In this document: positions 1 through 61,750 of the stretch, in pieces
Layout: the number at the start of each line of letters is the position of its first letter
Position numbering within the stretch: the stretch's first letter is position 1
Virus record (IMG/VR): IMGVR_UViG_3300025168_000086
Coordinates: 1-61,750 of that record
Direction: 5' to 3' (one strand)
Source: a virus
DNA length: 61,750 bases
Made by a program: the position numbers and the translations under genes
Notes under the pieces: generated by a model
The model's input: only the letters and a program-made list of their open reading frames with translations
Told to the model about the DNA's origin: nothing
Databases searched by the model: none

Positions 1-1
1 C

Positions 2-775
2 CAGCCTGTGCTGGAAGGTAAGGGTGTCTTCCTCAAGAAGACCGGTGAGTGGATCACTCCTGCTGATGGCTTCGTTGTGTTCGCTACTGCCAACACCAAG
101 GGTGAGGGTTCCGATGATGGCATGTTCACCCATACCAACATCCAGAACGAGGCTTTCCTCGACCGTTTCGCATTCACCTATGATCAGGCGTATGCAACCA
201 AAGCCGTCGAGAGAAAGATCCTGACCAAGAAGGCTGAGAAGTATGGCACCAATGATCCGGGGTTCCTTGACAATCTGGTGACATGGGCAGAGGTGACACG
301 CAAAGCCTTCACTGAGGGTGCTGTTGAGAAGGTGATCTCTACTCGCCGTCTGGAGGATGCCGTCAAAGCCTTTGCGATGTTCGGTGACCGCATGAAGTCG
401 GTGGATCTGGTTCTGGCTCGTTTCGATGAGTCCACCCGTGAAGCCTTCTCCAATCTCTACACCAAGGTGGATGCCGATGTGCACATGCCTGCTGATGAGG
501 AGGGACCGTGGTATGATAATCCTGCCAACTGGGAGGACTGTGAGCGTGTGGTCGTGGATGTGTCGTACACAGAGAAGGATACCTTCAGAGCAGACTATCC
601 TACAGCCCAGTGGGACATCGCTGGCAAGTACTGGTACATCCCCAAGGACGATGTCATCAACATGATGAGGGATACGAATGGTCTTGTTGGAGAGAGGTGG
701 GAGAAGCTGCTGCCTCGCAATCCTCGCAAGCTCTCCATCGGTGAGAACATTCTCAACATGGCAACGAATTCATAA
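2..775 (+). CDS. cobS: CobS-like AAA+ ATPase, 5'-truncated by window edge
   Basis: C-terminal 257 codons of a MoxR/CobS-type AAA+ ATPase; the frame is open to the window edge (QPVLEGKG...), so the true start lies outside. The segment FVVFATANTKGEG matches the CobS region around sensor 1, and AFLDRF is the usual AAA+ arginine-finger neighbourhood. Walker A and B must lie upstream. In bacteria CobS pairs with CobT and CobN to insert cobalt into the corrin ring; marine T4-like phages often carry cobS-like genes of unproven role. After the AAA+ lid (to about residue 160 of the visible part) a separate tail follows with VVVDVSYTEKD and KYWYIPKDD, resembling the small DUF5710-type domain. A CobT-like gene follows 450 bases downstream, supporting an ATPase/VWA partner pair. 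The family call is firm; cobalt chelation is not shown. Confidence 0.85.
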   Translation, partial: QPVLEGKGVFLKKTGEWITPADGFVVFATANTKGEGSDDGMFTHTNIQNEAFLDRFAFTYDQAYATKAVERKILTKKAEKYGTNDPGFLDNLVTWAEVTRKAFTEGAVEKVISTRRLEDAVKAFAMFGDRMKSVDLVLARFDESTREAFSNLYTKVDADVHMPADEEGPWYDNPANWEDCERVVVDVSYTEKDTFRADYPTAQWDIAGKYWYIPKDDVINMMRDTNGLVGERWEKLLPRNPRKLSIGENILNMATNS

Positions 776-793
776 TTGAAAGGACCGAACACG

Positions 794-1006
794 ATGATGT
801 ATGAAGCCGACATGGAATGGACCGAAACCCGTCACTTTACTGCCACTGCTATATCGATTGAAGTGCCTGATGATATCCCCGAAGATGAGGTTCAAGCCTG
901 GATCGCGGACAACATCTGGGTGGAAGGAAACCCATACGCACACTCAGATGATGGCTACATCGACGAGATTGATAATGATGAAGTGCTGGAAGTGAGGGCG
1001 ATCTGA
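794..1006 (+). CDS. Small acidic hypothetical protein (70 aa)
   Basis: Reading begins at ATG 794 (MMYEADMEWTETR), chosen because a clear ribosome-binding site AAAGGA lies nine bases upstream (779-784); an in-frame TTG at 776 would overlap that site. The protein is acidic, with DDIPEDEVQAWIADNIWVEGNPYAH and a C-terminal run of D/E residues. I do not recognise a family. It sits between the CobS-like and CobT-like genes in the same direction, and its stop codon overlaps the next small start (TGATG), so it is probably co-transcribed with the CobS-like gene. Confidence 0.65.
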   Translation: MMYEADMEWTETRHFTATAISIEVPDDIPEDEVQAWIADNIWVEGNPYAHSDDGYIDEIDNDEVLEVRAI

Positions 1007-1113
1007 TGTATATTCCAAGTGACGAGATGCTCGATTGGATGCCTGTGATGCTCTCTGAGGATGAAGCCCGTGAGCTTCTCGGAGAAGAGGATCTGGACGG
1101 CAAACTGGTATAG
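1006..1113 (+). CDS. Very small hypothetical protein (35 aa)
   Basis: ATG at 1006 overlaps the preceding stop in TGATG, the translational-coupling arrangement used repeatedly in this genome. The predicted peptide starts MYIPSDEMLDWMPVM and ends GEEDLDGKLV; it is acidic, without cysteines or a membrane segment. No family recognised. It ends ten bases before a strong intrinsic terminator, so it would be the last gene of the CobS-like unit. Support comes only from position and coupling. Confidence 0.4.
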   Translation: MYIPSDEMLDWMPVMLSEDEARELLGEEDLDGKLV

Positions 1114-1122
1114 TGTTCATAG

Positions 1123-1158
1123 GTGCCTCTCGGAGCGATTCGGGAGGCACTTTTTTTT
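1123..1158 (+). terminator. Intrinsic terminator after the CobS-like unit
   Basis: GTGCCTCTCG (1123-1132) pairs with CGGGAGGCAC (1141-1150), ten pairs including one G-U, with an 8-base loop, followed by eight T. It separates the CobS-like unit from the CobT-like gene. Confidence 0.9.
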
Positions 1159-1189
1159 CACTATTTTCACCGAATACACTGTATACACC

Positions 1190-1217
1190 TTGTATACACT
1201 CTGAGACATGGTAAAAT
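1190..1217 (+). promoter_or_regulatory. Sigma70-like promoter placed for a leaderless CobT-like mRNA
   Basis: TTGTAT (1190-1195), 16-base spacer, TAAAAT (1212-1217), then only six bases to ATG 1224. Transcription starting about seven bases after the -10 would begin at the start codon. No good ribosome-binding site precedes 1224. The upstream stretch also repeats TATACAC twice. The same geometry recurs before the nuclease gene at 24495. Confidence 0.55.
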
Positions 1218-1223
1218 ACACTC

Positions 1224-3389
1224 ATGAACAAGAACACCAACAACGTCAACATCACTGCCAAAGACAGCTTCGCACGGGTACTTGCCACCGAGAACATTCA
1301 TGTTTCTCATGATGGCAATGCCTCGACTGCATCGTTCAACACTCAGAGCCGTGTCCTCACCCTGCCTCGTTGGGAGTCCATGGGCAGTCAACTCTACGAC
1401 ATGCTCGTGGCACATGAGGTTGGACACGCACTGTACACACCGGCTGACATCGATTCTGTTCGCGCCCTTGCAGCCAAGCACGGTGTCGATCTCATGGTTG
1501 CCAAGGACTACATCAATGTGGTCGAGGATGCCCGCATCGAGCGTCTCATGAAGCAGAAGTTCCCCGGTCTCCGCCGTGACTTCATCTTTGCCTACAACGA
1601 TCTGCTCAAGCGTGAATTCTTCGGTGAAAATGCCCTTGACGCTGACAAGGTTGCTGCCATGCAATTGATCGACCGTATCAACCTGCACTACAAGGCTGGT
1701 ACCGTTGGGGCTTGCATTGACTTCGACACCGTTGAGCGACCGTTCGTTGATCAGATCGATGCCGCTGAGACTTGGGATGCCATCATCGACTGTGCTGATG
1801 CCCTTCTTGAGTATGCTGGTGCCATTCCCAAGCAGGAGTCTGATCAGACTCCACAGGATGGTGATCAGGGACTTCCTGACACCGGCGATGACTCTGATGA
1901 CTCTGATGAGTCCAGCATCGGTGACGATGACGGTGACATCGATGGTGATGATGGTGATGCTGGTGAGCCACTCACCAGTGAGAAGACTGATGATCAGCCA
2001 AAGTCTACCACTTCTGGCAGTGACATCTCAGCCACCGATCAGCATGACGATACCACTCCCATCGAGCGGTCTGAGACGCAGCAGAAGTTCGATGAGAACG
2101 TGGACCGACTCCGCACCAACTCCGGTGGCGCAGACAAATTCGTCGGTGTGCCTAAGCTTGCTCTCGACAAAGTGATGATCGACTGGACTGAACTCTACGG
2201 TACGGGCGAGAAGAGCGTCAACGGACACTACTCCGATGCCAAGACCTCACTCGAAACTCTCGACGAGGTTGACCGCTTCCTTGACGAGTCCCGCAAGACC
2301 TGTCGCTCCATGGCTCAGGAGTTCCTCCGCAAGCAGAACGCCGTTGCATTCCGCCGTGCTACCATCGCCAAGACCGGCGTGCTGGACATGCAGAAGATGG
2401 TGAACTACAAGTGGTCCGAGGACATCTTCCGCAAGACTACCATCATGCCAGACGGCAAGAACCATGGACTCGTCATCGCAGTGGACTGGTCTCAGAGCAT
2501 GGATCCCGTGATGAAGGACACCATCCGACAGGCTATCCAGATGGCGATGTTCTGCCGCATGATCAACATTCCTTTCGAGATGTATTCCTTCTCGACCATC
2601 GTTCAGGGTCGCAGTTACCGCTCCACCGATTTGCCAGAATTCATCGATCCTGACACAGGCGAAAAGATCGTGGGGACTGACCTGATCATGCGGAACTACC
2701 TCTCGTCGCGTATGCCCAAGCAGATGTTCTTCGATGCCTGCAAGCGAGTCGCGATCATGTCTGAGACGTTTGGTTGGAGCGGGCAGGGTATCACTCGACA
2801 TGATGATCGTCTTGGTGCCACTCCTCTTGATGATGCAATCTACGCTCTGACCAACTGGCTTCCCAAGTATCGGACCGACAACAACATCGAGATCATGAAC
2901 ACCCTGTTCATCTCCGATGGTGCCTCTACCAGTATGCCGCTCAGAGAATCAGAAGTTATCCGTGACGGTCACCGATACTTCCGACCAGATCGGCGTTCCC
3001 GATATGGACAACCATCCACGATCCAGGCTCTGGATGTACTTCGCGCCCGAACCGGAACTCGCCTTGTTCAGTTCTTCCTGACCGAGAAGAAGTCGATCAA
3101 GAACAGTTGGTGGCTTGGACTGGGTGATGACAGGAAGCAGGAAGAGCGACAGCGAGCCGAGTACAAGAAGAACAAGTGGACCATTGCTCAGGAAAAGCAG
3201 GGCTTCGATGAGCGGTTCATCATGTTCGGCAAGAACGCAGTCCAGAATGCCGATGCATTCGAGGAGATGGGGCGCTCTGACGAGGACGGTGTGACCATCA
3301 CCAAGATCCGCAACAGCTTCGTCAAGGCTATGAAGCAGAGTGGTACCTCCCGTGCCATGCTCAACCGCTTCATCGACATCATCGCATGA
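1224..3389 (+). CDS. cobT: CobT-like VWA-domain protein with N-terminal HExxH motif
   Basis: 721 residues. N-terminal part: HEVGHALYTP at residues 64-73, then NVVEDARIE at 98-106, an HExxH plus downstream glutamate arrangement as in gluzincin metalloproteases. The centre (about 205-275) is Asp/Ser/Gly-rich low complexity, as in cobaltochelatase CobT. The C-terminal half is a von Willebrand A domain: the MIDAS motif DWSQS begins at D421, and FISDGAS supplies the later acidic residue. CobT works with the CobS AAA+ ring, and a CobS-like gene lies just upstream, so an ATPase/VWA remodelling pair is likely. CobN, the chelating subunit, is absent from the window, so literal cobalt insertion is doubtful. 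Many C-ending codons and higher GC distinguish it from most neighbours. It is probably translated from a leaderless or near-leaderless message. Confidence 0.82.
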   Translation: MNKNTNNVNITAKDSFARVLATENIHVSHDGNASTASFNTQSRVLTLPRWESMGSQLYDMLVAHEVGHALYTPADIDSVRALAAKHGVDLMVAKDYINVVEDARIERLMKQKFPGLRRDFIFAYNDLLKREFFGENALDADKVAAMQLIDRINLHYKAGTVGACIDFDTVERPFVDQIDAAETWDAIIDCADALLEYAGAIPKQESDQTPQDGDQGLPDTGDDSDDSDESSIGDDDGDIDGDDGDAGEPLTSEKTDDQPKSTTSGSDISATDQHDDTTPIERSETQQKFDENVDRLRTNSGGADKFVGVPKLALDKVMIDWTELYGTGEKSVNGHYSDAKTSLETLDEVDRFLDESRKTCRSMAQEFLRKQNAVAFRRATIAKTGVLDMQKMVNYKWSEDIFRKTTIMPDGKNHGLVIAVDWSQSMDPVMKDTIRQAIQMAMFCRMINIPFEMYSFSTIVQGRSYRSTDLPEFIDPDTGEKIVGTDLIMRNYLSSRMPKQMFFDACKRVAIMSETFGWSGQGITRHDDRLGATPLDDAIYALTNWLPKYRTDNNIEIMNTLFISDGASTSMPLRESEVIRDGHRYFRPDRRSRYGQPSTIQALDVLRARTGTRLVQFFLTEKKSIKNSWWLGLGDDRKQEERQRAEYKKNKWTIAQEKQGFDERFIMFGKNAVQNADAFEEMGRSDEDGVTITKIRNSFVKAMKQSGTSRAMLNRFIDIIA

Positions 3390-3541
3390 AGAAGAAGGCA
3401 CCCAAATCGAAGCGTGGATCCCAGTGGAACAAGGATGGGGCGGGGCGACAATCGCTCCGCTCCAAGACATGGAGTAGGCAAGATGACAGAGATCCAAAGA
3501 GAATCAGACGAGAGTGGAAAAAAGGTCCTGATGGAGATTGA
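3386..3541 (+). CDS. Possible small basic protein (51 aa)
   Basis: ATG 3386 overlaps the CobT-like stop (ATGA). The frame encodes a strongly basic peptide (MKKKAPKSKRGSQWNKDG..., then repeated R/K/W) ending at 3541. Coupling favours it, but the next gene starts inside it at 3483 in another frame, a 59-base overlap, so one of the two may be spurious. No family recognised. Confidence 0.35.
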   Translation: MKKKAPKSKRGSQWNKDGAGRQSLRSKTWSRQDDRDPKRIRREWKKGPDGD

Positions 3542-3671
3542 ACTCGATGATCACATTGCGAACGGTCTGAATATGATGGTGTTCAAGACACAGACGAGTG
3601 GCAGAAAAGATGTCTGGGATGCGCGGCAATGCGTGAAAGAACTGATCAATCGATACCAAGAGGTCCGTTGA
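3483..3671 (+). CDS. Small hypothetical protein (62 aa)
   Basis: Starts at ATG 3483 (MTEIQRESDESGKK) preceded by GGAG at a workable distance; upstream in-frame codons exist but lack a better site. Contains VLMEIELDDHIANGLNMMVFK and a basic end (ELINRYQEVR), giving an impression of a small alpha/beta protein. Family not recognised. It is the last gene of the plus-strand block and converges on the 3683 minus-strand gene with 11 bases between the stops; no terminator is visible there. Confidence 0.55.
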   Translation: MTEIQRESDESGKKVLMEIELDDHIANGLNMMVFKTQTSGRKDVWDARQCVKELINRYQEVR

Positions 3672-3682
3672 TAGTAGCCACT

Positions 3683-4819
3683 TCAGGGTGTGGAACCGAA
3701 CCGCTCTTCACCAGAGGCTTTATTCGCCCGAGAGAATCCCTGCTCACCACGGCGAACAAACTTCACTGGTGTATGCCCTTCAAGAGACGAGACAAGACCC
3801 TCATGTTCAGAGTAATGTTTGTTGCCTTTAGGAGTCAGAGAGAAGTTACTGGCATTGTTACGCAGGGAGTTCGATACTTCATTGGTGACCGAGGTGAGAC
3901 TGTTATGGGCGTTGAGCATGTTGGTGAAGTGGTGCTCGTTGTCGTTGATAAGATTGGTATGACTCTCCAGTTCCTTTGTCTGAAGCCCACCTGACACCTT
4001 CCTCTTCTCCACATGCCCTTGCATGAACGTGCGAAGGCCGTCCACCGATACCTTACCGTCTGTTCTCGCAGAGTTATTTGAGTAGGCTTGAATCATGGTA
4101 GAGAACTTCTTGTTCTGAGGTAGACTCTGAGCGAATTCGGCTGTTCCTTCAGAACCCATCGAACGTCGAGCATCGCTCATGTGCTGGTTGATATCGTGGT
4201 GTCTGTCTTTCGATAGATTCATGTTCATCTTCTTGTGAACGTGGAGGTTGGGTGTGTGGACTCCTTCACCCTTTAGTTGAGACATATCAGGAACATTCGA
4301 TGTTCTCGTGATGCTATCTCCTGCAACAGCGAACTGACCGTGGACTGCGATAGAAAGATTGTTGGGATGAGATGTCTTGTATGAGATTGTGTTTGGCGTA
4401 TGTGTGGAGTCTGAATGTTCTGGGGTGTGTAGAACGTCAGCTTGGAATGCTGTCCCCGGCTTAAGCCCTTTCATCTTCGATGCTCCAGACAGGAGTGGAG
4501 ATAAAGTATCAATCATATGTTGTTTGCCTGTTCTTGCGATTGAGTCGTGATTATAATGTCGTTCCTTGCCCGACTTATATGAGACGAAATGATCACCACC
4601 TCGATCCTTTCCCACAATTACGCTCATGCCGCCATCTGCTTTCAAGGACAGATCATGCCCTTTCGTGATCGAGTTGTTGAACCTCTTAGTTGTGGCATCA
4701 ACGTGAGCGAACGCACTCTCGTGATTGCCACTTAAGACTAGATCGGACAGGTGTGTGAGGTGACCTGTAGTCTGAACGTCCTCTGTCATATATTGAATAT
4801 GTTGTGTGAATGTGTGCAT
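3683..4819 (-). CDS. Nucleotidyltransferase/ligase-fold-like phage protein (DUF6267-like)
   Basis: 378 residues, histidine-rich. The motifs read like the covalent nucleotidyltransferase (DNA/RNA ligase) superfamily: K60-A-D-G (motif I, the nucleotide-linked lysine), followed by MSVIVG and HFVSYKSG; TAFQADVLHT around 115 as a motif III analogue; E340-G-L-V (motif IV) and V352-K-F-V (motif V), then FSRAN. The opening HLTHLSDLVLSGNHESAFAHVD resembles the T4-like phage family I know as DUF6267. Start supported by AAGGAG before ATG 4819. Whether it seals nucleic acid or is a structural relative is unknown; the ligase-like reading is my inference from motif order. A terminator and a late-promoter-like site precede it. 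Confidence 0.55.
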   Translation of the reverse strand: MHTFTQHIQYMTEDVQTTGHLTHLSDLVLSGNHESAFAHVDATTKRFNNSITKGHDLSLKADGGMSVIVGKDRGGDHFVSYKSGKERHYNHDSIARTGKQHMIDTLSPLLSGASKMKGLKPGTAFQADVLHTPEHSDSTHTPNTISYKTSHPNNLSIAVHGQFAVAGDSITRTSNVPDMSQLKGEGVHTPNLHVHKKMNMNLSKDRHHDINQHMSDARRSMGSEGTAEFAQSLPQNKKFSTMIQAYSNNSARTDGKVSVDGLRTFMQGHVEKRKVSGGLQTKELESHTNLINDNEHHFTNMLNAHNSLTSVTNEVSNSLRNNASNFSLTPKGNKHYSEHEGLVSSLEGHTPVKFVRRGEQGFSRANKASGEERFGSTP

Positions 4820-4834
4820 GATGACTCTCCTTGT

Positions 4835-4842
4835 TATTTATG
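4835..4842 (-). promoter_or_regulatory. T4 late-promoter-like site (CATAAATA)
   Basis: Minus-strand CATAAATA, one mismatch to TATAAATA, 16-23 bases before the 4819 start. It abuts the T-rich end of the terminator of the upstream gene. The predicted transcription start would fall close to the ribosome-binding site, which weakens the call. Confidence 0.35.
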
Positions 4843-4877
4843 AAAAGACAGCAGGCGGTGATTTCTCACCGCCTGCT
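4842..4877 (-). terminator. Intrinsic terminator after the 1109-aa adhesin gene
   Basis: AGCAGGCGGTGA and TCACCGCCTGCT form a perfect 12-bp stem with a 4-base loop (4850-4877), followed on the minus strand by GTCTTTTC. It ends the transcript from 8238. Confidence 0.9.
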
Positions 4878-4908
4878 ATTCTAAAATTTAAAACGTTAAT
4901 GGTTAGAT

Positions 4909-7900
4909 TCAACCACCACCTAGTGCTGGTGGTATAATTATTGCGGGTTTGGTAGCTGATGTTGGATCTGGGATATCACCAGATGAGAACACCTGCTGAA
5001 CCTTGGCGAGTGTGGGTTTAGCCAAAGTCTCACCATCTCCCCCACCTTGGTTATCAGTAACCTGCCCGGTGTCAGTTCTGTTCTGAAGTCCAAGTCTAGA
5101 TTGCTCCTTAGCACTCAATTTAGCTTTGACATCAGCGGCTAGGTTGACTCCGGGGTTACCCTCGAAGACTTCGACGAGTCCCAATGAACTCTTACCAGCT
5201 TCGGGTGTCTTTACACCAAGAATGTCGTAAGCCTCAATACCGTGACCAACTCTGTTGCTGTCACCGGAAGCGGAACCACCACTCATCTCACCACCTGATG
5301 TAAGCCCAAACACCGCGTGTGGATCATGATATCCGGTAATCCCGAATTGATCATCGATGATTTCCTTTGGCTTCATATCTGCATTATCTATGACGGCTGT
5401 CGCATCATTTGAAAGATCGAATACTCCAAATGGTGAGTTTGGAATTCCACCAATCTTACCCGGATATGCAGGATAGAATATATGAGTCGTTTCCATGTTC
5501 TTGTGTGAAGTACCACCTGCCATTGGTGTGAAGAACGCAAGGTTTGAGTCACGGAAGGCTTCCGCACTCTGAGTATAAACCGTTGGCATAAAGTAACCGG
5601 GAGCCTTATTGAATCCGGGTGCTCCTGCGATATGTCGGACATCACATGGTGATCCAATTGGTCGGAAAGCAAGAGTAACTCCATCCCGATATGGGTCTGT
5701 TATGTCAAGATCGGAATTATTCCAGTCGAGCGCGGACATACATCTCTTAAAGGGAATTTCACCGAATGTTGTATCAGTTGTTTTACCAGCAAAGAATTCT
5801 TTCATCGAAGCGTTATCCCTGACAATGTGGTTGTTTTCACATCTACTACTGGCGTGATCAAACATATCACCCCAAGTTATCGATCTTGCACCCGAGTAAA
5901 GATTCAAACTCTCACCAGTTCCCCATTCACCAAATTCGCTGTTGAATTTATGGTAATCTGGAATCGATCCATTTACCTTACCCTGAAGGGTGTTCGTTAG
6001 ACGCATGTTCCTGAATAAGTGTGGTCCGGAGAATCCACCAGACTGTCCCATTCCAGTTGCTCCCAAGGTTCCTCCACCGAGAGCGGTGTTACCGGGATAT
6101 CTTGGCGTGAATGCGGAACCACCAACATACCACTTTGGAATGCTAATGTTGTAAGCGGCATTTCTCATTATATTCCGATCGATAACAAAGTGGTCAATTG
6201 AACCATTTATGTTCATGTTTTGTCCGCCTGGAGCGTCATACTGATTATCAACGTGAGCAAAGTCTTGTTGTGGGTAGCAGTATCCATATGCATGTTTTTG
6301 ACTCGCCTCAAAGTTGATTCCTGCCGAATTGTCTTTGTAACGAGTTGCCTTACCAAAAGAGTGGTGACCAAGCTGATTGTTAGACACTGATACTCTGAGA
6401 CCAGCCAAAATTCTGTTTCTCATGTGGAAGCCATTTGAGTACTGAACAAGGTCACTGTGGACTTCCTTAGAGTGATATGATCCACTGTAAGCGTGCCAGC
6501 AACATGCAATAACGGCACCCGGTGCCATTGGATACATATCACCCTTCTGTAGAATGTGCTCGTTGTGCTTCGCTACTTTAACACCCTTACAGATGTAAGA
6601 GGTGCCCCAAGTGGTCGTGTTGAAGACATAAACTCCACCAGGCCATTGCGTCGCGAGTGAGGTGGCTTGTTGTGGTAAAGCCTTCCAGTGTGAAGTATTA
6701 GTGAAATCTTGGTACGTGTTACCCTTTGAGAAGTAGCAACCATCCATGTATAGTTTCATGAGAGATATTCTACTAGTACCGTTGAACACTGGTGCGAATC
6801 CACCCATCATAAAGTCTGGCTTAAACCACAGATCTTTAAATCTAACATTCAAATCATCAACTCTGGCTCCACCATTGAAGTTCATGAGGGTGCCAGCGCC
6901 ATCGACATAGCTTTCTGGGTTACCACCAGAGTGACCTCTCATTTGTACGAATTGAGTTCCATCCGTTGCGGTGGGGGTGTTCGATAAACCAACGATGTCA
7001 ATTACCTTTTCGACGGCAAGAGCAGTTGCTACTCCACCAGTCGCTGAGTTTGACCATATAAGACGATTTTCCGCTGCTTGAGATCCATTGACAGTACCAA
7101 AGTTTGCTCGTGGCCACTGGTGAATACCACCAGATACACCAGAACCAGATGGTGACTTGAGGAAGACTTTCATGTCTGCGTTTTCTTTACACTTGGCGGC
7201 AGTTGTCCACTCACCTTCAAATACATTCTGAAGTGTTCTGTATGGTTGTGTTAAACCACCCGTTTCGGTACCTACAAATCCGGGATCGACGTACCAAACT
7301 TTTCTAGCTGTATTGGTGTTGAAGTAGAAACCTTCAGCAGCGATGCCAGGGCCCTGTGGGTTGTGCCCTCTGTAACCTGCACCACCAGAGAGAAGTTCTT
7401 CCTGAATGGTATTTGGGGTAATATGTCGAGAAATCGTTATATCACCAGCACCAGTTTTACCGGTGTGGTCGAATGTAGTACCGCGTTGCACTACTCCGTC
7501 ACCGTCAGTGTAGAAGGCTTCGGTTCTACCCTCTAGTCGAACAATCTTACCGGCGCTCTTTGGATATACAACTGCACGAACTTCATTGTAACCATTTGTC
7601 ATAGTTTTCGCTGGAATTTTCGCGTAGTATTCATTATGCTTAGTTCCCCACGTGGGGTGTGGAACGGGGCAACCTTTACTATTTACATCAAGAGTTAAGC
7701 CACCATTAAGTTGGAATTGAACTTTGTCAATGTCATTGATGTGGTGAGCCTGTAGTGTGACATAGAAATCATCTTCATATGTAAGATATGGTTGTGTTGA
7801 CCAAGCAACAATTGGTGATGCGGTGTAACCCCTAGCACCAGAAGTTCCAACGAAACCTAAATCAACGCTGTCTCCCGTACCATCACTTAAGAATCCAGTA

Positions 7901-8238
7901 CCAGCGATTAGCTGGTTCTGGTTCAACGCTCTTTGTCCAGGTCCACCAGCAGCAGCACCGTAACCAGCAGATGCACTACTTGCTGCGTCGGCAGCATCTG
8001 CGGCATTTGAACTTGTACTACGACTTTCTAGAGCTTCAATTAATGAGAATTGCAAATTCTGCAATTCGACATCAGTTATCTTAGCTCCAGTATTCACGTC
8101 TTCCCACATCTGCGACTCACCAAGCCATCCGAATACTCTACCATCGTCGAGGTGAATTCTTCTGGAAAATCTATTGTGATCTATTGTTGACTTTGCAGGC
8201 AAATGCTCATTAATTTTCTTGTCGTTGTTGGCGCCCAT
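4909..8238 (-). CDS. Large beta-helix adhesin / tail-fibre-like protein (1109 aa)
   Basis: N-terminus (about 1-60) contains LDDGRVFGWLGESQMWEDV, perhaps a virion-attachment part. An Ala/Ser/Gly linker follows near residues 80-110, then an Ig-like stretch (SPIVAWSTQPYLTYEDDFYV...IDKVQFQLNGG). From KVWYVDPGFVGTETGGLTQPYRTLQNV onward it looks like a right-handed parallel beta-helix with many Asn/Gly turns. The same order (Ig-like stretch, then YV..G..GDG...P..TI) occurs in the plus-strand gene at 32491, so the two are probably distant paralogues. Such proteins act as tail spikes or host-binding fibres; no enzyme motif is certain. RBS AAGGAA precedes ATG 8238, and TATAAATA lies about 50 bases upstream. 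Role is inferred. Confidence 0.65.
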   Translation of the reverse strand: MGANNDKKINEHLPAKSTIDHNRFSRRIHLDDGRVFGWLGESQMWEDVNTGAKITDVELQNLQFSLIEALESRSTSSNAADAADAASSASAGYGAAAGGPGQRALNQNQLIAGTGFLSDGTGDSVDLGFVGTSGARGYTASPIVAWSTQPYLTYEDDFYVTLQAHHINDIDKVQFQLNGGLTLDVNSKGCPVPHPTWGTKHNEYYAKIPAKTMTNGYNEVRAVVYPKSAGKIVRLEGRTEAFYTDGDGVVQRGTTFDHTGKTGAGDITISRHITPNTIQEELLSGGAGYRGHNPQGPGIAAEGFYFNTNTARKVWYVDPGFVGTETGGLTQPYRTLQNVFEGEWTTAAKCKENADMKVFLKSPSGSGVSGGIHQWPRANFGTVNGSQAAENRLIWSNSATGGVATALAVEKVIDIVGLSNTPTATDGTQFVQMRGHSGGNPESYVDGAGTLMNFNGGARVDDLNVRFKDLWFKPDFMMGGFAPVFNGTSRISLMKLYMDGCYFSKGNTYQDFTNTSHWKALPQQATSLATQWPGGVYVFNTTTWGTSYICKGVKVAKHNEHILQKGDMYPMAPGAVIACCWHAYSGSYHSKEVHSDLVQYSNGFHMRNRILAGLRVSVSNNQLGHHSFGKATRYKDNSAGINFEASQKHAYGYCYPQQDFAHVDNQYDAPGGQNMNINGSIDHFVIDRNIMRNAAYNISIPKWYVGGSAFTPRYPGNTALGGGTLGATGMGQSGGFSGPHLFRNMRLTNTLQGKVNGSIPDYHKFNSEFGEWGTGESLNLYSGARSITWGDMFDHASSRCENNHIVRDNASMKEFFAGKTTDTTFGEIPFKRCMSALDWNNSDLDITDPYRDGVTLAFRPIGSPCDVRHIAGAPGFNKAPGYFMPTVYTQSAEAFRDSNLAFFTPMAGGTSHKNMETTHIFYPAYPGKIGGIPNSPFGVFDLSNDATAVIDNADMKPKEIIDDQFGITGYHDPHAVFGLTSGGEMSGGSASGDSNRVGHGIEAYDILGVKTPEAGKSSLGLVEVFEGNPGVNLAADVKAKLSAKEQSRLGLQNRTDTGQVTDNQGGGDGETLAKPTLAKVQQVFSSGDIPDPTSATKPAIIIPPALGGG

Positions 8239-8285
8239 TATGGATTTCCTTCTTAATATAGTTTGTTTTGGGTGTACACATAGAG

Positions 8286-8297
8286 TATTTATAAATA
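8286..8297. promoter_or_regulatory. Palindromic divergent T4-type late promoter
   Basis: TATTTATAAATA contains TATAAATA on the plus strand (8290-8297, facing the 8338 gene) and on the minus strand (8286-8293, facing the 8238 gene). Both genes have good ribosome-binding sites and leaders of roughly 35-40 bases, so one 12-bp element can serve two divergent late transcripts. Confidence 0.7.
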
Positions 8298-8337
8298 ATT
8301 ATGAGTTTAGATTACACCACCAAATAAAGGATCGATT

Positions 8338-9333
8338 ATGTCTGATAAAACAACCGAGAACAAACAACAGAAATCACGATTTGGTCAAGTTATATCAGAA
8401 AATGTAGCTTTATCTTCCGCAGAACAGAGGCGAATAGACGATGAGATGAAAAAGATGAACGACAATATCGCACGGGAGGTTGAAAGAAGATCAAGAAGTC
8501 GCTTTACTGGAATAGATCCTACCAGTGATCGATATCGAGGAAGAAGAAACGAAGCAGGTGTTCGGTCCAATCCAGACTTCGATCCGACTGCACCCGGCGC
8601 ACAGGATGCAATTCGCAGAGCACAAGTACGTGATAACTTTGCTCAAGGTCGTGCTCCACAATATGGAGATCCCACACACCCATCAAGGACAGGTACTCGT
8701 GGAAGCACCTATACTGATATCGCGCAAGACAGACGAGGGGTGATTAATCCCGATCGGGAAACAGCTATTCAGGATATTATGAAAAGTGCACCAGAAGGTA
8801 GTGCAGAGCACACAAGGCTCATGGGTCTGGACGATGCAGGCTTACAAAGTGCAATTGATCAGAGAATTTCCGCAAACAACAAGGCTCAAATGGATCGTGT
8901 CAAAGCAGACCGAGAATATAGAGAAATGGAGCAGTTTGGATATCAACCAAGCAATGCCGCTGGTGGTGGACCACCAGATCCAGCTTCAACTCAGAGGTAT
9001 AGAGAAAGATCGCAGGAATACCAAGATAGACAGAGGACCGCATTTGCCGACTATAAATCTGGTGATGCTGGAGACGGAATGAGTCAACGAGACATTTTCA
9101 ATCAGGACATCGCTGCACTGAATAACCAGAGGCGGAGTGCCGGTTCTAGAGAAGACAGAATTGCCATCAATGCGAAAATTCAAGCAAGAAGACAACAAGA
9201 TCGCATAGCGAGAAGAAACATGAGAAGAGATGCTGCTGGTGGTAAATCCAGAGATGAATTTATGCAAAATGAAAATCATTTTCCCACATCTCCATCAGAA
9301 TTTGTTAAAATGTTACGTGAACAATCCAACTAA
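8338..9333 (+). CDS. Highly charged Arg/Gln-rich hypothetical protein (331 aa)
   Basis: Very hydrophilic, rich in R, Q, D and N, with segments such as DEMKKMNDNIAREVERRSRSRF and QARRQQDRIARRNMRRD that suggest long helices or disorder. There are no cysteines, signal peptide or membrane segments. Family not recognised. Start ATG 8338 has AAAGGA eight bases upstream and a late promoter at 8290-8297, so it is probably a late virion or assembly (for example scaffold or internal) protein; that role is only a guess from composition and regulation. The zinc-ribbon gene follows 14 bases downstream. Confidence 0.7.
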   Translation: MSDKTTENKQQKSRFGQVISENVALSSAEQRRIDDEMKKMNDNIAREVERRSRSRFTGIDPTSDRYRGRRNEAGVRSNPDFDPTAPGAQDAIRRAQVRDNFAQGRAPQYGDPTHPSRTGTRGSTYTDIAQDRRGVINPDRETAIQDIMKSAPEGSAEHTRLMGLDDAGLQSAIDQRISANNKAQMDRVKADREYREMEQFGYQPSNAAGGGPPDPASTQRYRERSQEYQDRQRTAFADYKSGDAGDGMSQRDIFNQDIAALNNQRRSAGSREDRIAINAKIQARRQQDRIARRNMRRDAAGGKSRDEFMQNENHFPTSPSEFVKMLREQSN

Positions 9334-9347
9334 AAGGAAATTATATT

Positions 9348-9641
9348 ATGCCGACTTATGATTACAAATGCAGTGCATGTGAAAACTTATGGGAAGAATT
9401 CAGTTTAATTAACGACAGAGATCAACCCACAAATAATCCTTGTCCAGAATGTGGTAAAGAAGAAGTTACTCGTGAAGTGACTGGTTATGGTATATGCGTC
9501 GATACCAATATCACACCAAACAAGAAAACTGGTGGTCAGTGGAATGAACTGATGCAGAAAATGAATAAAACTTTATCGAAGGATGCCCAAGCAGGGCTTG
9601 ATCGTGCAAGCAGTAGATCTGGTCAGCGTTGGTCAGGATAA
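9348..9641 (+). CDS. FmdB-type zinc-ribbon protein (97 aa)
   Basis: MPTYDYKCSAC at the N-terminus is the hallmark of the FmdB/CxxC_CxxC_SSSS family. The two cysteine pairs C8/C11 and C32/C35 (PCPECGKEE) form a single zinc ribbon. The remaining 60 residues are polar with a KMNKTLSKDAQAGLDRASSRSG tail. FmdB-like ribbons are common small phage proteins thought to bind nucleic acid or protein partners; no enzymatic role is known. RBS AAAAGGAAA precedes ATG 9348. It lies between the charged 331-aa protein and the giant Cys-rich gene. Confidence 0.8.
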   Translation: MPTYDYKCSACENLWEEFSLINDRDQPTNNPCPECGKEEVTREVTGYGICVDTNITPNKKTGGQWNELMQKMNKTLSKDAQAGLDRASSRSGQRWSG

Positions 9642-9699
9642 CGAGTATATATAAGTTGACCTTTTAGTTCATGATGAAATTTATGGGAATGTTTAGTTA

Positions 9700-12600
9700 A
9701 TGTCAACACAAAGAAATTGTTGCTGCGATAGCGTAAGACCAGATGTCCCAAAACAAGCTGCCTGTTTGGGTGGTGATAAATTTTTCGTTCGTCAAGGTGA
9801 TGTACCACACTCCGAGAATAATCCCAGTAGATATTATCCACCGAACTATGGAACACCCTCCAATCTTTCAGATCCTAACGATATGAAAACAAACAACGGA
9901 AACTCGTGTATGTTATGCACGAATACTTTAGTTCAGAAAAATTCTAACTTTCCATTTTCACTCTGGGGAACAATGGTCGTCATACCAGGCGGTGCGTTGG
10001 GGTTACAAGATCCAACCGATGACAGCGTTGGTGATGCTCCTCGCATCAAAGGTGATCACCTAGCAGCACTTGATCTATATTATGGGGCACTTCCACCTAG
10101 TGAAAATGAAAGACTCAACCTGCGAGAAGGTCTACTAGATCCAATTCACTCAACATATAATTTCAATAGAGTTATCTCCCTAAACCCATCGGACGCAGAA
10201 AACCCAACAATTGACTTCCCAATTCAAGAAGATCAATTGCCGTTTAAAAATTCATACCTGAAAAAACTTGAACAGTATAAACAGCAAAAAAGATATCACG
10301 TATTTAATGTCAAAAAGAAAAAGAGAAAACTAAAACTCAATAAATCATTTGGCATGAGCCTTAAGCTTCGAGTACCATACTTCACAGCAGACAAAGAAGA
10401 TCAACTTCACGTAGGTGTAAAATCCGACTATGCAGTATTAGATTATCTTGATCACAACAACAGTCTTATTTTTCTTTTCAAATCAAAAGAAAAAAGAGAC
10501 GAATTTGCATTGACAACAGATTATATTGATATAAGATGTATTGACTCGGATAGATCACAATATCGATCGAGAGAGTTATCTCCTGTCATGTTCAAAGATA
10601 CTGTACATGGTATGATGGTGAGGTTTAATGGTAAACAAGACGGTAGCCCTCAAAATGAAAGAGAAATAACCAAAACAACCACAAATGAACGGCTACAAAT
10701 TGTGTTGTGGGGATATGAAGGAAATTCAGATCCCGATATCCCCGTTAATATTATCGGTGCCGAAATATATGTAAATCGTTCAGCGTTATTGAAAGAGACT
10801 CCTCCAATAACAAACGAATTAATTGAAATTATCAATCCTGATTGGACAGAGCAAATTAATAAAATTGCCGATAATTTTGAAGATGATGATATACCCGATG
10901 AACGAGTTTCTGTTGGAGATGGTGGAACACCCGGCACCGAAGCTGCCTGGCTATGTTGCTGTAATGGCGACGAAGCATGTGGTAAATTTGTTCCAAGCAG
11001 CCCGGGATGTTTACAGGGAGGTAATCAGACGCAGGAAGAAAGAGAAGAATGCTGTAAAAATGTAACACCCTCTGTTGGTCAAGGTGGTAACCCAGTCGGT
11101 GGTGGTAATGCACCATGCGTACCAATATTGGCACTCGATACTTGCCCATATCGAATATGTTGCGATTTCAATTACGACAGTCAGACTATTATATGTGATT
11201 GTATTAATACAGATACCGATACTTGCGATGGAAGTTTAAGTCTTAATAGGGCATGTGGTAAATGTGGTTCTGAAATAACTGGTGCGTGTTGTTTACCAGA
11301 CGGAAGTTGTGAGGAAAAAACAGCGGACGAATGTGCCGCTGTTGGTGGAACCTTATTCGAGGGAACATGTGCAGAACTCGAAGCAAGTGGTGATTGTGTG
11401 CAAATGGGGGCTTGTTGTTTCTGTGATGGTACATGTACTGACAACACAACACAACAAGTATGTGAAGACAATAACGGAACTTTCAGTAGTGGAGAGAGTT
11501 GCGCTGGTCTCAACTCAGATCCTACAACTGCATGTATAGCCATAGGTGCCTGCTGTGTAAAACGGAATGATGGTGTATCAAATTCATGTTCACAAGATAC
11601 GACTGAACAAGCCTGTGATGCGCTGGCCGCGAATGATCCGGGGGTGGAGGATACATCATGGAATAAGTGTGGTCTCTGCCCTGGCTCCAGTGGTGGGGAC
11701 GGTGACATAGTAGATTGCGAAGGAGACGGTAATGTCGGTGAACCCGATCCCGGTGGTGGTGTCGGTACAAACACGGAGAACTCCGGAGTTGGCTCATTCA
11801 ACCAGACGGAATCTGCTGAATCGACTAACACGACTAACACGACTAACTCGGGTGATGGAACCGATGGAACCATTGACATTGGTGATACGAACGACTCCAG
11901 TGATCCTGTTCTAGATGTTGATCCCGCTGATGACGGGACTCCGTGGCCAAATGATGAAAGTTTCGATTCGACGCACAACCAGTTTGAAACTGGCGTACCC
12001 GACAATAGTGGCGTACCCGACAATAGTGGCGATGACGGTGGAGTCGATGTCGATGTTTCCGGTGGTTCCAATGCTTATTATATGAACATAAAGACTACTT
12101 ACCAAGAGGGTCAACCAATCTACACAATGTTCCACCACATCGTAGATTATTGGTACTTTGATTGGGGAAGATCTCTCCATGGTGAAGGTCCTGATCTGTC
12201 CACACCCGAAGGTTTCTATGGAATTGGCAAGGGTAAATCACAGTACGGACAGGACCATATATTCACTCCTCAGATTGATCATGATCATTTTGTGCCTGGT
12301 TGGAGTGAAAATGTACCATTTAAATATCCGGGGGCGCCGAATTTTGGGCCAGGTCAAATGGTACCGAAATTTGATGGTCCAAGTGCATTATATGGCATTG
12401 ACGATCAGCTTGATGGTCAAACAGATCAGAATGGAATATTTAATCCAGTAGATTCTGTAGACATAAGCCGTGAGGATTACCTCAGTTGTAGATTCGGTAT
12501 ATCAAATGTAGATTTAATTTGTCATCCAAACAAAGATCGCGGAATGGATGCTAGAAGTGTATGGTCAAACTCTGGTAATAATCCGATCAATGAATGGGGA

Positions 12601-15600
12601 AATGCTAATCTTGGAGAAGCTTCGATACCCCTACCCGGTGGTCAGCAACCAACCACAACGATACCCGACTTGTTGCGCTCGGCATCGTCAGCCAACAACA
12701 GCGGATGTTCGCCATTCTCGCGTTGTCCACACACCTTACACACAAATTTGTCTGGGTATTATGGTCACCCTGCTGAGGGGGTCGCGGAAAATGGGACGTT
12801 TGATGTTCCCGCTAATCAGGGAGGAAGTAATGCTTATACCATGTGGAATCCGGGCCCGGCGACCGCCAACCAGCGAAAATGGGCTTTTGAAACTAGATGG
12901 TTGTGGCAAGGCAATGGAATACATTCTATATGTCCAAAACAGAGTAACTGTCTAGCCCAAGGCGCACCGTATAACAAAACTCCATATCAATCTAGCACGA
13001 ACGCGAGTACCTATGGCACACGAGGAAAAAGTGGGCTGAGTGATTGGCAAGTAACTACCATGGCAGCAGATCAAGACAGTAGATGGCTTCTTGACATTAT
13101 GTCATACGCTGATGCTAAACCGGTATTCTGGAGTCCATTCCACAATAAAAAAGCAAATCTGTATGATTGCCTCGTAGGTGTCATGCATAAAATGCGTGTA
13201 TTTGTACGTGGAGATTTCTGGACAGAATCACTAACTGGTCCATTCCAAACTTGCCCAGATGATCCATTTGGTGTTTGTTTTGAGGGTGAGGGTGCGAGTT
13301 TATCCAAATTAAAACCACACACATTCTACCCACCCCTTGTAAATTCAAAAATGCAAGCATCTGCTGATGGGTGTCAAACATGTTTCTCCAATAACCAAGA
13401 TCCAACTTGCCCATATAAAGACTACACTAAGTATTGTACGACACCGAAATACTGGATTTATAAATGTGCTGGTGTACCTATATTTGACTTTGAATTATGG
13501 GGGTTGATGTTAGAAGGAAAACTAAACATAGGTGATCTAAGTATACTGAGAAAGCCACCCCACCTAAACTTTAGGTATAGTGAGAACTTGGACGAACTGG
13601 ACCGCTTGCAAGCTTTGCGTTCAATAGGTGCCGACATACAAGATATTGGTGAAAAACTTAATGATGCAGGAATCTTAGACATACGTGACTGGAGAGAAGA
13701 ACAGCGTCTAATGTATAGAACGTGGGATCAGTTCTTAGACAAGGGTCGTCCAACGTTAGATCAAGAAAATGCTGGACCATATGCTGGCTTCAATGGGGAT
13801 GGATCTAGAATACCCGGAGTAGTGTGGGGAGATGCTTGTTGTCATGTTACTGATGATGAAGGCACACGATGTGATCCTGAAATAGATAGTCGATTTGCGT
13901 GTACTGAAGACAATATGCAATGGAAGGGTAGAACAAATCTATCAGACCCCCCCATTACGGAAGATTTAAAAAGAAGTGAATTACTACCAATCAGAAAAAG
14001 ATCAGTCGTCTTTATAAAGGATGAGGATGATATTGATTTCGATCCAACAGACAAAATAGGTCTACACTACGTCACTCGGGATCAGTACGAGGATGGTTTA
14101 CGTTCACTTGCTTCTAATGGGGAAGTGGATTCATCATATTATGATCCAACGGATCTACGTGGTGCCTTTTTGGGAAGTCCCCAGAATCCGGGTCCATTTG
14201 CTCGAAATCCTGTAAAGCTTGCGGGTAAATATGGAAGTGCTACTGGAATCCAACCACTAACACCAGATCTTATCAATAAATTTACTGCTTTAGAAAGTCC
14301 AAATCTTGTTCTTTCTGGTGAAATGGGATATTACAACCCAGATCGATACAACAAAAATCCACTTCGTCAAGGTCTTTCACCAAGACAGATTGTAGATACA
14401 AATGGATATTGTGGAGGCACCACGGTCACGAACCCTGAAGACGGTGTCGTCAACCCGACTCTAGGTGCGACTGTACCCGGAACTAGAAGAAGAGAAAATG
14501 ATCCCAGATGGTTACCTTATCCCAATGAAAACGATTATTATGATATTGCAGGTGCCCTTGATAGAAATGAGACAGAGTTAGAAGCAGGGATCATTACCGA
14601 AGAGGAATACCTAGCAGAAAAAGAACGACTAGAAGAGATACTTGAAGAGCAAAAAAATCTAATACGATATTATAAAATATATCTCGCCAACAATCCAATA
14701 TATCTACATGCTAGACCTGGAGGTTGGTCTCATGTTCCGATCACCCGACCAACCGAATTTGGTCTTATTGGATCAATACAACCATGGGATTTACTGAAGA
14801 AAAATAAAGGTGGTCCATACGCACTCCTTGATTTCTATGGATTTGAAAATGCTCCATGTTGGACCCACGGAGGCTCTGCCAACGGTCAGGGTGTTTTTCC
14901 CAGCGTAGCATATCCATATGGAACTCAGATGGTATATTTTCAAATTTACGAGAGTTCATTCACCGGTGTTCCAATAGTTTTACCCAGAGCAAACACCCGG
15001 AATCCTAGCGTTGGTGGTTGGAGTGATCCAAATATAGACTGCAAAGGTCCGAACTGTGGTGTAAATCCCAGTGAACCATGTCAACCACCAAACTTTGGGG
15101 CCCCATGTAATCAATGGATGGATCAACCTCAAATTGGTGTAGGTCCGGGTGGTTGCATAAATAGCTTAAGCGAAGATGGTTTGTGCAATTCATTAGTAGT
15201 CACAGGAAATAATCATGGTCTTCGAATTCGAGAGAAGGTATCATACCAAAATGGAATATGTCCACAAGAACCACTCGGATGTCAAAAGATCGTAAGAATT
15301 GATGAATACTGGAGATCATATTATCAAGAAACTCTAGTATTCCCGTTTGACTACAATTGTGTTCCCAGTGATCTACGATTATCACCGCGCCCCACAGAAG
15401 TACCAGAACCTGCTCCTGGCGGCGAATCGGACGGCGAACCGGAATTGGGAGAAGAATATAGTATACCTGATCCAGCATTTCCAGATCGAGGTGATTTTAA
15501 TGCGGAGAACATAGTTGGTTGTATAGAAAGAGTTGGAGGAATCTATGACGATTTAATTCCCAGACCAAACAACATGCAGCCGGAACACGATAAGGTTTCT

Positions 15601-18600
15601 TATGGTGCAAAACTTCGAGAAAATACTCATGTATGTGGTGATGATCCGTGTTCATGTGCCGGCTCGGGAGGTGGACATGCTCCTTGTAATCCTTCTCAAT
15701 CTTGCCCCGGGCCCGACTGCCCGTCGTTCTGTGGTTGCTGTTGTGACAGGGTTGAATGTGAAACTTGTCGGCAATGCGGTGAGGTAGATGCTAGTGGTAT
15801 TATAGAGTATGGTATAGAGACTGGTGGTCCAGATAAAGCTTTTCAGAGAGCACCACAGGGTTGGTATGTTCCTTATATTGTACAGTATAGTTGGAGTGAA
15901 ACTCCAGTATTCGATCCACCTGAATTAGAAAGCGAGGGTTGTGGTTCAGGTGGATACATATGCAAACGTATAGCAGACCCAAGTAATATAAAACCAGCCC
16001 CAGTGGTATTCGGGTGGGGCGCGAAGATAACATATTTCCCAATCCTTCAGATCGAACCAAGATTCAATAGTGGTGTGTGTAGATTATCTCGCCACTGTCC
16101 ATTTTCTATTGCAAAAAGTGGTTTCTCCTCTCTTAAATTAGATCAATCTTTGCCATATGGAAGTTCGTGGTATAGATGCGGGGATGCAATCGATGGTCCA
16201 CCAACACCCCACGATTGTTATGATGATGACAATCTCCCACCACGAGTTGATCTGGAAATTAAAACACTCAAGAGAGTAAAAACTGATGTTAATAGCAGAA
16301 CATTATTCCTAGATGAATTAGACTCTGGCAACTCAAACATAGGATATCCAAGTGCATACGTCAATCCCACCGAGGATGAAGATGCAGAAGATGTCGAATT
16401 TTACTGTTCGGTCAAACGATCAGATGAAGAATTCGAAGAAACTGGTATTGTGACCGACATACCGTTGCTACACTGGACATCTACCAGTCTCGGTGGATTT
16501 AGAGAAATTAGATTCACTAATATAATCAATCCAATGGAAAAGCATATTCGTAATGCTGCCAAAATTTTAGATCCGGAAGATGTTAGAGAGATTTATGGAT
16601 CACCCATAGGATGGAGAACATTTAAGGATTTAGAATTACACAAATCGGGATTTCCGCCAAATCAGATTGTTGGTGGTCCACCAGAATATCCCGGTTGGTC
16701 TCCACCAGAGTTACCATCCCCCGTTCCCGCCGATCAAAGAAGTGATCATGGATCACCGAATGCATCTGGTGCTCAGGACGCTTCATCACCATATAGATTC
16801 TTTGAATTAAATCACGACGAAGGTAGAAAGGTGGGTGCAATCATTCCATTCGGTGGATGGTTTGGTGGTGGTAGGTTCCTTGAGCCAGACACCTACCCTT
16901 CCAGTGAGATTCAGTTAGATCCTGATACGTCTCCACCATTCAGACCAAAAAATCTAAATGAAAAGGTACGTGGTGATTCGTATACTAGTGATGTTGCATA
17001 TATTCACTGGTATGAAGCCTTTGATAATTCCGATTTCGGAACCGATCCATGTCTACAATGTGATGCAGACGGTGAACCTGAAAATTGTTTGGTACAGCCA
17101 GGAGAAATTTGTCCAACTCCAGTTAATCCAGCCCGAGGTGTTATGGCTGGTCTACCATATTATCGCTATGATAATCAAGTGAATCCTGACGGAGGAGGAG
17201 GCGCGCCCTACGACAGAAAAAATAGAGACTTGTATGTCAACTATGGACCACCGGGATCCCTACCGGGCTATGCTAGTAACGGACGGGACGATTATATAGG
17301 AGTAAATAATCGACTAGAGGCAGGAGTTGCAGACGAAATAAATCGCGAAGATCTTGCCGATCGCGAATTTAGAAATGAGACTGTTTTAGGAACGGTGATG
17401 TTTATTTTCGATGATTTTGAAGACATGTATACCGCAGCGGTAACAAATAAAATGAGTAAAATGAGTTTACGTATTGATCCCGATTCATGCGAGACTAGTG
17501 ATTGCTCGGATTGGCCTCTTCGTGGTAGATACGAATTAACCAATCCAGCATTCATATTTGATCCAGCAGTATCTCCACCCTGCGAAGGAAGAAGCAATAT
17601 ACCACTCGTGACTTATAGTGGAAGAGGTTTGCAGGGTGATAGATACAATGATGTTGGATATTACGTCTGGGGCAATATCTTCTGTGATTCGACATCAGAT
17701 GCGTGTATTGATGATAATCAGGAAGATATTAATATCCCCGGTGAAAAATATTTTCCGAATGCCCTAGCATATGATTTGACTATGCTTCCACCCGATGCAT
17801 ACACGGATCAAGAAGATTATACCACAAATGGACCCGGCAGTAATCCTATAAGATCGGTTTCTGCACCTCATTACGATGAAAATGGTGACATGTTATATGA
17901 TTCATGTGTAGATTCACCTCACATTGAAGACGGTCAAGATGGTTGTTTTGACCCATGGTGTTCTCGGGTTGATCCAGCCGGCAACGATCTGAATTGCTCC
18001 AATGACCCTTCTGACTCTACTATATGTGAAACCGCCCCAGACGAATTTAAGGACTCATGTGCATGTGTTGGATTTAGAAATTGTCTCGAAGCATTCTATG
18101 CGAAATTGCACACGACACTTTCCAAGGATAATACAGTTAAAATTCTATTAGAGCCGCCTGCATGTGCATTATATGGTGGTGCAGATCCGGGCGGACTAAG
18201 ACCAATATGTAACTGTACTGATAATGAAGAAGAGTTAGGGCGTTGCACACAAGCTGATGATCCAAATTTACCTGCCCCCGGATCTCTAATAGATGACTAC
18301 TCAGAGACTGGATCAGGCTCACGACCAACAAGTGCCGAGTGTTGTGCAGCATTCTCATCAAATCCACTTTTTGCTTACTGCAATGATGCTAGGTTTGGTG
18401 GATGGGATCAAAATTGCTCTGACGGATTTGCGGCCTATCTAAATTCCCCTGATGTTTCTCCATACTGTACTAATCTTAGCTGTAGCACTGGCGTTGGATC
18501 TTGCTGTACCGCGCATAATACACCATTCTGTGACACACCATCATGTTGTGGAGCGGTATGTGACATTGATCCCAATTGTTGTGAGTTTGGATGGGATGAG

Positions 18601-19083
18601 ACATGTGCTGAGTGGGCGAGAAACCCAATCCTCAACGAGCCTGGTCCAAATGGTGAAGATCCACCCTGTGCATGTGAACAAGCTACTGGTGCATGTTGCC
18701 CTCCACCAATAGATGAAAATGATGGAGGAGATCCGACTCAACCACCCGTAATACCACCGTCATGCCAGGAAGGTCGGACAATTGAAGAATGTGCAGAAAA
18801 AACGTACCAATGGCAACAAGCTGGAAACGAAGGATTCTTCACATGGCAAGAAAACGCTGGATGTTGTGTTTGTAATGGAGAGTGTGACGAGCCAAGAGGA
18901 GCCTGTTGCTATGGAGACGATGGGCAATGTCAACCAGATCTTACTTTCACTGAGTGCGTTGAAAGTGGGGGTAATTATGCAGGAAACTTTACGAATTGTT
19001 TAGCGTGTGTTGACGGACCCGGTGGTGGAGTTGGACCTGGTGATGGACCCGGTGGTGCGCCTGGATTTGGTAGTGGATTTTAA
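9700..19083 (+). CDS. Giant cysteine-rich protein with planctomycete-type repeats (3127 aa)
   Basis: The longest gene of the window. N-terminal 400 residues are mixed alpha/beta with a basic stretch (KKKKRKLKLNK). A CC-rich block at about 420-660 holds at least three copies of a GACC...C...C....G..C repeat (first GACC at residue 528, base 11281). An acidic Thr/Asn/Ser linker with tandem repeats (11822-11848, 11992-12027) follows. The long middle is aromatic, Pro/Gly/Asn-rich and Cys-studded. Near the C-terminus (about 18330-18640) lies a module with CCTAHNTPFCDTPSCC and CCEFGWDETCAEWA, then further GACC repeats and a Gly/Pro tail. These repeats are, to my knowledge, typical of secreted Planctomycetes proteins. 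Location between late genes suggests a very large virion or surface adhesin. No RBS is obvious before 9700 and no signal peptide was found, so export by phage assembly rather than secretion is likely. Confidence 0.7.
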   Translation: MSTQRNCCCDSVRPDVPKQAACLGGDKFFVRQGDVPHSENNPSRYYPPNYGTPSNLSDPNDMKTNNGNSCMLCTNTLVQKNSNFPFSLWGTMVVIPGGALGLQDPTDDSVGDAPRIKGDHLAALDLYYGALPPSENERLNLREGLLDPIHSTYNFNRVISLNPSDAENPTIDFPIQEDQLPFKNSYLKKLEQYKQQKRYHVFNVKKKKRKLKLNKSFGMSLKLRVPYFTADKEDQLHVGVKSDYAVLDYLDHNNSLIFLFKSKEKRDEFALTTDYIDIRCIDSDRSQYRSRELSPVMFKDTVHGMMVRFNGKQDGSPQNEREITKTTTNERLQIVLWGYEGNSDPDIPVNIIGAEIYVNRSALLKETPPITNELIEIINPDWTEQINKIADNFEDDDIPDERVSVGDGGTPGTEAAWLCCCNGDEACGKFVPSSPGCLQGGNQTQEEREECCKNVTPSVGQGGNPVGGGNAPCVPILALDTCPYRICCDFNYDSQTIICDCINTDTDTCDGSLSLNRACGKCGSEITGACCLPDGSCEEKTADECAAVGGTLFEGTCAELEASGDCVQMGACCFCDGTCTDNTTQQVCEDNNGTFSSGESCAGLNSDPTTACIAIGACCVKRNDGVSNSCSQDTTEQACDALAANDPGVEDTSWNKCGLCPGSSGGDGDIVDCEGDGNVGEPDPGGGVGTNTENSGVGSFNQTESAESTNTTNTTNSGDGTDGTIDIGDTNDSSDPVLDVDPADDGTPWPNDESFDSTHNQFETGVPDNSGVPDNSGDDGGVDVDVSGGSNAYYMNIKTTYQEGQPIYTMFHHIVDYWYFDWGRSLHGEGPDLSTPEGFYGIGKGKSQYGQDHIFTPQIDHDHFVPGWSENVPFKYPGAPNFGPGQMVPKFDGPSALYGIDDQLDGQTDQNGIFNPVDSVDISREDYLSCRFGISNVDLICHPNKDRGMDARSVWSNSGNNPINEWGNANLGEASIPLPGGQQPTTTIPDLLRSASSANNSGCSPFSRCPHTLHTNLSGYYGHPAEGVAENGTFDVPANQGGSNAYTMWNPGPATANQRKWAFETRWLWQGNGIHSICPKQSNCLAQGAPYNKTPYQSSTNASTYGTRGKSGLSDWQVTTMAADQDSRWLLDIMSYADAKPVFWSPFHNKKANLYDCLVGVMHKMRVFVRGDFWTESLTGPFQTCPDDPFGVCFEGEGASLSKLKPHTFYPPLVNSKMQASADGCQTCFSNNQDPTCPYKDYTKYCTTPKYWIYKCAGVPIFDFELWGLMLEGKLNIGDLSILRKPPHLNFRYSENLDELDRLQALRSIGADIQDIGEKLNDAGILDIRDWREEQRLMYRTWDQFLDKGRPTLDQENAGPYAGFNGDGSRIPGVVWGDACCHVTDDEGTRCDPEIDSRFACTEDNMQWKGRTNLSDPPITEDLKRSELLPIRKRSVVFIKDEDDIDFDPTDKIGLHYVTRDQYEDGLRSLASNGEVDSSYYDPTDLRGAFLGSPQNPGPFARNPVKLAGKYGSATGIQPLTPDLINKFTALESPNLVLSGEMGYYNPDRYNKNPLRQGLSPRQIVDTNGYCGGTTVTNPEDGVVNPTLGATVPGTRRRENDPRWLPYPNENDYYDIAGALDRNETELEAGIITEEEYLAEKERLEEILEEQKNLIRYYKIYLANNPIYLHARPGGWSHVPITRPTEFGLIGSIQPWDLLKKNKGGPYALLDFYGFENAPCWTHGGSANGQGVFPSVAYPYGTQMVYFQIYESSFTGVPIVLPRANTRNPSVGGWSDPNIDCKGPNCGVNPSEPCQPPNFGAPCNQWMDQPQIGVGPGGCINSLSEDGLCNSLVVTGNNHGLRIREKVSYQNGICPQEPLGCQKIVRIDEYWRSYYQETLVFPFDYNCVPSDLRLSPRPTEVPEPAPGGESDGEPELGEEYSIPDPAFPDRGDFNAENIVGCIERVGGIYDDLIPRPNNMQPEHDKVSYGAKLRENTHVCGDDPCSCAGSGGGHAPCNPSQSCPGPDCPSFCGCCCDRVECETCRQCGEVDASGIIEYGIETGGPDKAFQRAPQGWYVPYIVQYSWSETPVFDPPELESEGCGSGGYICKRIADPSNIKPAPVVFGWGAKITYFPILQIEPRFNSGVCRLSRHCPFSIAKSGFSSLKLDQSLPYGSSWYRCGDAIDGPPTPHDCYDDDNLPPRVDLEIKTLKRVKTDVNSRTLFLDELDSGNSNIGYPSAYVNPTEDEDAEDVEFYCSVKRSDEEFEETGIVTDIPLLHWTSTSLGGFREIRFTNIINPMEKHIRNAAKILDPEDVREIYGSPIGWRTFKDLELHKSGFPPNQIVGGPPEYPGWSPPELPSPVPADQRSDHGSPNASGAQDASSPYRFFELNHDEGRKVGAIIPFGGWFGGGRFLEPDTYPSSEIQLDPDTSPPFRPKNLNEKVRGDSYTSDVAYIHWYEAFDNSDFGTDPCLQCDADGEPENCLVQPGEICPTPVNPARGVMAGLPYYRYDNQVNPDGGGGAPYDRKNRDLYVNYGPPGSLPGYASNGRDDYIGVNNRLEAGVADEINREDLADREFRNETVLGTVMFIFDDFEDMYTAAVTNKMSKMSLRIDPDSCETSDCSDWPLRGRYELTNPAFIFDPAVSPPCEGRSNIPLVTYSGRGLQGDRYNDVGYYVWGNIFCDSTSDACIDDNQEDINIPGEKYFPNALAYDLTMLPPDAYTDQEDYTTNGPGSNPIRSVSAPHYDENGDMLYDSCVDSPHIEDGQDGCFDPWCSRVDPAGNDLNCSNDPSDSTICETAPDEFKDSCACVGFRNCLEAFYAKLHTTLSKDNTVKILLEPPACALYGGADPGGLRPICNCTDNEEELGRCTQADDPNLPAPGSLIDDYSETGSGSRPTSAECCAAFSSNPLFAYCNDARFGGWDQNCSDGFAAYLNSPDVSPYCTNLSCSTGVGSCCTAHNTPFCDTPSCCGAVCDIDPNCCEFGWDETCAEWARNPILNEPGPNGEDPPCACEQATGACCPPPIDENDGGDPTQPPVIPPSCQEGRTIEECAEKTYQWQQAGNEGFFTWQENAGCCVCNGECDEPRGACCYGDDGQCQPDLTFTECVESGGNYAGNFTNCLACVDGPGGGVGPGDGPGGAPGFGSGF
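11822..12027 (+). repeat. Short in-frame tandem repeats in the acidic linker of the giant protein
   Basis: Two clusters in the linker: a 9-base unit CGACTAACA repeated about three times at 11822-11848 (TNTTNTTN), and an 18-base unit repeated twice exactly at 11992-12009 and 12010-12027 (GVPDNS twice). Both keep the frame, so they look like slippage-driven linker length variation. Confidence 0.85.
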
Positions 19084-19144
19084 ACAGATAAATACTTGAG
19101 ATGATTTTAGTTTTTTTGATATATTTACCATATGGAGATTTAAA

Positions 19145-19900
19145 ATGTCTGAGACGAGACCAAAAACATACACTCTAAACAAAGAGTTTGATCTATACAG
19201 TGCATACACTAATTATGAAAGTAATTATAAAACAAACTGGCCAGAAAAAGATACTCCAGAAAAATTAGAATATCTGAAAAGACTACAAGAAGAGGGATTC
19301 AAGCCAATCCACGAAAATGCTGCTATGGAACAAACTCTCGAAGCTTTCAAAAAGAGATACGACGAACAAGTTAAAGATGGAACGTTAAACGATATCCCAA
19401 TATCGAAAGCTATATCAAAACCTATAGTTAACAAGCAAAATAGAGATAGCTCTGGTGCAGTTGTAGAAAAAAATCCAATAAAACAACAGATAAACATACA
19501 AAAACCAAAACAACAAGTCAAACAACCGGAAGTTATGACAAAGGAAGAACAGAAAACAAAGTTCTCTGTTAAAAACGTGGTTAATTATCTGAAAGCAGAG
19601 CAGTCCCTTGCCACACAAGGACCAGTTTCTCTTACTGTCTTCGAGGAAAGAAAAGCTATATGTGGAGAATGCCCCCACAGAAAGACTCACGAACAGATTC
19701 CAGATGAACTTGGATTCTGTACTAAGTGTGGCTGTGGTGCCAACCCACGGGCAAGACTGACAAACAAGATTAAAATGCCTCAGACTTCTTGTCCATTAGA
19801 CAAATGGGGCACATCAACGGGCATATATAAAGGTGTAGCAGGTAAACTGAAATATAAGCTAACTCCCAAGTCAAAGCGGGAAAAGTTGGATTATACATAA
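19145..19900 (+). CDS. Phage protein with C-terminal zinc-binding Cys cluster (251 aa)
   Basis: The first 160 residues are polar and Lys/Gln-rich (predicted helices and linker). The last third holds a metal-binding cluster: ICGECPHRK, then FCTKCGCGANPRARL, then MPQTSCPLDKW (about 170-221). This Cx2C...Cx2CGC...CPxxKW arrangement is a recurrent small domain in tailed-phage genomes; its function is not established. RBS TGGAG lies seven bases before ATG 19145, and GATAAATA at 19085-19092, one mismatch from the T4 late consensus, could be its promoter. Confidence 0.7.
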   Translation: MSETRPKTYTLNKEFDLYSAYTNYESNYKTNWPEKDTPEKLEYLKRLQEEGFKPIHENAAMEQTLEAFKKRYDEQVKDGTLNDIPISKAISKPIVNKQNRDSSGAVVEKNPIKQQINIQKPKQQVKQPEVMTKEEQKTKFSVKNVVNYLKAEQSLATQGPVSLTVFEERKAICGECPHRKTHEQIPDELGFCTKCGCGANPRARLTNKIKMPQTSCPLDKWGTSTGIYKGVAGKLKYKLTPKSKREKLDYT

Positions 19901-19918
19901 TATAAAAGGAGAGTCCAT

Positions 19919-20221
19919 ATGGCAGGTTATGATCAGTACAAAAGTGCAGCAGCATTACCCCAAACATTCCCGGTTACAAAAGCATCGTTCGTTGGTCCCA
20001 ACAAAGGAGTCTATATTACCTTTATTGGTGCGACCGCTGACGGAGGAAACGCTCATAATGGAGGTGCAGGAATTACCTTTACTACAGTATCAAACCAAGA
20101 AATTGGTCTTGTAGGTTTCTGCGGCGCTACAGCTTCTGCCAATCTTCCGTACATATTCCCGGTGGCGATTCGCAATTACACGAGTCTGAATACCGATAAT
20201 AAAATTTACCTTCTCCATTAG
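19919..20221 (+). CDS. Small hypothetical, possibly virion-associated protein (100 aa)
   Basis: Compact Gly/Ala/Thr-rich protein: FPVTKASFVGPNKGVYITFIGAT, then GGAGITFTTVSNQEIGLVGF and IFPVAIRNYTSLNTDNKIYLLH. The alternating pattern suggests an all-beta fold. Start at ATG 19919 has AAAGGAGAG upstream. Beta-sandwich proteins of this size in late gene clusters are often decoration or fibre-base proteins, but I do not recognise the family. Confidence 0.65.
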   Translation: MAGYDQYKSAAALPQTFPVTKASFVGPNKGVYITFIGATADGGNAHNGGAGITFTTVSNQEIGLVGFCGATASANLPYIFPVAIRNYTSLNTDNKIYLLH

Positions 20222-20233
20222 AGAAATTACTAA

Positions 20234-21028
20234 ATGCAATCATTCCTAAATTTTTTAGTAGAACAAGAGACCGATCCCTCCATTGTTGGTCCAATGATCA
20301 CTACTCGTGATTATGCTGACAGGATGATGAAACAAGGTGCAAAATTTCTCAAGTACGGAAGAGAAAAAGGTAAACCAGGCTACGATCCAAAGTATGATTA
20401 TGGTGGTGCAGGAGACGTTCCGCGTGACTCAGGTGCATACGGAAGAGTCATGCAAGGTGTTGTCAGGGGAATGATGCGTGACGAAAAAATTGGGGAAGAT
20501 CAACTAGATGATCCTACAAAAAGGGAACAACTCATCACAAGATATCGTGGAGAGAGTCGAGATAACGATTCCCGATATTTCGATGTAATCGATAAAAATT
20601 ACAAGTCAGGTGGAAAAAACTGTGTAGGTTCTTTCTGTGATGCGATCATAAAGGCAGAAACAGGATCATTCAAAGATCCTTTCATACGAACAGTAGGTGT
20701 ACCCGGATCTTCATCCACTGCATATGGTCCCGGTCAAATAACTCTTTCGGATAAAAAAGGCACATTACCAGACATGGTAAGGCGACATCCAGATCTATTC
20801 TCAGATGAAGATCCACGACATGTCCCAGGCGAAGAGTACTCGGATTCAGCTCCGGCTAAAGCCCCGACTGACAGCAGAAAAGAACGTTACGAATATACCG
20901 ATGATCAGGGAAGAACACAAACTCGTGATCCATTTAAATCCTTCCCTAAACCAACTACACCAGAACCAAAGAAACAAAAATATCCCCTTACCACCGCTGG
21001 TAATATAGGGTTTATACCAAACAAATAG
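20234..21028 (+). CDS. Lysozyme/transglycosylase-like protein (264 aa)
   Basis: Residues about 115-185 contain FCDAIIKAETGSFKDPFIRT with candidate catalytic E142, followed by SSSTAYGPGQITLS (163-170 AYGPGQIT). This E-T-G...AYGxxQIT pattern is the lysozyme-like/lytic-transglycosylase core found in many T4-like marine phage proteins that cut peptidoglycan. The C-terminal tail has YEYTDDQGRTQTRDPF, a motif repeated in the 21951 gene. No signal peptide, so it could be a virion-borne muralytic protein or an endolysin needing a holin. Start codon support is weak (no strong RBS). A terminator follows. Confidence 0.65.
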   Translation: MQSFLNFLVEQETDPSIVGPMITTRDYADRMMKQGAKFLKYGREKGKPGYDPKYDYGGAGDVPRDSGAYGRVMQGVVRGMMRDEKIGEDQLDDPTKREQLITRYRGESRDNDSRYFDVIDKNYKSGGKNCVGSFCDAIIKAETGSFKDPFIRTVGVPGSSSTAYGPGQITLSDKKGTLPDMVRRHPDLFSDEDPRHVPGEEYSDSAPAKAPTDSRKERYEYTDDQGRTQTRDPFKSFPKPTTPEPKKQKYPLTTAGNIGFIPNK

Positions 21029-21061
21029 CGCCTTGGGCATCGCTACCTAGGACCGCGCTTA

Positions 21062-21111
21062 AACCCCCACCATTAAACAGAGAGTGATCCGTCTTTGGTG
21101 GGGGTTGTTTT
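21062..21111 (+). terminator. Intrinsic terminator after the lysozyme-like gene
   Basis: AACCCCCACC (21062-21071) pairs perfectly with GGTGGGGGTT (21097-21106), followed by GTTTTAT. The 25-base loop is long for a terminator and contains AGTGATCC, also present in the structured motif at 26187 and 35947; this may be chance. Confidence 0.8.
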
Positions 21112-21144
21112 ATATATACTGTGTACCATTATAAGGAATATTGT

Positions 21145-21954
21145 ATGTCGCTAGAGAAAGATATTGTAGCACTTCATGAATCAATCGGTGGAAGTGGTAA
21201 ATTTCCAACTAGTGGATTTAAATTAGATCCCGAAACTGGATTCGCAAAATCCAGACAAGGTTCAAACACTGTCCCAAATCCAGCGTCAATGGCAGATGTT
21301 ACACCAGCAGGTTATGAAAAGCATAACATTCTTGGTAAAGAAGTTAGAGTTCCATACTTTGATAATCAAAAGATGCACGGGCGTGGTTCTGGTGATCCTA
21401 TCGGTAAAGGTACTGGTGATCGCAGTTACTATGACATAATTTCTTCTTTCATCGAAAAGATGATTGGAATTGAGGGTGATGCTGAAGGTGATGAGAATAC
21501 CACTACAGATCCTGATTCCGTATCCGCAGAAGAAAGAGAAAGAAAAAGAAATATTAAAAATCCCGACAATCCAATAAATAAAGGTACGAGAGAACTTGAG
21601 TATAAGGGTTACTCGGCCTTGGAAAGTGTTAGACATAACGAAATAAAAAATACCATTCTAGAAAATAAAAGTGGTATTATGAAAGGTATCGGTAGTTTTG
21701 CATTACAGACCGCTGCTCTCAGTGCGCTACAATCCCTACTAGGCATGTCGGATAGTGAAGCGCAGTCTTTTATGGGTAAAAAAACCGTCACCTCTCCGCG
21801 TGGTCCAGAAGAAGTTCTCGCAAAGACAAGAAAACAAAAGTCTATCTCTGGTGGTGAACTTGCTCAAGAAGGACCAAGATCAAAGAGAATTAAAAAGAAA
21901 ATTAAGGGAACACTTGAGTCCAGAAGATCAAAAGAAAGAGCAATGAAGAAATGA
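21145..21954 (+). CDS. Hypothetical protein (269 aa), probably structural
   Basis: Start at ATG 21145 (MSLEKDIVALHESI) chosen for the AAGGA at 21133-21137; a GTG at 21121 is in frame but lacks a site. N-terminal 100 residues contain a hydrophilic Gly-rich segment; an acidic EGDAEGDENTTTDPDS linker follows; then a short hydrophobic helix (GSFALQTAALSALQSLLGM) and a very basic C-terminus (SKRIKKKIKGTLESRRSKERAMKK). No family recognised. Its stop overlaps the next start (ATGA), so it shares an operon with the two Ala/Gly-rich proteins downstream. Confidence 0.65.
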   Translation: MSLEKDIVALHESIGGSGKFPTSGFKLDPETGFAKSRQGSNTVPNPASMADVTPAGYEKHNILGKEVRVPYFDNQKMHGRGSGDPIGKGTGDRSYYDIISSFIEKMIGIEGDAEGDENTTTDPDSVSAEERERKRNIKNPDNPINKGTRELEYKGYSALESVRHNEIKNTILENKSGIMKGIGSFALQTAALSALQSLLGMSDSEAQSFMGKKTVTSPRGPEEVLAKTRKQKSISGGELAQEGPRSKRIKKKIKGTLESRRSKERAMKK

Positions 21955-23354
21955 ATCGATTTCAAAAATATCGTGAAATAATGGAACGACAAGATGAGTA
22001 TGGGTATACTGACGATCAGGGCAGACAGCAAACTCGAAATCCCTTTGCTATGTACCCGGATCCACAGTCTATAAAGAATCCCACGGATCAACCCAACGCA
22101 GTAAATCCAAGCTCAACTGCTACCGATAGAATGACTCCAGACATGCAGCAGAGCATGATGAACAAGTTCCTATCCTCAAAAGGTGTAGAGTTAACCACCG
22201 ATTATGATGCTAGACAACTTGCTCTCACGGGAGCGGGTATGACTCCAGCGGTTGGTGCTCCAGCCGATTTTGCTGCATTTGTTGATTCTCTTGTGAATCT
22301 AAAACTTGGTGATGCTGGTATGAATCTTGCTGCTATGGTTCCTGGCGCCGGGCAAGCCGCTGGTGGAATAAAACTTTCAGCGGCAGCAGCACCACTACTT
22401 GCGACAATAAAAAGAGCACCCGGTCGTGTAGATGATGCAGCAGATTTAACTAAAACACGCCGCGCTGGTCGCAACTATGACTCACCAACTACACCATCTG
22501 CATCTCCTCGCAATCCAGACGCTCCCGGTCAACAAAAGATGCCCGGATTCGGTACGAGTAGAATGACACCACAAGATAGAGCTAGAATTTCAAGAGGTAC
22601 GGCTGAATACGATAAATTAACTGATACAAAAACATTGGATGCAGTCCTGAAAGATATATTCCCTGCTAAACCTAAACCAGCAACTCAAACCGCTCTGAGA
22701 ATGGATCCTGTAAAACGGGCTGTGACTCGTGCAGTACCACGGGTTACTCCCCTAGTTGCTCCCGAAACCGCAATTGCACCTGAAACTGCTACTAGCCCTG
22801 CACCATCTTCTACTTCTACTAGCACTGCTACTAGCACTACTACTTCAACTAGCCCTGCTCCATCACCACAAAGAACACCAGTAATGCCACGCACTGGTCA
22901 AGAATCAGATGTTGAACCGACAATTCGTAGGGATAATCAAGATATGATTCCCCCCGATACGAAAAAGGATAAAAAGTCTCGAACTGGCAATACTAGATTA
23001 GTTTCTCCAAGAGGGTTCCGTGAGGGAATAATGGATATAAACTTTGGCTCTCAAGTAGCTCCAATACTAAACGAAAATAAAAAACTAAGTGATTTAATGG
23101 ATAAGATGCCCAAAGGAAAAGCAGCCACCACAGGTGCAATTTTAGCTGCTATACTTGGACTTTCGGCTGCTGCTGGTTTTGGTCAACGAAATCGTGGTGG
23201 TGGAGGTTCTGGAGTATCAGACGTAATCAGCACACTAGGTGATGCAAGTCTGATTGCAGGAGTAGGTGGTTTAGATAAATTAAAATCACTGAGTGGATTT
23301 GATCCTAAAATTATGCCCAAAGTCGCAGGAATCGACGCAGTAACTTCGAGGTAA
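21951..23354 (+). CDS. Hypothetical protein with Ser/Thr/Pro linker and hydrophobic segments (467 aa)
   Basis: Begins MNRFQKYREIM, then EYGYTDDQGRQQTRNPF, nearly the same motif as in the lysozyme-like protein. Ala-rich hydrophobic stretch around 115-150 (MNLAAMVPGAGQAAGGIKLSAAAAPLL), a Thr/Ser/Pro linker (about 275-305) and another Ala/Gly hydrophobic helix near 390-410 (AAILGLSAAAGFG). Such hydrophobic segments in a late operon suggest a virion-internal or membrane-penetrating protein, but the family is not recognised. Coupled to its upstream neighbour by ATGA. Confidence 0.65.
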   Translation: MNRFQKYREIMERQDEYGYTDDQGRQQTRNPFAMYPDPQSIKNPTDQPNAVNPSSTATDRMTPDMQQSMMNKFLSSKGVELTTDYDARQLALTGAGMTPAVGAPADFAAFVDSLVNLKLGDAGMNLAAMVPGAGQAAGGIKLSAAAAPLLATIKRAPGRVDDAADLTKTRRAGRNYDSPTTPSASPRNPDAPGQQKMPGFGTSRMTPQDRARISRGTAEYDKLTDTKTLDAVLKDIFPAKPKPATQTALRMDPVKRAVTRAVPRVTPLVAPETAIAPETATSPAPSSTSTSTATSTTTSTSPAPSPQRTPVMPRTGQESDVEPTIRRDNQDMIPPDTKKDKKSRTGNTRLVSPRGFREGIMDINFGSQVAPILNENKKLSDLMDKMPKGKAATTGAILAAILGLSAAAGFGQRNRGGGGSGVSDVISTLGDASLIAGVGGLDKLKSLSGFDPKIMPKVAGIDAVTSR

Positions 23355-23359
23355 CCTAA

Positions 23360-24067
23360 ATGACAATAAACAAAAAAAATCTAAATGAATTTGTCAAACC
23401 AACAATCACAGCCGCAAATGATGCAAAAGAGGAACTGGGAGATTACCTACTTTCTACCTCAGTTTCAGATCGAGCGAAAAAATCAGGCCAATTAAGTCAG
23501 TATTACAAAAGAGGTCTCGAAGCAGCTCTAGCTAAACGAGCTACATCTCTGTATGGATCACGCGGTGCAGTTCGGGGTGCTCAAGGTCTTGGACTCGCAG
23601 GCGCTGTAGCTGCTCAATTCATGGGTAAAAAGGGCAAGACTAAAAAGATTACTGCTGCGAAAGTCGCCGGTAAGGGGCTTGCTGGTGGTATCTTAGGATC
23701 TGTCATCGGTGCTGGTATTGGAACGTATGATCCAGAAACAGGAATGGCTGTTGGTCCTGGCGCCGCTGCTTTTGCACTCGCTGGTTTGGGGAGACGAGGA
23801 TTATCAGCTCGATCAGCGAGTAGAGCCGGAAAGAAATCAGCTATGGCATCTGGCTTCAAATATAAAGGAACCGGATCTAAGGCTACAGAAATTAGTCAAA
23901 AATCATCCGCCAAATATGCAGGCGCTGCGGGTTCTATCGCAGCAGTTCTTGCTGGTAAGTTCTACGGATACCATTCGGATAGATTTGAAAAGGCAAAACA
24001 AGGGCAAACTGATCCATATCTTGGAAGAGTAACATCGTCCCCCGGAATCCCCGGATATAATCGTTGA
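23360..24067 (+). CDS. Ala/Gly-rich basic hypothetical protein with hydrophobic hairpin (235 aa)
   Basis: Two Gly/Ala-rich hydrophobic stretches (GLGLAGAVAAQF; GLAGGILGSVIGAGIG, then AAAFALAGLG), separated by basic segments, with GxxxG-like spacing as in membrane-inserting helices. A third (AGAAGSIAAVLAGKFYGY) lies near the end. Positive charge dominates elsewhere. Unrecognised family. GAGGTAAC precedes ATG 23360; five bases separate it from the previous gene. It could be an ejected pilot or membrane protein; this is a composition-based guess. Confidence 0.6.
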   Translation: MTINKKNLNEFVKPTITAANDAKEELGDYLLSTSVSDRAKKSGQLSQYYKRGLEAALAKRATSLYGSRGAVRGAQGLGLAGAVAAQFMGKKGKTKKITAAKVAGKGLAGGILGSVIGAGIGTYDPETGMAVGPGAAAFALAGLGRRGLSARSASRAGKKSAMASGFKYKGTGSKATEISQKSSAKYAGAAGSIAAVLAGKFYGYHSDRFEKAKQGQTDPYLGRVTSSPGIPGYNR

Positions 24068-24130
24068 GATTATTATAACGTATACATATAAAGTAATCCT
24101 AAACTCATAGATCCCCCAAAGGAAAAAACC

Positions 24131-24475
24131 ATGTTTTCAGATAAAGCAACCAAGGACTTAGCAAAGACCGCATTCCAAATAATGACAAAGCACACCGAAG
24201 AGCGAGAGACGGCTCCACAAGAAGATTTAAGTGAATCAACTCAGATTGACGAAGTAAATAATTTAGCTGAACTCATTGACTCGCTATTGATCGAAGGAAT
24301 TGCACAATATATCGGCTTATTCGAAGAGGAAGTAAAGAGAGAACTCAACGAAGAAGAAATCACCGAAATGACAAACAACATCATGGAAGAAATTGAACAG
24401 ATGAGTGATGAGCAAAAGATTCAACTAGGCGAATCGCTCATTGAAGCTCACAGAAATTCATTGACTGAAGACTGA
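24131..24475 (+). CDS. Acidic helical hypothetical protein (114 aa)
   Basis: Strong RBS AAAGGA precedes ATG 24131. The sequence is almost all Glu/Asp-rich amphipathic helix (IDEVNNLAELIDSLLIEGIAQY, then EEITEMTNNIMEEIEQMSDEQK). No motif recognised. It precedes the nuclease gene, whose -35 element lies inside its last codons. It could be a small regulator or assembly factor; the sequence does not decide. Confidence 0.65.
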   Translation: MFSDKATKDLAKTAFQIMTKHTEERETAPQEDLSESTQIDEVNNLAELIDSLLIEGIAQYIGLFEEEVKRELNEEEITEMTNNIMEEIEQMSDEQKIQLGESLIEAHRNSLTED

Positions 24476-24488
24476 ATTCTGTTATAAT
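24461..24488 (+). promoter_or_regulatory. Sigma70-like promoter for a leaderless nuclease mRNA
   Basis: TTGACT (24461-24466), 16-base spacer, perfect TATAAT (24483-24488), then six bases to ATG 24495. A start seven bases after the -10 coincides with the start codon, and no ribosome-binding site is present. The geometry is identical to that before the CobT-like gene. Confidence 0.65.
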
Positions 24489-24494
24489 TACATT

Positions 24495-25169
24495 ATGCAA
24501 TTCAACCATGTGACACAATCTAAGATCTTAGAAGATATATCTGCTGTTACTACCGATAATGGCAGATATTATCTTTCACCCACCGGTAAAAATCTACCCA
24601 GCGTAACTACTGTTACGGGTTGGAAAAAGTCCAGATTCTTTGCGAAGTGGAGGAGAGATAACCCAAAAGAAGCTAAACGAGTTACTGTAAGAGGAAATGA
24701 GTTCCATGCTCTTATAGAAAAGTATTTGTATAATAATCTAAATCTGTGTGATGAGATCATGGACATAGACAAAGATCTACTGACTTTGTTTAATCAATTG
24801 AAACCAGAACTGGACAAGATAGATAACATCAGAGGTCTAGAAAGCGGTCTATACAGTGACACAGTAGGTCTAGCTGGTAGAGCAGACTGTGTTGCTGAAT
24901 ATGATGGACAGTTATCGATTATTGACTTCAAGGGATCAACGAGAACAAAACGTCTTCGAGATATTGATAACTATTACCTACAAGCAACTGCATACGCTTT
25001 GATGTGGCAGGATATCTACGGAGAGGAAATACCATACTTCAACATACTAATTAGTTGTGAAGATGGTAATTCTCAGGTATTTACTGGTAGAACTATGGAT
25101 TATACTAAAAAACTACATGCAACGATACGAGAATACCATGAAGAACACACAAATCTCTTCTCACATTGA
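24495..25169 (+). CDS. PD-(D/E)XK exonuclease (Cas4/RecB/MGME1-like)
   Basis: 224 residues with the full PD-(D/E)XK set: H71 in RGNEFHALIE, E116 in GLES, D131 in AGRADCVAE, D144-F-K146 in SIIDFKGS, and Q163 in YLQATAYAL (the RecB-family QxxxY motif). SPTGKNLPSVTTV near the N-terminus is common in the phage members. The family degrades or processes DNA ends; T4-like marine phages carry single-domain versions probably used in recombination or in recycling host DNA. It has its own sigma70-type promoter, suggesting early expression. No Cas4-type FeS cysteine cluster is present. Confidence 0.8.
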   Translation: MQFNHVTQSKILEDISAVTTDNGRYYLSPTGKNLPSVTTVTGWKKSRFFAKWRRDNPKEAKRVTVRGNEFHALIEKYLYNNLNLCDEIMDIDKDLLTLFNQLKPELDKIDNIRGLESGLYSDTVGLAGRADCVAEYDGQLSIIDFKGSTRTKRLRDIDNYYLQATAYALMWQDIYGEEIPYFNILISCEDGNSQVFTGRTMDYTKKLHATIREYHEEHTNLFSH

Positions 25170-25527
25170 AGCTTCTGCTTTTGGTAGAGCTTCACTTAGA
25201 AATACAATAGAAAATCTAGAAAAACATCAGGGTATAGAATCAAACTTAAGTCTTCTGAAAAAAACATTCAGGCAAGTATTTGGATTTCTCTCTGTGTTGG
25301 ACGTAAACCCCAAATCGGCACAGTTCCTCGCTGATTTTGTTCGATCATACAGAAAAACAAAATCATATCCTTTGACATATAAGGGGTTCCGCTCTTGGAC
25401 TAAAACACAGAAAGAAAAAGAAAGAGAAATAAAGCTCCTCAATAGATTCAAACGAGAAGTGAATGGAGTATTTGCTGCATACACTTTGTTGTGTAGAATT
25501 CAACATGATTTGGATAAAACTAAATGA
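25138..25527 (+). CDS. Hypothetical basic protein (129 aa)
   Basis: ATG 25138 (MKNTQISSHIEASAFGRASL) overlaps the nuclease end by 32 bases; upstream in-frame extension is possible but would overlap more. Basic, helical (FVRSYRKTKSYPLTYKGFRSW, KEREIKLLNRFKREVNGV). No family recognised. Its last bases overlap the next start, so nuclease, this gene and the NUMOD-like gene form one unit; it may assist DNA processing. Confidence 0.6.
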   Translation: MKNTQISSHIEASAFGRASLRNTIENLEKHQGIESNLSLLKKTFRQVFGFLSVLDVNPKSAQFLADFVRSYRKTKSYPLTYKGFRSWTKTQKEKEREIKLLNRFKREVNGVFAAYTLLCRIQHDLDKTK

Positions 25528-26015
25528 GTGATATGTTCTCCCGTGTAAATATTCCAAACACTATGGAATGGTGTAAATTCAACGACAATTCAAAAGCGGC
25601 TGGATTCCGTCAAATGTTTACGAAGAAATACGGTGGGGAATTCAGATATAATGGTAAGTGGTATCAGTGGGTAGCACCTAATGACATAACATTACAACCA
25701 CCAAATACAATGATGCGTCCAAATCAAGCTCAGGTACACTTTTCAAATAAACAAGACGTTGTAAAAGAGCCGGAAATTGAGTATGATCCAAAAGAGGCGT
25801 TTAAATCCAGAGTAACTATAGATTTAGAAAAAAAATCCGAGTTTAAGCAAAAAAGTTTATATATAATTGTGGATCCGGAAGGAAATGAAACTGAAATTGA
25901 AAACTTCAGTAAATTTTGTCGGGATCATAATCTTAATAAATCAGCGATGTACGAGGTAGCGCGGGGAAAACGCAAACACCACAAAAAGTACACATGCAGA
26001 AAGAAGGAGTATTAA
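25524..26015 (+). CDS. Protein with C-terminal NUMOD/IENR1-like DNA-binding domain (163 aa)
   Basis: N-terminal half: MEWCKFNDNSKAAGFRQMF...GGEFRYNGKWYQWV, unrecognised. C-terminal 50 residues: VDPEGNETEIENFSKFCRD, then LNKSAMYEVARGKRKHHKKY, matching the NUMOD-type helix-turn-helix module found next to nuclease domains of homing endonucleases (short beta pair, then SxxxVxxGKRxxHKG). No catalytic domain is present here, so it may be a DNA-binding leftover or a regulator. Overlaps the preceding gene by four bases. Confidence 0.65.
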   Translation: MSDMFSRVNIPNTMEWCKFNDNSKAAGFRQMFTKKYGGEFRYNGKWYQWVAPNDITLQPPNTMMRPNQAQVHFSNKQDVVKEPEIEYDPKEAFKSRVTIDLEKKSEFKQKSLYIIVDPEGNETEIENFSKFCRDHNLNKSAMYEVARGKRKHHKKYTCRKKEY

Positions 26016-26016
26016 A

Positions 26017-26145
26017 ATGCAAGAATTTTTTAGCGGAACCCTAGGAACAATCTTTTACAGTATAGTAATTTTTGTTGCAGGAGCATTGATTGGTACTCCA
26101 CTCTGGAATTGGACAAAAAATTATTTACCATGGAATAAAGACTGA
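26017..26145 (+). CDS. Small single-span membrane protein (42 aa)
   Basis: Good RBS (AAGGAG) before ATG 26017. MQEFFSGTLG, then one hydrophobic helix TIFYSIVIFVAGALIGTPLW, then polar NWTKNYLPWNKD. Single transmembrane segment with C-terminal polar tail. Function unknown; small phage membrane proteins include holins, superinfection-exclusion and lysis-inhibition factors. The structured RNA candidate starts a few bases after its stop. Confidence 0.65.
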   Translation: MQEFFSGTLGTIFYSIVIFVAGALIGTPLWNWTKNYLPWNKD

Positions 26146-26150
26146 TCTAC

Positions 26151-26291
26151 TATTCGTGTTGAGTTGAGGTATTTCAAAGTACTTTAGCACACGGATAGGG
26201 GGTGATCCAGTCTCAATGAACCCTTTAATATAAAAAGCCTCAAAGCTCAACACGAGTATAGGAGAGTCCTTCGGGACTCTCCGTTTTTTTT
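26151..26291 (+). ncRNA. Candidate structured RNA: long helix enclosing a pseudoknot motif
   Basis: CGTGTTGAGTTGAGG (26155-26169) pairs with 26238-26254 (CCTCAA, 2-base AG bulge, CTCAACACG), extended by four more pairs outside. Inside lie a self-complementary AAAGTACTTT (26176-26185) and a 23-base segment (26187-26209) found once more at 35947-35969. In that segment GGAT pairs with ATCC while GGGT can pair with ACCC at 26220-26223, an interlocked (pseudoknot) order. An intrinsic terminator with a TTCG loop follows at once. No reading frame of note. It could be a small RNA, a 3' stabilising element or a regulatory RNA; I cannot match it to a known riboswitch or ribozyme class. Confidence 0.55.
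26261..26291 (+). terminator. Intrinsic terminator with TTCG tetraloop
   Basis: GGAGAGTCC (26261-26269), TTCG loop, GGACTCTCC (26274-26282), then G and at least seven T. Perfect 9-bp stem on the plus strand; ends the 25524/26017 unit and the structured RNA. Confidence 0.93.
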
Positions 26292-26298
26292 ATAAATA
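26291..26298 (+). promoter_or_regulatory. T4-type late promoter TATAAATA
   Basis: Exact TATAAATA directly after the terminator T-run, 21 bases before ATG 26320, leaving room for the TGGAG ribosome-binding site at 26310-26314. Confidence 0.7.
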
Positions 26299-26319
26299 TA
26301 CTAGCTATATGGAGTTATT

Positions 26320-29217
26320 ATGTCGGAAATAAGCTTTACAGTAGGGCGTTATCATGGACTTACGAATTCACACCATGGTGTGTTTAATACAATGCCAGAA
26401 GATCACAGTAAATTTATTTTTGTGACACAGAAGCATGATCCCAAAGATCCTCGATACCCACTCCCAGTAAAACACAGAGAAAAAGCAATAAAAGAAGTTG
26501 CCCCAAAGGACACTTCGGTTGTTCCGGTTCAGAGTGCGTACCATGCGTTCGAACATGCCGTCGATCATGCAAGAAAAAATAATATCAACACAGTCAATGT
26601 TCATGTTGGTGATGATCGAGGAACCGAAATGAACAGACTTGCAGGGCATAAAGACTTCAATGGCATAAATATTAATGTGCGTCCAATAGAAAGAGGAAGT
26701 CTGGGTGGACACTCAGGTACAGCGTTACGTGATGCAGCAAGAGCAGGGAATACCAAGCAAGTAAATAGCATGATGGCTCCAGTAAGCGATAAAACCAAAA
26801 AGGAATTCATAAAGCATATGCAAAAAACAAATGAAAATTTCGATCATGAAAACATTCCAACTTGGTTTAATCTGGAGGAGTTCTATGCGTTTGCTGATGC
26901 ATATGATGGAGTGAGTGAACTCATCACCGAACAGGAGATGACAAAGGAAAAACCACTAACTCGTCAGATGAAGCTGGACGATGCAAGAAGTAACCCTGAT
27001 GGCGACGAAACAGTAGATAGAGATAGAAAACGAACAGATAGAGCTGCATCTAGAGATAATATGAAAACAAATCCATGGCCTGAACTAGCTATTGTTAGAA
27101 CCACACAGGATGGTAAACTTCGCATTATCCCCAAAGCTGATTTTAGTTACAAAAAACATGAACTAGTCACTGGTAACATCAAGGGACTCCCCCCACGAGG
27201 AGAAGTAACTCCCCAGACCACATTCTCAGTGATGCAAGAACCAGACTTCGAGCAATCTAAAACATCAAAACGTTTAATTCAGATGTTTGGTTTAGACTCA
27301 CCACAGATGGGTGGAGGGCAAGCAGCTCCAGAAGGTCAAGCGGTAACTGCTGATCCAGAAGTAGCTCCAATGAATCCAATGATGATGGGACCACCCCCAC
27401 AACCACCAAGGTTACCACCTGACGGAAAAGAGATAACAGGGAAGGGATCAATAAACCCAGACTGGGATCACAGTGTCAATGATATTGACGCTGGTATTGT
27501 ACACGCATGGAACCAAGCAACAGGAAATAATCCATTCAACGGATTACTTGCAGACAACGATCTCAATAAAGTTGGTGAAAGTGAAACGCTAGAAGCTGCC
27601 GGGTTCAGAGCAATAGAAAAAATTATGCAAAAAGTTCCAGCAAACTTCGAAGCGATCATGCTAACACCCGGAGAACAGAAAGTAAACACTAATTGGAGCG
27701 ATATTGGTGGTATGGACAATACACCAGCAACCAATGTTTACTTCAAACCAAAAGATAAAAAGGATACTGCGCAAGAAGTAATTAAAGCCACAATGAAAAT
27801 TGGTATGGCTAAGATTATATCAGATCCAATTGCAAATGGACCTCCTCTTTTTAATGCGGTTTCCATGTCAGATGTTGGTCAGTCATTAGCACAGAATACC
27901 AAAGTGAAAGAGTTTGTTAAAAATACAACAAAGAAATTAAATGAAAGTTTCGTATCATTAGCCGCTGTTCAAGCAAAAACTGAAAGAGAAAAAAAGAACA
28001 CAATTGATGAGTTACCAGAAGTGGCAGAAGCACAAAGAATGTCAAATGAAATATCTTCTGGTATAGAAAATATATTCACTCAAGATAAAAACTTCAAAAA
28101 AGAAATCACTAGAGAATCTCTGACGGGTGAATTGAAATTTGGTGCTGATTCAATCGCCTCAGCAAACTCAATCATAAGTGGAAATAAAGATGGGACAAAC
28201 ACAAATCTAGTTCCTATCACCGACGAATATATTGAGATGATATCCAAAATCCCTAGAATGATGTTGGCTTTCAAATCACCAATGTTTGATTTAGATGTGC
28301 CACAATCAGAGCAAGAATCACAATCCTTTAACTATAGAACTGCGTTACAAATGCAGTCGGGTAAAAACTTACAGCCAGTTCCAATGGAACAAAATAAAAT
28401 CAACCTTAAGAATATGATTTCTTTGAAAGAAGAAGACGGTGGTGGTGATGGTGTTGGTGATGCTGGTTCAGTGGGAGCTGCCGGATATGGTATGAGTGAT
28501 TATGATCCTGATATTCAAAGATATGATGATACTACTACAAACTATACCGAACCATCTTATACTGGTCAATTTAAAGACTATGGTACAGGAAATTCACAAG
28601 AGTACCTAAGATCGGCTATTGAAAATATCGGTGATGATGTATTTAAATTAATGGAATTTATGCAACTTGGTGTGGAGAGTATCGATACCGAACCAATTAA
28701 TTTCGCAGAATATACCATGGACAAATCTACAAAATACAACGAAATTGAAATGAACGGTAAAAAGATAAGGATCCCTATAGATCCTAACTTTGAAATGATC
28801 ACAACCGAAGAAGTTGAGTATATCGACACTATGTTTGATCTAATCATAATGGAAAGAAACTATAAAAGAGAATATGAAACTTTTCATGGTAAACCAGAGC
28901 AACGAAAAAGAAGATCTAAACGAGTTCTTGCAAGAAGAAAATTAGAAAAAGAGGGTAGAGTAACTAAAGGTGATAACAAAGATGTTGATCACAAAAAACC
29001 ACTAAGAAATGGTGGTACTAATTCGGATTCCAATCTAAGAGTTCGCGATAGGAGTTCTAATCGAGCAGAGAACGGCAAAAGAAAATCTGTACGAGAAGAA
29101 CACGGAGCCGGAGAAGAAGGTACGACAAACTTACTCAATAAATATATACAAGGCACCCCCGGTCAATTTTTAAAAAAGAAGAAAAAAGGTGAATCAAAAC
29201 CATGTCAGAAGAAATGA
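26320..29217 (+). CDS. Nucleotidyltransferase-like / HNH endonuclease fusion protein (965 aa)
   Basis: N-terminal about 170 residues match phage cytidylyltransferase/NMNAT-like domains: FTVGRYHGLTNSHHG in place of the canonical GRFxPPxxGH, KFIFVTQKHDPKDPRYPL, and SGTALRDAARAGN. The HxGH signature is degenerate (SHHG). A long polar middle follows with Pro/Met-rich stretches (about 340-370: MNPMMMGPPPQPPRLPP) and an unrecognised domain around 385-560. The C-terminus is an HNH nuclease: RRSKRVLARRKLEKEG, DVDHKKPLRNGGTNS and NLRVRDRSSNRA, with the DH pair, Asn and final Asn-Arg of HNH folds. Late promoter and TGGAG ribosome-binding site precede it. The next start overlaps by 16 bases. It may be a packaged protein acting on DNA; this combination is unusual. 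Confidence 0.68.
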   Translation: MSEISFTVGRYHGLTNSHHGVFNTMPEDHSKFIFVTQKHDPKDPRYPLPVKHREKAIKEVAPKDTSVVPVQSAYHAFEHAVDHARKNNINTVNVHVGDDRGTEMNRLAGHKDFNGININVRPIERGSLGGHSGTALRDAARAGNTKQVNSMMAPVSDKTKKEFIKHMQKTNENFDHENIPTWFNLEEFYAFADAYDGVSELITEQEMTKEKPLTRQMKLDDARSNPDGDETVDRDRKRTDRAASRDNMKTNPWPELAIVRTTQDGKLRIIPKADFSYKKHELVTGNIKGLPPRGEVTPQTTFSVMQEPDFEQSKTSKRLIQMFGLDSPQMGGGQAAPEGQAVTADPEVAPMNPMMMGPPPQPPRLPPDGKEITGKGSINPDWDHSVNDIDAGIVHAWNQATGNNPFNGLLADNDLNKVGESETLEAAGFRAIEKIMQKVPANFEAIMLTPGEQKVNTNWSDIGGMDNTPATNVYFKPKDKKDTAQEVIKATMKIGMAKIISDPIANGPPLFNAVSMSDVGQSLAQNTKVKEFVKNTTKKLNESFVSLAAVQAKTEREKKNTIDELPEVAEAQRMSNEISSGIENIFTQDKNFKKEITRESLTGELKFGADSIASANSIISGNKDGTNTNLVPITDEYIEMISKIPRMMLAFKSPMFDLDVPQSEQESQSFNYRTALQMQSGKNLQPVPMEQNKINLKNMISLKEEDGGGDGVGDAGSVGAAGYGMSDYDPDIQRYDDTTTNYTEPSYTGQFKDYGTGNSQEYLRSAIENIGDDVFKLMEFMQLGVESIDTEPINFAEYTMDKSTKYNEIEMNGKKIRIPIDPNFEMITTEEVEYIDTMFDLIIMERNYKREYETFHGKPEQRKRRSKRVLARRKLEKEGRVTKGDNKDVDHKKPLRNGGTNSDSNLRVRDRSSNRAENGKRKSVREEHGAGEEGTTNLLNKYIQGTPGQFLKKKKKGESKPCQKK

Positions 29218-29507
29218 AACCTAAAACATATGCCGGAGATAACACCAGCAAGACATTTACTTTTGCACTTCTAGTTGGATGGGGATTAACTTTAGCAACT
29301 GTAATATGGCAAGTCGCTGTAAAAGATGCTAATTATTCACTACGTCTAAGCACAATTGAATCAGAACTGACGAACTTAGATGACAGGCTAGATACCGCCG
29401 AGGAGTTTAGAATAACTCTCGCATCAAACTTAGCGGAAATTAAAACTGATTTGGTTTGGATAAGAAAAGAACTACAAGAAATGTCCAACAGAGAGCACTC
29501 AAGATGA
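29202..29507 (+). CDS. Membrane-anchored coiled-coil protein (101 aa), spanin/holin-like candidate
   Basis: After 20 polar residues comes one transmembrane helix (FTFALLVGWGLTLATVIWQVAV), followed by a heptad-patterned coiled coil (LRLSTIESELTNLDDRLDTAEEF...LAEIKTDLVWIRKELQEM). A membrane anchor plus periplasmic coiled coil fits i-spanin (Rz)-type lysis proteins, though several other phage membrane proteins look similar. Starts inside the previous gene (RBS AAAGGTG) and overlaps the next start by four bases. Confidence 0.6.
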   Translation: MSEEMKPKTYAGDNTSKTFTFALLVGWGLTLATVIWQVAVKDANYSLRLSTIESELTNLDDRLDTAEEFRITLASNLAEIKTDLVWIRKELQEMSNREHSR

Positions 29508-30283
29508 AACCTAAATCATACCAAAAAACCGTAACTGAGTTAGTAGAAAACGATGTATTTACATCAGAAAATTCTATATTTCAGTTTGTTTCTTTAGAAG
29601 AAATTTCAAAAAACTTCTGTCAAATAAACACAATCAATGAAAGTAGAGAAAAAGAATCACTACGAATGAGGCGAGACGAGATTGTAAGTGTCTCCGTTAA
29701 TATCAGTGAAGCTGAATATAAAGGTAAATCAGTATCTCTCAATAAACCGTTTAGACAGTCTGGTGGGAAAAAGAAATTTGGTGTGTATGTTCGCAACCAA
29801 AAGGGTAACATAATTAAAGTTTCTTTTGGTGATCCAAATATGGAAATTAAACGTGACGATCCAGAGAGAAGAAAAAACTTCCGTGCAAGACATAACTGCG
29901 CAGAAAAGAAAGACAAAACAAAAGCTGGATATTGGAGTTGTCGTCAGTGGAGAGCCGGAAGTAAAGTAGAAGATTCATATGATCCACAAGGTAGTATGTT
30001 GAGTGAAAGAAAGCTCAGTAAAGGTGAAAAAGAAAAACGAGATAATCTGGCTAAAGAACTATTGGACAAGGGTGATTTAAATCCATCGCGAGGATCAGAG
30101 TCTGATATGGCATATGCTATTGCAACAATAAGGGCAAAGGGTGAAAATCCAAAGGCTCGTGGTAAGAACAAAGATAAGGGTAAAAAAAGAAAATCAAAAA
30201 ATGAACAAGTTGATAATTACCTAAATAACAATAGACTAAACAATCTAAACGAAATAACTCGTTACAGGAGAGAAGATAAATGA
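29504..30283 (+). CDS. Conserved phage protein with RARHNC motif (259 aa)
   Basis: Start ATG 29504 (MKPKSYQKTVTELV) chosen because it overlaps the previous stop. Central domain: LNKPFRQSGGKKKFGVYVR, KVSFGDPNMEIKRDDPERR, NFRARHNC and AGYWSCRQW (about 85-150). This block is widespread in tailed-phage proteins, often near head-maturation genes; its biochemical role is unknown to me. The Cys/His content (RHNC...WSC) suggests metal binding. The C-terminus is Lys-rich (KARGKNKDKGKKRKSKNE). Part of a compact late operon to 32233. Confidence 0.65.
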   Translation: MKPKSYQKTVTELVENDVFTSENSIFQFVSLEEISKNFCQINTINESREKESLRMRRDEIVSVSVNISEAEYKGKSVSLNKPFRQSGGKKKFGVYVRNQKGNIIKVSFGDPNMEIKRDDPERRKNFRARHNCAEKKDKTKAGYWSCRQWRAGSKVEDSYDPQGSMLSERKLSKGEKEKRDNLAKELLDKGDLNPSRGSESDMAYAIATIRAKGENPKARGKNKDKGKKRKSKNEQVDNYLNNNRLNNLNEITRYRREDK

Positions 30284-30840
30284 AAAATTTTAAAGAACTC
30301 ACCAAATCCTTAAATCTCCACGAAATGGAGTATACTGAGGGTGGTGCTCTAGGTGGAAGTCCATCCGCACTAGGTGGCGGACACTCAATCCATAGTGACG
30401 AGGGTGTGCATAGAGTTGATCTCGCTAGTCAGAGAAAAAGAATTGGTGCATTCCTAACTGCATTTGGAAGAAAAGAGTATCTTGATCCCAAAGCAGCTAT
30501 TGGTATTATGAGATCTAAGCTAAACATTATAGGCTTAGACTTTGATTTTAATCCACAAAAATCAAAGTGTGAAGTAGCGGCAGAAACTGGTGAACCATTG
30601 ACATACAGACTCACTCGTTTTGGTGGTGTCTTTGGTACATCACCAGATCATGATTTATTAAAAAATGGATTCATCAATTCAGATGGTATTTCAGATGCAA
30701 GGAACGGTGTTGGTTTAAATTTAATTATTGGAATAGTCGAAACTCCAAATGGTTTATTTAAACTTGATGTAAACATCGAAGATGTAGTAAATGAAACCGA
30801 AGAAGATGACGACGAGGTGAATCCAGAAGAAGAGGAATGA
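30280..30840 (+). CDS. Hypothetical protein (186 aa)
   Basis: ATGA-coupled to the previous gene. Gly-rich N-terminus (GGALGGSPSALGGG), then a folded-looking region (RIGAFLTAFGRKEYLDPKAAIGIMRSKLNIIGLDFDF, YRLTRFGGVFG) and an acidic tail (EDDDEVNPEEEE). No catalytic motif. The family resembles uncharacterised proteins in T4-like marine phages, but I cannot name it. Same operon as neighbours 29504-32233. Confidence 0.6.
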   Translation: MKNFKELTKSLNLHEMEYTEGGALGGSPSALGGGHSIHSDEGVHRVDLASQRKRIGAFLTAFGRKEYLDPKAAIGIMRSKLNIIGLDFDFNPQKSKCEVAAETGEPLTYRLTRFGGVFGTSPDHDLLKNGFINSDGISDARNGVGLNLIIGIVETPNGLFKLDVNIEDVVNETEEDDDEVNPEEEE

Positions 30841-30846
30841 TCTTGC

Positions 30847-31236
30847 ATGTTAAGTGAACCTCTTAAAGAGGAAAATTATGATTTTTTTGTGCGTGAAATG
30901 TATGACAATCCTGCCTGTGAAAGTGAAACTGAATTTCAAGAGGATTTGAATAGAGTAAAATACATTAAGAGATTATTTAGTAGGTTTGAAAAAACAGGAG
31001 AGTTGAAAATAAGACTCATACTAAATCACATAATCATATTAAATAATGTTTTTAAATATGGATCATGCACAAGATTACTCTTCTACAAATTAGATGATGA
31101 ATATTATGGGATGCTAAAAAGCTTTTTAGGTTACTTAAACTTAATGCCAATGAACATACCAGAGATAGACTTAGAAATAATATTAAGTGATCACAGAATA
31201 GACATTCAACTAAAGGAACTGATATGCAAAGACTAA
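30847..31236 (+). CDS. Conserved T4-like phage protein (129 aa)
   Basis: EENYDFFVREMYDNPACESETEF, NRVKYIKRLFSRFEKTGELK and RLILNHIIILNNVFK give a pattern I recognise as a small, well-conserved hypothetical family across T4-like marine phages (D-F-x(2)-Y-x(3)-YDN-P...KR-K-Y-x-K-R-L...LNH-x-I-x-L-N-V-F). It is predicted to be all-helical. No activity is known. GAGG precedes the start. Overlaps the next gene by 13 bases. Confidence 0.65.
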   Translation: MLSEPLKEENYDFFVREMYDNPACESETEFQEDLNRVKYIKRLFSRFEKTGELKIRLILNHIIILNNVFKYGSCTRLLFYKLDDEYYGMLKSFLGYLNLMPMNIPEIDLEIILSDHRIDIQLKELICKD

Positions 31237-31784
31237 ACGAAAATTTATCTGGATCTGAACTAATAAATGCGTTTACCCTATACACATTTGTACAGGAATT
31301 AACTACTCCATTTATACAAACAGAAGCATACAGGCAAGGTTTAATTGATCAAAATGGGGATCTTCTTAAAAAATACTCAAGCTTAACCATGCAAGAAAAG
31401 TTAGTAATAACACCATTCAAAAAGTTAGTATTCAAAATAAAACAACTTTTTGAAATGATTCCAAATCCAGCAGTAAGCTACAATTTGAAGAGCTTTACAA
31501 CAGCCCTAAAACTATTATCAGAAGAAGGCGAACAAGTTGGAGCAGATAAAGACTACATCTATGAAAACGTAAAATCAATTATGTTTTCCCTGAAGGAAGA
31601 TGCTGGTGCTGCCAGTGGAGTAGCTACAAACTCAATGGGAGCAGGAGCATTTGGTGCTGGTCCAGACGTTGGTATTTCATCTAGAAGTGATGCAATTCAG
31701 GGGGTTGACATTCCTCTTGGTATGACAAGACGGGACTTCTTAAAAAGAAGAAAAAAGAAGAAGAAAAGAAAAAATAAGAAATAA
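31224..31784 (+). CDS. Conserved T4-like phage protein with basic tail (186 aa)
   Basis: N-terminal helical part (LINAFTLYTFVQELTTPFIQTEAYRQGLIDQNGDLLKKY, KLVFKIKQLFEMIPN) matches a small protein that accompanies the preceding family in T4-like marine phages. Then an Ala/Gly-rich linker (GAASGVATNSMGAGAFGAG) and a very basic C-terminus (RRDFLKRRKKKKKRKNKK), suggesting contact with DNA or an acidic partner. RBS AAGGAAC. Function unknown. Confidence 0.62.
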   Translation: MQRLNENLSGSELINAFTLYTFVQELTTPFIQTEAYRQGLIDQNGDLLKKYSSLTMQEKLVITPFKKLVFKIKQLFEMIPNPAVSYNLKSFTTALKLLSEEGEQVGADKDYIYENVKSIMFSLKEDAGAASGVATNSMGAGAFGAGPDVGISSRSDAIQGVDIPLGMTRRDFLKRRKKKKKRKNKK

Positions 31785-32233
31785 TGGAGTTCCTAACAGT
31801 AGAATTTATATCATTGATTGGTAGTAGTCTTATTGGATTTCTTTTTCGTTCAAATGCAGAACGACGTAAAGAGCAAGCAGAAGTATTCAACCGCATCCTA
31901 GATGCGAACAAAGTCACAAACGAAAATCACAACGCTGCTACTGAAAGAGTCACTATTTCTGCTGGTAAGTGGGTAAGAAGGGGGATAGTTATAACTATCC
32001 TTTTTGGAACTATAATAGCACCATTCATACTACCATTCTTTGAAATACCTACCGTGATTGAGATCGAAGAGACTAAGCGGCAGTGGTGGGATATATTTGG
32101 TCTAGCAGGAACATATACAACAACAACAATAGAACCAATTGATGGTTACTTACTTCTCAAGGAGAACAGACAGATACTAATCAGTATTGTTGGTTTCTAT
32201 TTTGGTAACGCAGTGGCGGCAAATAAAGCATGA
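31784..32233 (+). CDS. Three-span-like membrane protein (149 aa), holin-like candidate
   Basis: Hydrophobic segments at the N-terminus (FISLIGSSLIGFLF), the centre (GIVITILFGTIIAPFILPFFEI) and the C-terminus (ILISIVGFYFGNAVAANKA), separated by a charged helix (NAERRKEQAEVFNRILDANK). The pattern resembles 3-TM holin-type families, and conserved proteins of this shape occur in T4-like marine phages. TAATG coupling to the previous gene. Holin role is inferred from topology only. Confidence 0.58.
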   Translation: MEFLTVEFISLIGSSLIGFLFRSNAERRKEQAEVFNRILDANKVTNENHNAATERVTISAGKWVRRGIVITILFGTIIAPFILPFFEIPTVIEIEETKRQWWDIFGLAGTYTTTTIEPIDGYLLLKENRQILISIVGFYFGNAVAANKA

Positions 32234-32442
32234 AATACTTATTCACACTAATAATAATGAATCTCGTTGCATGTCAGACTGGTCATGTAATCAATAATGC
32301 GAAACCAAAAGTGGGCAACGGAGAAACTCTGCCAGATCCCACAATCCCAACAGACATTTCTGTCTGGACATGGCTTCCTTGGTATATTGTTGCTGTTATT
32401 ATTTTGATAATAATTACAATAAAAATGTGGAAAGAACGTTAA
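32230..32442 (+). CDS. Small lipoprotein / C-terminally anchored membrane protein (70 aa)
   Basis: Signal-like start MKYLFTLIIMNLVACQTG with a lipobox LVAC, so Cys15 may become lipidated. A polar linker (NAKPKVGNGETLPDPTIPTD) leads to a second hydrophobic helix (WLPWYIVAVIILIIITI) and MWKER. Having both a lipobox and a C-terminal membrane helix resembles u-spanin-type lysis proteins that bridge inner and outer membranes. ATGA overlap with the preceding holin-like gene strengthens a lysis reading; still inference. Confidence 0.58.
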   Translation: MKYLFTLIIMNLVACQTGHVINNAKPKVGNGETLPDPTIPTDISVWTWLPWYIVAVIILIIITIKMWKER

Positions 32443-32490
32443 TTTAGATATAGATATATTAAACAATTAAAAGTAAAGGATATGCTAACC

Positions 32491-34353
32491 ATGACATACA
32501 AACCAGAAAACGAAGCCGCAATTGCATATTGGACAAGACCACAGTACATTGACGTAAGTGGTAAGACGAAAATCGGCGTAGCAGCATACGCACTCGAAGG
32601 AATCGAGAAAGTAGAATTCTATCTACATGATGCAGAGAAGATCCCAACACAACTCAGTGGAGATTTTAATCTAGACGGTAAAGTAAACGTCGGAGATTTG
32701 AACTATATCCTCGCAAACTGGGGAACCGTTGGACCAAGAGATCTTGTAAAGGTGCTCTCCAACTGGGGTGCAAAACAAGAATACTCAAACATTCTTGGCA
32801 TTGCTACAGAAGAACGTCTCAACGAAGAGACTGGTGAACTCGAATGGTTCTTTGAATTCAATCCTGTACAGTTCAAGCACGGAGAGCGACTTCGCATCAG
32901 TGCAAAGGTCTACCCCAAGGTTGGCATTCCCCTTGAATTAAAGGGTTCATTCCTCGACTACCCATCAATCTGTGGACTCGATGTATTCCCAAACAACCAG
33001 ACATGGGGACCAGACTATGATCCCGCATTCTATGTAAGTGGCAAGGGTAACGACGAGACTGGTGATGGTTCCAGAGAGAATCCATTTGCTACGATTCATA
33101 AAGCAGCGTACCATGGTCTTGTTAAGGGTGACACCAACGCAGGGCGTGTCATCAAACTACTCGAAGGTGAACATAAACTTGCATCGAACAGCGAAGACCG
33201 TGATCTTCGAAGTGTAAACTCGTCTGGTATGAAAGACGATCAGTGGGTGACAATTGAAGCCGCAGTTAAGGCAGATCTATGTCCTATCGTCGGACAGCAT
33301 AACGGCACATGGAAGTGTAAACTCTACTTCAAAAATGTCCACATCGTACCCGATACAGTAGAAGATGGTGATGGCATACTCAACGGTGGAAGACAAAGCA
33401 TGTACTGTTTCGACAACTGCTTGATCGAAGGAAAGACTAGAGAGCAAGGCAGTGAAATGACAAAGAGTGGACCGCATATCTTCTCGATCGGTTCTACATG
33501 GAAGCGACACTTCCAACCCGCAATGCGTATCGTTGACATCCAGTCACACTATGATCTGTGTCTCGGTGATATTATCCTCACTGGTTATTCTCATCTTGTG
33601 TCGAATCTATCGACATCTCGTCACGGTTGGCATCTCGATGACGATGGTACACCACCACCAAAGAGTGGAGTCCATGTAGACTTGGTCCAGACTCACACTG
33701 GTGGTAAAAATGATACCAAAATTGTTCAGGAGAACATCATCATTCGGTATGTTACTGAGTGGGATCGAAATGGTGGACAACAATTGTTCGGTTCGTTCGG
33801 AAGAAACGATCTAGAGGAATCTGAATTCAGAAACTTTGCGTTCGTAGGAAACCGAATCGCTCAGTGGGCAGGTATCGATGACGAGAACTACCCCGGAGTT
33901 AGACGTGAAGATGGTAGTCTTGTCGTTGGACGAGCAAGAATGTTTGCATGGGGTGTACACAACACTCGCAACTGCTTGTTCCAAGACAACATCATGTTCG
34001 GTAAAGGTAACTGGAACGGTATTGAAACCAAGAACAAGTACACAGGAGAAGAAGTCGAAGTCCAATACCCATTTGAAAATGGTTACGGATCTCCCATGTA
34101 CACCAACGTCATGTGGCGAGACAATTATCGTACACCAGATAAGGAAGAGTATTTCATGCCGACTCCAGATGCTACATCAGGACAGGGAAGTGGTACACCG
34201 GAGGAACTTCGATTCGATCCGGAAACGATGACCTTGCCTTGGACGAGTCCTGCTACGGGTGTTCACTATGAAGGAGATGCATCTAAGTTAGCAAGTCACA
34301 AATGGAATGACTACGCCAACAACGATGATATACTAGAGAAGTGGGATAAGTAA
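32491..34353 (+). CDS. Beta-helix protein with embedded dockerin-like motif (620 aa)
   Basis: Start at ATG 32491 (MTYKPENEA) is preferred to 32482 because AAAGGA at 32475-32480 is then ten bases away. An Ig-like stretch at 1-60 (YIDVSGKTKIGVAAYALEGIEKVEFYL) is interrupted by a dockerin-type Ca-binding loop, DFNLDGKVNVGDLNYILANWG (about 55-75), and a degenerate second copy (RDLVKVLSNWG). From AFYVSGKGNDETGDGSRENPFATIHKA onward it is a right-handed beta-helix of the DUF1565/pectate-lyase-like type with Asn-rich turns. The order parallels the 4909-8238 protein. The G-D-x-N-x-D-G..LxNWG form is, to my knowledge, typical of Planctomycetes. Probable host-binding adhesin or polysaccharide-active fibre; activity not shown. 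Confidence 0.65.
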   Translation: MTYKPENEAAIAYWTRPQYIDVSGKTKIGVAAYALEGIEKVEFYLHDAEKIPTQLSGDFNLDGKVNVGDLNYILANWGTVGPRDLVKVLSNWGAKQEYSNILGIATEERLNEETGELEWFFEFNPVQFKHGERLRISAKVYPKVGIPLELKGSFLDYPSICGLDVFPNNQTWGPDYDPAFYVSGKGNDETGDGSRENPFATIHKAAYHGLVKGDTNAGRVIKLLEGEHKLASNSEDRDLRSVNSSGMKDDQWVTIEAAVKADLCPIVGQHNGTWKCKLYFKNVHIVPDTVEDGDGILNGGRQSMYCFDNCLIEGKTREQGSEMTKSGPHIFSIGSTWKRHFQPAMRIVDIQSHYDLCLGDIILTGYSHLVSNLSTSRHGWHLDDDGTPPPKSGVHVDLVQTHTGGKNDTKIVQENIIIRYVTEWDRNGGQQLFGSFGRNDLEESEFRNFAFVGNRIAQWAGIDDENYPGVRREDGSLVVGRARMFAWGVHNTRNCLFQDNIMFGKGNWNGIETKNKYTGEEVEVQYPFENGYGSPMYTNVMWRDNYRTPDKEEYFMPTPDATSGQGSGTPEELRFDPETMTLPWTSPATGVHYEGDASKLASHKWNDYANNDDILEKWDK

Positions 34354-34371
34354 AATTTAAACACTTTACAG

Positions 34372-34408
34372 AAACACCGGTTGGGGGACATCTCCAACCG
34401 GTGTTTTT
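34372..34408 (+). terminator. Intrinsic terminator after the dockerin/beta-helix gene
   Basis: AAACACCGGTTGG pairs with CCAACCGGTGTTT around a 9-10 base loop, followed by T residues to 34408. Confidence 0.9.
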
Positions 34409-34462
34409 AATTAATAAAATACAAAATTTATACAAAAAATAGCATATTTAGCCATATATACT

Positions 34463-35221
34463 ATGATGTCAAAAAACAAACTAGTAGCATATGCAGTGAG
34501 CTTGCTAGTCGTCATGAACCAACTCTCAGGCTGTTCTACATTAGAAAAGTCTTCACAAAAACCCACAGAAAATCAAACAGAATCACCACCAGAATTTAAA
34601 CCATTCATCCCTCTTGATGATAATGCGTTTGGTTTTGTAGGATCTCTACGTCGTTCAACAGGTAAAGTTCTAGGTTCCGCTGTTCTGATAGAAACAAATG
34701 TTGCACTTACTGCGGCGCACTGTTTAATTGATACCGATATTTCATACGTAGAATTTGCTGGGAAAAACTACCCAATCGACTACACCATATGCTACGAAGA
34801 CGGAACACATATAAACCACGACATTGGGTTAGTATTTCTAACAGAAAATGTTATTGGAGTTAATCCAGTTAGCAGAATTGATGACGTTATTAGTAGCATA
34901 AAAAAATGGGATTATGTTACAACAATTGGCTACTCTAGGGGATTTAAAAAGGCATCGTCACTCAGCACATTTCGATACTACGGTGTTCTATACAACGAAG
35001 AAAATCAAATCAAGATGCTACCACATAATGGGAGTATCTGGTTTGGTGACTCTGGTGGTGGTTTATTTTGGTTTGGTCCCAAAGGATTTCAATTAATAGG
35101 AATCCTAATCAGCTTTTCACAGATTGACGGAACAATCATAGAAAATTCATCTACTCGTGTTGATTGTTATCAAAATTGGATAGATCACGAAATAGAGAAG
35201 AATAAAGAATTAAATTCTTAA
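34463..35221 (+). CDS. Lipoprotein trypsin-like serine protease (252 aa)
   Basis: Signal peptide with lipobox: LLVVMNQLSGC, acylation Cys24. A Ser/Pro/Glu linker leads to a chymotrypsin-fold domain with the whole triad: H86 in LTAAHCL, D120 in HDIGLVFL, S197 in GDSGGG. The N-terminus of mature trypsins is replaced by a linker, so zymogen cleavage is not expected. A phage-coded protease anchored at a membrane could cut surface proteins, exclude other phages or process virion proteins; none of this is shown by sequence. ATG at 34463 or 34466; TATACT directly precedes, and no ribosome-binding site is visible. Converges with the RuvC-like gene, stops overlapping by four bases. Confidence 0.8.
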   Translation: MMSKNKLVAYAVSLLVVMNQLSGCSTLEKSSQKPTENQTESPPEFKPFIPLDDNAFGFVGSLRRSTGKVLGSAVLIETNVALTAAHCLIDTDISYVEFAGKNYPIDYTICYEDGTHINHDIGLVFLTENVIGVNPVSRIDDVISSIKKWDYVTTIGYSRGFKKASSLSTFRYYGVLYNEENQIKMLPHNGSIWFGDSGGGLFWFGPKGFQLIGILISFSQIDGTIIENSSTRVDCYQNWIDHEIEKNKELNS

Positions 35222-35784
35222 ATCATAGTATATTTTATATTATCATATAAACACTTACAAACAAAATACGCATCAACAATATCTGATACGGGGTTAGTTA
35301 CGCCTGTTTTGTCTGGAGTTATAATTTTAGCTAGATTATGAGTTGTTTCCCGGTGAAAAGCACTGTGCATGTCAGCTTTATTTGCATTACCTTTCCCACA
35401 AGCTCTCTTCTTAACTTCAGACGGAGTTATAACTTCTACTGGAATATTATTCTGAAAGAATTTATATTTTAGTATGCCAGTATTTTCTGCAATATGGAAT
35501 ACTCTACCCTTTGCACCATAGGCATATCCCTCTAAACCAACTTGATCACAACCATAGCAAACATCGGCTGCCCATGCGGAAATTGTATCATATCGTTCAC
35601 AGTCGTGATTATATTCTTCAAAAACACTACCATGTATATTTGACAAAAAAGTCTTTGCATATTTTTTAGTATCTGTAAGATAGTAAAATTTACATTTATT
35701 AAAAGAGAAAGTATCGGTAATTTCTCCCCTATAAACACAAATTGCTGGACCACACAATGAATAATCGATTCCGGCTATTAACAT
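35218..35784 (-). CDS. RuvC/RNase H-fold Holliday-junction resolvase-like protein (188 aa)
   Basis: Four acidic residues at RuvC positions: D7 in IAGIDYSLCGPA, E85 in VGLEGYAYGAKG, D168 and D171 in NPVSDIVDAY. Also ITPSEVKKRACGKGNANK, the basic loop seen in phage RuvC-like proteins. Resolvases of this type cut recombination or replication junctions before packaging; T4 uses the unrelated gp49, and several marine phages use RuvC-like forms. RBS AAGGA precedes ATG 35784. First gene of the minus-strand half; activity inferred from motif. Confidence 0.75.
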   Translation of the reverse strand: MLIAGIDYSLCGPAICVYRGEITDTFSFNKCKFYYLTDTKKYAKTFLSNIHGSVFEEYNHDCERYDTISAWAADVCYGCDQVGLEGYAYGAKGRVFHIAENTGILKYKFFQNNIPVEVITPSEVKKRACGKGNANKADMHSAFHRETTHNLAKIITPDKTGVTNPVSDIVDAYFVCKCLYDNIKYTMI

Positions 35785-35840
35785 AATTTTTCCTTCTAAG
35801 TAGTTATATTAAATAAATACATCAAAAGAGGAGAAATAAA

Positions 35841-35915
35841 ATGCCAGTAATTAATATCACTAGAAAAAGTATTCGGTACAAAATAAAGAACATCAAGAGA
35901 GTATATTCGTATTAA
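35841..35915 (+). CDS. Possible 24-residue basic peptide
   Basis: AGAGGAGAAATAAA-ATG is a textbook ribosome-binding site and spacing; the peptide reads MPVINITRKSIRYKIKNIKR then VYSY, positively charged. Upstream TAAATAAATA (35809-35818) resembles a late promoter. It ends six bases before an 11-bp hairpin. Too short for family assignment; translation is plausible but unproven. Confidence 0.35.
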   Translation: MPVINITRKSIRYKIKNIKRVYSY

Positions 35916-35947
35916 AAATAACAAGAGGGGACTAACGTCCCCTCTTG
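35913..35947 (-). terminator. Hairpin acting as terminator of the porin transcript
   Basis: CAAGAGGGGAC (35922-35932) and GTCCCCTCTTG (35937-35947) form a perfect 11-bp stem, TAAC loop. Read on the minus strand it is followed by TTATTTTTAAT, terminator-like, for the porin gene ending at 35998. On the plus strand it precedes the repeated 23-base motif. Confidence 0.7.
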
Positions 35948-35969
35948 CACACGGATAGAGGGTGATCCA
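35947..35969 (+). other. Second copy of the 23-base pseudoknot motif
   Basis: Identical to 26187-26209 at 22 of 23 positions; the only difference is A for G at 35959. GGAT/ATCC and GGGT/ACCC pairings are both possible again, with a 1-base rather than 11-base loop before ACCC. It lies between the 24-aa reading frame and the 3' end of the porin gene; orientation is unresolved. Confidence 0.6.
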
Positions 35970-35997
35970 ACCCCCCAGTATAATATAACTTTATATA

Positions 35998-37026
35998 TTA
36001 AAAGCTAACAGTCAACATGCTCTTGATGAGATACTGTCCGTCAGTGGTGGAAGTTTCCCATCCAGTATTGGTAAGATCATACCCAGAATCGACTGCGTTT
36101 AGCGCATACCCGAAAGAGTTGGTCCACCTTACATTGGAATTAAAGATAACATTCGCACCAATAGTAGCGAGATTTAGATCCGAATTGACGCCATCCATGA
36201 CACCATATTCGTACTGACCAAATAGCTGTACGTCATGGCTAAGAAGATAGCTGGCAGTACCAACGACAGAATAATTACTCCAACTGTCGTTGACTCGGTT
36301 CGACGCAACATAAGCAGCATCAAACTTAAATTCGCCACACTCTACACCAGCATCAAACGTAAAGCTATCGTAACTATCGGTAGCAGTCTGTTCGTTTGCA
36401 AATGCACCACCAAGAGTGATGTTCTCAAAACCATCATATTCTACGCGTCCACTAAGTCCGTAGTCATTGTCACCAAAGCTACTGTTGTCAGTGTTAAAAC
36501 CATCATTGTATGATGCGTAGAAAGAAAAATCATCGAAGCTCTTGCTGACTTCGATACCCTGTGACCAACCTTGGCCATATGTGAGGGCTGTGACAGTATA
36601 GTCACCAGTGACAAGCGTGGTTGGATCAGAGACGTACCCGCTATAGAAGCTGGTAACGAACTGCCCCGCCTTCACATCAAAACCACCGATGTTCTTACTG
36701 AGGAAAGCATCCTTCAGTACAAACTCGGTGTCACTCCACTGACCACTTACTCCATAGTCAAATCCATAAACCTCACCCGAAAAGGCAATTCGAGCACGAT
36801 CAATGTCAAATCCCCGAGTTGTTTCGTTTGATCCACCAGCGTTCCATAGATAACGGAACTGAATGAAACCAGAAACATCCACGGTGACGGGAGATTCTTC
36901 AGACTTGAGACTCATGTGAGTCATCGAGTCTTCGCGAACACCCATGATAAGCTCATGGACATTTACGTTTTCGGCTGCACCAGTCATAAGAGGTGCAGAA
37001 AGAAGTACTGTTGCGATATTAATCAT
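35998..37026 (-). CDS. Outer-membrane porin (OprP/OprO-like), 342 aa
   Basis: Signal-like N-terminus MINIATVLLSAPLMTGAAEN, though without the usual positive charges; an in-frame stop just upstream rules out an earlier start. Then a short helix-prone region and TVDVSGFIQFRYLWNAGG...FDIDRARIAFSGEVYGFDYGVSG, the pattern of phosphate-selective-type porins (GFIQ.RY...F...R.R..F.G). The remainder alternates polar and aromatic residues as in a beta barrel, and the last residues (MLTVSF) end in phenylalanine, the BAM-targeting signature. RBS AAAGGAGA. A 64-aa membrane protein lies 21 bases upstream. Phage-borne porins are rare; lambdoid phage PA-2 carries the Lc porin that blocks reinfection. Function here is inferred. 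Confidence 0.75.
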   Translation of the reverse strand: MINIATVLLSAPLMTGAAENVNVHELIMGVREDSMTHMSLKSEESPVTVDVSGFIQFRYLWNAGGSNETTRGFDIDRARIAFSGEVYGFDYGVSGQWSDTEFVLKDAFLSKNIGGFDVKAGQFVTSFYSGYVSDPTTLVTGDYTVTALTYGQGWSQGIEVSKSFDDFSFYASYNDGFNTDNSSFGDNDYGLSGRVEYDGFENITLGGAFANEQTATDSYDSFTFDAGVECGEFKFDAAYVASNRVNDSWSNYSVVGTASYLLSHDVQLFGQYEYGVMDGVNSDLNLATIGANVIFNSNVRWTNSFGYALNAVDSGYDLTNTGWETSTTDGQYLIKSMLTVSF

Positions 37027-37047
37027 AGTAGATCTCCTTTAGTGGCT

Positions 37048-37242
37048 TCAGCCACCCCAAGTAGTAACTGAGTCCCAGATGGTTGCGATCGCATCTCGGA
37101 ACCAGAGGACACCATCCCATGCGAATGGGACAAGGGCGAGACTGATGAGGAGGGATCGGGTAATTCCAATCTTTCCAAGCCAGCTCTGTACAAAATCTTT
37201 ACCGCAACCTGCGGCGGGGCAATCTCCAGTAGTTTTACTCAT
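37048..37242 (-). CDS. Small membrane protein upstream of the porin (64 aa)
   Basis: Start at ATG 37242 (MSKTTGDCPAAGCG) has AAGGAG upstream, better than a further in-frame ATG at 37293. N-terminal CPAAGCG, then a hydrophobic helix (SLLISLALVPFAWDGVLWF) and an aromatic tail. No family recognised. Same direction as the porin, 21 bases apart, so probably one mRNA; it may help porin deployment or act at the inner membrane. Confidence 0.6.
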   Translation of the reverse strand: MSKTTGDCPAAGCGKDFVQSWLGKIGITRSLLISLALVPFAWDGVLWFRDAIATIWDSVTTWGG

Positions 37243-37317
37243 AGGTTTCTCCTTGTATAAGAGTATAATGTGTCCATGCTCCGACGAACACACTGGATTA
37301 ATAAAAGTTCTATTGTA

Positions 37318-39282
37318 TCATGAATTAGTTGTTAAGTCAACTACTTCACATGAATTTCCTGAACAAGCAAACGTCTGCGTTCCCGCTGTATTGTCTTCTT
37401 GTTCGTACTCTCCCAATCTACTCCAATCCACATCTTGTGGCATGGAAGCTAAAAGTTCTTTGTACTCTTCATCAGTGCAATCCTGATAAGGAGCTTGTCT
37501 ATATGTATGATCCGAGAATGGTAAGAATGATACACCGGAGACATCATCAAAATGTTCCCACACCCATGCCCCAACTTCCATCCACTCAGACTCTTTGACT
37601 GAAACGGTTATTGATGGTTTGTGTTCACACCAAAACTTCTGATACTTTAACCAAAGTTCCAGTTGTTCTAGCGCAGTAAGATCCATACGGAACACTGCAT
37701 TTTTTGGTGCCTTCATTGGGAATGAAAATACCATTGTATGTTCTGGCTTCATCACATCAGGTTCACATGGAAATCCAATTTCATCCATAAATGTACATAA
37801 TGGATCTTTGATATCTGCACGAACAGTACGAATATAATTTGGGTTATGTCGAGCATGAATCCCAGAAGCAGCGTCAACTAACTGAGAGACAGTTCCACTA
37901 GGTTTTACGCATGTAATAGCAACAGATTCATTTATTCCAATATTCTTTGCTGTCTTCTTGTTCTCTACTATTGCGGTAGTCTTCAGATGCGTTAGAAGCT
38001 CTTCTAGTCCCTTAGACTTACCGTTAGTGAGCTTACAATCCATGATACCTGTCATTGATACACCAAGAAGTCGTTCATCTTCACAATTACGTTCCCACTC
38101 ACTTGACAGATACTTAAAGTTAGTTAGAGTTGACTGCCAAGTTCCCAGAATCGTAGCAAGACGCACTTTGCGTTCAAGGGATTCTTTCGTATCGTCTCCA
38201 CGCACAACAATCTCGGTGAGGTTACAGAATTCTTTATCACGGAGAATGATCTCACTACATGGGTTGGTACCAAATTCATGATCAGTTTCTCGCAATCGAT
38301 AACCATCACCCATAGATTCTCTATGATTATTTGCATGTTCAATTTGTTTCTTGGCCGCATCTCGATTGAAGATACCACGCTCACCGGACTTACTCTTGTA
38401 GAGTGAAACCCATTCCTCCATAAACGTACCAATCTCAGGCTTCTCTCTATATGCTACTGAATTATTCGATAATGCTCTTTGTGGGTCGGAAACCCACCAC
38501 TGTCCGTGCTTCGCATCACGCATCCGTTCATCGGTAAGCGACGAGAGTGAGATAAGGGCACTTCTTCGTACTCCCCCAACCACGACAATTTCAGCAATCT
38601 TACAGATGACATCATGACACTCGATTGATGTGAGTTTTCTTCCAGCAGCTTTCTGATAGGTATCCACCGTGAATCGGAATAAATCGTCCAATGGCTCCGG
38701 ACCCGAAGCTCTACCACCGAAAGTTTTGAGTTTTGCTCCGGCAGATCTAACTTTAGATAAGTCCCATTTCGGAATCTGACCTCCAATAAGAAGGGAGTTG
38801 AGTTCCTTATATGCTTTAGCCCAACCCATCTTACTATCCTGTACAACAATGGTCGTATCACTATCTTCAAATTCTTCTGCAATTGTAGGAAGTTTCTTAA
38901 GGAAATCACGTTCGACACTAAACCCAACACCAGTACCACACATAAGTACATATAAAATTTCATCAAAGGCACGAACTCTACCTGAACTAGCAAAGGAACA
39001 ATTATATCCTGCAATGTTGTCTCGCTTAAGAGCTTCTCCGGCCGTCATGAGTGCTCTCATCGAAGGCATGACTTCTAGGTTAAGAACAGCAGTTTCGAGT
39101 TCTTCTCGTTCCTTCTTTGATACATTGTAATTATGAAACTCCTTAAGGTGTTCCTCAAAGAAGTTAAAATAACGACTAACAGTTTCAGACCAAGTCTCTC
39201 TCCTGCCTATTTCCGGTAACCATCTAGAGTAACGGGATAGGTGAATAAACGACTGATATAAACTTGGTAACTCTGTACTCAT
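37318..39282 (-). CDS. nrdJ: Adenosylcobalamin-dependent (class II) ribonucleotide reductase
   Basis: Monomeric RTPR-type class II enzyme, 654 residues (Lactobacillus leichmannii RTPR is about 740). It reduces ribonucleotides to deoxyribonucleotides using 5'-deoxyadenosylcobalamin, so it needs no oxygen and no NrdB radical subunit. Active-site set: C95 in GYNCSFA; C342-x-E344 in GTNPCSEIILR (thiyl-radical cysteine and its glutamate); C353 in EFCNLTE, the redox partner of C95. The C-terminal CSGNSC (C640, C645) is the swinging dithiol. Other RTPR landmarks: MPSMRALMTAG, GTGVGFSVE, GGVRRSALISL. It feeds the replication operon with dNTPs; the CobS/CobT-like genes elsewhere in the window may relate to its cofactor. 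RBS CGGAG precedes ATG 39282. Confidence 0.88.
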   Translation of the reverse strand: MSTELPSLYQSFIHLSRYSRWLPEIGRRETWSETVSRYFNFFEEHLKEFHNYNVSKKEREELETAVLNLEVMPSMRALMTAGEALKRDNIAGYNCSFASSGRVRAFDEILYVLMCGTGVGFSVERDFLKKLPTIAEEFEDSDTTIVVQDSKMGWAKAYKELNSLLIGGQIPKWDLSKVRSAGAKLKTFGGRASGPEPLDDLFRFTVDTYQKAAGRKLTSIECHDVICKIAEIVVVGGVRRSALISLSSLTDERMRDAKHGQWWVSDPQRALSNNSVAYREKPEIGTFMEEWVSLYKSKSGERGIFNRDAAKKQIEHANNHRESMGDGYRLRETDHEFGTNPCSEIILRDKEFCNLTEIVVRGDDTKESLERKVRLATILGTWQSTLTNFKYLSSEWERNCEDERLLGVSMTGIMDCKLTNGKSKGLEELLTHLKTTAIVENKKTAKNIGINESVAITCVKPSGTVSQLVDAASGIHARHNPNYIRTVRADIKDPLCTFMDEIGFPCEPDVMKPEHTMVFSFPMKAPKNAVFRMDLTALEQLELWLKYQKFWCEHKPSITVSVKESEWMEVGAWVWEHFDDVSGVSFLPFSDHTYRQAPYQDCTDEEYKELLASMPQDVDWSRLGEYEQEDNTAGTQTFACSGNSCEVVDLTTNS

Positions 39283-39354
39283 AACAAAAATCTCCGACTA
39301 TATTGTATAAAAACACTATTATATATGGTTTATTTAATAAGTAAACATAAAAAA

Positions 39355-42300
39355 CTAATATCCATACCCACCAGATGATGGTGGTGACATTGGTGGTGGT
39401 GACTGACGTGGCGGTGATGACTGACGTGGTGGTGGTGACTGACGTGGTGGTGTGGGCGTCGATGGAGTCACCGGATCAGGTTCTGGTGATTTGGTTTTTG
39501 TAGCTACACTTGACAGTTTAATGCCCGAACTAAGTGATATAACCTCTCTATCAGCGGATGTAGCGTTATCTCCAATAATACCAACGCGAGCTTGAGTAAC
39601 ATCACGATCAATTGGTCCACGAGAAGGATACCACACCAAACTATCCGAATCAGCAACCCTATATGACATTGCGCGAACAGTACCGTCATCCAGAACAATG
39701 TAATATATGTCTGCGTGTGCGGCCGCATATTCAATTTTTCTTCCTGATTCATCGTTCAAATTTGCATCTAATATGGTTAAATTTGCAGAATTCATAACAT
39801 ATGTGCTATCACGTCTATATTCTCTACCCAAAGCATCTGGATATGGAATACACTCTAAATTATCTTGATTGATAAAGTTTCTTTCATTAATTCTATTTGG
39901 AACCCTAAAATCCTTTAGGAAATTGGGATCATTTCGCAATTCATCTGGAATATTATTTGATAATTGACCTGAGTTTGCCCAAAATGAAAAGTTCTTTTTA
40001 ATGTCGATCAGAGGATTACCCTCTGCATCAAACAAAGATGGATCTAATATTCGCTCTGAAGCGTTTCCACCCAATGCTTGATCGAATACATCCCAATCAA
40101 TTTCTTCATTGTCTGGATCATCTGTACCAAAAAAGTTAGCTTCGAGAGCACCATACTGCTGTCCACCCTCAGATTCACCTTGTTGAGAAAATCCCCTGTA
40201 GTATGGATGAAGCGCACCCGATTCATGTGCTGGTATTCCGGGTAGGTATGGTGGTTGCATTGGTGTTGGATTATCGGCTGGTCCGGGTTCTGCAAAAGGT
40301 GTAATACTCGGGGGATTGCAAAATCCGGGATAACAGACACTCCCCTGAAATAATTGCCCTCGACTCGCATAAATAGATCCGATCATAGGAATACCGTCAG
40401 GGTAATTTGAATCTGTTTTAGATGGGTATATTTTACTGTCCCAAGTATTGAGGATTGGGTTAAATAAACCATTGGCTCTATTGTTTGGGTTTAATTTAAA
40501 GTTGTTTAAATTGCCTCGGTTAAAAAACAGATTCCAAAATCGAATGTCATCATATGTCCTCCATGGTTCATAATCAGGAACAACATTTACACCTCGCGGC
40601 TTAAAATATACCGGGTGTGGTACTGTAAAGAAATCTATATCTACACTATCACCAAACTCAAAACTTCCTGGTCCAGCAGATAAAAATGGTTCAGCAAATT
40701 CCACACCTTTCCATTGTTTTGCAGTTATGTAGGCAATCTTATCATTATTCGAGTGAATTACAATGCCAGATCTAGTACCCCCAATGTTTCTGGGTGGAAT
40801 ATAATGTCTATTCCCACCTTCTGTCCTAACAAATAATTTTTCATAATTAACTGGATCAAAAGATGTTGTTTTATCGGGATTGTTTGTTGCATTTTCGCGG
40901 TATCCCCATAGAGAATCATCTAGTGGATCAATATCAGGAGAGTATACATGTGTGGTCAATCTCGGAGACAACTTTTTCGCAAGCGAATTTATTAGATTAG
41001 CATTATCGAGTTGCATGACACCAAGGTGCATAATACCAGGCCTATAATTTGGAACGACCTCATCATCACTAATAACCAAAGGACTTAAACCACCATTTGG
41101 AATACCATAAACAACAGTAGAAAGATGTTCGAATGTATCACTCATTTGATAAACAGGGCATCTTTCGCCATTTGAGTCTTTTGGTATTTCCCTCAATGAT
41201 GCTGTTAGAAACCTAAGAATCGAATTATCTTCGTGAATCGGAGAGTTTGTTTCCGGATCAATCATTATACTTTCAGGTCTTGTGTAATCTCTATACTTAG
41301 CAGCAACCCGGTGTGGATCTCCATTCAGAATAAGTCGAATGAATTCATCGTTAACCCGCTTATCATAAATTGGTAGATCTTCTGCGTTTGGATCAGTTGG
41401 ATCTGATGGTAGTGTATATCCAATTTCAATGAAAGTTCTTTGCATATCAACAGTTATCACTCCATCAAACCCAAGCCCTGGCGATGATGTCAAAAAACCA
41501 CCGCCGTCTTGTGGAATATGACCAGCTTTCATGTACAGCGGATCTAGATCAGAATTGGGCACACCATTCGAATCATATGAACTGTACTTGGTCCTCTCTA
41601 TAAATCTAGAATAAGATTGCCCCGTGTCTGGAATGGAAACTGTTCGCAAATTTGGAGAAATTGTGCTCTTAATTTCACGAGCATAAAGCTTACCGTTATC
41701 ATCAATTGCGAATACAGTAACTCCCTCACCAGTAAGAGTACTACCTACTGCTTGAACTGATATAAACACAACATCTTCGGTATCAACTAAATGTCCGCTA
41801 TCATCCATCCAAAAATACTTTTCTGAACTCATATATGGGAACGAATTTAAATCCAACGGAACACCATTAGAATCCAAATGTTCTGACCAGTCTACTTTTC
41901 TATATTTCTCTGGGTACCATATGAAGAAATTCCTAACGAATGATTTTTCAGCACCGTATGATGTAGTTGAAGCGTTCGGTGTGGTGTTCGATAGCGGAGT
42001 ACAATTAGATAGAACATGAATCTTACCCTCTTCATCTAAAAGAATAGCAAGTTCATTACCGGCCATGGCCATTGATTTTATTTTTAAATCTTCATCGTAA
42101 TATTCAACTGCTGATGCTAAATGAGTATAGTTAGGATTACCCGACTCATAAACGTCTTTAAATTTTTCATTTAAAAATAATCTAAACAAGTGGCCAATAT
42201 TCGCAATGGGTTCTGCCAGATATTTGGTTATTCTATCAGTATAATTTAAACCTAAAGATGCACTTTCCTCATCTCCAGTCCAGTCAACAGGCTCTGCTAC

Positions 42301-43128
42301 AAATTTTTCTGATGCTGGATTGAAAATAGAATGATATTCGATACCCTCTGTCTGTACGCCTTTTTTGTTAAATAGATATTTGTCGAATAAAGATAATAAA
42401 CTAAAAATTGGTGGTTGCAATGCAAATGAGTATGCACTACTTACCTGTTTTATTTTACCCTCTTGATCTACATACAAACCATTATCAAAACCAGTCGAGA
42501 ATGTTTGCTCTTTTGCGTCTTGAATTTTTCCAGTGTCATCATTTCGGTAAGATCCATACTTATAAAAAGTAGGTCGTTTTGGTATTCTTTCTGTTAAAGT
42601 GACTAGATCAGGAAGTTCACTACTAGCCAATTCAGGTAGAGCTAGATTATATGTTCGTCTCACCACAGGGCTACTTTGATCGTAGATCAGATTAACTCCG
42701 GGTATCGTCTGTATAGATGATAGATCACTAATCGTGGCGACATTTGACTCGTATGAGCCATTAGGCACGAAATCAGCATTACCATCAGAATTACCATCAA
42801 AACCAAACATATCAAAGTTAGTCTCGTCAGCTCCCAATTGTTTCTTGTTGGTTGTCGCGGCACCAGCTAAACCTATTAATTGAAATAAACCATGTGAATT
42901 TTCCAATGGGGTTGGCCAACCAGTCCCACTTGCAATACCACCATCAAATCTATCTGAGAACAAACTAAGACTATATTCACTCTGACTAGAATCGACTGAA
43001 GTCGGATTATCATTCAGCAGAACTAATCCACCATAAATATCACCCTCAACATAGCGTTTTAAGATAAGCTGTGGGTTCTCGATCTCTGCATCACCACCAA
43101 GTCCACCATGTCCAAATGTATGTACCAT
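39355..43128 (-). CDS. Large virion-type protein with RCC1-like repeats and Pro-rich tail (1257 aa)
   Basis: Contains several short units of the form h-x-x-h-x-h-L/I-D-[DE]-G-K-h-x-h (AMAGNELAILLDEEGKIHVLS; VTVFAIDDNGKLYAREI; ADIYYIVLDDGTVRAMS), the strand pattern of RCC1-type beta-propeller blades, spread over the protein. The start is Gly-rich (MVHTFGHGGLGG). The C-terminus is a Pro/Arg/Gln/Ser repeat (three 18-base units at 39401-39454) ending in SSGGYGY. It lies behind the 156-aa BppU-like gene and a late promoter, so a tail or fibre role is likely. Family not recognised with certainty; the propeller idea is from pattern only. Confidence 0.6.
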   Translation of the reverse strand: MVHTFGHGGLGGDAEIENPQLILKRYVEGDIYGGLVLLNDNPTSVDSSQSEYSLSLFSDRFDGGIASGTGWPTPLENSHGLFQLIGLAGAATTNKKQLGADETNFDMFGFDGNSDGNADFVPNGSYESNVATISDLSSIQTIPGVNLIYDQSSPVVRRTYNLALPELASSELPDLVTLTERIPKRPTFYKYGSYRNDDTGKIQDAKEQTFSTGFDNGLYVDQEGKIKQVSSAYSFALQPPIFSLLSLFDKYLFNKKGVQTEGIEYHSIFNPASEKFVAEPVDWTGDEESASLGLNYTDRITKYLAEPIANIGHLFRLFLNEKFKDVYESGNPNYTHLASAVEYYDEDLKIKSMAMAGNELAILLDEEGKIHVLSNCTPLSNTTPNASTTSYGAEKSFVRNFFIWYPEKYRKVDWSEHLDSNGVPLDLNSFPYMSSEKYFWMDDSGHLVDTEDVVFISVQAVGSTLTGEGVTVFAIDDNGKLYAREIKSTISPNLRTVSIPDTGQSYSRFIERTKYSSYDSNGVPNSDLDPLYMKAGHIPQDGGGFLTSSPGLGFDGVITVDMQRTFIEIGYTLPSDPTDPNAEDLPIYDKRVNDEFIRLILNGDPHRVAAKYRDYTRPESIMIDPETNSPIHEDNSILRFLTASLREIPKDSNGERCPVYQMSDTFEHLSTVVYGIPNGGLSPLVISDDEVVPNYRPGIMHLGVMQLDNANLINSLAKKLSPRLTTHVYSPDIDPLDDSLWGYRENATNNPDKTTSFDPVNYEKLFVRTEGGNRHYIPPRNIGGTRSGIVIHSNNDKIAYITAKQWKGVEFAEPFLSAGPGSFEFGDSVDIDFFTVPHPVYFKPRGVNVVPDYEPWRTYDDIRFWNLFFNRGNLNNFKLNPNNRANGLFNPILNTWDSKIYPSKTDSNYPDGIPMIGSIYASRGQLFQGSVCYPGFCNPPSITPFAEPGPADNPTPMQPPYLPGIPAHESGALHPYYRGFSQQGESEGGQQYGALEANFFGTDDPDNEEIDWDVFDQALGGNASERILDPSLFDAEGNPLIDIKKNFSFWANSGQLSNNIPDELRNDPNFLKDFRVPNRINERNFINQDNLECIPYPDALGREYRRDSTYVMNSANLTILDANLNDESGRKIEYAAAHADIYYIVLDDGTVRAMSYRVADSDSLVWYPSRGPIDRDVTQARVGIIGDNATSADREVISLSSGIKLSSVATKTKSPEPDPVTPSTPTPPRQSPPPRQSSPPRQSPPPMSPPSSGGYGY
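39401..39454 (-). repeat. 18-base tandem repeat coding PPRQS-type units
   Basis: Three consecutive 18-base units beginning GACTGACGTGG on the plus strand (39401, 39419, 39437), encoding S/P-P-R-Q hexapeptides in the tail of the 1257-aa protein. Third-position differences show that it is not simple slippage. Confidence 0.85.
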
Positions 43129-43139
43129 TCAATTCCCCT

Positions 43140-43610
43140 TTACTTAGTTACTTCTCTGTTTACAACAAATCTACCCTTGAGAACTTTTATGGTTTCATTT
43201 GAAGGGTTGATAAATTCTAGATCATAGAAGTGTCTACCGAAAGGCATCTCAGATGTGGTCAGGGCATCCATTGCCACAAAAACACCACCTGTCGAATTAC
43301 CATGTGTTGATCCTGTAGATGAGGCATTAAAGTAAATACCCCCAGTTCTACCAGCACTAATTCCACCAGTAGATGTAGATTGGAAAAATCCGATTGTCCC
43401 ACCACCGATAATCGAAGCACCAGCACCAGTTGGTCCTGTTCCTAAAAGATACACAAGCATATCATCCGAACCAGCGAATTTACGAACTTGCATTTCAGCT
43501 TTCTTATAATTATTCAAATCTATGAGATTATCATCATTATCAGTAAACTGAAAATACAATCCAAATTTTTCACCTTGATCTATTTCTATGTCGTAGTTTT
43601 TTTGTGCCAT
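43140..43610 (-). CDS. BppU-like/phage tail-associated beta protein (156 aa)
   Basis: IEIDQGEKFGLYFQFTDNDDNLIDLNNYKKAEMQVR and the ending RHFYDLEFINPSNETIKVLKGRFVVNREVTK match a family of small virion proteins (N-terminal D-x-G-x-x-F...D.dG.P.dLtgy...mqiR; C-terminal YDLE...G...l..G...v..eVT) found with tail-fibre or baseplate genes. A Gly/Thr-rich insert (GTGPTGAGASIIGGGTIGFF...) interrupts the middle. RBS AAAGGA, and a TATAAATA late promoter 19-26 bases upstream, in the end of the thyX coding region. Confidence 0.65.
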   Translation of the reverse strand: MAQKNYDIEIDQGEKFGLYFQFTDNDDNLIDLNNYKKAEMQVRKFAGSDDMLVYLLGTGPTGAGASIIGGGTIGFFQSTSTGGISAGRTGGIYFNASSTGSTHGNSTGGVFVAMDALTTSEMPFGRHFYDLEFINPSNETIKVLKGRFVVNREVTK

Positions 43611-43623
43611 AATAGTTCCTTTA

Positions 43624-44370
43624 CTATGTATTTATAGTAAGGGCTTTCCATGAAAATGGGAAGAGAGGTTGTATAATATCACCAATTACTCTCGCATATT
43701 CACGGATCTCCCACTGTGCGTGATCATCAGACCTTTGACTATAGAATCTAGCATATGCTGCAAGTGATCCTGTCCAGTACCATTCCGTGTACATTGCTTG
43801 TGGTAAAATGAAACGTGCTTGCTCTGGAGCAACACCAGAATCAAGTAGTTTATGATATGCATCCAAAGATGCATTAAGTGAATCAGAGAACGCTCGTATT
43901 GTCGCTGAGGGTAAAGCTACGAAATCGTCACTACCCTGCTTTGCACCGTTCGTTGGTTGACCTCTCCAGTGAGGTAAATAAAACTCAGGCTCATGCGAAA
44001 CATATCTTCTGCTAATTTCATTCTCAACAAATCCCTGCTTGTGCTTAAAGAACTGAGTTCTAATTGACACGGGAGCTTTTATTCTCAACGTAATCTGTGG
44101 ATGTGCAAAGGGTGTCCAGTGCTTATTTTTTGCTAAGTATCGTATGAGTTTTTTATCAGATTCAGACAAAGTTTTGAACTCATTGCGAAGTTTATCTGCC
44201 TGCCAATTTGATCCCTGAATCTTTTTCATAGCCTCTTCATCATATGCCCACTCACTTTCTTTATTGAAAGAAACACGAGCAGCATTTACCACAGTGAGAT
44301 CATTACCCATGTGATCAACCAATTCAACATGTCCTGCATTTAAAATCTTAGTCACGTTCATCATCTCCAT
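43624..44370 (-). CDS. thyX: Flavin-dependent thymidylate synthase ThyX
   Basis: Makes dTMP from dUMP using FAD and methylene-folate. Signature region: RTQFFKHKQGFVENEISRRY, a variant of the ThyX motif RHRxxSxNExSxRY, with NEISRRY intact. Also VVNAARVSFNKES, KHWTPFAHPQITLRI, EQARFILPQAMYTEWYWTGS and HAQWEIREYA, all standard ThyX blocks. About 248 residues, normal length. Starts possible at ATG 44370, 44364 or 44361; 44370 is given as the longest ATG. It overlaps the small gene upstream by 23 bases. End of the replication/nucleotide operon; with dUTPase and NrdJ it provides all steps toward dTTP. Confidence 0.93.
   Translation of the reverse strand: MEMMNVTKILNAGHVELVDHMGNDLTVVNAARVSFNKESEWAYDEEAMKKIQGSNWQADKLRNEFKTLSESDKKLIRYLAKNKHWTPFAHPQITLRIKAPVSIRTQFFKHKQGFVENEISRRYVSHEPEFYLPHWRGQPTNGAKQGSDDFVALPSATIRAFSDSLNASLDAYHKLLDSGVAPEQARFILPQAMYTEWYWTGSLAAYARFYSQRSDDHAQWEIREYARVIGDIIQPLFPFSWKALTINT
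43629..43636 (-). promoter_or_regulatory. T4-type late promoter TATAAATA within the thyX 3' end
   Basis: Exact TATAAATA on the minus strand, 19-26 bases before ATG 43610. It separates the early replication operon from the late genes to 39355. Confidence 0.7.
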
Positions 44371-44530
44371 AAAAAATATCAAAATCTTCTAATTCAGTAT
44401 AACTTTTAGCATAATCAACCGCTCTTCTCCATAAATCAGAATCGTTCTCTTTTACGTAATCTGAAAAATGATTTGCAAATTGAATTGTTGCCTCCAGAAA
44501 AACATCATCGGGAATATCTTCTTCCATCAT
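44348..44530 (-). CDS. Small acidic hypothetical protein (60 aa)
   Basis: Start at ATG 44530 (MMEEDIPDDVFLEATIQF) because GGAGAAAG lies upstream and it overlaps the primase stop (ATGATG). Acidic, helical, with LWRRAVDYAKSYTELEDF. No motif recognised. Lies between primase and thyX in the replication operon. Confidence 0.55.
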   Translation of the reverse strand: MMEEDIPDDVFLEATIQFANHFSDYVKENDSDLWRRAVDYAKSYTELEDFDIFYGDDERD

Positions 44531-45579
44531 ATCTTTCTCCATTTCATTAATTTTAGTTTAGCTTCTAGCCCCGTGTAAATATTCTGATCAATTATACTTT
44601 TAATCTCCCTATGTGATCTCGTGTATATCATATCATTAATATCTTTTTGCTTTACATTTTCTGGCCAGATACAAACGGAACATTTTTTCTCTATGAGACG
44701 TTCCATGTAGTTTATAATTTGTTTGTTTCTTGGTTCATTATCGAGAGCGTATATAACGTCACTACAATCAAACCGAGGATGTATTTTTTCAATCGCACCA
44801 GCACCAACCATCGCTATGGTATTTGGTATAAACAAACTATCCAGTGGTCCTTCAACAACATAAACTCGTTTCTTAGGGTTAGCTCTCCACATACCATACC
44901 ATAATCGATCAATACTTTTATCAGCTTTCACTGTTATATAACGGGCAGTATGTCGAGCATTTTGTTCTGATTTTAAATTTAGAAGGCGACCCTGTGCAGC
45001 AACAAGATCACCTGTCTTATTAAAGAAAGGTATAATCAAACGCTCTTCCGCACCAAAGGCCATTGCTTCCGGATCCAATTTAGTCTGGAAAGATCCAAAG
45101 TCATCAGTATAATACAAAATATCATAATACTTTTCTGGTATCTTTCTCAACTTGACAAATTGTAAAGCTGGATGATCCTTACTTAGATCTTTAATTTTAG
45201 ATAGGTTTTGCAATAGTTTTGGTATTGGTTTAAATTTTGGCTTTGAGTGTATTCCTAACATGTCTTCCTTTTCTGGTTCGATGAAATTAGATCTGTTGTT
45301 CTCACCAGACTTCCATCTTTCCATGGAATAATCTTTCATCAACAACGGCGAGACCATCTCTAAAAATCTATATAGGGAGTGTCCAGCACCACAATTGTGA
45401 CATTTATAGAAAAAATCGTTACCTTTTTGAAAAAAGTAACCTCGTGCTTTTGTTTTATTTTTTTTCGAGTCCCCGCAAATGGGACATCGACAGTTAGCTA
45501 AATCATTCTTCTTCCAACTAAATTTATCTAGTTGAGGTGATACCAAATTGATAAATTTTTTATCAATGTAAGTAGTCAT
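44527..45579 (-). CDS. DNA primase (zinc finger plus Toprim)
   Basis: 350 residues from ATG 45579 (MTTYIDKKF), chosen because TTGGAG precedes it and it overlaps the helicase stop by one base. Zinc-binding N-terminus: C32-P-I-C35-GDS and C60-H-N-C63-G, the CHC2-type finger of DnaG/gp61 primases. Toprim: VYVVEGPLDSL with E243, then IYALDNEPRN (D280). This makes RNA primers for lagging-strand synthesis with the adjacent DnaB-type helicase (T4 gp41/gp61 equivalents). Length is close to T4 gp61 (342). Confidence 0.85.
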   Translation of the reverse strand: MTTYIDKKFINLVSPQLDKFSWKKNDLANCRCPICGDSKKNKTKARGYFFQKGNDFFYKCHNCGAGHSLYRFLEMVSPLLMKDYSMERWKSGENNRSNFIEPEKEDMLGIHSKPKFKPIPKLLQNLSKIKDLSKDHPALQFVKLRKIPEKYYDILYYTDDFGSFQTKLDPEAMAFGAEERLIIPFFNKTGDLVAAQGRLLNLKSEQNARHTARYITVKADKSIDRLWYGMWRANPKKRVYVVEGPLDSLFIPNTIAMVGAGAIEKIHPRFDCSDVIYALDNEPRNKQIINYMERLIEKKCSVCIWPENVKQKDINDMIYTRSHREIKSIIDQNIYTGLEAKLKLMKWRKI

Positions 45580-46985
45580 TAAATGCTCCAACTTTCAAAT
45601 GAATTTTTTGATTCAAACTTAGAATCAAAGTTCTTACCATTAAATCCTGCACCAGAATCCTGACTTACACTTTGATTTGATTGTGTCAGATCACCAGATC
45701 CATGATCTACATCATACAGTTTCATTTTTCCTCTGTTAATACCAAGTAAGAATTTCTTATTACTAGCCACATCATTGTAGCGATTCTTCAATTGTTTAAC
45801 CATGATTTGATTTAGCTCTTCCAACTCTTCGGTAGATATCAAAGCAATCATGAAATCTGCGGTAGCCGGAAGTCCAAATGATTCTGATGTATCCTCAAGA
45901 CCAACATCACTATTATTAAATCCATTACGATTCACTTGTGTTGCAGAAAAAACAGGTACAGATCTTTCAACTGCCATACCACGAAGTTCTTCTGCGATCG
46001 CTTTAATATAAGTATAAGAATTCACGTTACTACCATTTTTCAAACGTGCTGAAGCACATATGTTCAAGTAATCAATAAAAATGATATCTGGTTTAAATTG
46101 CTTCTTCATCCACAACTCATCCAGTAAAGCACGAAAATGATTGACGTTTGCAGTCGCAGTAGGGTACTCCTTGACAATTAATTTACCCTTAATCTTAGAT
46201 TTTAGATTATTTAATTTCTTATTATATATTGTTTTGGGTAGATCCTGAACATTATCAATAGTCATATCTAGTAAATTGGCATCTATTCTCTCTGCAATTC
46301 TTTCTTCTGCCATTTCACATGTAATGTACAAAACATTATTGTTTTGCGATAAACAATTAGCTGCATGGTGACACAAAAATAATGACTTACCAACACCCGT
46401 ACCAGCCATGATTATGTTTAGCGTTTTCTGTGGTGTCCCACCGCCAGTTATCGTATTAAAATACTCAAGATCAAAAGGAACTTTTTGCTCCACTTTATGA
46501 TAAAAATCATATCTCTCATCAGAATCTTCCAGATAATCATGTCCAACGTGAGTATCAAAAGAAACTGCCAACGCATCAGATAGAATTTCTGGTATTGCGT
46601 TTGAATTTTGTGTTTTAGATTCACCATCAATGATGTGAATTGATTCCATGATGGCATTATATACTGCTTTATCCTTACAAAAGCTTTCTGTCTGTTCAGT
46701 CAACCAAGAAAAATCAACTTCATCATCGGACAAACTGTCTAACATAGAAGCAATTTGTTTAAAATCATCTTCGGTTACAGTTTTAAGTTTATCAATTTCA
46801 ATCAGAACAACTTCTTGTGTGGGGGCTGCATTGTAGGTAAGTATAAAATTTTGAACTATAGTAAAGGCTGTCTTTTCGTTTCTATCATGGAAATACTCCG
46901 CCTTTAAAAACGGAGTTACTTTCCTAGAATATTCTTCATTGTATAAAAGGTTCTGTAAAATGATTTGTTCAAGATTTTTTGTCAT
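45579..46985 (-). CDS. DnaB/gp41-type replicative helicase
   Basis: 468 residues. Walker A MAGTGVGKS (195-201 core), Walker B PDIIFIDYLNICAS, and motif H3 VPVFSATQVNR with the sensor Gln, then FGLPATADFMIALI and KNRYNDVASNKKFLLGINR, all DnaB-family signatures. It unwinds the fork 5' to 3' and recruits the primase encoded next to it. Start ATG 46985, with AGGAGG just upstream; the gene overlaps its upstream neighbour by 17 bases. Confidence 0.88.
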   Translation of the reverse strand: MTKNLEQIILQNLLYNEEYSRKVTPFLKAEYFHDRNEKTAFTIVQNFILTYNAAPTQEVVLIEIDKLKTVTEDDFKQIASMLDSLSDDEVDFSWLTEQTESFCKDKAVYNAIMESIHIIDGESKTQNSNAIPEILSDALAVSFDTHVGHDYLEDSDERYDFYHKVEQKVPFDLEYFNTITGGGTPQKTLNIIMAGTGVGKSLFLCHHAANCLSQNNNVLYITCEMAEERIAERIDANLLDMTIDNVQDLPKTIYNKKLNNLKSKIKGKLIVKEYPTATANVNHFRALLDELWMKKQFKPDIIFIDYLNICASARLKNGSNVNSYTYIKAIAEELRGMAVERSVPVFSATQVNRNGFNNSDVGLEDTSESFGLPATADFMIALISTEELEELNQIMVKQLKNRYNDVASNKKFLLGINRGKMKLYDVDHGSGDLTQSNQSVSQDSGAGFNGKNFDSKFESKNSFESWSI

Positions 46986-47298
46986 CACCCTCCTTTAAGA
47001 GTTCCCCATCTTCACCGGCAATAGATAACTGTTCATCTAGTACTTGAAAAAGAATGTTATTTAATACTTTATTGAGTTCTTCACTTTCATTAATGAAACC
47101 CGAAGCGTCACTTTCATTGAAATCTTGTTCATTTATGATATCATAATCATAATTAAAATTCAACTCTTCATCTTTTTCTTCAAAGTATACACCATCAAAT
47201 CTAAATTGTAGACCTGTATATTCACCCTCAGTAATTTCAATCGGGACATTACCGTCAACATACTCATCCATATATCGGTAACTAACATTATCATTCAC
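46969..47298 (-). CDS. Acidic hypothetical protein (109 aa), GTG start
   Basis: Start GTG 47298 is chosen since GGAGGAAGAGAAAA lies just before and it overlaps the uvsX stop by eight bases; a longer in-frame version would overlap uvsX by 160 bases. Contains [35 protein letters not shown], a beta-rich piece also seen in T4-like phages between uvsX and helicase genes, and an acidic tail. Function unknown; position hints at replication or recombination. Confidence 0.58.
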
Positions 47299-48355
47299 TT
47301 TTCTCTTCCTCCACCCCTCCAGTATCATGTGACGAATCACTTGTTCCATATGTAAATTCTTTCTGTGCGACTCTATCCAATTCTTGCATAAAATCTTCAC
47401 AAAAGTATTTTTCCGGGTTCTTGTAGATTTGCTTTTCATATACTTTAGTACCATCTTTCAATTGGATTCTGTTTGAAACTTTACTTACCAATTCATACTT
47501 GAGGGCAAGATCAATTAGTCCATAGTAAGGATTTAGACCTTCGTCATAATTCAACAAAACGTCCACCATAGAATTTTCTTTGGTGAATCGACTCTTATAT
47601 AGCTTACAGTGGATGATGTTTCCAATCACATCTGTTCCATCCTTAACTTTCTTCTTAGATAGGTACACAATAGTTGATGCTGCATATTTGAGTCCAGAAC
47701 CACCACCCATTTCTTTCTGAGGAAACATAGAACCAATCACATCATATGTGTGGTTTGTCAGAATGAGTGGAATACCTGCTTTTCCTAACTTAAGAGTCAG
47801 AACTCGGAAAGTTGATTTGACCATCTGTGCTCGTGTCATATCACGAGTACCCTTACCATCGGCAGTGTCAGTAATTTCTTTATCGGTGCTCAACATACCA
47901 AGTGAGTCCAAGCAGATTAGCATAGGTTTTCTTTCTGACTTGGGTAGTTCAAGATATTTGTCAACAATTGTAATAGCTTGATGACGAAACTCTTCGATTG
48001 TTGCAACGGGGAACACAGCGACACGACTAGGATCAACTCCACGATCAGTGAACATATCTGATGTTACGGCTTGCTCAGTATCAAAATACAAAACTACCCC
48101 GTCACGATTGTCAGTCAGAAACTTATGTACGATACCGAGTGTAAAATAAGTCTTTCCCGTTGCAGATTCTCCTGCAATTGCGATAATCTTATTATTAGGA
48201 ATTCCACCCCAAAGAGAACCAGAAAGCAAAGCGTTAAAAGCATAAGATCCAGTGTCAACGAATCCATCTACGTCCGCACCATCCAATCCATTTTGGACAA
48301 TATTTGCATATTTGTTTCCACTCTCTTTCACAAAGTCATTTAAAAAATCGTTCAT
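47291..48355 (-). CDS. uvsX: UvsX/RecA-type recombinase
   Basis: 354 residues from ATG 48355 ([14 protein letters not shown]), eight bases after AGGAG; ATG 48361 is too close. Walker A GESATGKT (62-69), [16 protein letters not shown] (RecA catalytic Glu region), Walker [13 protein letters not shown], then [18 protein letters not shown] and [12 protein letters not shown]. It forms the strand-exchange filament in recombination-dependent replication. A C-terminal acidic end (GGVEEEKSE) is like T4 UvsX. Operon with polymerase and helicase. Confidence 0.9.
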
Positions 48356-48366
48356 TAACATATCTC

Positions 48367-48558
48367 CTACTTCTGTTGTTTAATAATGGATAGAATTCTA
48401 CCAATGTTATCGCGATCACTTGCTAAACTACCAATTTCATCTAGGGAAGTTTCCTCATCTGCATATGATTCTCTTACACTATTACTTATCTCAGTATGAA
48501 TTGTAGATAAGTAATTTTCCAAAAATATTAAGTCTTTATATTCAATAGTAATGTTCAT
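48367..48558 (-). CDS. Small hypothetical protein (63 aa)
   Basis: ATG 48558 overlaps the polymerase stop (ATGA). [27 protein letters not shown] and [21 protein letters not shown]: amphipathic helices. No known family. Lies between polymerase and uvsX. Confidence 0.55.
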
Positions 48559-51068
48559 GTGAAAAGTCCCTCTAGTGTTGCTTCTTCTTTAGACTTCCAC
48601 CCAATTGCAGTAAGAATTGTTTGCAATGGATCCAAAAAACTTGTGGTGAATTGCTTATCATAATCAATAAATCTATGTAAGTCAAGTTCTTTAGGAATTT
48701 TAGTGGGGAAAGAAATTACCTTATCTCCCCTACCACCACCGATGGGATTTGGTTCCTTTAGGTAAATAAATTTAATTTTATCTCCCTCTTGTATTTTTTC
48801 ATATTTATGACAAAGATTAGCTTTCTTTACAAAGAAATTATAAATCAAAGATCCCTTGACTGCAATTGGAGTTCCCTTGGAATATATGTTTGATGGAGAA
48901 GAATATTTTTCTAGATTTGAAACACTACGAGGAAATGCAATTTCTTCTGGATCAAACTTAAAGAAATTTGTTTCAAATTCAGATACAAATTTCTGAATAA
49001 CAGTTTCATCTGTAGTAAGAATTAGGCGAATAACTTCTTTGAGTTTTTCGCGAACGACTGCGGGAGTTGAACTTCTAGTAGTTTCAATTCCCATGATCTT
49101 AAGTTTAGGTTCATCGTATCGAATCCCTTCTGAATCCCAAACATTTAACGCATATCGTTTCTTGGCGGTCCAAACACCTCTCTCAGAAATAACTTCTCTA
49201 CCCATTTGCATTTTGTTTTCATAAGCATTCATCATCTTAGCGAGTTCATCGTAATTTTTGTCAATAAGAGGTTGGATAATCTTATCTGAACTTTCATCTA
49301 AGAAATTAACAATCTTATTTACATCAGTACATTCAGGAAGAAATCGATCAACCAATTTGCTCAGTCTAACATAAATCGAGTCTGTGTCTGATGCAACAAC
49401 ATAGTCGTAGTTTTCGGTTCCAATTGTATTGTTTAGGAAAACATTCAATTTATCAGCAACCCAACGAATACTCAATTGACCCGAAGTGGTGATTGCTTCT
49501 GCAACATCAGTTGAATAATACCTAAAATATTGATTACCAATTGCACCATAAGCAGAGTTAAGTTGAATCTTACGAACCATCTGAAAGTTATTGTACTTGG
49601 TAATTTTATTTTCTAGATTCGGTTCACCCGCTTGTTGACGTTTCTGACAATCGATCATTTTCTTCTTATATGTCTTTCTTTCAGCATACATCTTAGACAT
49701 CAATTCTGGAAGGAACCCACGAATCTCGCGAGTGTAACATGTACCATTTGCTGCCACTGAATAATTTTTATCAGTATGCTTCTTCAACGCTCTTTTAAAA
49801 TGATCAGATTGTTCACCAAGAGCAGCGTTTGGTGTGATAATAAAATCTTGTGGTTGATTAATTTTTGTCTCTGGACTAATATTGTATTGCATAATAAGGT
49901 GTGGGTATAGACTGTTCAAGTCAAAAGACACAACCCAATCATGCATTCCTGTGATTGGATCCTTTACATATGCGCCAACATATTGCTCATCTTTTTTCCC
50001 GCCCTTCTTGGGAGGAATTACAATATTTTCTTTTCTGAGGTGATGGTAGATAATTTGATCCCATGTTCTAACTTGAGAGAAAACATCCTCATAGTTCACC
50101 TTGGCAGAATAAGCTAATGCAAGGGCAAGCTCAAGTAATTTCATCTTATCTTCTAACATCTCAATCAACTCAACATCACGAACATTATACTCCATAAACT
50201 TTTGGAAGTCATTGCGATAAAAATCTCTAATTGTTTCGTATTCACCATAACCGAGTTTGCGTTCACCAAGTTCAACAAACGTAATGTGATCTAGTTTATA
50301 TGATTCTTGATTTTTATATGTAAAAGTTCGATACAAGTCCAAGTAATCTAGAATAGAAACACCAAGAATCTGGAAAGTCAAATGCTTCTTACTGGATCGT
50401 TCAATTTCTTTCTCTCTGATTTTTTTCCATGGAGAAAGTTGTGCTGTCTCAACTGGAGTGAGTAGTTTGTTCATTCTTTGAACAAGATATGGAATATCAA
50501 AAAACTTAATGTTCCAACCAGTTACAATGTCTGGGTGTTCCATTTTCCAAATGTCTAGAAAATCGGCGAGAAGATCCTCTTCATGTTCATAGTTTCTACA
50601 ATCAACATTGTCAATGTGAAACTCACCAAGTCCAAGCACATACTTCTTTCCATTAACAGAAAGAGTGATACCAATAACTTCCTCTTGTGGATCGTCAACT
50701 TGAGGAAACCCATGCTCACATTGCGTTTCGATATCGATATGAGCGATGACAATTTTTTCCATGTCATAGTCAACTTCACCCGAAAATTCATCACCAATAT
50801 ACTGATAAACGTAATCAGTATTACCATATATGTTGAAGTTAGGAATACCTTTGTATTTGTTAACAAACTCCCGACATTCTGAAATGTTTCCGGGGTTGAT
50901 CGACTCTACAAATGTACCTTCCAATGTCTTAAATTCAGTTTCTTTATTTGATGGAACAAATAAAGTTGGTTGATATTTAACAACTCGCTTTACTGCTATT
51001 CCATTTTCAATCGCTCGATAGAGAATACCATCCCCAACGAGTGACACATTAGTATAGAAATTTGTCAT
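48555..51068 (-). CDS. Family B DNA polymerase (T4 gp43-like)
   Basis: 837 residues. 3'-5' exonuclease: D112-I-E114 in HIDIETQ, D191 in NIKFFDIPYL, D298 in YNVRDVELIE. Polymerase: motif A SFDLNSLYPHL (383-389), motif B KIQLNSAYGAI (500-508), motif C ASDTDSIYVR (561-564), with GVWTAKKRYALNVWD further on. The C-terminal EEATLEGLF resembles the sliding-clamp-binding tail of gp43. Near the usual length of the family (T4 898). Replicates the phage genome. Operon position between the DUF1599-like gene and small genes before uvsX. Confidence 0.95.
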   Translation of the reverse strand: MTNFYTNVSLVGDGILYRAIENGIAVKRVVKYQPTLFVPSNKETEFKTLEGTFVESINPGNISECREFVNKYKGIPNFNIYGNTDYVYQYIGDEFSGEVDYDMEKIVIAHIDIETQCEHGFPQVDDPQEEVIGITLSVNGKKYVLGLGEFHIDNVDCRNYEHEEDLLADFLDIWKMEHPDIVTGWNIKFFDIPYLVQRMNKLLTPVETAQLSPWKKIREKEIERSSKKHLTFQILGVSILDYLDLYRTFTYKNQESYKLDHITFVELGERKLGYGEYETIRDFYRNDFQKFMEYNVRDVELIEMLEDKMKLLELALALAYSAKVNYEDVFSQVRTWDQIIYHHLRKENIVIPPKKGGKKDEQYVGAYVKDPITGMHDWVVSFDLNSLYPHLIMQYNISPETKINQPQDFIITPNAALGEQSDHFKRALKKHTDKNYSVAANGTCYTREIRGFLPELMSKMYAERKTYKKKMIDCQKRQQAGEPNLENKITKYNNFQMVRKIQLNSAYGAIGNQYFRYYSTDVAEAITTSGQLSIRWVADKLNVFLNNTIGTENYDYVVASDTDSIYVRLSKLVDRFLPECTDVNKIVNFLDESSDKIIQPLIDKNYDELAKMMNAYENKMQMGREVISERGVWTAKKRYALNVWDSEGIRYDEPKLKIMGIETTRSSTPAVVREKLKEVIRLILTTDETVIQKFVSEFETNFFKFDPEEIAFPRSVSNLEKYSSPSNIYSKGTPIAVKGSLIYNFFVKKANLCHKYEKIQEGDKIKFIYLKEPNPIGGGRGDKVISFPTKIPKELDLHRFIDYDKQFTTSFLDPLQTILTAIGWKSKEEATLEGLFT

Positions 51069-51070
51069 AT

Positions 51071-51526
51071 TTAAACCGGGTGGTGCATTACCGTGTTGGG
51101 TGGAAGATCTTTAGTTTCGTCATCGAAGATTGTAGATGTAGGTCCCGTTGGTAGCTTGATAACTTTGTGACTTGGTGCTTCATTTGGCGCAAGATCTTGC
51201 TCTGATTCTGGATTATCTTTATCTTGAACGTAAGCACCAAGGAGAACCATATAATTAACAACATCAATCATAGTGTCATAAAAACTCTCATCCTCAACGT
51301 GCATCTTACCAGACTCAAGAAAAGAACTCATCCGACTAATCTTATCAATCACCCGAACAAGAAAACCAGTCTCTGTTTGACAGACACCCATAGATTCACA
51401 TCGTGTAAAATTAGCAAAAGGTTCCTTTCCTCCATTACCAGCATAGTCACGATTTTTAAGACTCATGAGATTTCTGGCATCTTCACATACTGATACATGA
51501 AATTTAATTAATTCATCACGATTCAT
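51071..51526 (-). CDS. DUF1599/Nmad1-like nucleotide-metabolism protein (151 aa)
   Basis: Motifs NRDYAGNGGKEPFANFTRCESMGV, GFLVRVIDKISRMSSFLE and YDTMIDVVNYMVLLGAY agree with the DUF1599 (nucleotide modification associated domain 1) family (RN..YG...DPF.NF, R..DK..R...L, DT..D..NY). Helical, MazG-like surroundings. Often found near phage nucleotide-metabolism genes; activity not proven. TGATG coupling with dUTPase. Confidence 0.7.
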   Translation of the reverse strand: MNRDELIKFHVSVCEDARNLMSLKNRDYAGNGGKEPFANFTRCESMGVCQTETGFLVRVIDKISRMSSFLESGKMHVEDESFYDTMIDVVNYMVLLGAYVQDKDNPESEQDLAPNEAPSHKVIKLPTGPTSTIFDDETKDLPPNTVMHHPV

Positions 51527-52104
51527 CAGTTTACTCCTGTGCTTCCGAACCCACCGACTCGACTCGTCTTCTGTGTGGGCATTTCTGGGATTTGTTTAAT
51601 TTCATATTCCACGTTCTCGATCATTTCGGCTTGTGCAATTCTTTCACCGTGATGAATTCTAACCGTCTGGTTGCTCGAATTGTACAACATCATATAACAC
51701 TCATGATAATAATCAGAGTCAATTATACCTTCCCCATTCACCATCATCAATCCCTTTTTCAGAGAAAGACTTGACCTACTGTGAAGTCGCACAGAGAAAC
51801 CTTCTGGAATATCAAAGATCAATCCAGTAGGAATCAGAACACGATTCTGCATAGGGATACTAATATAAGAATGTGAATTATCCCCCTGAACAGTAGTAGC
51901 ATCTGTGGTCATATCATATAGACGCTCCTTGTTCACAGAGTCATATCCACGAACAACCATACCCGGCTCAAAGTGAGCATACAAGTCGAAGCAGGCAGAT
52001 TGTTCGGTTCCCCAGATTGGTTGTTTCACACTATCGTGTAGTGGGTAGAAACCCAAAAAATCAGTCATCATATTTTCACCAAAGTTCCAGTCATTATCAG
52101 ACAT
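51526..52104 (-). CDS. dut: dUTPase
   Basis: Hydrolyses dUTP to dUMP and pyrophosphate, limiting uracil in DNA and feeding ThyX. The five trimeric dUTPase motifs appear in order: SACFDLYA, HSRSSLSLKKG, GIIDSDYYHE, RIHHGERIAQAEM, SRVGGFGSTG. 192 residues, with an insertion between motifs I and II (GMVVRGYDSVNKERLYD). Start ATG 52104 with AAAGGA upstream; a sigma70-type promoter lies at 52127-52154. First gene of the replication operon. Confidence 0.93.
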   Translation of the reverse strand: MSDNDWNFGENMMTDFLGFYPLHDSVKQPIWGTEQSACFDLYAHFEPGMVVRGYDSVNKERLYDMTTDATTVQGDNSHSYISIPMQNRVLIPTGLIFDIPEGFSVRLHSRSSLSLKKGLMMVNGEGIIDSDYYHECYMMLYNSSNQTVRIHHGERIAQAEMIENVEYEIKQIPEMPTQKTSRVGGFGSTGVN

Positions 52105-52126
52105 AATATATTCCTTTCACACTAAC

Positions 52127-52154
52127 ATAATAACACCAATACAAAAAATGTCAA
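52127..52154 (-). promoter_or_regulatory. Sigma70-type promoter of the replication operon
   Basis: Minus strand: TTGACA at 52154-52149 (perfect -35), 16-base spacer, TATTAT at 52132-52127, about 22 bases before ATG 52104 with the ribosome-binding site between. It starts right after the stop of the 52156 gene. Confidence 0.72.
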
Positions 52155-52155
52155 G

Positions 52156-52386
52156 CTATTTTGCTGCTAAACCATCATCCTCTGAGGTTGGATCATAAAC
52201 AATAGTTTTGATGGTTTCTGCGTTTGCCAATAGACCAGTTGCAGTGGCAACCAAAGCATCAATCAACTGAGTGTCTAGATCAGTTTTAGGTGCGATTTCC
52301 TTGAAGTTGTATGCGATGGCTTCAAGCCTCGATTGCATCTTATTGACATCGGCAATAAGAGCGGCGTAGTGTTGAATGTTAATCAT
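52156..52386 (-). CDS. Small hypothetical helical protein (76 aa)
   Basis: MINIQHYAALIADVNKMQSRLEAI...DTQLIDALVATATGLLANAETIK: mostly helix, heptad-like. RBS AAGGAAC. Last gene of the fibre unit, ahead of the replication promoter. Possibly a small structural or fibre-chaperone protein; family not recognised. Confidence 0.6.
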   Translation of the reverse strand: MINIQHYAALIADVNKMQSRLEAIAYNFKEIAPKTDLDTQLIDALVATATGLLANAETIKTIVYDPTSEDDGLAAK

Positions 52387-52401
52387 TGTAAGTTCCTTAT
52401 T

Positions 52402-52863
52402 TTAAAATGTTAGGGTGACAGTTATAGTTATGTTGTCGGTGTCATCAAGATTATTGTCAGTCCAAAAAGTTCCGGCTGCGGTGTCGCTTGTTGTCATATC
52501 AAATCTAGGTCTAGAGGCGGTTCCGTTAATAGAAACCGAGTCTGGTGTAAATACATTACCTCCCACAGTAAGTGTGGCGGAGGTCAAATTATTTCCAATA
52601 TCAGCCTTGGTTTCAAATCCTGAAACACTGTCATCATTATCGGTCCTATATTGAATGATACTATTACCACTCAGCCTAAATTGGTTGTTGTTATTAAAAG
52701 GAGAAAATTGATCAGCTAGACTACCGCTTTCTGTTCCAGTGCTGTCCTGTTTTCTTCTGTCTATCAGGGACACACCACGAGCGATCGCTCTATCAGTTTG
52801 GACCTCATAGATGTACTGTGCGGTCGTTGACTGCGTGGGGAAGAATAGCCATTTAGGAGTCAT
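52402..52863 (-). CDS. Hypothetical fibre-operon protein (153 aa)
   Basis: Beta-rich, Thr/Asn/Asp-rich: QDSTGTESGSLADQF, ATLTVGGNVFTPDSVSINGTAS, DTDNITITVTLTF. No cysteine or signal. It is ATGA-coupled to the 470-aa fibre protein and looks like a small receptor-facing or collar protein. Family not recognised. Confidence 0.6.
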   Translation of the reverse strand: MTPKWLFFPTQSTTAQYIYEVQTDRAIARGVSLIDRRKQDSTGTESGSLADQFSPFNNNNQFRLSGNSIIQYRTDNDDSVSGFETKADIGNNLTSATLTVGGNVFTPDSVSINGTASRPRFDMTTSDTAAGTFWTDNNLDDTDNITITVTLTF

Positions 52864-54272
52864 GATGTTGTAGTATACTCCACACTAAAGATAACATCAG
52901 TAGCAGATGAATTACTCGAAGTAACAATACTCATAGTTGCTCCTGCTGAAACAGAAGTATTACCCAAGGAACTCTGAACTCCGCTCGTAGTGCTCACACT
53001 AGCAGCTTTAACTGTGGCGGCTGCATTTTTCAAAGTCGCTGTCACTGTACCAGAACCAGATTTAATGAAATAGCCAGTAATTGTTCTTGCTGTCGCTGGT
53101 GATGGATCGATAACATATGTTTTATCCGAAGCAGTTTCAATTTGACCTGTGTATGAATCAGTTCTAGTGGCAGTCACCAACCCAGTTCCATCAGCAAAAG
53201 TAATCCCTCTGTTACCTAGTGTTACACCAAGAGCTTGGATAGTTCCGGTTGTAAGTGTTGCAACATCGGGGCGGAAGAATAATCCTTCAGAAGTACTACC
53301 ACTGTCAGTCTTCAATCCAAGCGAGACTGATCCTGATGCGGAACCCGCAGCAAAAGGAATTCTATATTGTGTGCTATCATCCACAGCAGTAACTTGTACA
53401 TTATTCGCAATAGTCGCTGTTGATGCGGTGCTTGCCGAAAGAGCGACAGTCGCTGTACCTACCATGACACCGCTAGAAATCAGAACCGATCCAACCGTGG
53501 ACGCACCACACGATATACCACTAGACTCTACTAACCCTGCAAACGTGGCTCCTGCTGCTGCGGATATACCAGTAAGGATTTTGAAGTCCCCAGCATTCAC
53601 TTCTAGTTTTCTTTGGTTAACATCAAAGCTAATTTGCTGCGACGAATCATCAACTACAAGTTTTGTGCTGGAACCACCATCTTCGGGATCACCCAATGAT
53701 ACTTTATTATTACTCTCGACTTTAATTAAAGGCTCATCAGCACCAACTTGAATACCATTAGCATTTGCCATCACAGCATTTCCAGTGAGTTGTAGAATAC
53801 TAAATGTTGCTCCCTTGTCACCCGACACACCACCAATGAAGTGGGTTCTACCAGTTACGTCCAATGCACCTGTAATATTAACGTCACCACTGTGGTTGAC
53901 GATACCACCAAAGGTTGCTCCACCATCAGAGGAGATACCTGCTAGATGAATATGTGGTAATATATTCCGTGCAAGAACACTACCAGTCAAACCATCAAAC
54001 GAACCAACCCCAGTAACTGAACCAGTTAACCCATTAAATGAACATACAACATCAACCACATCACCTGTGTTCCCACATACAGAAGAAACACCAATTACAT
54101 CACCGGTAGCTCCATTGAACGAGTCAACAACGTCACCACCGCTGTGACCATGATCACTATCTGTTGTAGCTTTATCCCACGCAGAGCCGTTCCATACCCA
54201 TGACTTAGCTCCTATTTGGTGCGTAGTAACATTGGTAACTAAATCATTTACTGGAAAGTTTATTGCAACCAT
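52860..54272 (-). CDS. Tail-fibre-like protein with GGATF repeats (470 aa)
   Basis: Start region FPVNDLVTNVTTHQIGAKSWVWNGSAWDKATT resembles N-terminal virion-attachment parts of marine-phage fibres. Then DSFNGATGDVIGVSS...CSFNGLTGSVTGV, repeated FNG.TG.V units, followed by repeated G[IV]S.[DAK].GATF (SSDGGATFGGIV, SGDKGATFSIL, SAAAGATFAGLV), a known repeat of marine phage tail fibres with an elongated beta fold. C-terminal segment SDKTYVIDPSPATARTIT and following is a beta sandwich. TAATG-coupled to the collagen-like gene. Host-recognition role inferred. Confidence 0.72.
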   Translation of the reverse strand: MVAINFPVNDLVTNVTTHQIGAKSWVWNGSAWDKATTDSDHGHSGGDVVDSFNGATGDVIGVSSVCGNTGDVVDVVCSFNGLTGSVTGVGSFDGLTGSVLARNILPHIHLAGISSDGGATFGGIVNHSGDVNITGALDVTGRTHFIGGVSGDKGATFSILQLTGNAVMANANGIQVGADEPLIKVESNNKVSLGDPEDGGSSTKLVVDDSSQQISFDVNQRKLEVNAGDFKILTGISAAAGATFAGLVESSGISCGASTVGSVLISSGVMVGTATVALSASTASTATIANNVQVTAVDDSTQYRIPFAAGSASGSVSLGLKTDSGSTSEGLFFRPDVATLTTGTIQALGVTLGNRGITFADGTGLVTATRTDSYTGQIETASDKTYVIDPSPATARTITGYFIKSGSGTVTATLKNAAATVKAASVSTTSGVQSSLGNTSVSAGATMSIVTSSNSSATDVIFSVEYTTTS

Positions 54273-55453
54273 TAAATTTCAAACCATTCGTTAGTGTTTC
54301 TCATTCGTAAAACTCCACCGCCACTACCTGTATCGAACCAGAGTTCGCCCGTCATGACCTCTTTATTTTCCGTAGATGGATCTGTATCAGAAATATACAC
54401 AGGAGAACTGACCTGAACATCCTTTCCGTGTCTAGCTACATCAATATTTATACCACGGAATTTTATGTCACTAACAGAACCAATCAAAAGTCTACCGTCT
54501 TTTTTAATTCCAACTGCACCACCACCACCAATAGCGGTGAGTAGGTTATTAATTTCCAACCCAGATAAATTAGAAGTTCCTAACTTTGCTACAACTCTTT
54601 CTATTGCTTTTTCATCTAAATGTAACTTACCAGTCGAATCTTCATACTTTAATGGAAATTTTACTTTTAGTTTTGGTGATTCTCCATCTTGTCCACGCAC
54701 ACCCGGAGATCCTACCGATCCACGTTCTCCCCTATCTCCTTTGGGCCCCTTAGCACCAACATTTCCTTTGAGACCTTTAAGTCCACGATCACCTTTATCA
54801 CCCTTTGTGCCATCTTTTCCGGGTAATCCATCGATCCCATCTTTACCATCATTACCGTCAGTACCGTCAGCACCATCTTTACCCGGTGATCCATCAACTC
54901 CATCAACACCCGGAATACCTTGCGATCCTTCTATGCCCGGTAGCCCGGGTTCACCTTGATCTCCTTTGGGACCAGGATCGCCCGGTAAACCATTGATACC
55001 CTGTGCTCCCTCTGGTCCAGGCTCTCCCTGTGGACCTTGCGGTCCATCTAATCCTTGCGGTCCTTCTACGCCCTGTTCACCATCATAACCGCGCATACCT
55101 TGCGGCCCTTCAGTTCCCATGACACCCGGATCCCCCTTCTGTCCGGGTGGACCGGGTAGACCGGGCTTTCCTTGAACCTGCTCAACCACCGGTCTAGATT
55201 TCTCAATAACCTCTTTGATTACCGGTGTTTGTTTTCTCTGAGGTTTGCTTTCATATACTACTTCTAGTACTTCTTTTATTGCGCGTTGGGGCCCCTGTAA
55301 AAGAAAAATTTCACCGTGATCATTTATAATATGCACTTCACCCAAACCAAACCCTAACGATATTCTAACGTCGGGTTCAGTCTGATTTATCTGTTCTACG
55401 ATAGAACCAACTGATAAATTTTCATGTATGTTTTTAGCAACAATGAATTGCAT
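54272..55453 (-). CDS. Collagen-like fibre protein (393 aa)
   Basis: N-terminal 94 residues: [22 protein letters not shown], then a charged helix. Residues 95-260 are about 55 continuous Gly-X-Y triplets ([16 protein letters not shown]...), a collagen-like triple helix. C-terminal head (about 265-393) ends YISDTDPS...[10 protein letters not shown] and TNEWFEI, a pattern of fibre-tip domains in phages. Triple helix implies a trimer; likely a tail or capsid fibre. TAATG couplings join it to the TPR-glycosyltransferase upstream and the tail-fibre gene downstream, so fibre glycosylation is possible. Bacterial and phage collagens lack hydroxyproline; stability would come from charged triplets such as KGD. 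Confidence 0.82.
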
Positions 55454-56751
55454 TATCTACTCTTTACGGTTTTTTTCTTTCCCTTGGGAGAAGCAGTTTT
55501 GGTTGACTTTTTTACTCCCCGATTCTTTTTCTTTTCTAGCTTTTCTTCGATGTTGATTTTTTCTTTCTTGATCTTCTCAAGTTCATGATCAATATTATTC
55601 TTGAATTCATCAGAATGAATTGAACTCAAAACTTTTTCATACTCTTCGAAATTTTTAGCTACCCGATCCCTTGCTTCTCCTTCGGGTACCATATTATCCT
55701 CTAGTAACTTTTTACATGCAGAATAACCAACATGAGGCTTTCCGGCATAATATGCAGAAGCAGCAACTTCATCTAAGACGGACCAAGTATAAACATCTTC
55801 CTGAACAAAAAGTATATCATCCTGTGGGTATGGAATTTCAATGGCGTTTTTTGCAAATACATAAGCAATTGCAGGTCTACCATTCATTCTATTCAGTCTT
55901 GCTAGATGATATAGTGGTTCTGCTCTACTAGGTCTAGAAGCATGTGCCAAGAGAAATTTATCTTGTATTTGTTCGAATGGTTTACCCAGTAATGCATAAG
56001 CCATTGCAACTCGAAGTAAAGCAAAGAAGCACTCTTCTGGCCATCCACCCATCTCAGCTCGTTTCTGGTAGGCTTCTGCTGCCTTTTCCCATTGCTGTGA
56101 GTCAAAATAACTCTGAGCAAGGTAGAACTGATACCGAGCATTTTTTGGATCCTCTAGTAGTGCGTTTTTTAATGTCTCAGCATCACGAGAATATTTTTCC
56201 TTTGGGTCAATTCCTACGTTTCTTGCACCTTCAGTTCTTGCTTCGAGATGATATTCACCTCCAAGTTTACCAATCTTTGGATTTTCCATTCCAACACATT
56301 GTGCATATTCATGAAGTATACCTTCATACTTCCATCCACAAGACAATCTAAATATCTGATTTCGCCACCAACTAAAATCACCACGATGAATAAGCAAAGC
56401 ATATGAATCTAGATCTAGATTACTAATATCGGGAGTCCCTACGATTTCATCGTCGGCATCAATTACCCAAGCAAAATCAGCCCCGCTCTTCTCTGCGTAT
56501 TGAAGTGATTCAGTTCTAGATCCCATTTTACCATTGTGATCACCAAAGCCTTTCCAGTCAGAGAGATAAACTTCACCCGGAACATTTAGCTCGTCCATGA
56601 TTTCTTTAATTTTCTCTGGTGTACCGTCAGTTGATCCGGTATCAGTAATATCATAACGATCGATGTAAGGGGCAATTGATTTTAGACATCGTTCAATGAC
56701 GTGTGTCTCATCTTTTACGATCATGCATAGAGTAATTGTTGGTTTGTTCAT
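55453..56751 (-). CDS. Family 2 glycosyltransferase with TPR-like repeats (432 aa)
   Basis: GT-A domain at the N-terminus: PTITLCMIVKDETHVIERCLKSI, DTGSTDGTPEKI, and WVIDADDEIVG (DxD-type metal-binding site). From about 185 come helical TPR-type repeats (NARYQFYLAQSYFDSQQWEKAAEAYQKRA; CFFALLRVAMAYALLG). This is the GT2-TPR type that can modify proteins or glycans. The C-terminus is very Lys-rich. It shares the operon with the collagen-like fibre. Substrate unknown. Confidence 0.82.
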   Translation of the reverse strand: MNKPTITLCMIVKDETHVIERCLKSIAPYIDRYDITDTGSTDGTPEKIKEIMDELNVPGEVYLSDWKGFGDHNGKMGSRTESLQYAEKSGADFAWVIDADDEIVGTPDISNLDLDSYALLIHRGDFSWWRNQIFRLSCGWKYEGILHEYAQCVGMENPKIGKLGGEYHLEARTEGARNVGIDPKEKYSRDAETLKNALLEDPKNARYQFYLAQSYFDSQQWEKAAEAYQKRAEMGGWPEECFFALLRVAMAYALLGKPFEQIQDKFLLAHASRPSRAEPLYHLARLNRMNGRPAIAYVFAKNAIEIPYPQDDILFVQEDVYTWSVLDEVAASAYYAGKPHVGYSACKKLLEDNMVPEGEARDRVAKNFEEYEKVLSSIHSDEFKNNIDHELEKIKKEKINIEEKLEKKKNRGVKKSTKTASPKGKKKTVKSR

Positions 56752-56760
56752 ATTAAATCC

Positions 56761-57861
56761 TTATAATGAATATTTATCAGCAGCATCTAATTCTGCGGTT
56801 TCTGTATATGTATTTAGTCCATTCGTAACCACCTCTTCAGGAGCGGAAGCAACAACATCATCCAAACCCATTTCGACATTATTGAGAATCCAGGCATATG
56901 TTTTCTCGATACCTTCGCGCAGAGATTTTGATGGACACCAATTTAGTTTTTCTCGCATAAGATCATTATCAGAGTTTCTACCCCGCACACCAGTCGGACC
57001 ATCAATATGATTAATATCGACTTTCTTGTTAGCGACATCACTGACAATTTCCACTAACTGATTGATGGTTACCATTTCCTCCGAACCAATATTCATTGGT
57101 CCCATGAAATCACTTTCCATCATTTTTCTCATTGCATCAAGACACTCATCAATATAAAGGAACGAACGAGTCTGCTCTCCATCACCCCACATCTCAATTC
57201 TGGACACCTCCCCGTTGTAATGTGCGACTTCTGCTACCTTACGACACATAGCAGCGGGAGCTTTCTCTTTGCCATTGTTCCAAGAACCCTGAGGTCCAAA
57301 GATGTTATGAAATCTAGCGACTCTAATATCAAGCCCGTAGTTTCTGTTAAAAGCGAAGTAAAGTCTTTCACTAAACAACTTCTCCCACCCATACTCACTG
57401 TCAGGGGCAGCAGGATATGCTGAATCTTCAGAGCACTTTGGGTTGTCAGGATCTAGTTGGTTATATTCTGGGTACATACAAGCAGAAGATGAGTAAAAGA
57501 TCTTTGGTGGATTCTTAAATTCACTTGCAACCTTAGCAACATTAAGATTAATCATAGCGGAGTTGTGCATAACATTTGCATCATTATCTCCAGTAAAGAT
57601 ATAACCTGCACCGCCCATGTCCGCAGCAAGCTGATAAACTTCATCAAAAGTAATACTCAAATCACCAACGGCAGCTTTCATTGCACGGCGAACATTTCGT
57701 TCACTTCTAAGATCAAGAACCTGAAAGTCGTCACAAGGTAGATCAGTATATTCGTGCTCCTTGATATCAACGCCACGAACCCAATAACCTTCGTCCTTTA
57801 GTCTTTGCACTAAATGACCACCAATAAAACCACCTGCTCCACAAACTAATGCTGTTTTCAT
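56761..57861 (-). CDS. GDP-mannose 3,5-epimerase-like sugar-nucleotide epimerase
   Basis: 366 residues from ATG 57861 (GGAG seven bases upstream; a TTG four codons earlier is unlikely). Rossmann GAGGFIGG at 8-15. Close pattern match to plant-type GME: LAADMGGAGYIF, YSSSACMYPE (C128), YGWEK (Y157, K161), RFHNIFGPQGSW, NGKEKAPAAMC (Lys near 200), MWGDGEQTRSFLYIDECLD. GME turns GDP-D-mannose into GDP-L-galactose and GDP-L-gulose. Cys and Lys at the known catalytic positions are present. Sugar would be used by the operon's glycosyltransferases. Confidence 0.82.
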   Translation of the reverse strand: MKTALVCGAGGFIGGHLVQRLKDEGYWVRGVDIKEHEYTDLPCDDFQVLDLRSERNVRRAMKAAVGDLSITFDEVYQLAADMGGAGYIFTGDNDANVMHNSAMINLNVAKVASEFKNPPKIFYSSSACMYPEYNQLDPDNPKCSEDSAYPAAPDSEYGWEKLFSERLYFAFNRNYGLDIRVARFHNIFGPQGSWNNGKEKAPAAMCRKVAEVAHYNGEVSRIEMWGDGEQTRSFLYIDECLDAMRKMMESDFMGPMNIGSEEMVTINQLVEIVSDVANKKVDINHIDGPTGVRGRNSDNDLMREKLNWCPSKSLREGIEKTYAWILNNVEMGLDDVVASAPEEVVTNGLNTYTETAELDAADKYSL

Positions 57862-58862
57862 TTTTTTCTCCAAAACGAATAAATTCCTTTGTCAATTTCA
57901 AATTTATCAAAATCTCGACGCTCTCGATTTTCTTGTTCCTTTGCCCAATTCCACATTTCAGTTAGACCATCCTTTAAAGATGTATTGTCAACATAATCTA
58001 AAAGATCAACTGACTTCTGGTGGGTGGACCACGCGAACTTAGCTTCGTGTCTTTCTTCTAGATGTTTTATTTCACCACCACCCATAACCTCTAATAAAAT
58101 ATTAGCTGCTTCTTTGATTGAGTATTCTTTAATTCCACCTAGATTAATAATTTCCTTTGATGCTCGTGGATCTACTGCGGCTTTCCACAATGACTCGACA
58201 CAATCATCAATATAACTAAATGCTCTTTTCTGTTCACCGTCACCGAAGATGGTTAGTGGTTGCCCATTTAAATGTTGATACATCCAAATACCTAAGACGT
58301 TCCTGTATTTGTCCCAAATATTTTGTTTGATACCATACACATTATGTGGACGAATAATACACCAATCAAGATTATGTTGCTTCCCAGCTATTACTAAGTC
58401 CTGCTCACATGCGGACTTTGCAATACCATATGGATCGATAGGCTTTCTTGACATATCTTCTGAGAAAGGTGGATTCTGATCTCCATACACAGCCATACTT
58501 GAAGTGAATACCAAACGCTTAATGTCATGATTGATACAATTATTAATTACATTAGCTGTACATACTGTATTATTTTGATAATTGTAACTACGAATGAATG
58601 GGCTAAGTCCCTCTGCGGCATAAGCTGCAAAGTGAAAAACATAATCTGGCTTTTCTTCCTCAAACACCCAATTCAAATTATCTGAATTTAACAAATTTTC
58701 CTGATGTCTATTCCAGAATTTAACTTTGGGATTTACATTTTCCTTATAACCACCAGACATATCATCAAAACCAATAACCTCATAGTCGGGGTGATTTTCA
58801 ATAATCCAATCTGCTAGGCGGGATCCCAAAAGCCCTGCTACACCTGTAATCAATACTTTCAT
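57858..58862 (-). CDS. NAD-dependent epimerase/dehydratase (extended SDR)
   Basis: 334 residues. LITGVAGLLGSRL (GxxGxxG nucleotide loop), VFHFAAYAAEGLS, VFTSSMAVYGD, DPYGIAKSACEQ (YxxxK catalytic pair), WCIIRPHNVYG, FGDGEQKRAFSYIDD. UDP-glucose-4-epimerase-like architecture; exact sugar not decidable. Overlaps the GME gene by four bases. Member of the glycan unit. Confidence 0.85.
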   Translation of the reverse strand: MKVLITGVAGLLGSRLADWIIENHPDYEVIGFDDMSGGYKENVNPKVKFWNRHQENLLNSDNLNWVFEEEKPDYVFHFAAYAAEGLSPFIRSYNYQNNTVCTANVINNCINHDIKRLVFTSSMAVYGDQNPPFSEDMSRKPIDPYGIAKSACEQDLVIAGKQHNLDWCIIRPHNVYGIKQNIWDKYRNVLGIWMYQHLNGQPLTIFGDGEQKRAFSYIDDCVESLWKAAVDPRASKEIINLGGIKEYSIKEAANILLEVMGGGEIKHLEERHEAKFAWSTHQKSVDLLDYVDNTSLKDGLTEMWNWAKEQENRERRDFDKFEIDKGIYSFWRKK

Positions 58863-58863
58863 T

Positions 58864-59520
58864 TTAAAAAGTCACTTTCTCTTTTTTATGTGGTTGCTGT
58901 ACTGTATATTCTTTATATGGTTCTATTACTTTATATTTATTATTAGTTTTGTAACAAGAATAATCAAAACTCAATTGATCCCTATAACTAAACTGAGCAA
59001 CCATAGACCACCACTGTTCATTTAGTTTTGCTATTTGTGGAGTATTTCTTCTTACCAATAGATGACATGCACCAAGACCATTATTTTCTGGATAACCATT
59101 AAATCTCATATGCGCAACTTCATCATCAACCACATCAGGATCCTCATATTTTAACACATCACGTATTTCTTTAGCCTCAGCGTAAGCACACGATCGGTAT
59201 GGATTTTTATGTAGAGCGATATCGTGATCCGTTAAAAACTCATCAATAAAAAACTGTGGGTGTCTGTTGATAAACATATTTGAGTCAACGTAAATTGTAT
59301 AATCATAGTTCGGAAAATATAAATGTGAGTTAATTTTTGGATGTCGTGAAGTCTTTCTAACTGTATCAGATGTCAACATTGGAGCCTTGAGTTGCCAACC
59401 CGACACACTTTTCGGCTCCTCTTCGTCTGTTATCATGAATAAATCAACTCCCGGAATTTCCGGTATCGATATATTTTCATCATAACCACCTATGTTCACA
59501 GTGTAAACAGCTATCTTCAT
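58864..59520 (-). CDS. DUF616-like glycosyltransferase (218 aa)
   Basis: ATG 59520 (MKIAVYTVNIGGYDENISIP), start overlapping the previous stop (ATGA). KIAVYTVNIGGYD, VDLFMITDEEE, DYTIYVDSNMFI and HRNPYRSCAYAEAKE-like (HKNPYRSCAYAEAKE) are typical of the DUF616/TOD1-type GT-A family, with YVDSN in the metal-binding position. Likely transfers a sugar to a glycan; acceptor unknown. Confidence 0.72.
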   Translation of the reverse strand: MKIAVYTVNIGGYDENISIPEIPGVDLFMITDEEEPKSVSGWQLKAPMLTSDTVRKTSRHPKINSHLYFPNYDYTIYVDSNMFINRHPQFFIDEFLTDHDIALHKNPYRSCAYAEAKEIRDVLKYEDPDVVDDEVAHMRFNGYPENNGLGACHLLVRRNTPQIAKLNEQWWSMVAQFSYRDQLSFDYSCYKTNNKYKVIEPYKEYTVQQPHKKEKVTF

Positions 59521-60215
59521 ACTTCTACTTGTTTCCAATTGAATCTAATATAGTCATCTGACCAATCCACTTTTCCAGATTTTTTTTGCTCTAACAATTC
59601 AGAATTCACAAAGCAATCTCTCTCAATATCAGATTCACCATCCGAGTCAATTGTAACATGTAAGTCATATCCTTCATGAACCACATAATTATCTTGACTC
59701 GCTCTCCAGAAAAAAGCAGGATCGTTCATACCATAGTCTTCACAAAAATCTTCATCCCAGGCACCGATACTCCAAAAATCATCTTTTCGAATCATGAATT
59801 GACCGGGAGTTATTTTGTTAGCGTTACTGATTGATGTTCCATTTGTTCTATAGAACTTATAAATGCTCTTGTCTGGTGCCGACTCAATCAGTTCCAGAAG
59901 TTTGTTCATGGTTTCCTCTGGAATGATAGTGTCCATGTCTTGTTTGATAAACCACTCAGTTTGAGTTTTATCGGCACCAAGATTCACTGCACCCGGAACA
60001 TTAAAATAAACGTCATCGGTAACTCTGTAGACATTAAGATCGAACTCACAACTAGAAAAATCAAAATCTTCTGTAGAATTTTTCATCGAACAATCATCTA
60101 CCAAAATAAAATTAACTTCATCTCTCAGATCCTTTGAATATGAATTCCAGTTGTCAATCTGCTTTCTAAGCATTTTATCTTGATTATAATATGTCATAAC
60201 AACTGTCAGTTTCAT
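59517..60215 (-). CDS. Family 2 glycosyltransferase (232 aa)
   Basis: Start ATG 60215 (MKLTVVMTYYNQ), overlapping the methyltransferase stop. GT2 fold: LTVVMTYYNQDKMLRKQID, FILVDDCSM, AVNLGADKTQTEWFIKQDMDTIIP (DMD as DxD), GQFMIRKDDFWSIGAWDEDF with the acidic ED near the acceptor site. Substrate unknown. Two glycosyltransferases in tandem suggest stepwise assembly. Confidence 0.82.
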   Translation of the reverse strand: MKLTVVMTYYNQDKMLRKQIDNWNSYSKDLRDEVNFILVDDCSMKNSTEDFDFSSCEFDLNVYRVTDDVYFNVPGAVNLGADKTQTEWFIKQDMDTIIPEETMNKLLELIESAPDKSIYKFYRTNGTSISNANKITPGQFMIRKDDFWSIGAWDEDFCEDYGMNDPAFFWRASQDNYVVHEGYDLHVTIDSDGESDIERDCFVNSELLEQKKSGKVDWSDDYIRFNWKQVEV

Positions 60216-60850
60216 GTGAGTAAGTACCCTTCTCGTTGCCCTTGATTCCAATAATAACCAAAACCGTACTCACCAATCATATTTTCATAAAGTGACATCA
60301 TCGACTCGGGTTTCTTTTTACCATCATCACTTAGAACATGATCAAGACAAATAATACCAGATTTAGCATTTTTTCTAGATGCTAGATAAATATCATTTGC
60401 ATGTACATCATAACTAGATGCACCGTCAATATATACAAAAGAGTATTCAATCAATTGTATCAACGCATCCGACATTTCTGTACTAGAATTTTCCATGTGA
60501 AGGTGTACTGTGTCACTATATGGTTTTGTATTCTTTAAAAATTGAAAATATTTATCGGTTAACTTTTCATTTCCACTTGTACTTTTTCCAGTATTATATG
60601 GATCAATACAAGTAACCTGCCTATCATACCGAGCAGCAACCTCAGCAAGAATAGCAGTAACTCGACCCTTACCACACCCAATCTGTAGAATATCACCCGA
60701 ATGCATCTGTAGTGCATAATCGGCTGTCGCATATATCCTAGCATTCTGTTGCTTGATTCCAAAATTAATTGGTGTCTCCAAGAAAGAATCTCGAATTACT
60801 CTTCTTGGTTCGTGATACTGTTCACATATCATTTTAACTTTATCTAACAT
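60212..60850 (-). CDS. Class I SAM-dependent methyltransferase (212 aa)
   Basis: DILQIGCGKGRVTAILAEV is motif I (GxGxG-like, with GCGKG), TCIDPYNTG follows as the acidic post-I loop, and YSFVYIDGASSYDVHANDIYLASRKNAKSGIICLDHV resembles the methyltransferase-24/TylF group, which often methylates sugars. RBS AAGGAT. It is within a sugar-modification gene cluster, so a glycan O-methyl step fits; unproven. Confidence 0.75.
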   Translation of the reverse strand: MLDKVKMICEQYHEPRRVIRDSFLETPINFGIKQQNARIYATADYALQMHSGDILQIGCGKGRVTAILAEVAARYDRQVTCIDPYNTGKSTSGNEKLTDKYFQFLKNTKPYSDTVHLHMENSSTEMSDALIQLIEYSFVYIDGASSYDVHANDIYLASRKNAKSGIICLDHVLSDDGKKKPESMMSLYENMIGEYGFGYYWNQGQREGYLLT

Positions 60851-60874
60851 TTAATTATCCTTATTGTTACTTTT

Positions 60875-61750
60875 TCAATCATATCTCACCTTATTTCTTG
60901 CATAATCAATACATGCAGCGAGTCCATCTTTCATTTTAACTTTAGTTTCCCACATCAAACATTGTTTTGATTTTATTGGACAACCTAGACTAAATTTATT
61001 TACTTCATCAACAATCCGTTTGCGAGGTAGTGGATGTTTACCAGAAAACAACTCTGGATAATTGTCCCAAAATGTTTCCGGTGAATTGTATTTTGCTGCA
61101 TTGTCCACCATCATGTTACATTTAAAAAGATCATAAATCTCACGAACCGAATAACACTCACCAGAGCAAACATTGAACACCTCACCTGCTAACCCAGAAT
61201 CATGATTCACTAATATATGTATTAGATCAATTAAATCGTCAATATACACATAATCTCGTTTTTGATTTCCGTCTGAGTAAAAAGTTGGTGTTTCACCATA
61301 CAATAAACATTTGGTAATATACCCCAACAAAGGTGGTTGCTTTCTCATGAAATCCTGATGTGGTCCATACACATTAAAAAATCTAAGAATATTAATATCC
61401 ATGTTATAAACATCAACATAAGATTTACACAACAATTCAGCTTGTCTTTTTGTGACAGCGTAAACTAAATTGGGTTCTTTCTCAACCTGATCCTCCTTGA
61501 ATGGAGCGTTCTTGCAGTTTTCATATACAGCACTCGTACTTGCAAATATGACTTTTTTAATGCCATGTAATCTACAAGTTTCTAGGACATTTGCAGTACC
61601 CTCTACATTATTTGAAATTGCAGACACCGGATCTGACTGACAATCGGGGAGAGGGGCAACTCCCGCTAAGTGTAAAACAACATCTGGTTTGTAGGCTTCG
61701 AATAGAAGATTTAGATTACTTCTAATATCATACTCCACAAAAGATCCAAA
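60875..61750 (-). CDS. NAD-dependent epimerase/dehydratase, 5'-truncated by window edge
   Basis: The frame is open to base 61750; the N-terminal glycine loop is outside the window. Visible parts: PDVVLHLAGVAPLPDCQSDP, NNVEGTANVLETCRLHGI, IFASTSAVYENCKN, YAVTKRQAELLCKSY (YxxxK), ILRFFNVYGPHQDF, DYVYIDDLIDLIHILV. Extended SDR of the UDP-sugar 4-epimerase/dehydratase type. Ends KMKDGLAACIDYARNKVRYD, 24 bases before the methyltransferase start. First visible gene of the glycan/fibre unit. Confidence 0.82.
   Translation of the reverse strand, partial: FGSFVEYDIRSNLNLLFEAYKPDVVLHLAGVAPLPDCQSDPVSAISNNVEGTANVLETCRLHGIKKVIFASTSAVYENCKNAPFKEDQVEKEPNLVYAVTKRQAELLCKSYVDVYNMDINILRFFNVYGPHQDFMRKQPPLLGYITKCLLYGETPTFYSDGNQKRDYVYIDDLIDLIHILVNHDSGLAGEVFNVCSGECYSVREIYDLFKCNMMVDNAAKYNSPETFWDNYPELFSGKHPLPRKRIVDEVNKFSLGCPIKSKQCLMWETKVKMKDGLAACIDYARNKVRYD

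Follow-up and report, generated by a model that had tools for sequence, protein, structure and literature searches.

The protein of 3127 aa encoded at 9700-19083 (+) of the window, which is the whole stretch of DNA analyzed (61,750 b; IMG/VR virus record IMGVR_UViG_3300025168_000086, positions 1-61,750), contains small Cys-rich modules of two types, here called A and B, which are conserved in a syntenic orthologue, and its module B is of a planctomycete subtype. On balance, we lean towards the explanation that this giant protein is a late, virion-borne adhesive protein of the fibre or baseplate type in a T4-like phage infecting Phycisphaerae (Planctomycetota). The placement of the host in Planctomycetota as such seems quite probable from the gene content, and the link, drawn from modules A and B, a porin-like protein, and a dockerin-like WG pair, is strong but circumstantial.

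The window encodes a T4-like gene set of the Pantevenvirales type, consisting of UvsX, a DnaB-like helicase, a primase, and a family-B DNA polymerase, and also RNR, ThyX, and CobS- and CobT-type genes. The CobT-like gene (1224-3389, +) had a GC3 of 0.66, compared with approximately 0.26-0.33 for the polymerase, RNR, and other measured phage genes, and is likely to be a recent arrival or under different selection. Searches with the gene directly downstream of the giant gene and with RNR led to a related contig of 142,160 b (IMGVR_UViG_3300030102_006261; hereafter, the relative), which shares the gene order for most of the larger window genes, including those flanking the giant gene, and contains T4-like head, tail, and baseplate genes (gp6 and gp13 types called by profile, and gp17, gp18, gp20, gp21, and gp23 types by eye). 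A long cassette of glycosyltransferase and nucleotide-sugar epimerase genes was also observed at 55453-61738 (-) and at about 68-87 kb of the relative, which suggests glycosylated virions or an altered host surface.

The giant gene starts with ATG and its product has 145 Cys residues and an N-terminus (MSTQRNCCCDS...) without signal peptide-like features. An earlier sequence-only reading had reported this ORF and its Cys modules, and the coordinates proved exact and the clear modules far above shuffled sequences in score; the wording that the protein is built from such modules was too broad, as the modules are real but occupy just two blocks that together make up about 500 of the 3127 aa. The N-terminal Cys block (aa 411-680; 10930-11739, +) has 36 Cys residues, 34 of them kept in the orthologue, and is followed by a Ser/Thr/Asp/Gly-rich linker free of Cys (aa 681-790; 11740-12069, +), which is 33% identical between the orthologues, by a core (aa 791-2860; 12070-18279, +), for which a relative was found only in the orthologue and which is best kept at aa 1091-1480 (64% identical), and by the C-terminal module block (aa 2881-3105). 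Outside the module blocks, the giant had no matches in Pfam, PHROGs, and NCBIfam and no relatives in 50,697 phage records, and searches of phage records and viral contigs with the whole protein returned nothing or the close relative alone, giving one orthologue.

Module A, defined by the pattern GACC..DG.C...T...C, was scored with a profile built without the window copies. Three clear copies were found, namely A1 (aa 528-566, GACCLPDGSCEEKTADECAAVGG...; 11281-11397, +) with 23.2 bits, A2 (aa 570-612, GACCFCDGTCTDNTTQQVC...; 11407-11535, +) with 18.6 bits, and A5 (aa 3067-3103, GACCYGDDGQCQPDLTFTECVESGGNY...; 18898-19008, +) with 19.5 bits, whereas none of 4,000 shuffled versions of these Cys-rich segments exceeded 12.0 bits. 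All three have the family residues G1, A2, C3, C4, G8, C10, T14, and C18, as well as C30 in the A1 alignment. Two further copies are decayed: A3 (aa 616-660; 11545-11679, +) scored 2.9 bits but has kept its position, with GSCC in place of GACC in the orthologue, and A4 (aa 2997-3065; 18688-18894, +) is decayed or interrupted. Module B has the pattern CC..VC.IDP.CC...WD..C, and its single full copy (aa 2928-2975, containing CCTAHNTPFCDTPSCCGAVCDIDPNCCEFGWDETCAEWA; 18481-18624, +) scored 47.1 bits (E 1e-11 at Z=1e5) with a profile built from bacterial copies alone, and the highest score among 4,000 shuffles was 12.6 bits. Its VC..DP.CC...WD..C core, searched as a degenerate DNA pattern, matched the window once, at 18556-18606, with 0 matches expected. 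The module is preceded by a decayed copy, B' (aa 2881-2923, CCAAFSSNPLFAYCNDARFGGWDQNC; 18340-18468, +), which is 57% identical in the orthologue with 6/6 Cys kept and, like module B, is predicted by AlphaFold to form short helices. Neither A nor B has a Pfam, PHROG, or NCBIfam model. Profiles and degenerate DNA patterns were preferred in these searches because tblastn applies a low-complexity filter.

Both Phycisphaerae and a subset of uncultivated phages were found to carry module A. The bacterial sampling for A, and for the porin discussed below, covered Planctomycetota and Myxococcota, and, in even draws, A was present in 32/150 Phycisphaerae, many of which had tens of copies each. Among viral contigs, at least 119 stretches (L123-L241) carry it, almost always in the reading frame of a long Cys-rich ORF, with proteins reaching about 2,100 aa, so that these GACC proteins represent a large unnamed family. 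The notion that A is specific to planctomycetes was rejected on the basis of these viral stretches; being common also in many uncultivated T4-like phages, A is not exclusively bacterial. When four A-module giants were compared by tblastn with phage records, and one with plasmid records, no matches were obtained, although the low-complexity filter may hide some.

This distribution leaves room for an explanation that we consider rather unlikely, in which A is a building block owned by phages that was passed between T4-like phages and thence into Planctomycetes; a planctomycete host would then not be required for the window phage. It would agree with the abundance of viral copies, with the presence of A in only 6 of 149 evenly drawn Planctomycetota, and with the phage core of about 2,000 aa, which had no credible relatives in 397 Phycisphaerae genomes (best E 1e-3). 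However, it does not explain the planctomycete subtype of module B, the dockerin-WG pair, or the porin, and the tens of A copies in some Phycisphaerae genomes and the lack of A in all six T4-like cyanophage genomes examined also argue against it. The proposal in the sequence-only reading of domain capture from a planctomycete host is partly supported: the B subtype, the porin, and the dockerin-WG pair agree with such a host, but capture from the host is not the sole direction conceivable for A because A is widespread in uncultivated T4-like phages.

Returning to the giant as a virion protein of a planctomycete phage, we examined its genomic context. It is the last gene of a presumed transcription unit (8338-9333 / 9348-9641 / 9700-19083), in which it follows genes for a 331-aa protein (8338-9333, +; 57% identical in the relative) and an FmdB/zinc-ribbon protein directly upstream (9348-9641, +; kept in the relative at 78%). 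The gene directly downstream (19145-19900, +) encodes a 251-aa protein with a C-terminal, zinc-ribbon-like Cys motif, also kept in the relative (57%). An octamer resembling the T4-type late promoter (NATAAATA; 8290-8297, +), assigned by consensus match only, lies 48 nt before the 8338 gene and would direct late expression of the unit. A copy on the opposite strand at 8293 faces the gene at 4909-8238 (-), which encodes a 1109-aa protein without a family match, is absent from the relative, and lies in a higher-G+C stretch; its motif VWYVDPGFVGTETGGLTQPYRTLQNVFEG resembles one in the protein encoded at 32482-34353, and it is perhaps another beta-helix cargo gene.

GACC giants of other contigs adjoin, where their neighbours were read, gp13/gp14-type neck genes (L199) or a gp6-type baseplate wedge gene (L161), and a GACC stretch is located inside the baseplate-wedge protein of the relative itself (phrog_438; L336:14273-16096). 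Collagen-like repeats, which are typical of trimeric fibres, were found in 12/86 GACC ORFs. The AlphaFold model of the C-terminal block had a mean pLDDT of 67.6, with about 75-85 around B and A5, and indicated at moderate confidence a helical B and a mixture of beta and helix in A, and Foldseek returned nothing significant for this model. The giant matched no known tail protein family in PHROG, Pfam, NCBIfam, or credible PDB searches. An adhesive role is proposed by analogy, since no solved or predicted structure matches, and such a role in the virion appears rather probable. We consider it unlikely that the giant is instead absent from the virion and functions inside the infected cell or on it, for instance by imitating the host secretome as a surface coat or a superinfection-exclusion factor. 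Its gene is indeed outside the structural cluster (22-56 kb for the cluster and 125-135 kb for the giant, in the coordinates of the relative), in a region that also encodes the porin and the dockerin-bearing protein; however, the giant has no signal peptide near its N-terminus, the cytoplasm is reducing, and the related GACC giants are found among baseplate and neck genes, some of them with collagen-like repeats.

The type of module B bears most directly on the host phylum. The B pattern VC..DP.CC...WD..C was run over 84,980 species, with one genome each, and the 119 stretches listed were from Planctomycetota (60), Myxococcota/Deltaproteobacteria (49), unnamed taxa (9), and Burkholderiales (1). 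A CC four residues ahead of VC was present in 94/109 planctomycete modules and in 0/73 myxococcal ones, and this feature, which lies outside the search pattern, separates the two phyla. Both the window B and the orthologue B carry it, supporting the assignment of the module to the planctomycete type by its sequence. The two modules had been described in the sequence-only reading as characteristic of secreted proteins of planctomycetes, and this holds for the B subtype and for the occurrence of A in Phycisphaerae but not in an exclusive sense for either, B not being exclusive to Planctomycetes because Myxococcota carry another subtype. The contrary outcomes named in that reading did not occur, module A being absent from the six T4-like cyanophages. 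Only two viral contigs, L002 and L003, matched the B pattern, and the match in L002 was set aside, being away from the T4-like genes of the contig and in no long ORF.

Two further genes of the window also point to this phylum. The porin-like protein (342 aa; 35998-37026, -), which is 80% identical in the relative, has a signal-like start and ends in F and is predicted to be located in the outer membrane, where it may act in uptake, in exclusion, or in altering the host surface. It had no Pfam or NCBIfam matches, and its AlphaFold model had a pLDDT of 29.8. Among Phycisphaerae, 48/347 genomes had a relative of it (best E 1e-27, 33% identity over 299 aa), as did 3/237 among Myxococcota (best E 2.5e-6). 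The other gene (32482-34353, +) encodes a 623-aa protein that resembles a parallel beta-helix in its features and carries a dockerin-like WG pair (GDFNLDGKVNVGDLNYILANWG...DLVKVLSNWGA; 32659-32772, +), which comprises two WG calcium-loop-like repeats by sequence, with no match to Pfam Dockerin_1. The protein is fast-evolving save for this pair, which is kept in the relative as GDWNHDEIVDGEDLSVLLRQWG...LLGAWG though the proteins are 26% identical overall. When B loci of named phylum were checked by title, only planctomycete loci showed the dockerin-WG motif. It was also present in 4/34 GACC phage contigs, the relative, and 1/7 other RNR-related contigs; none of the six cyanophages had it. The GC3 of the dockerin-WG and porin genes was 0.42-0.43, compared with 0.28-0.30 for the giant and polymerase genes, as expected of later arrivals. 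Between them, at 34463-35221 (+), lies the gene for a trypsin-like protease whose N-terminus is of the lipoprotein type (LSGC), and no counterpart of it was found in the relative.

A host in Myxococcota, or in another phylum rich in secreted proteins with Cys repeats, would be in line with the myxococcal share of the listed B stretches and with the presence of A in 13/141 evenly drawn Myxococcota, mostly as a single weak copy. We regard it as improbable, since the B subtype of the window is absent from the myxococcal modules, the porin matches there are weak and rare, and A accompanies B in just 1/24 B-bearing myxococcal genomes, compared with 24/26 planctomycete ones. The sole B-bearing myxococcal genome with A among those tested (G036, the genome of L032, Myxococcales MAG_56) has 10 copies, which may be due to horizontal transfer or misbinning.

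The conservation of the giant itself was evaluated using its orthologue in the relative (L254:189-9845), a protein of 3218 aa that is 52% identical over 2913 aligned columns, belongs to the same length class, and has the same block order and neighbours, with modules A and B at the same positions; like the window, its contig is uncultivated and unannotated. It differs in a longer acidic insert at about aa 440-540 and in a 3-aa insertion in module B. Of the 145 Cys residues, 128 are retained, corresponding to 92% of the aligned Cys against the 52% overall identity. The module blocks have a GC3 of 0.29-0.30, the same as most of the rest of the giant gene. This uniformity and the presence of the modules in the orthologue show that they were not acquired recently, and recent capture was rejected. 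It is hardly credible that the repeats are low-complexity or convergent sequence or that bacterial DNA has been joined to the contig as a chimera: the modules are short and biased in composition, but they score far above shuffles and share their GC3 with most of the gene, and chimerism, chance, and other artefacts are excluded by the syntenic orthologue, with its shared gene order and retained Cys.

If the giant is a virion protein of a planctomycete phage, its lineage-specific core of about 2,000 aa would serve as a scaffold, and the two blocks of small disulfide modules, of a kind common to the modular secretome of planctomycetes, would form the exposed, host-facing part. Since the giant has no signal peptide, the disulfides would be formed after lysis and stiffen the modules outside the cell, where these may touch the host surface by binding, or mimicking, the partners of host secreted proteins. 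A more tentative idea, which we hold as possible, is that the T4-like phages with GACC giants represent a large unrecognised group of planctomycete-infecting myoviruses using host secretome modules (GACC, B, and dockerin-WG) for disulfide-hardened fibre or baseplate proteins, with these modules being a sequence tag for the host phylum. Planctomycetes are widespread in water and soil. If the link is true, the window phage, the relative, and possibly many GACC phages would be T4-like viruses of Planctomycetes, and the CC..VC and GACC modules could be used as a host marker. In any case, a phage protein family shares with bacterial proteins small Cys modules that are not modelled in Pfam, PHROG, or NCBIfam.

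Compared with known phages, the polymerase of the window is about 52% identical to those of Kyanoviridae cyanophages, whereas the six genomes of these tested have neither A nor dockerin-WG. Our text search for papers naming Planctomycetes phages found none, and the only such phage found described was Phage-ZRK32 of Poriferisphaera, a genus of Phycisphaerae. This phage of the deep-sea planctomycete Poriferisphaera heterotrophicis is of the same phylum of hosts, but it is chronic and extrachromosomal and, at 21.9 kb, not T4-like in size, and the portion of the report consulted mentions no Cys giant (PMC10945688). The GACC giants of other contigs (such as L161, 1741 aa; L199, 2097 aa; L185, 2056 aa; L148, 1367 aa) resemble the window protein in having repeated A modules and, in some, CCC/CCCC near the N-terminus, whereas they do not share its core, lack a B-like motif, and have up to about 20 [GT].CC motifs as opposed to a few. 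A 1302-aa protein in a fragment of another T4-like phage (L003:6805-10713) has two B modules, in the second of which CC precedes IC, but contains RCC1 repeats and no strict GACC module and is encoded between portal and prohead protease genes. The best single-domain matches of the C-terminus (E about 1e-13 to 1e-10) were Planctomycetota B proteins, including multi-module proteins with the same B subtype (L070; L071, 1400 aa; L081, 1014 aa), which differ in being bacterial, in having tandem B arrays in several cases, and in lacking the phage core. Host-like modules in a phage surface protein are of a known kind, and the form found here is new.
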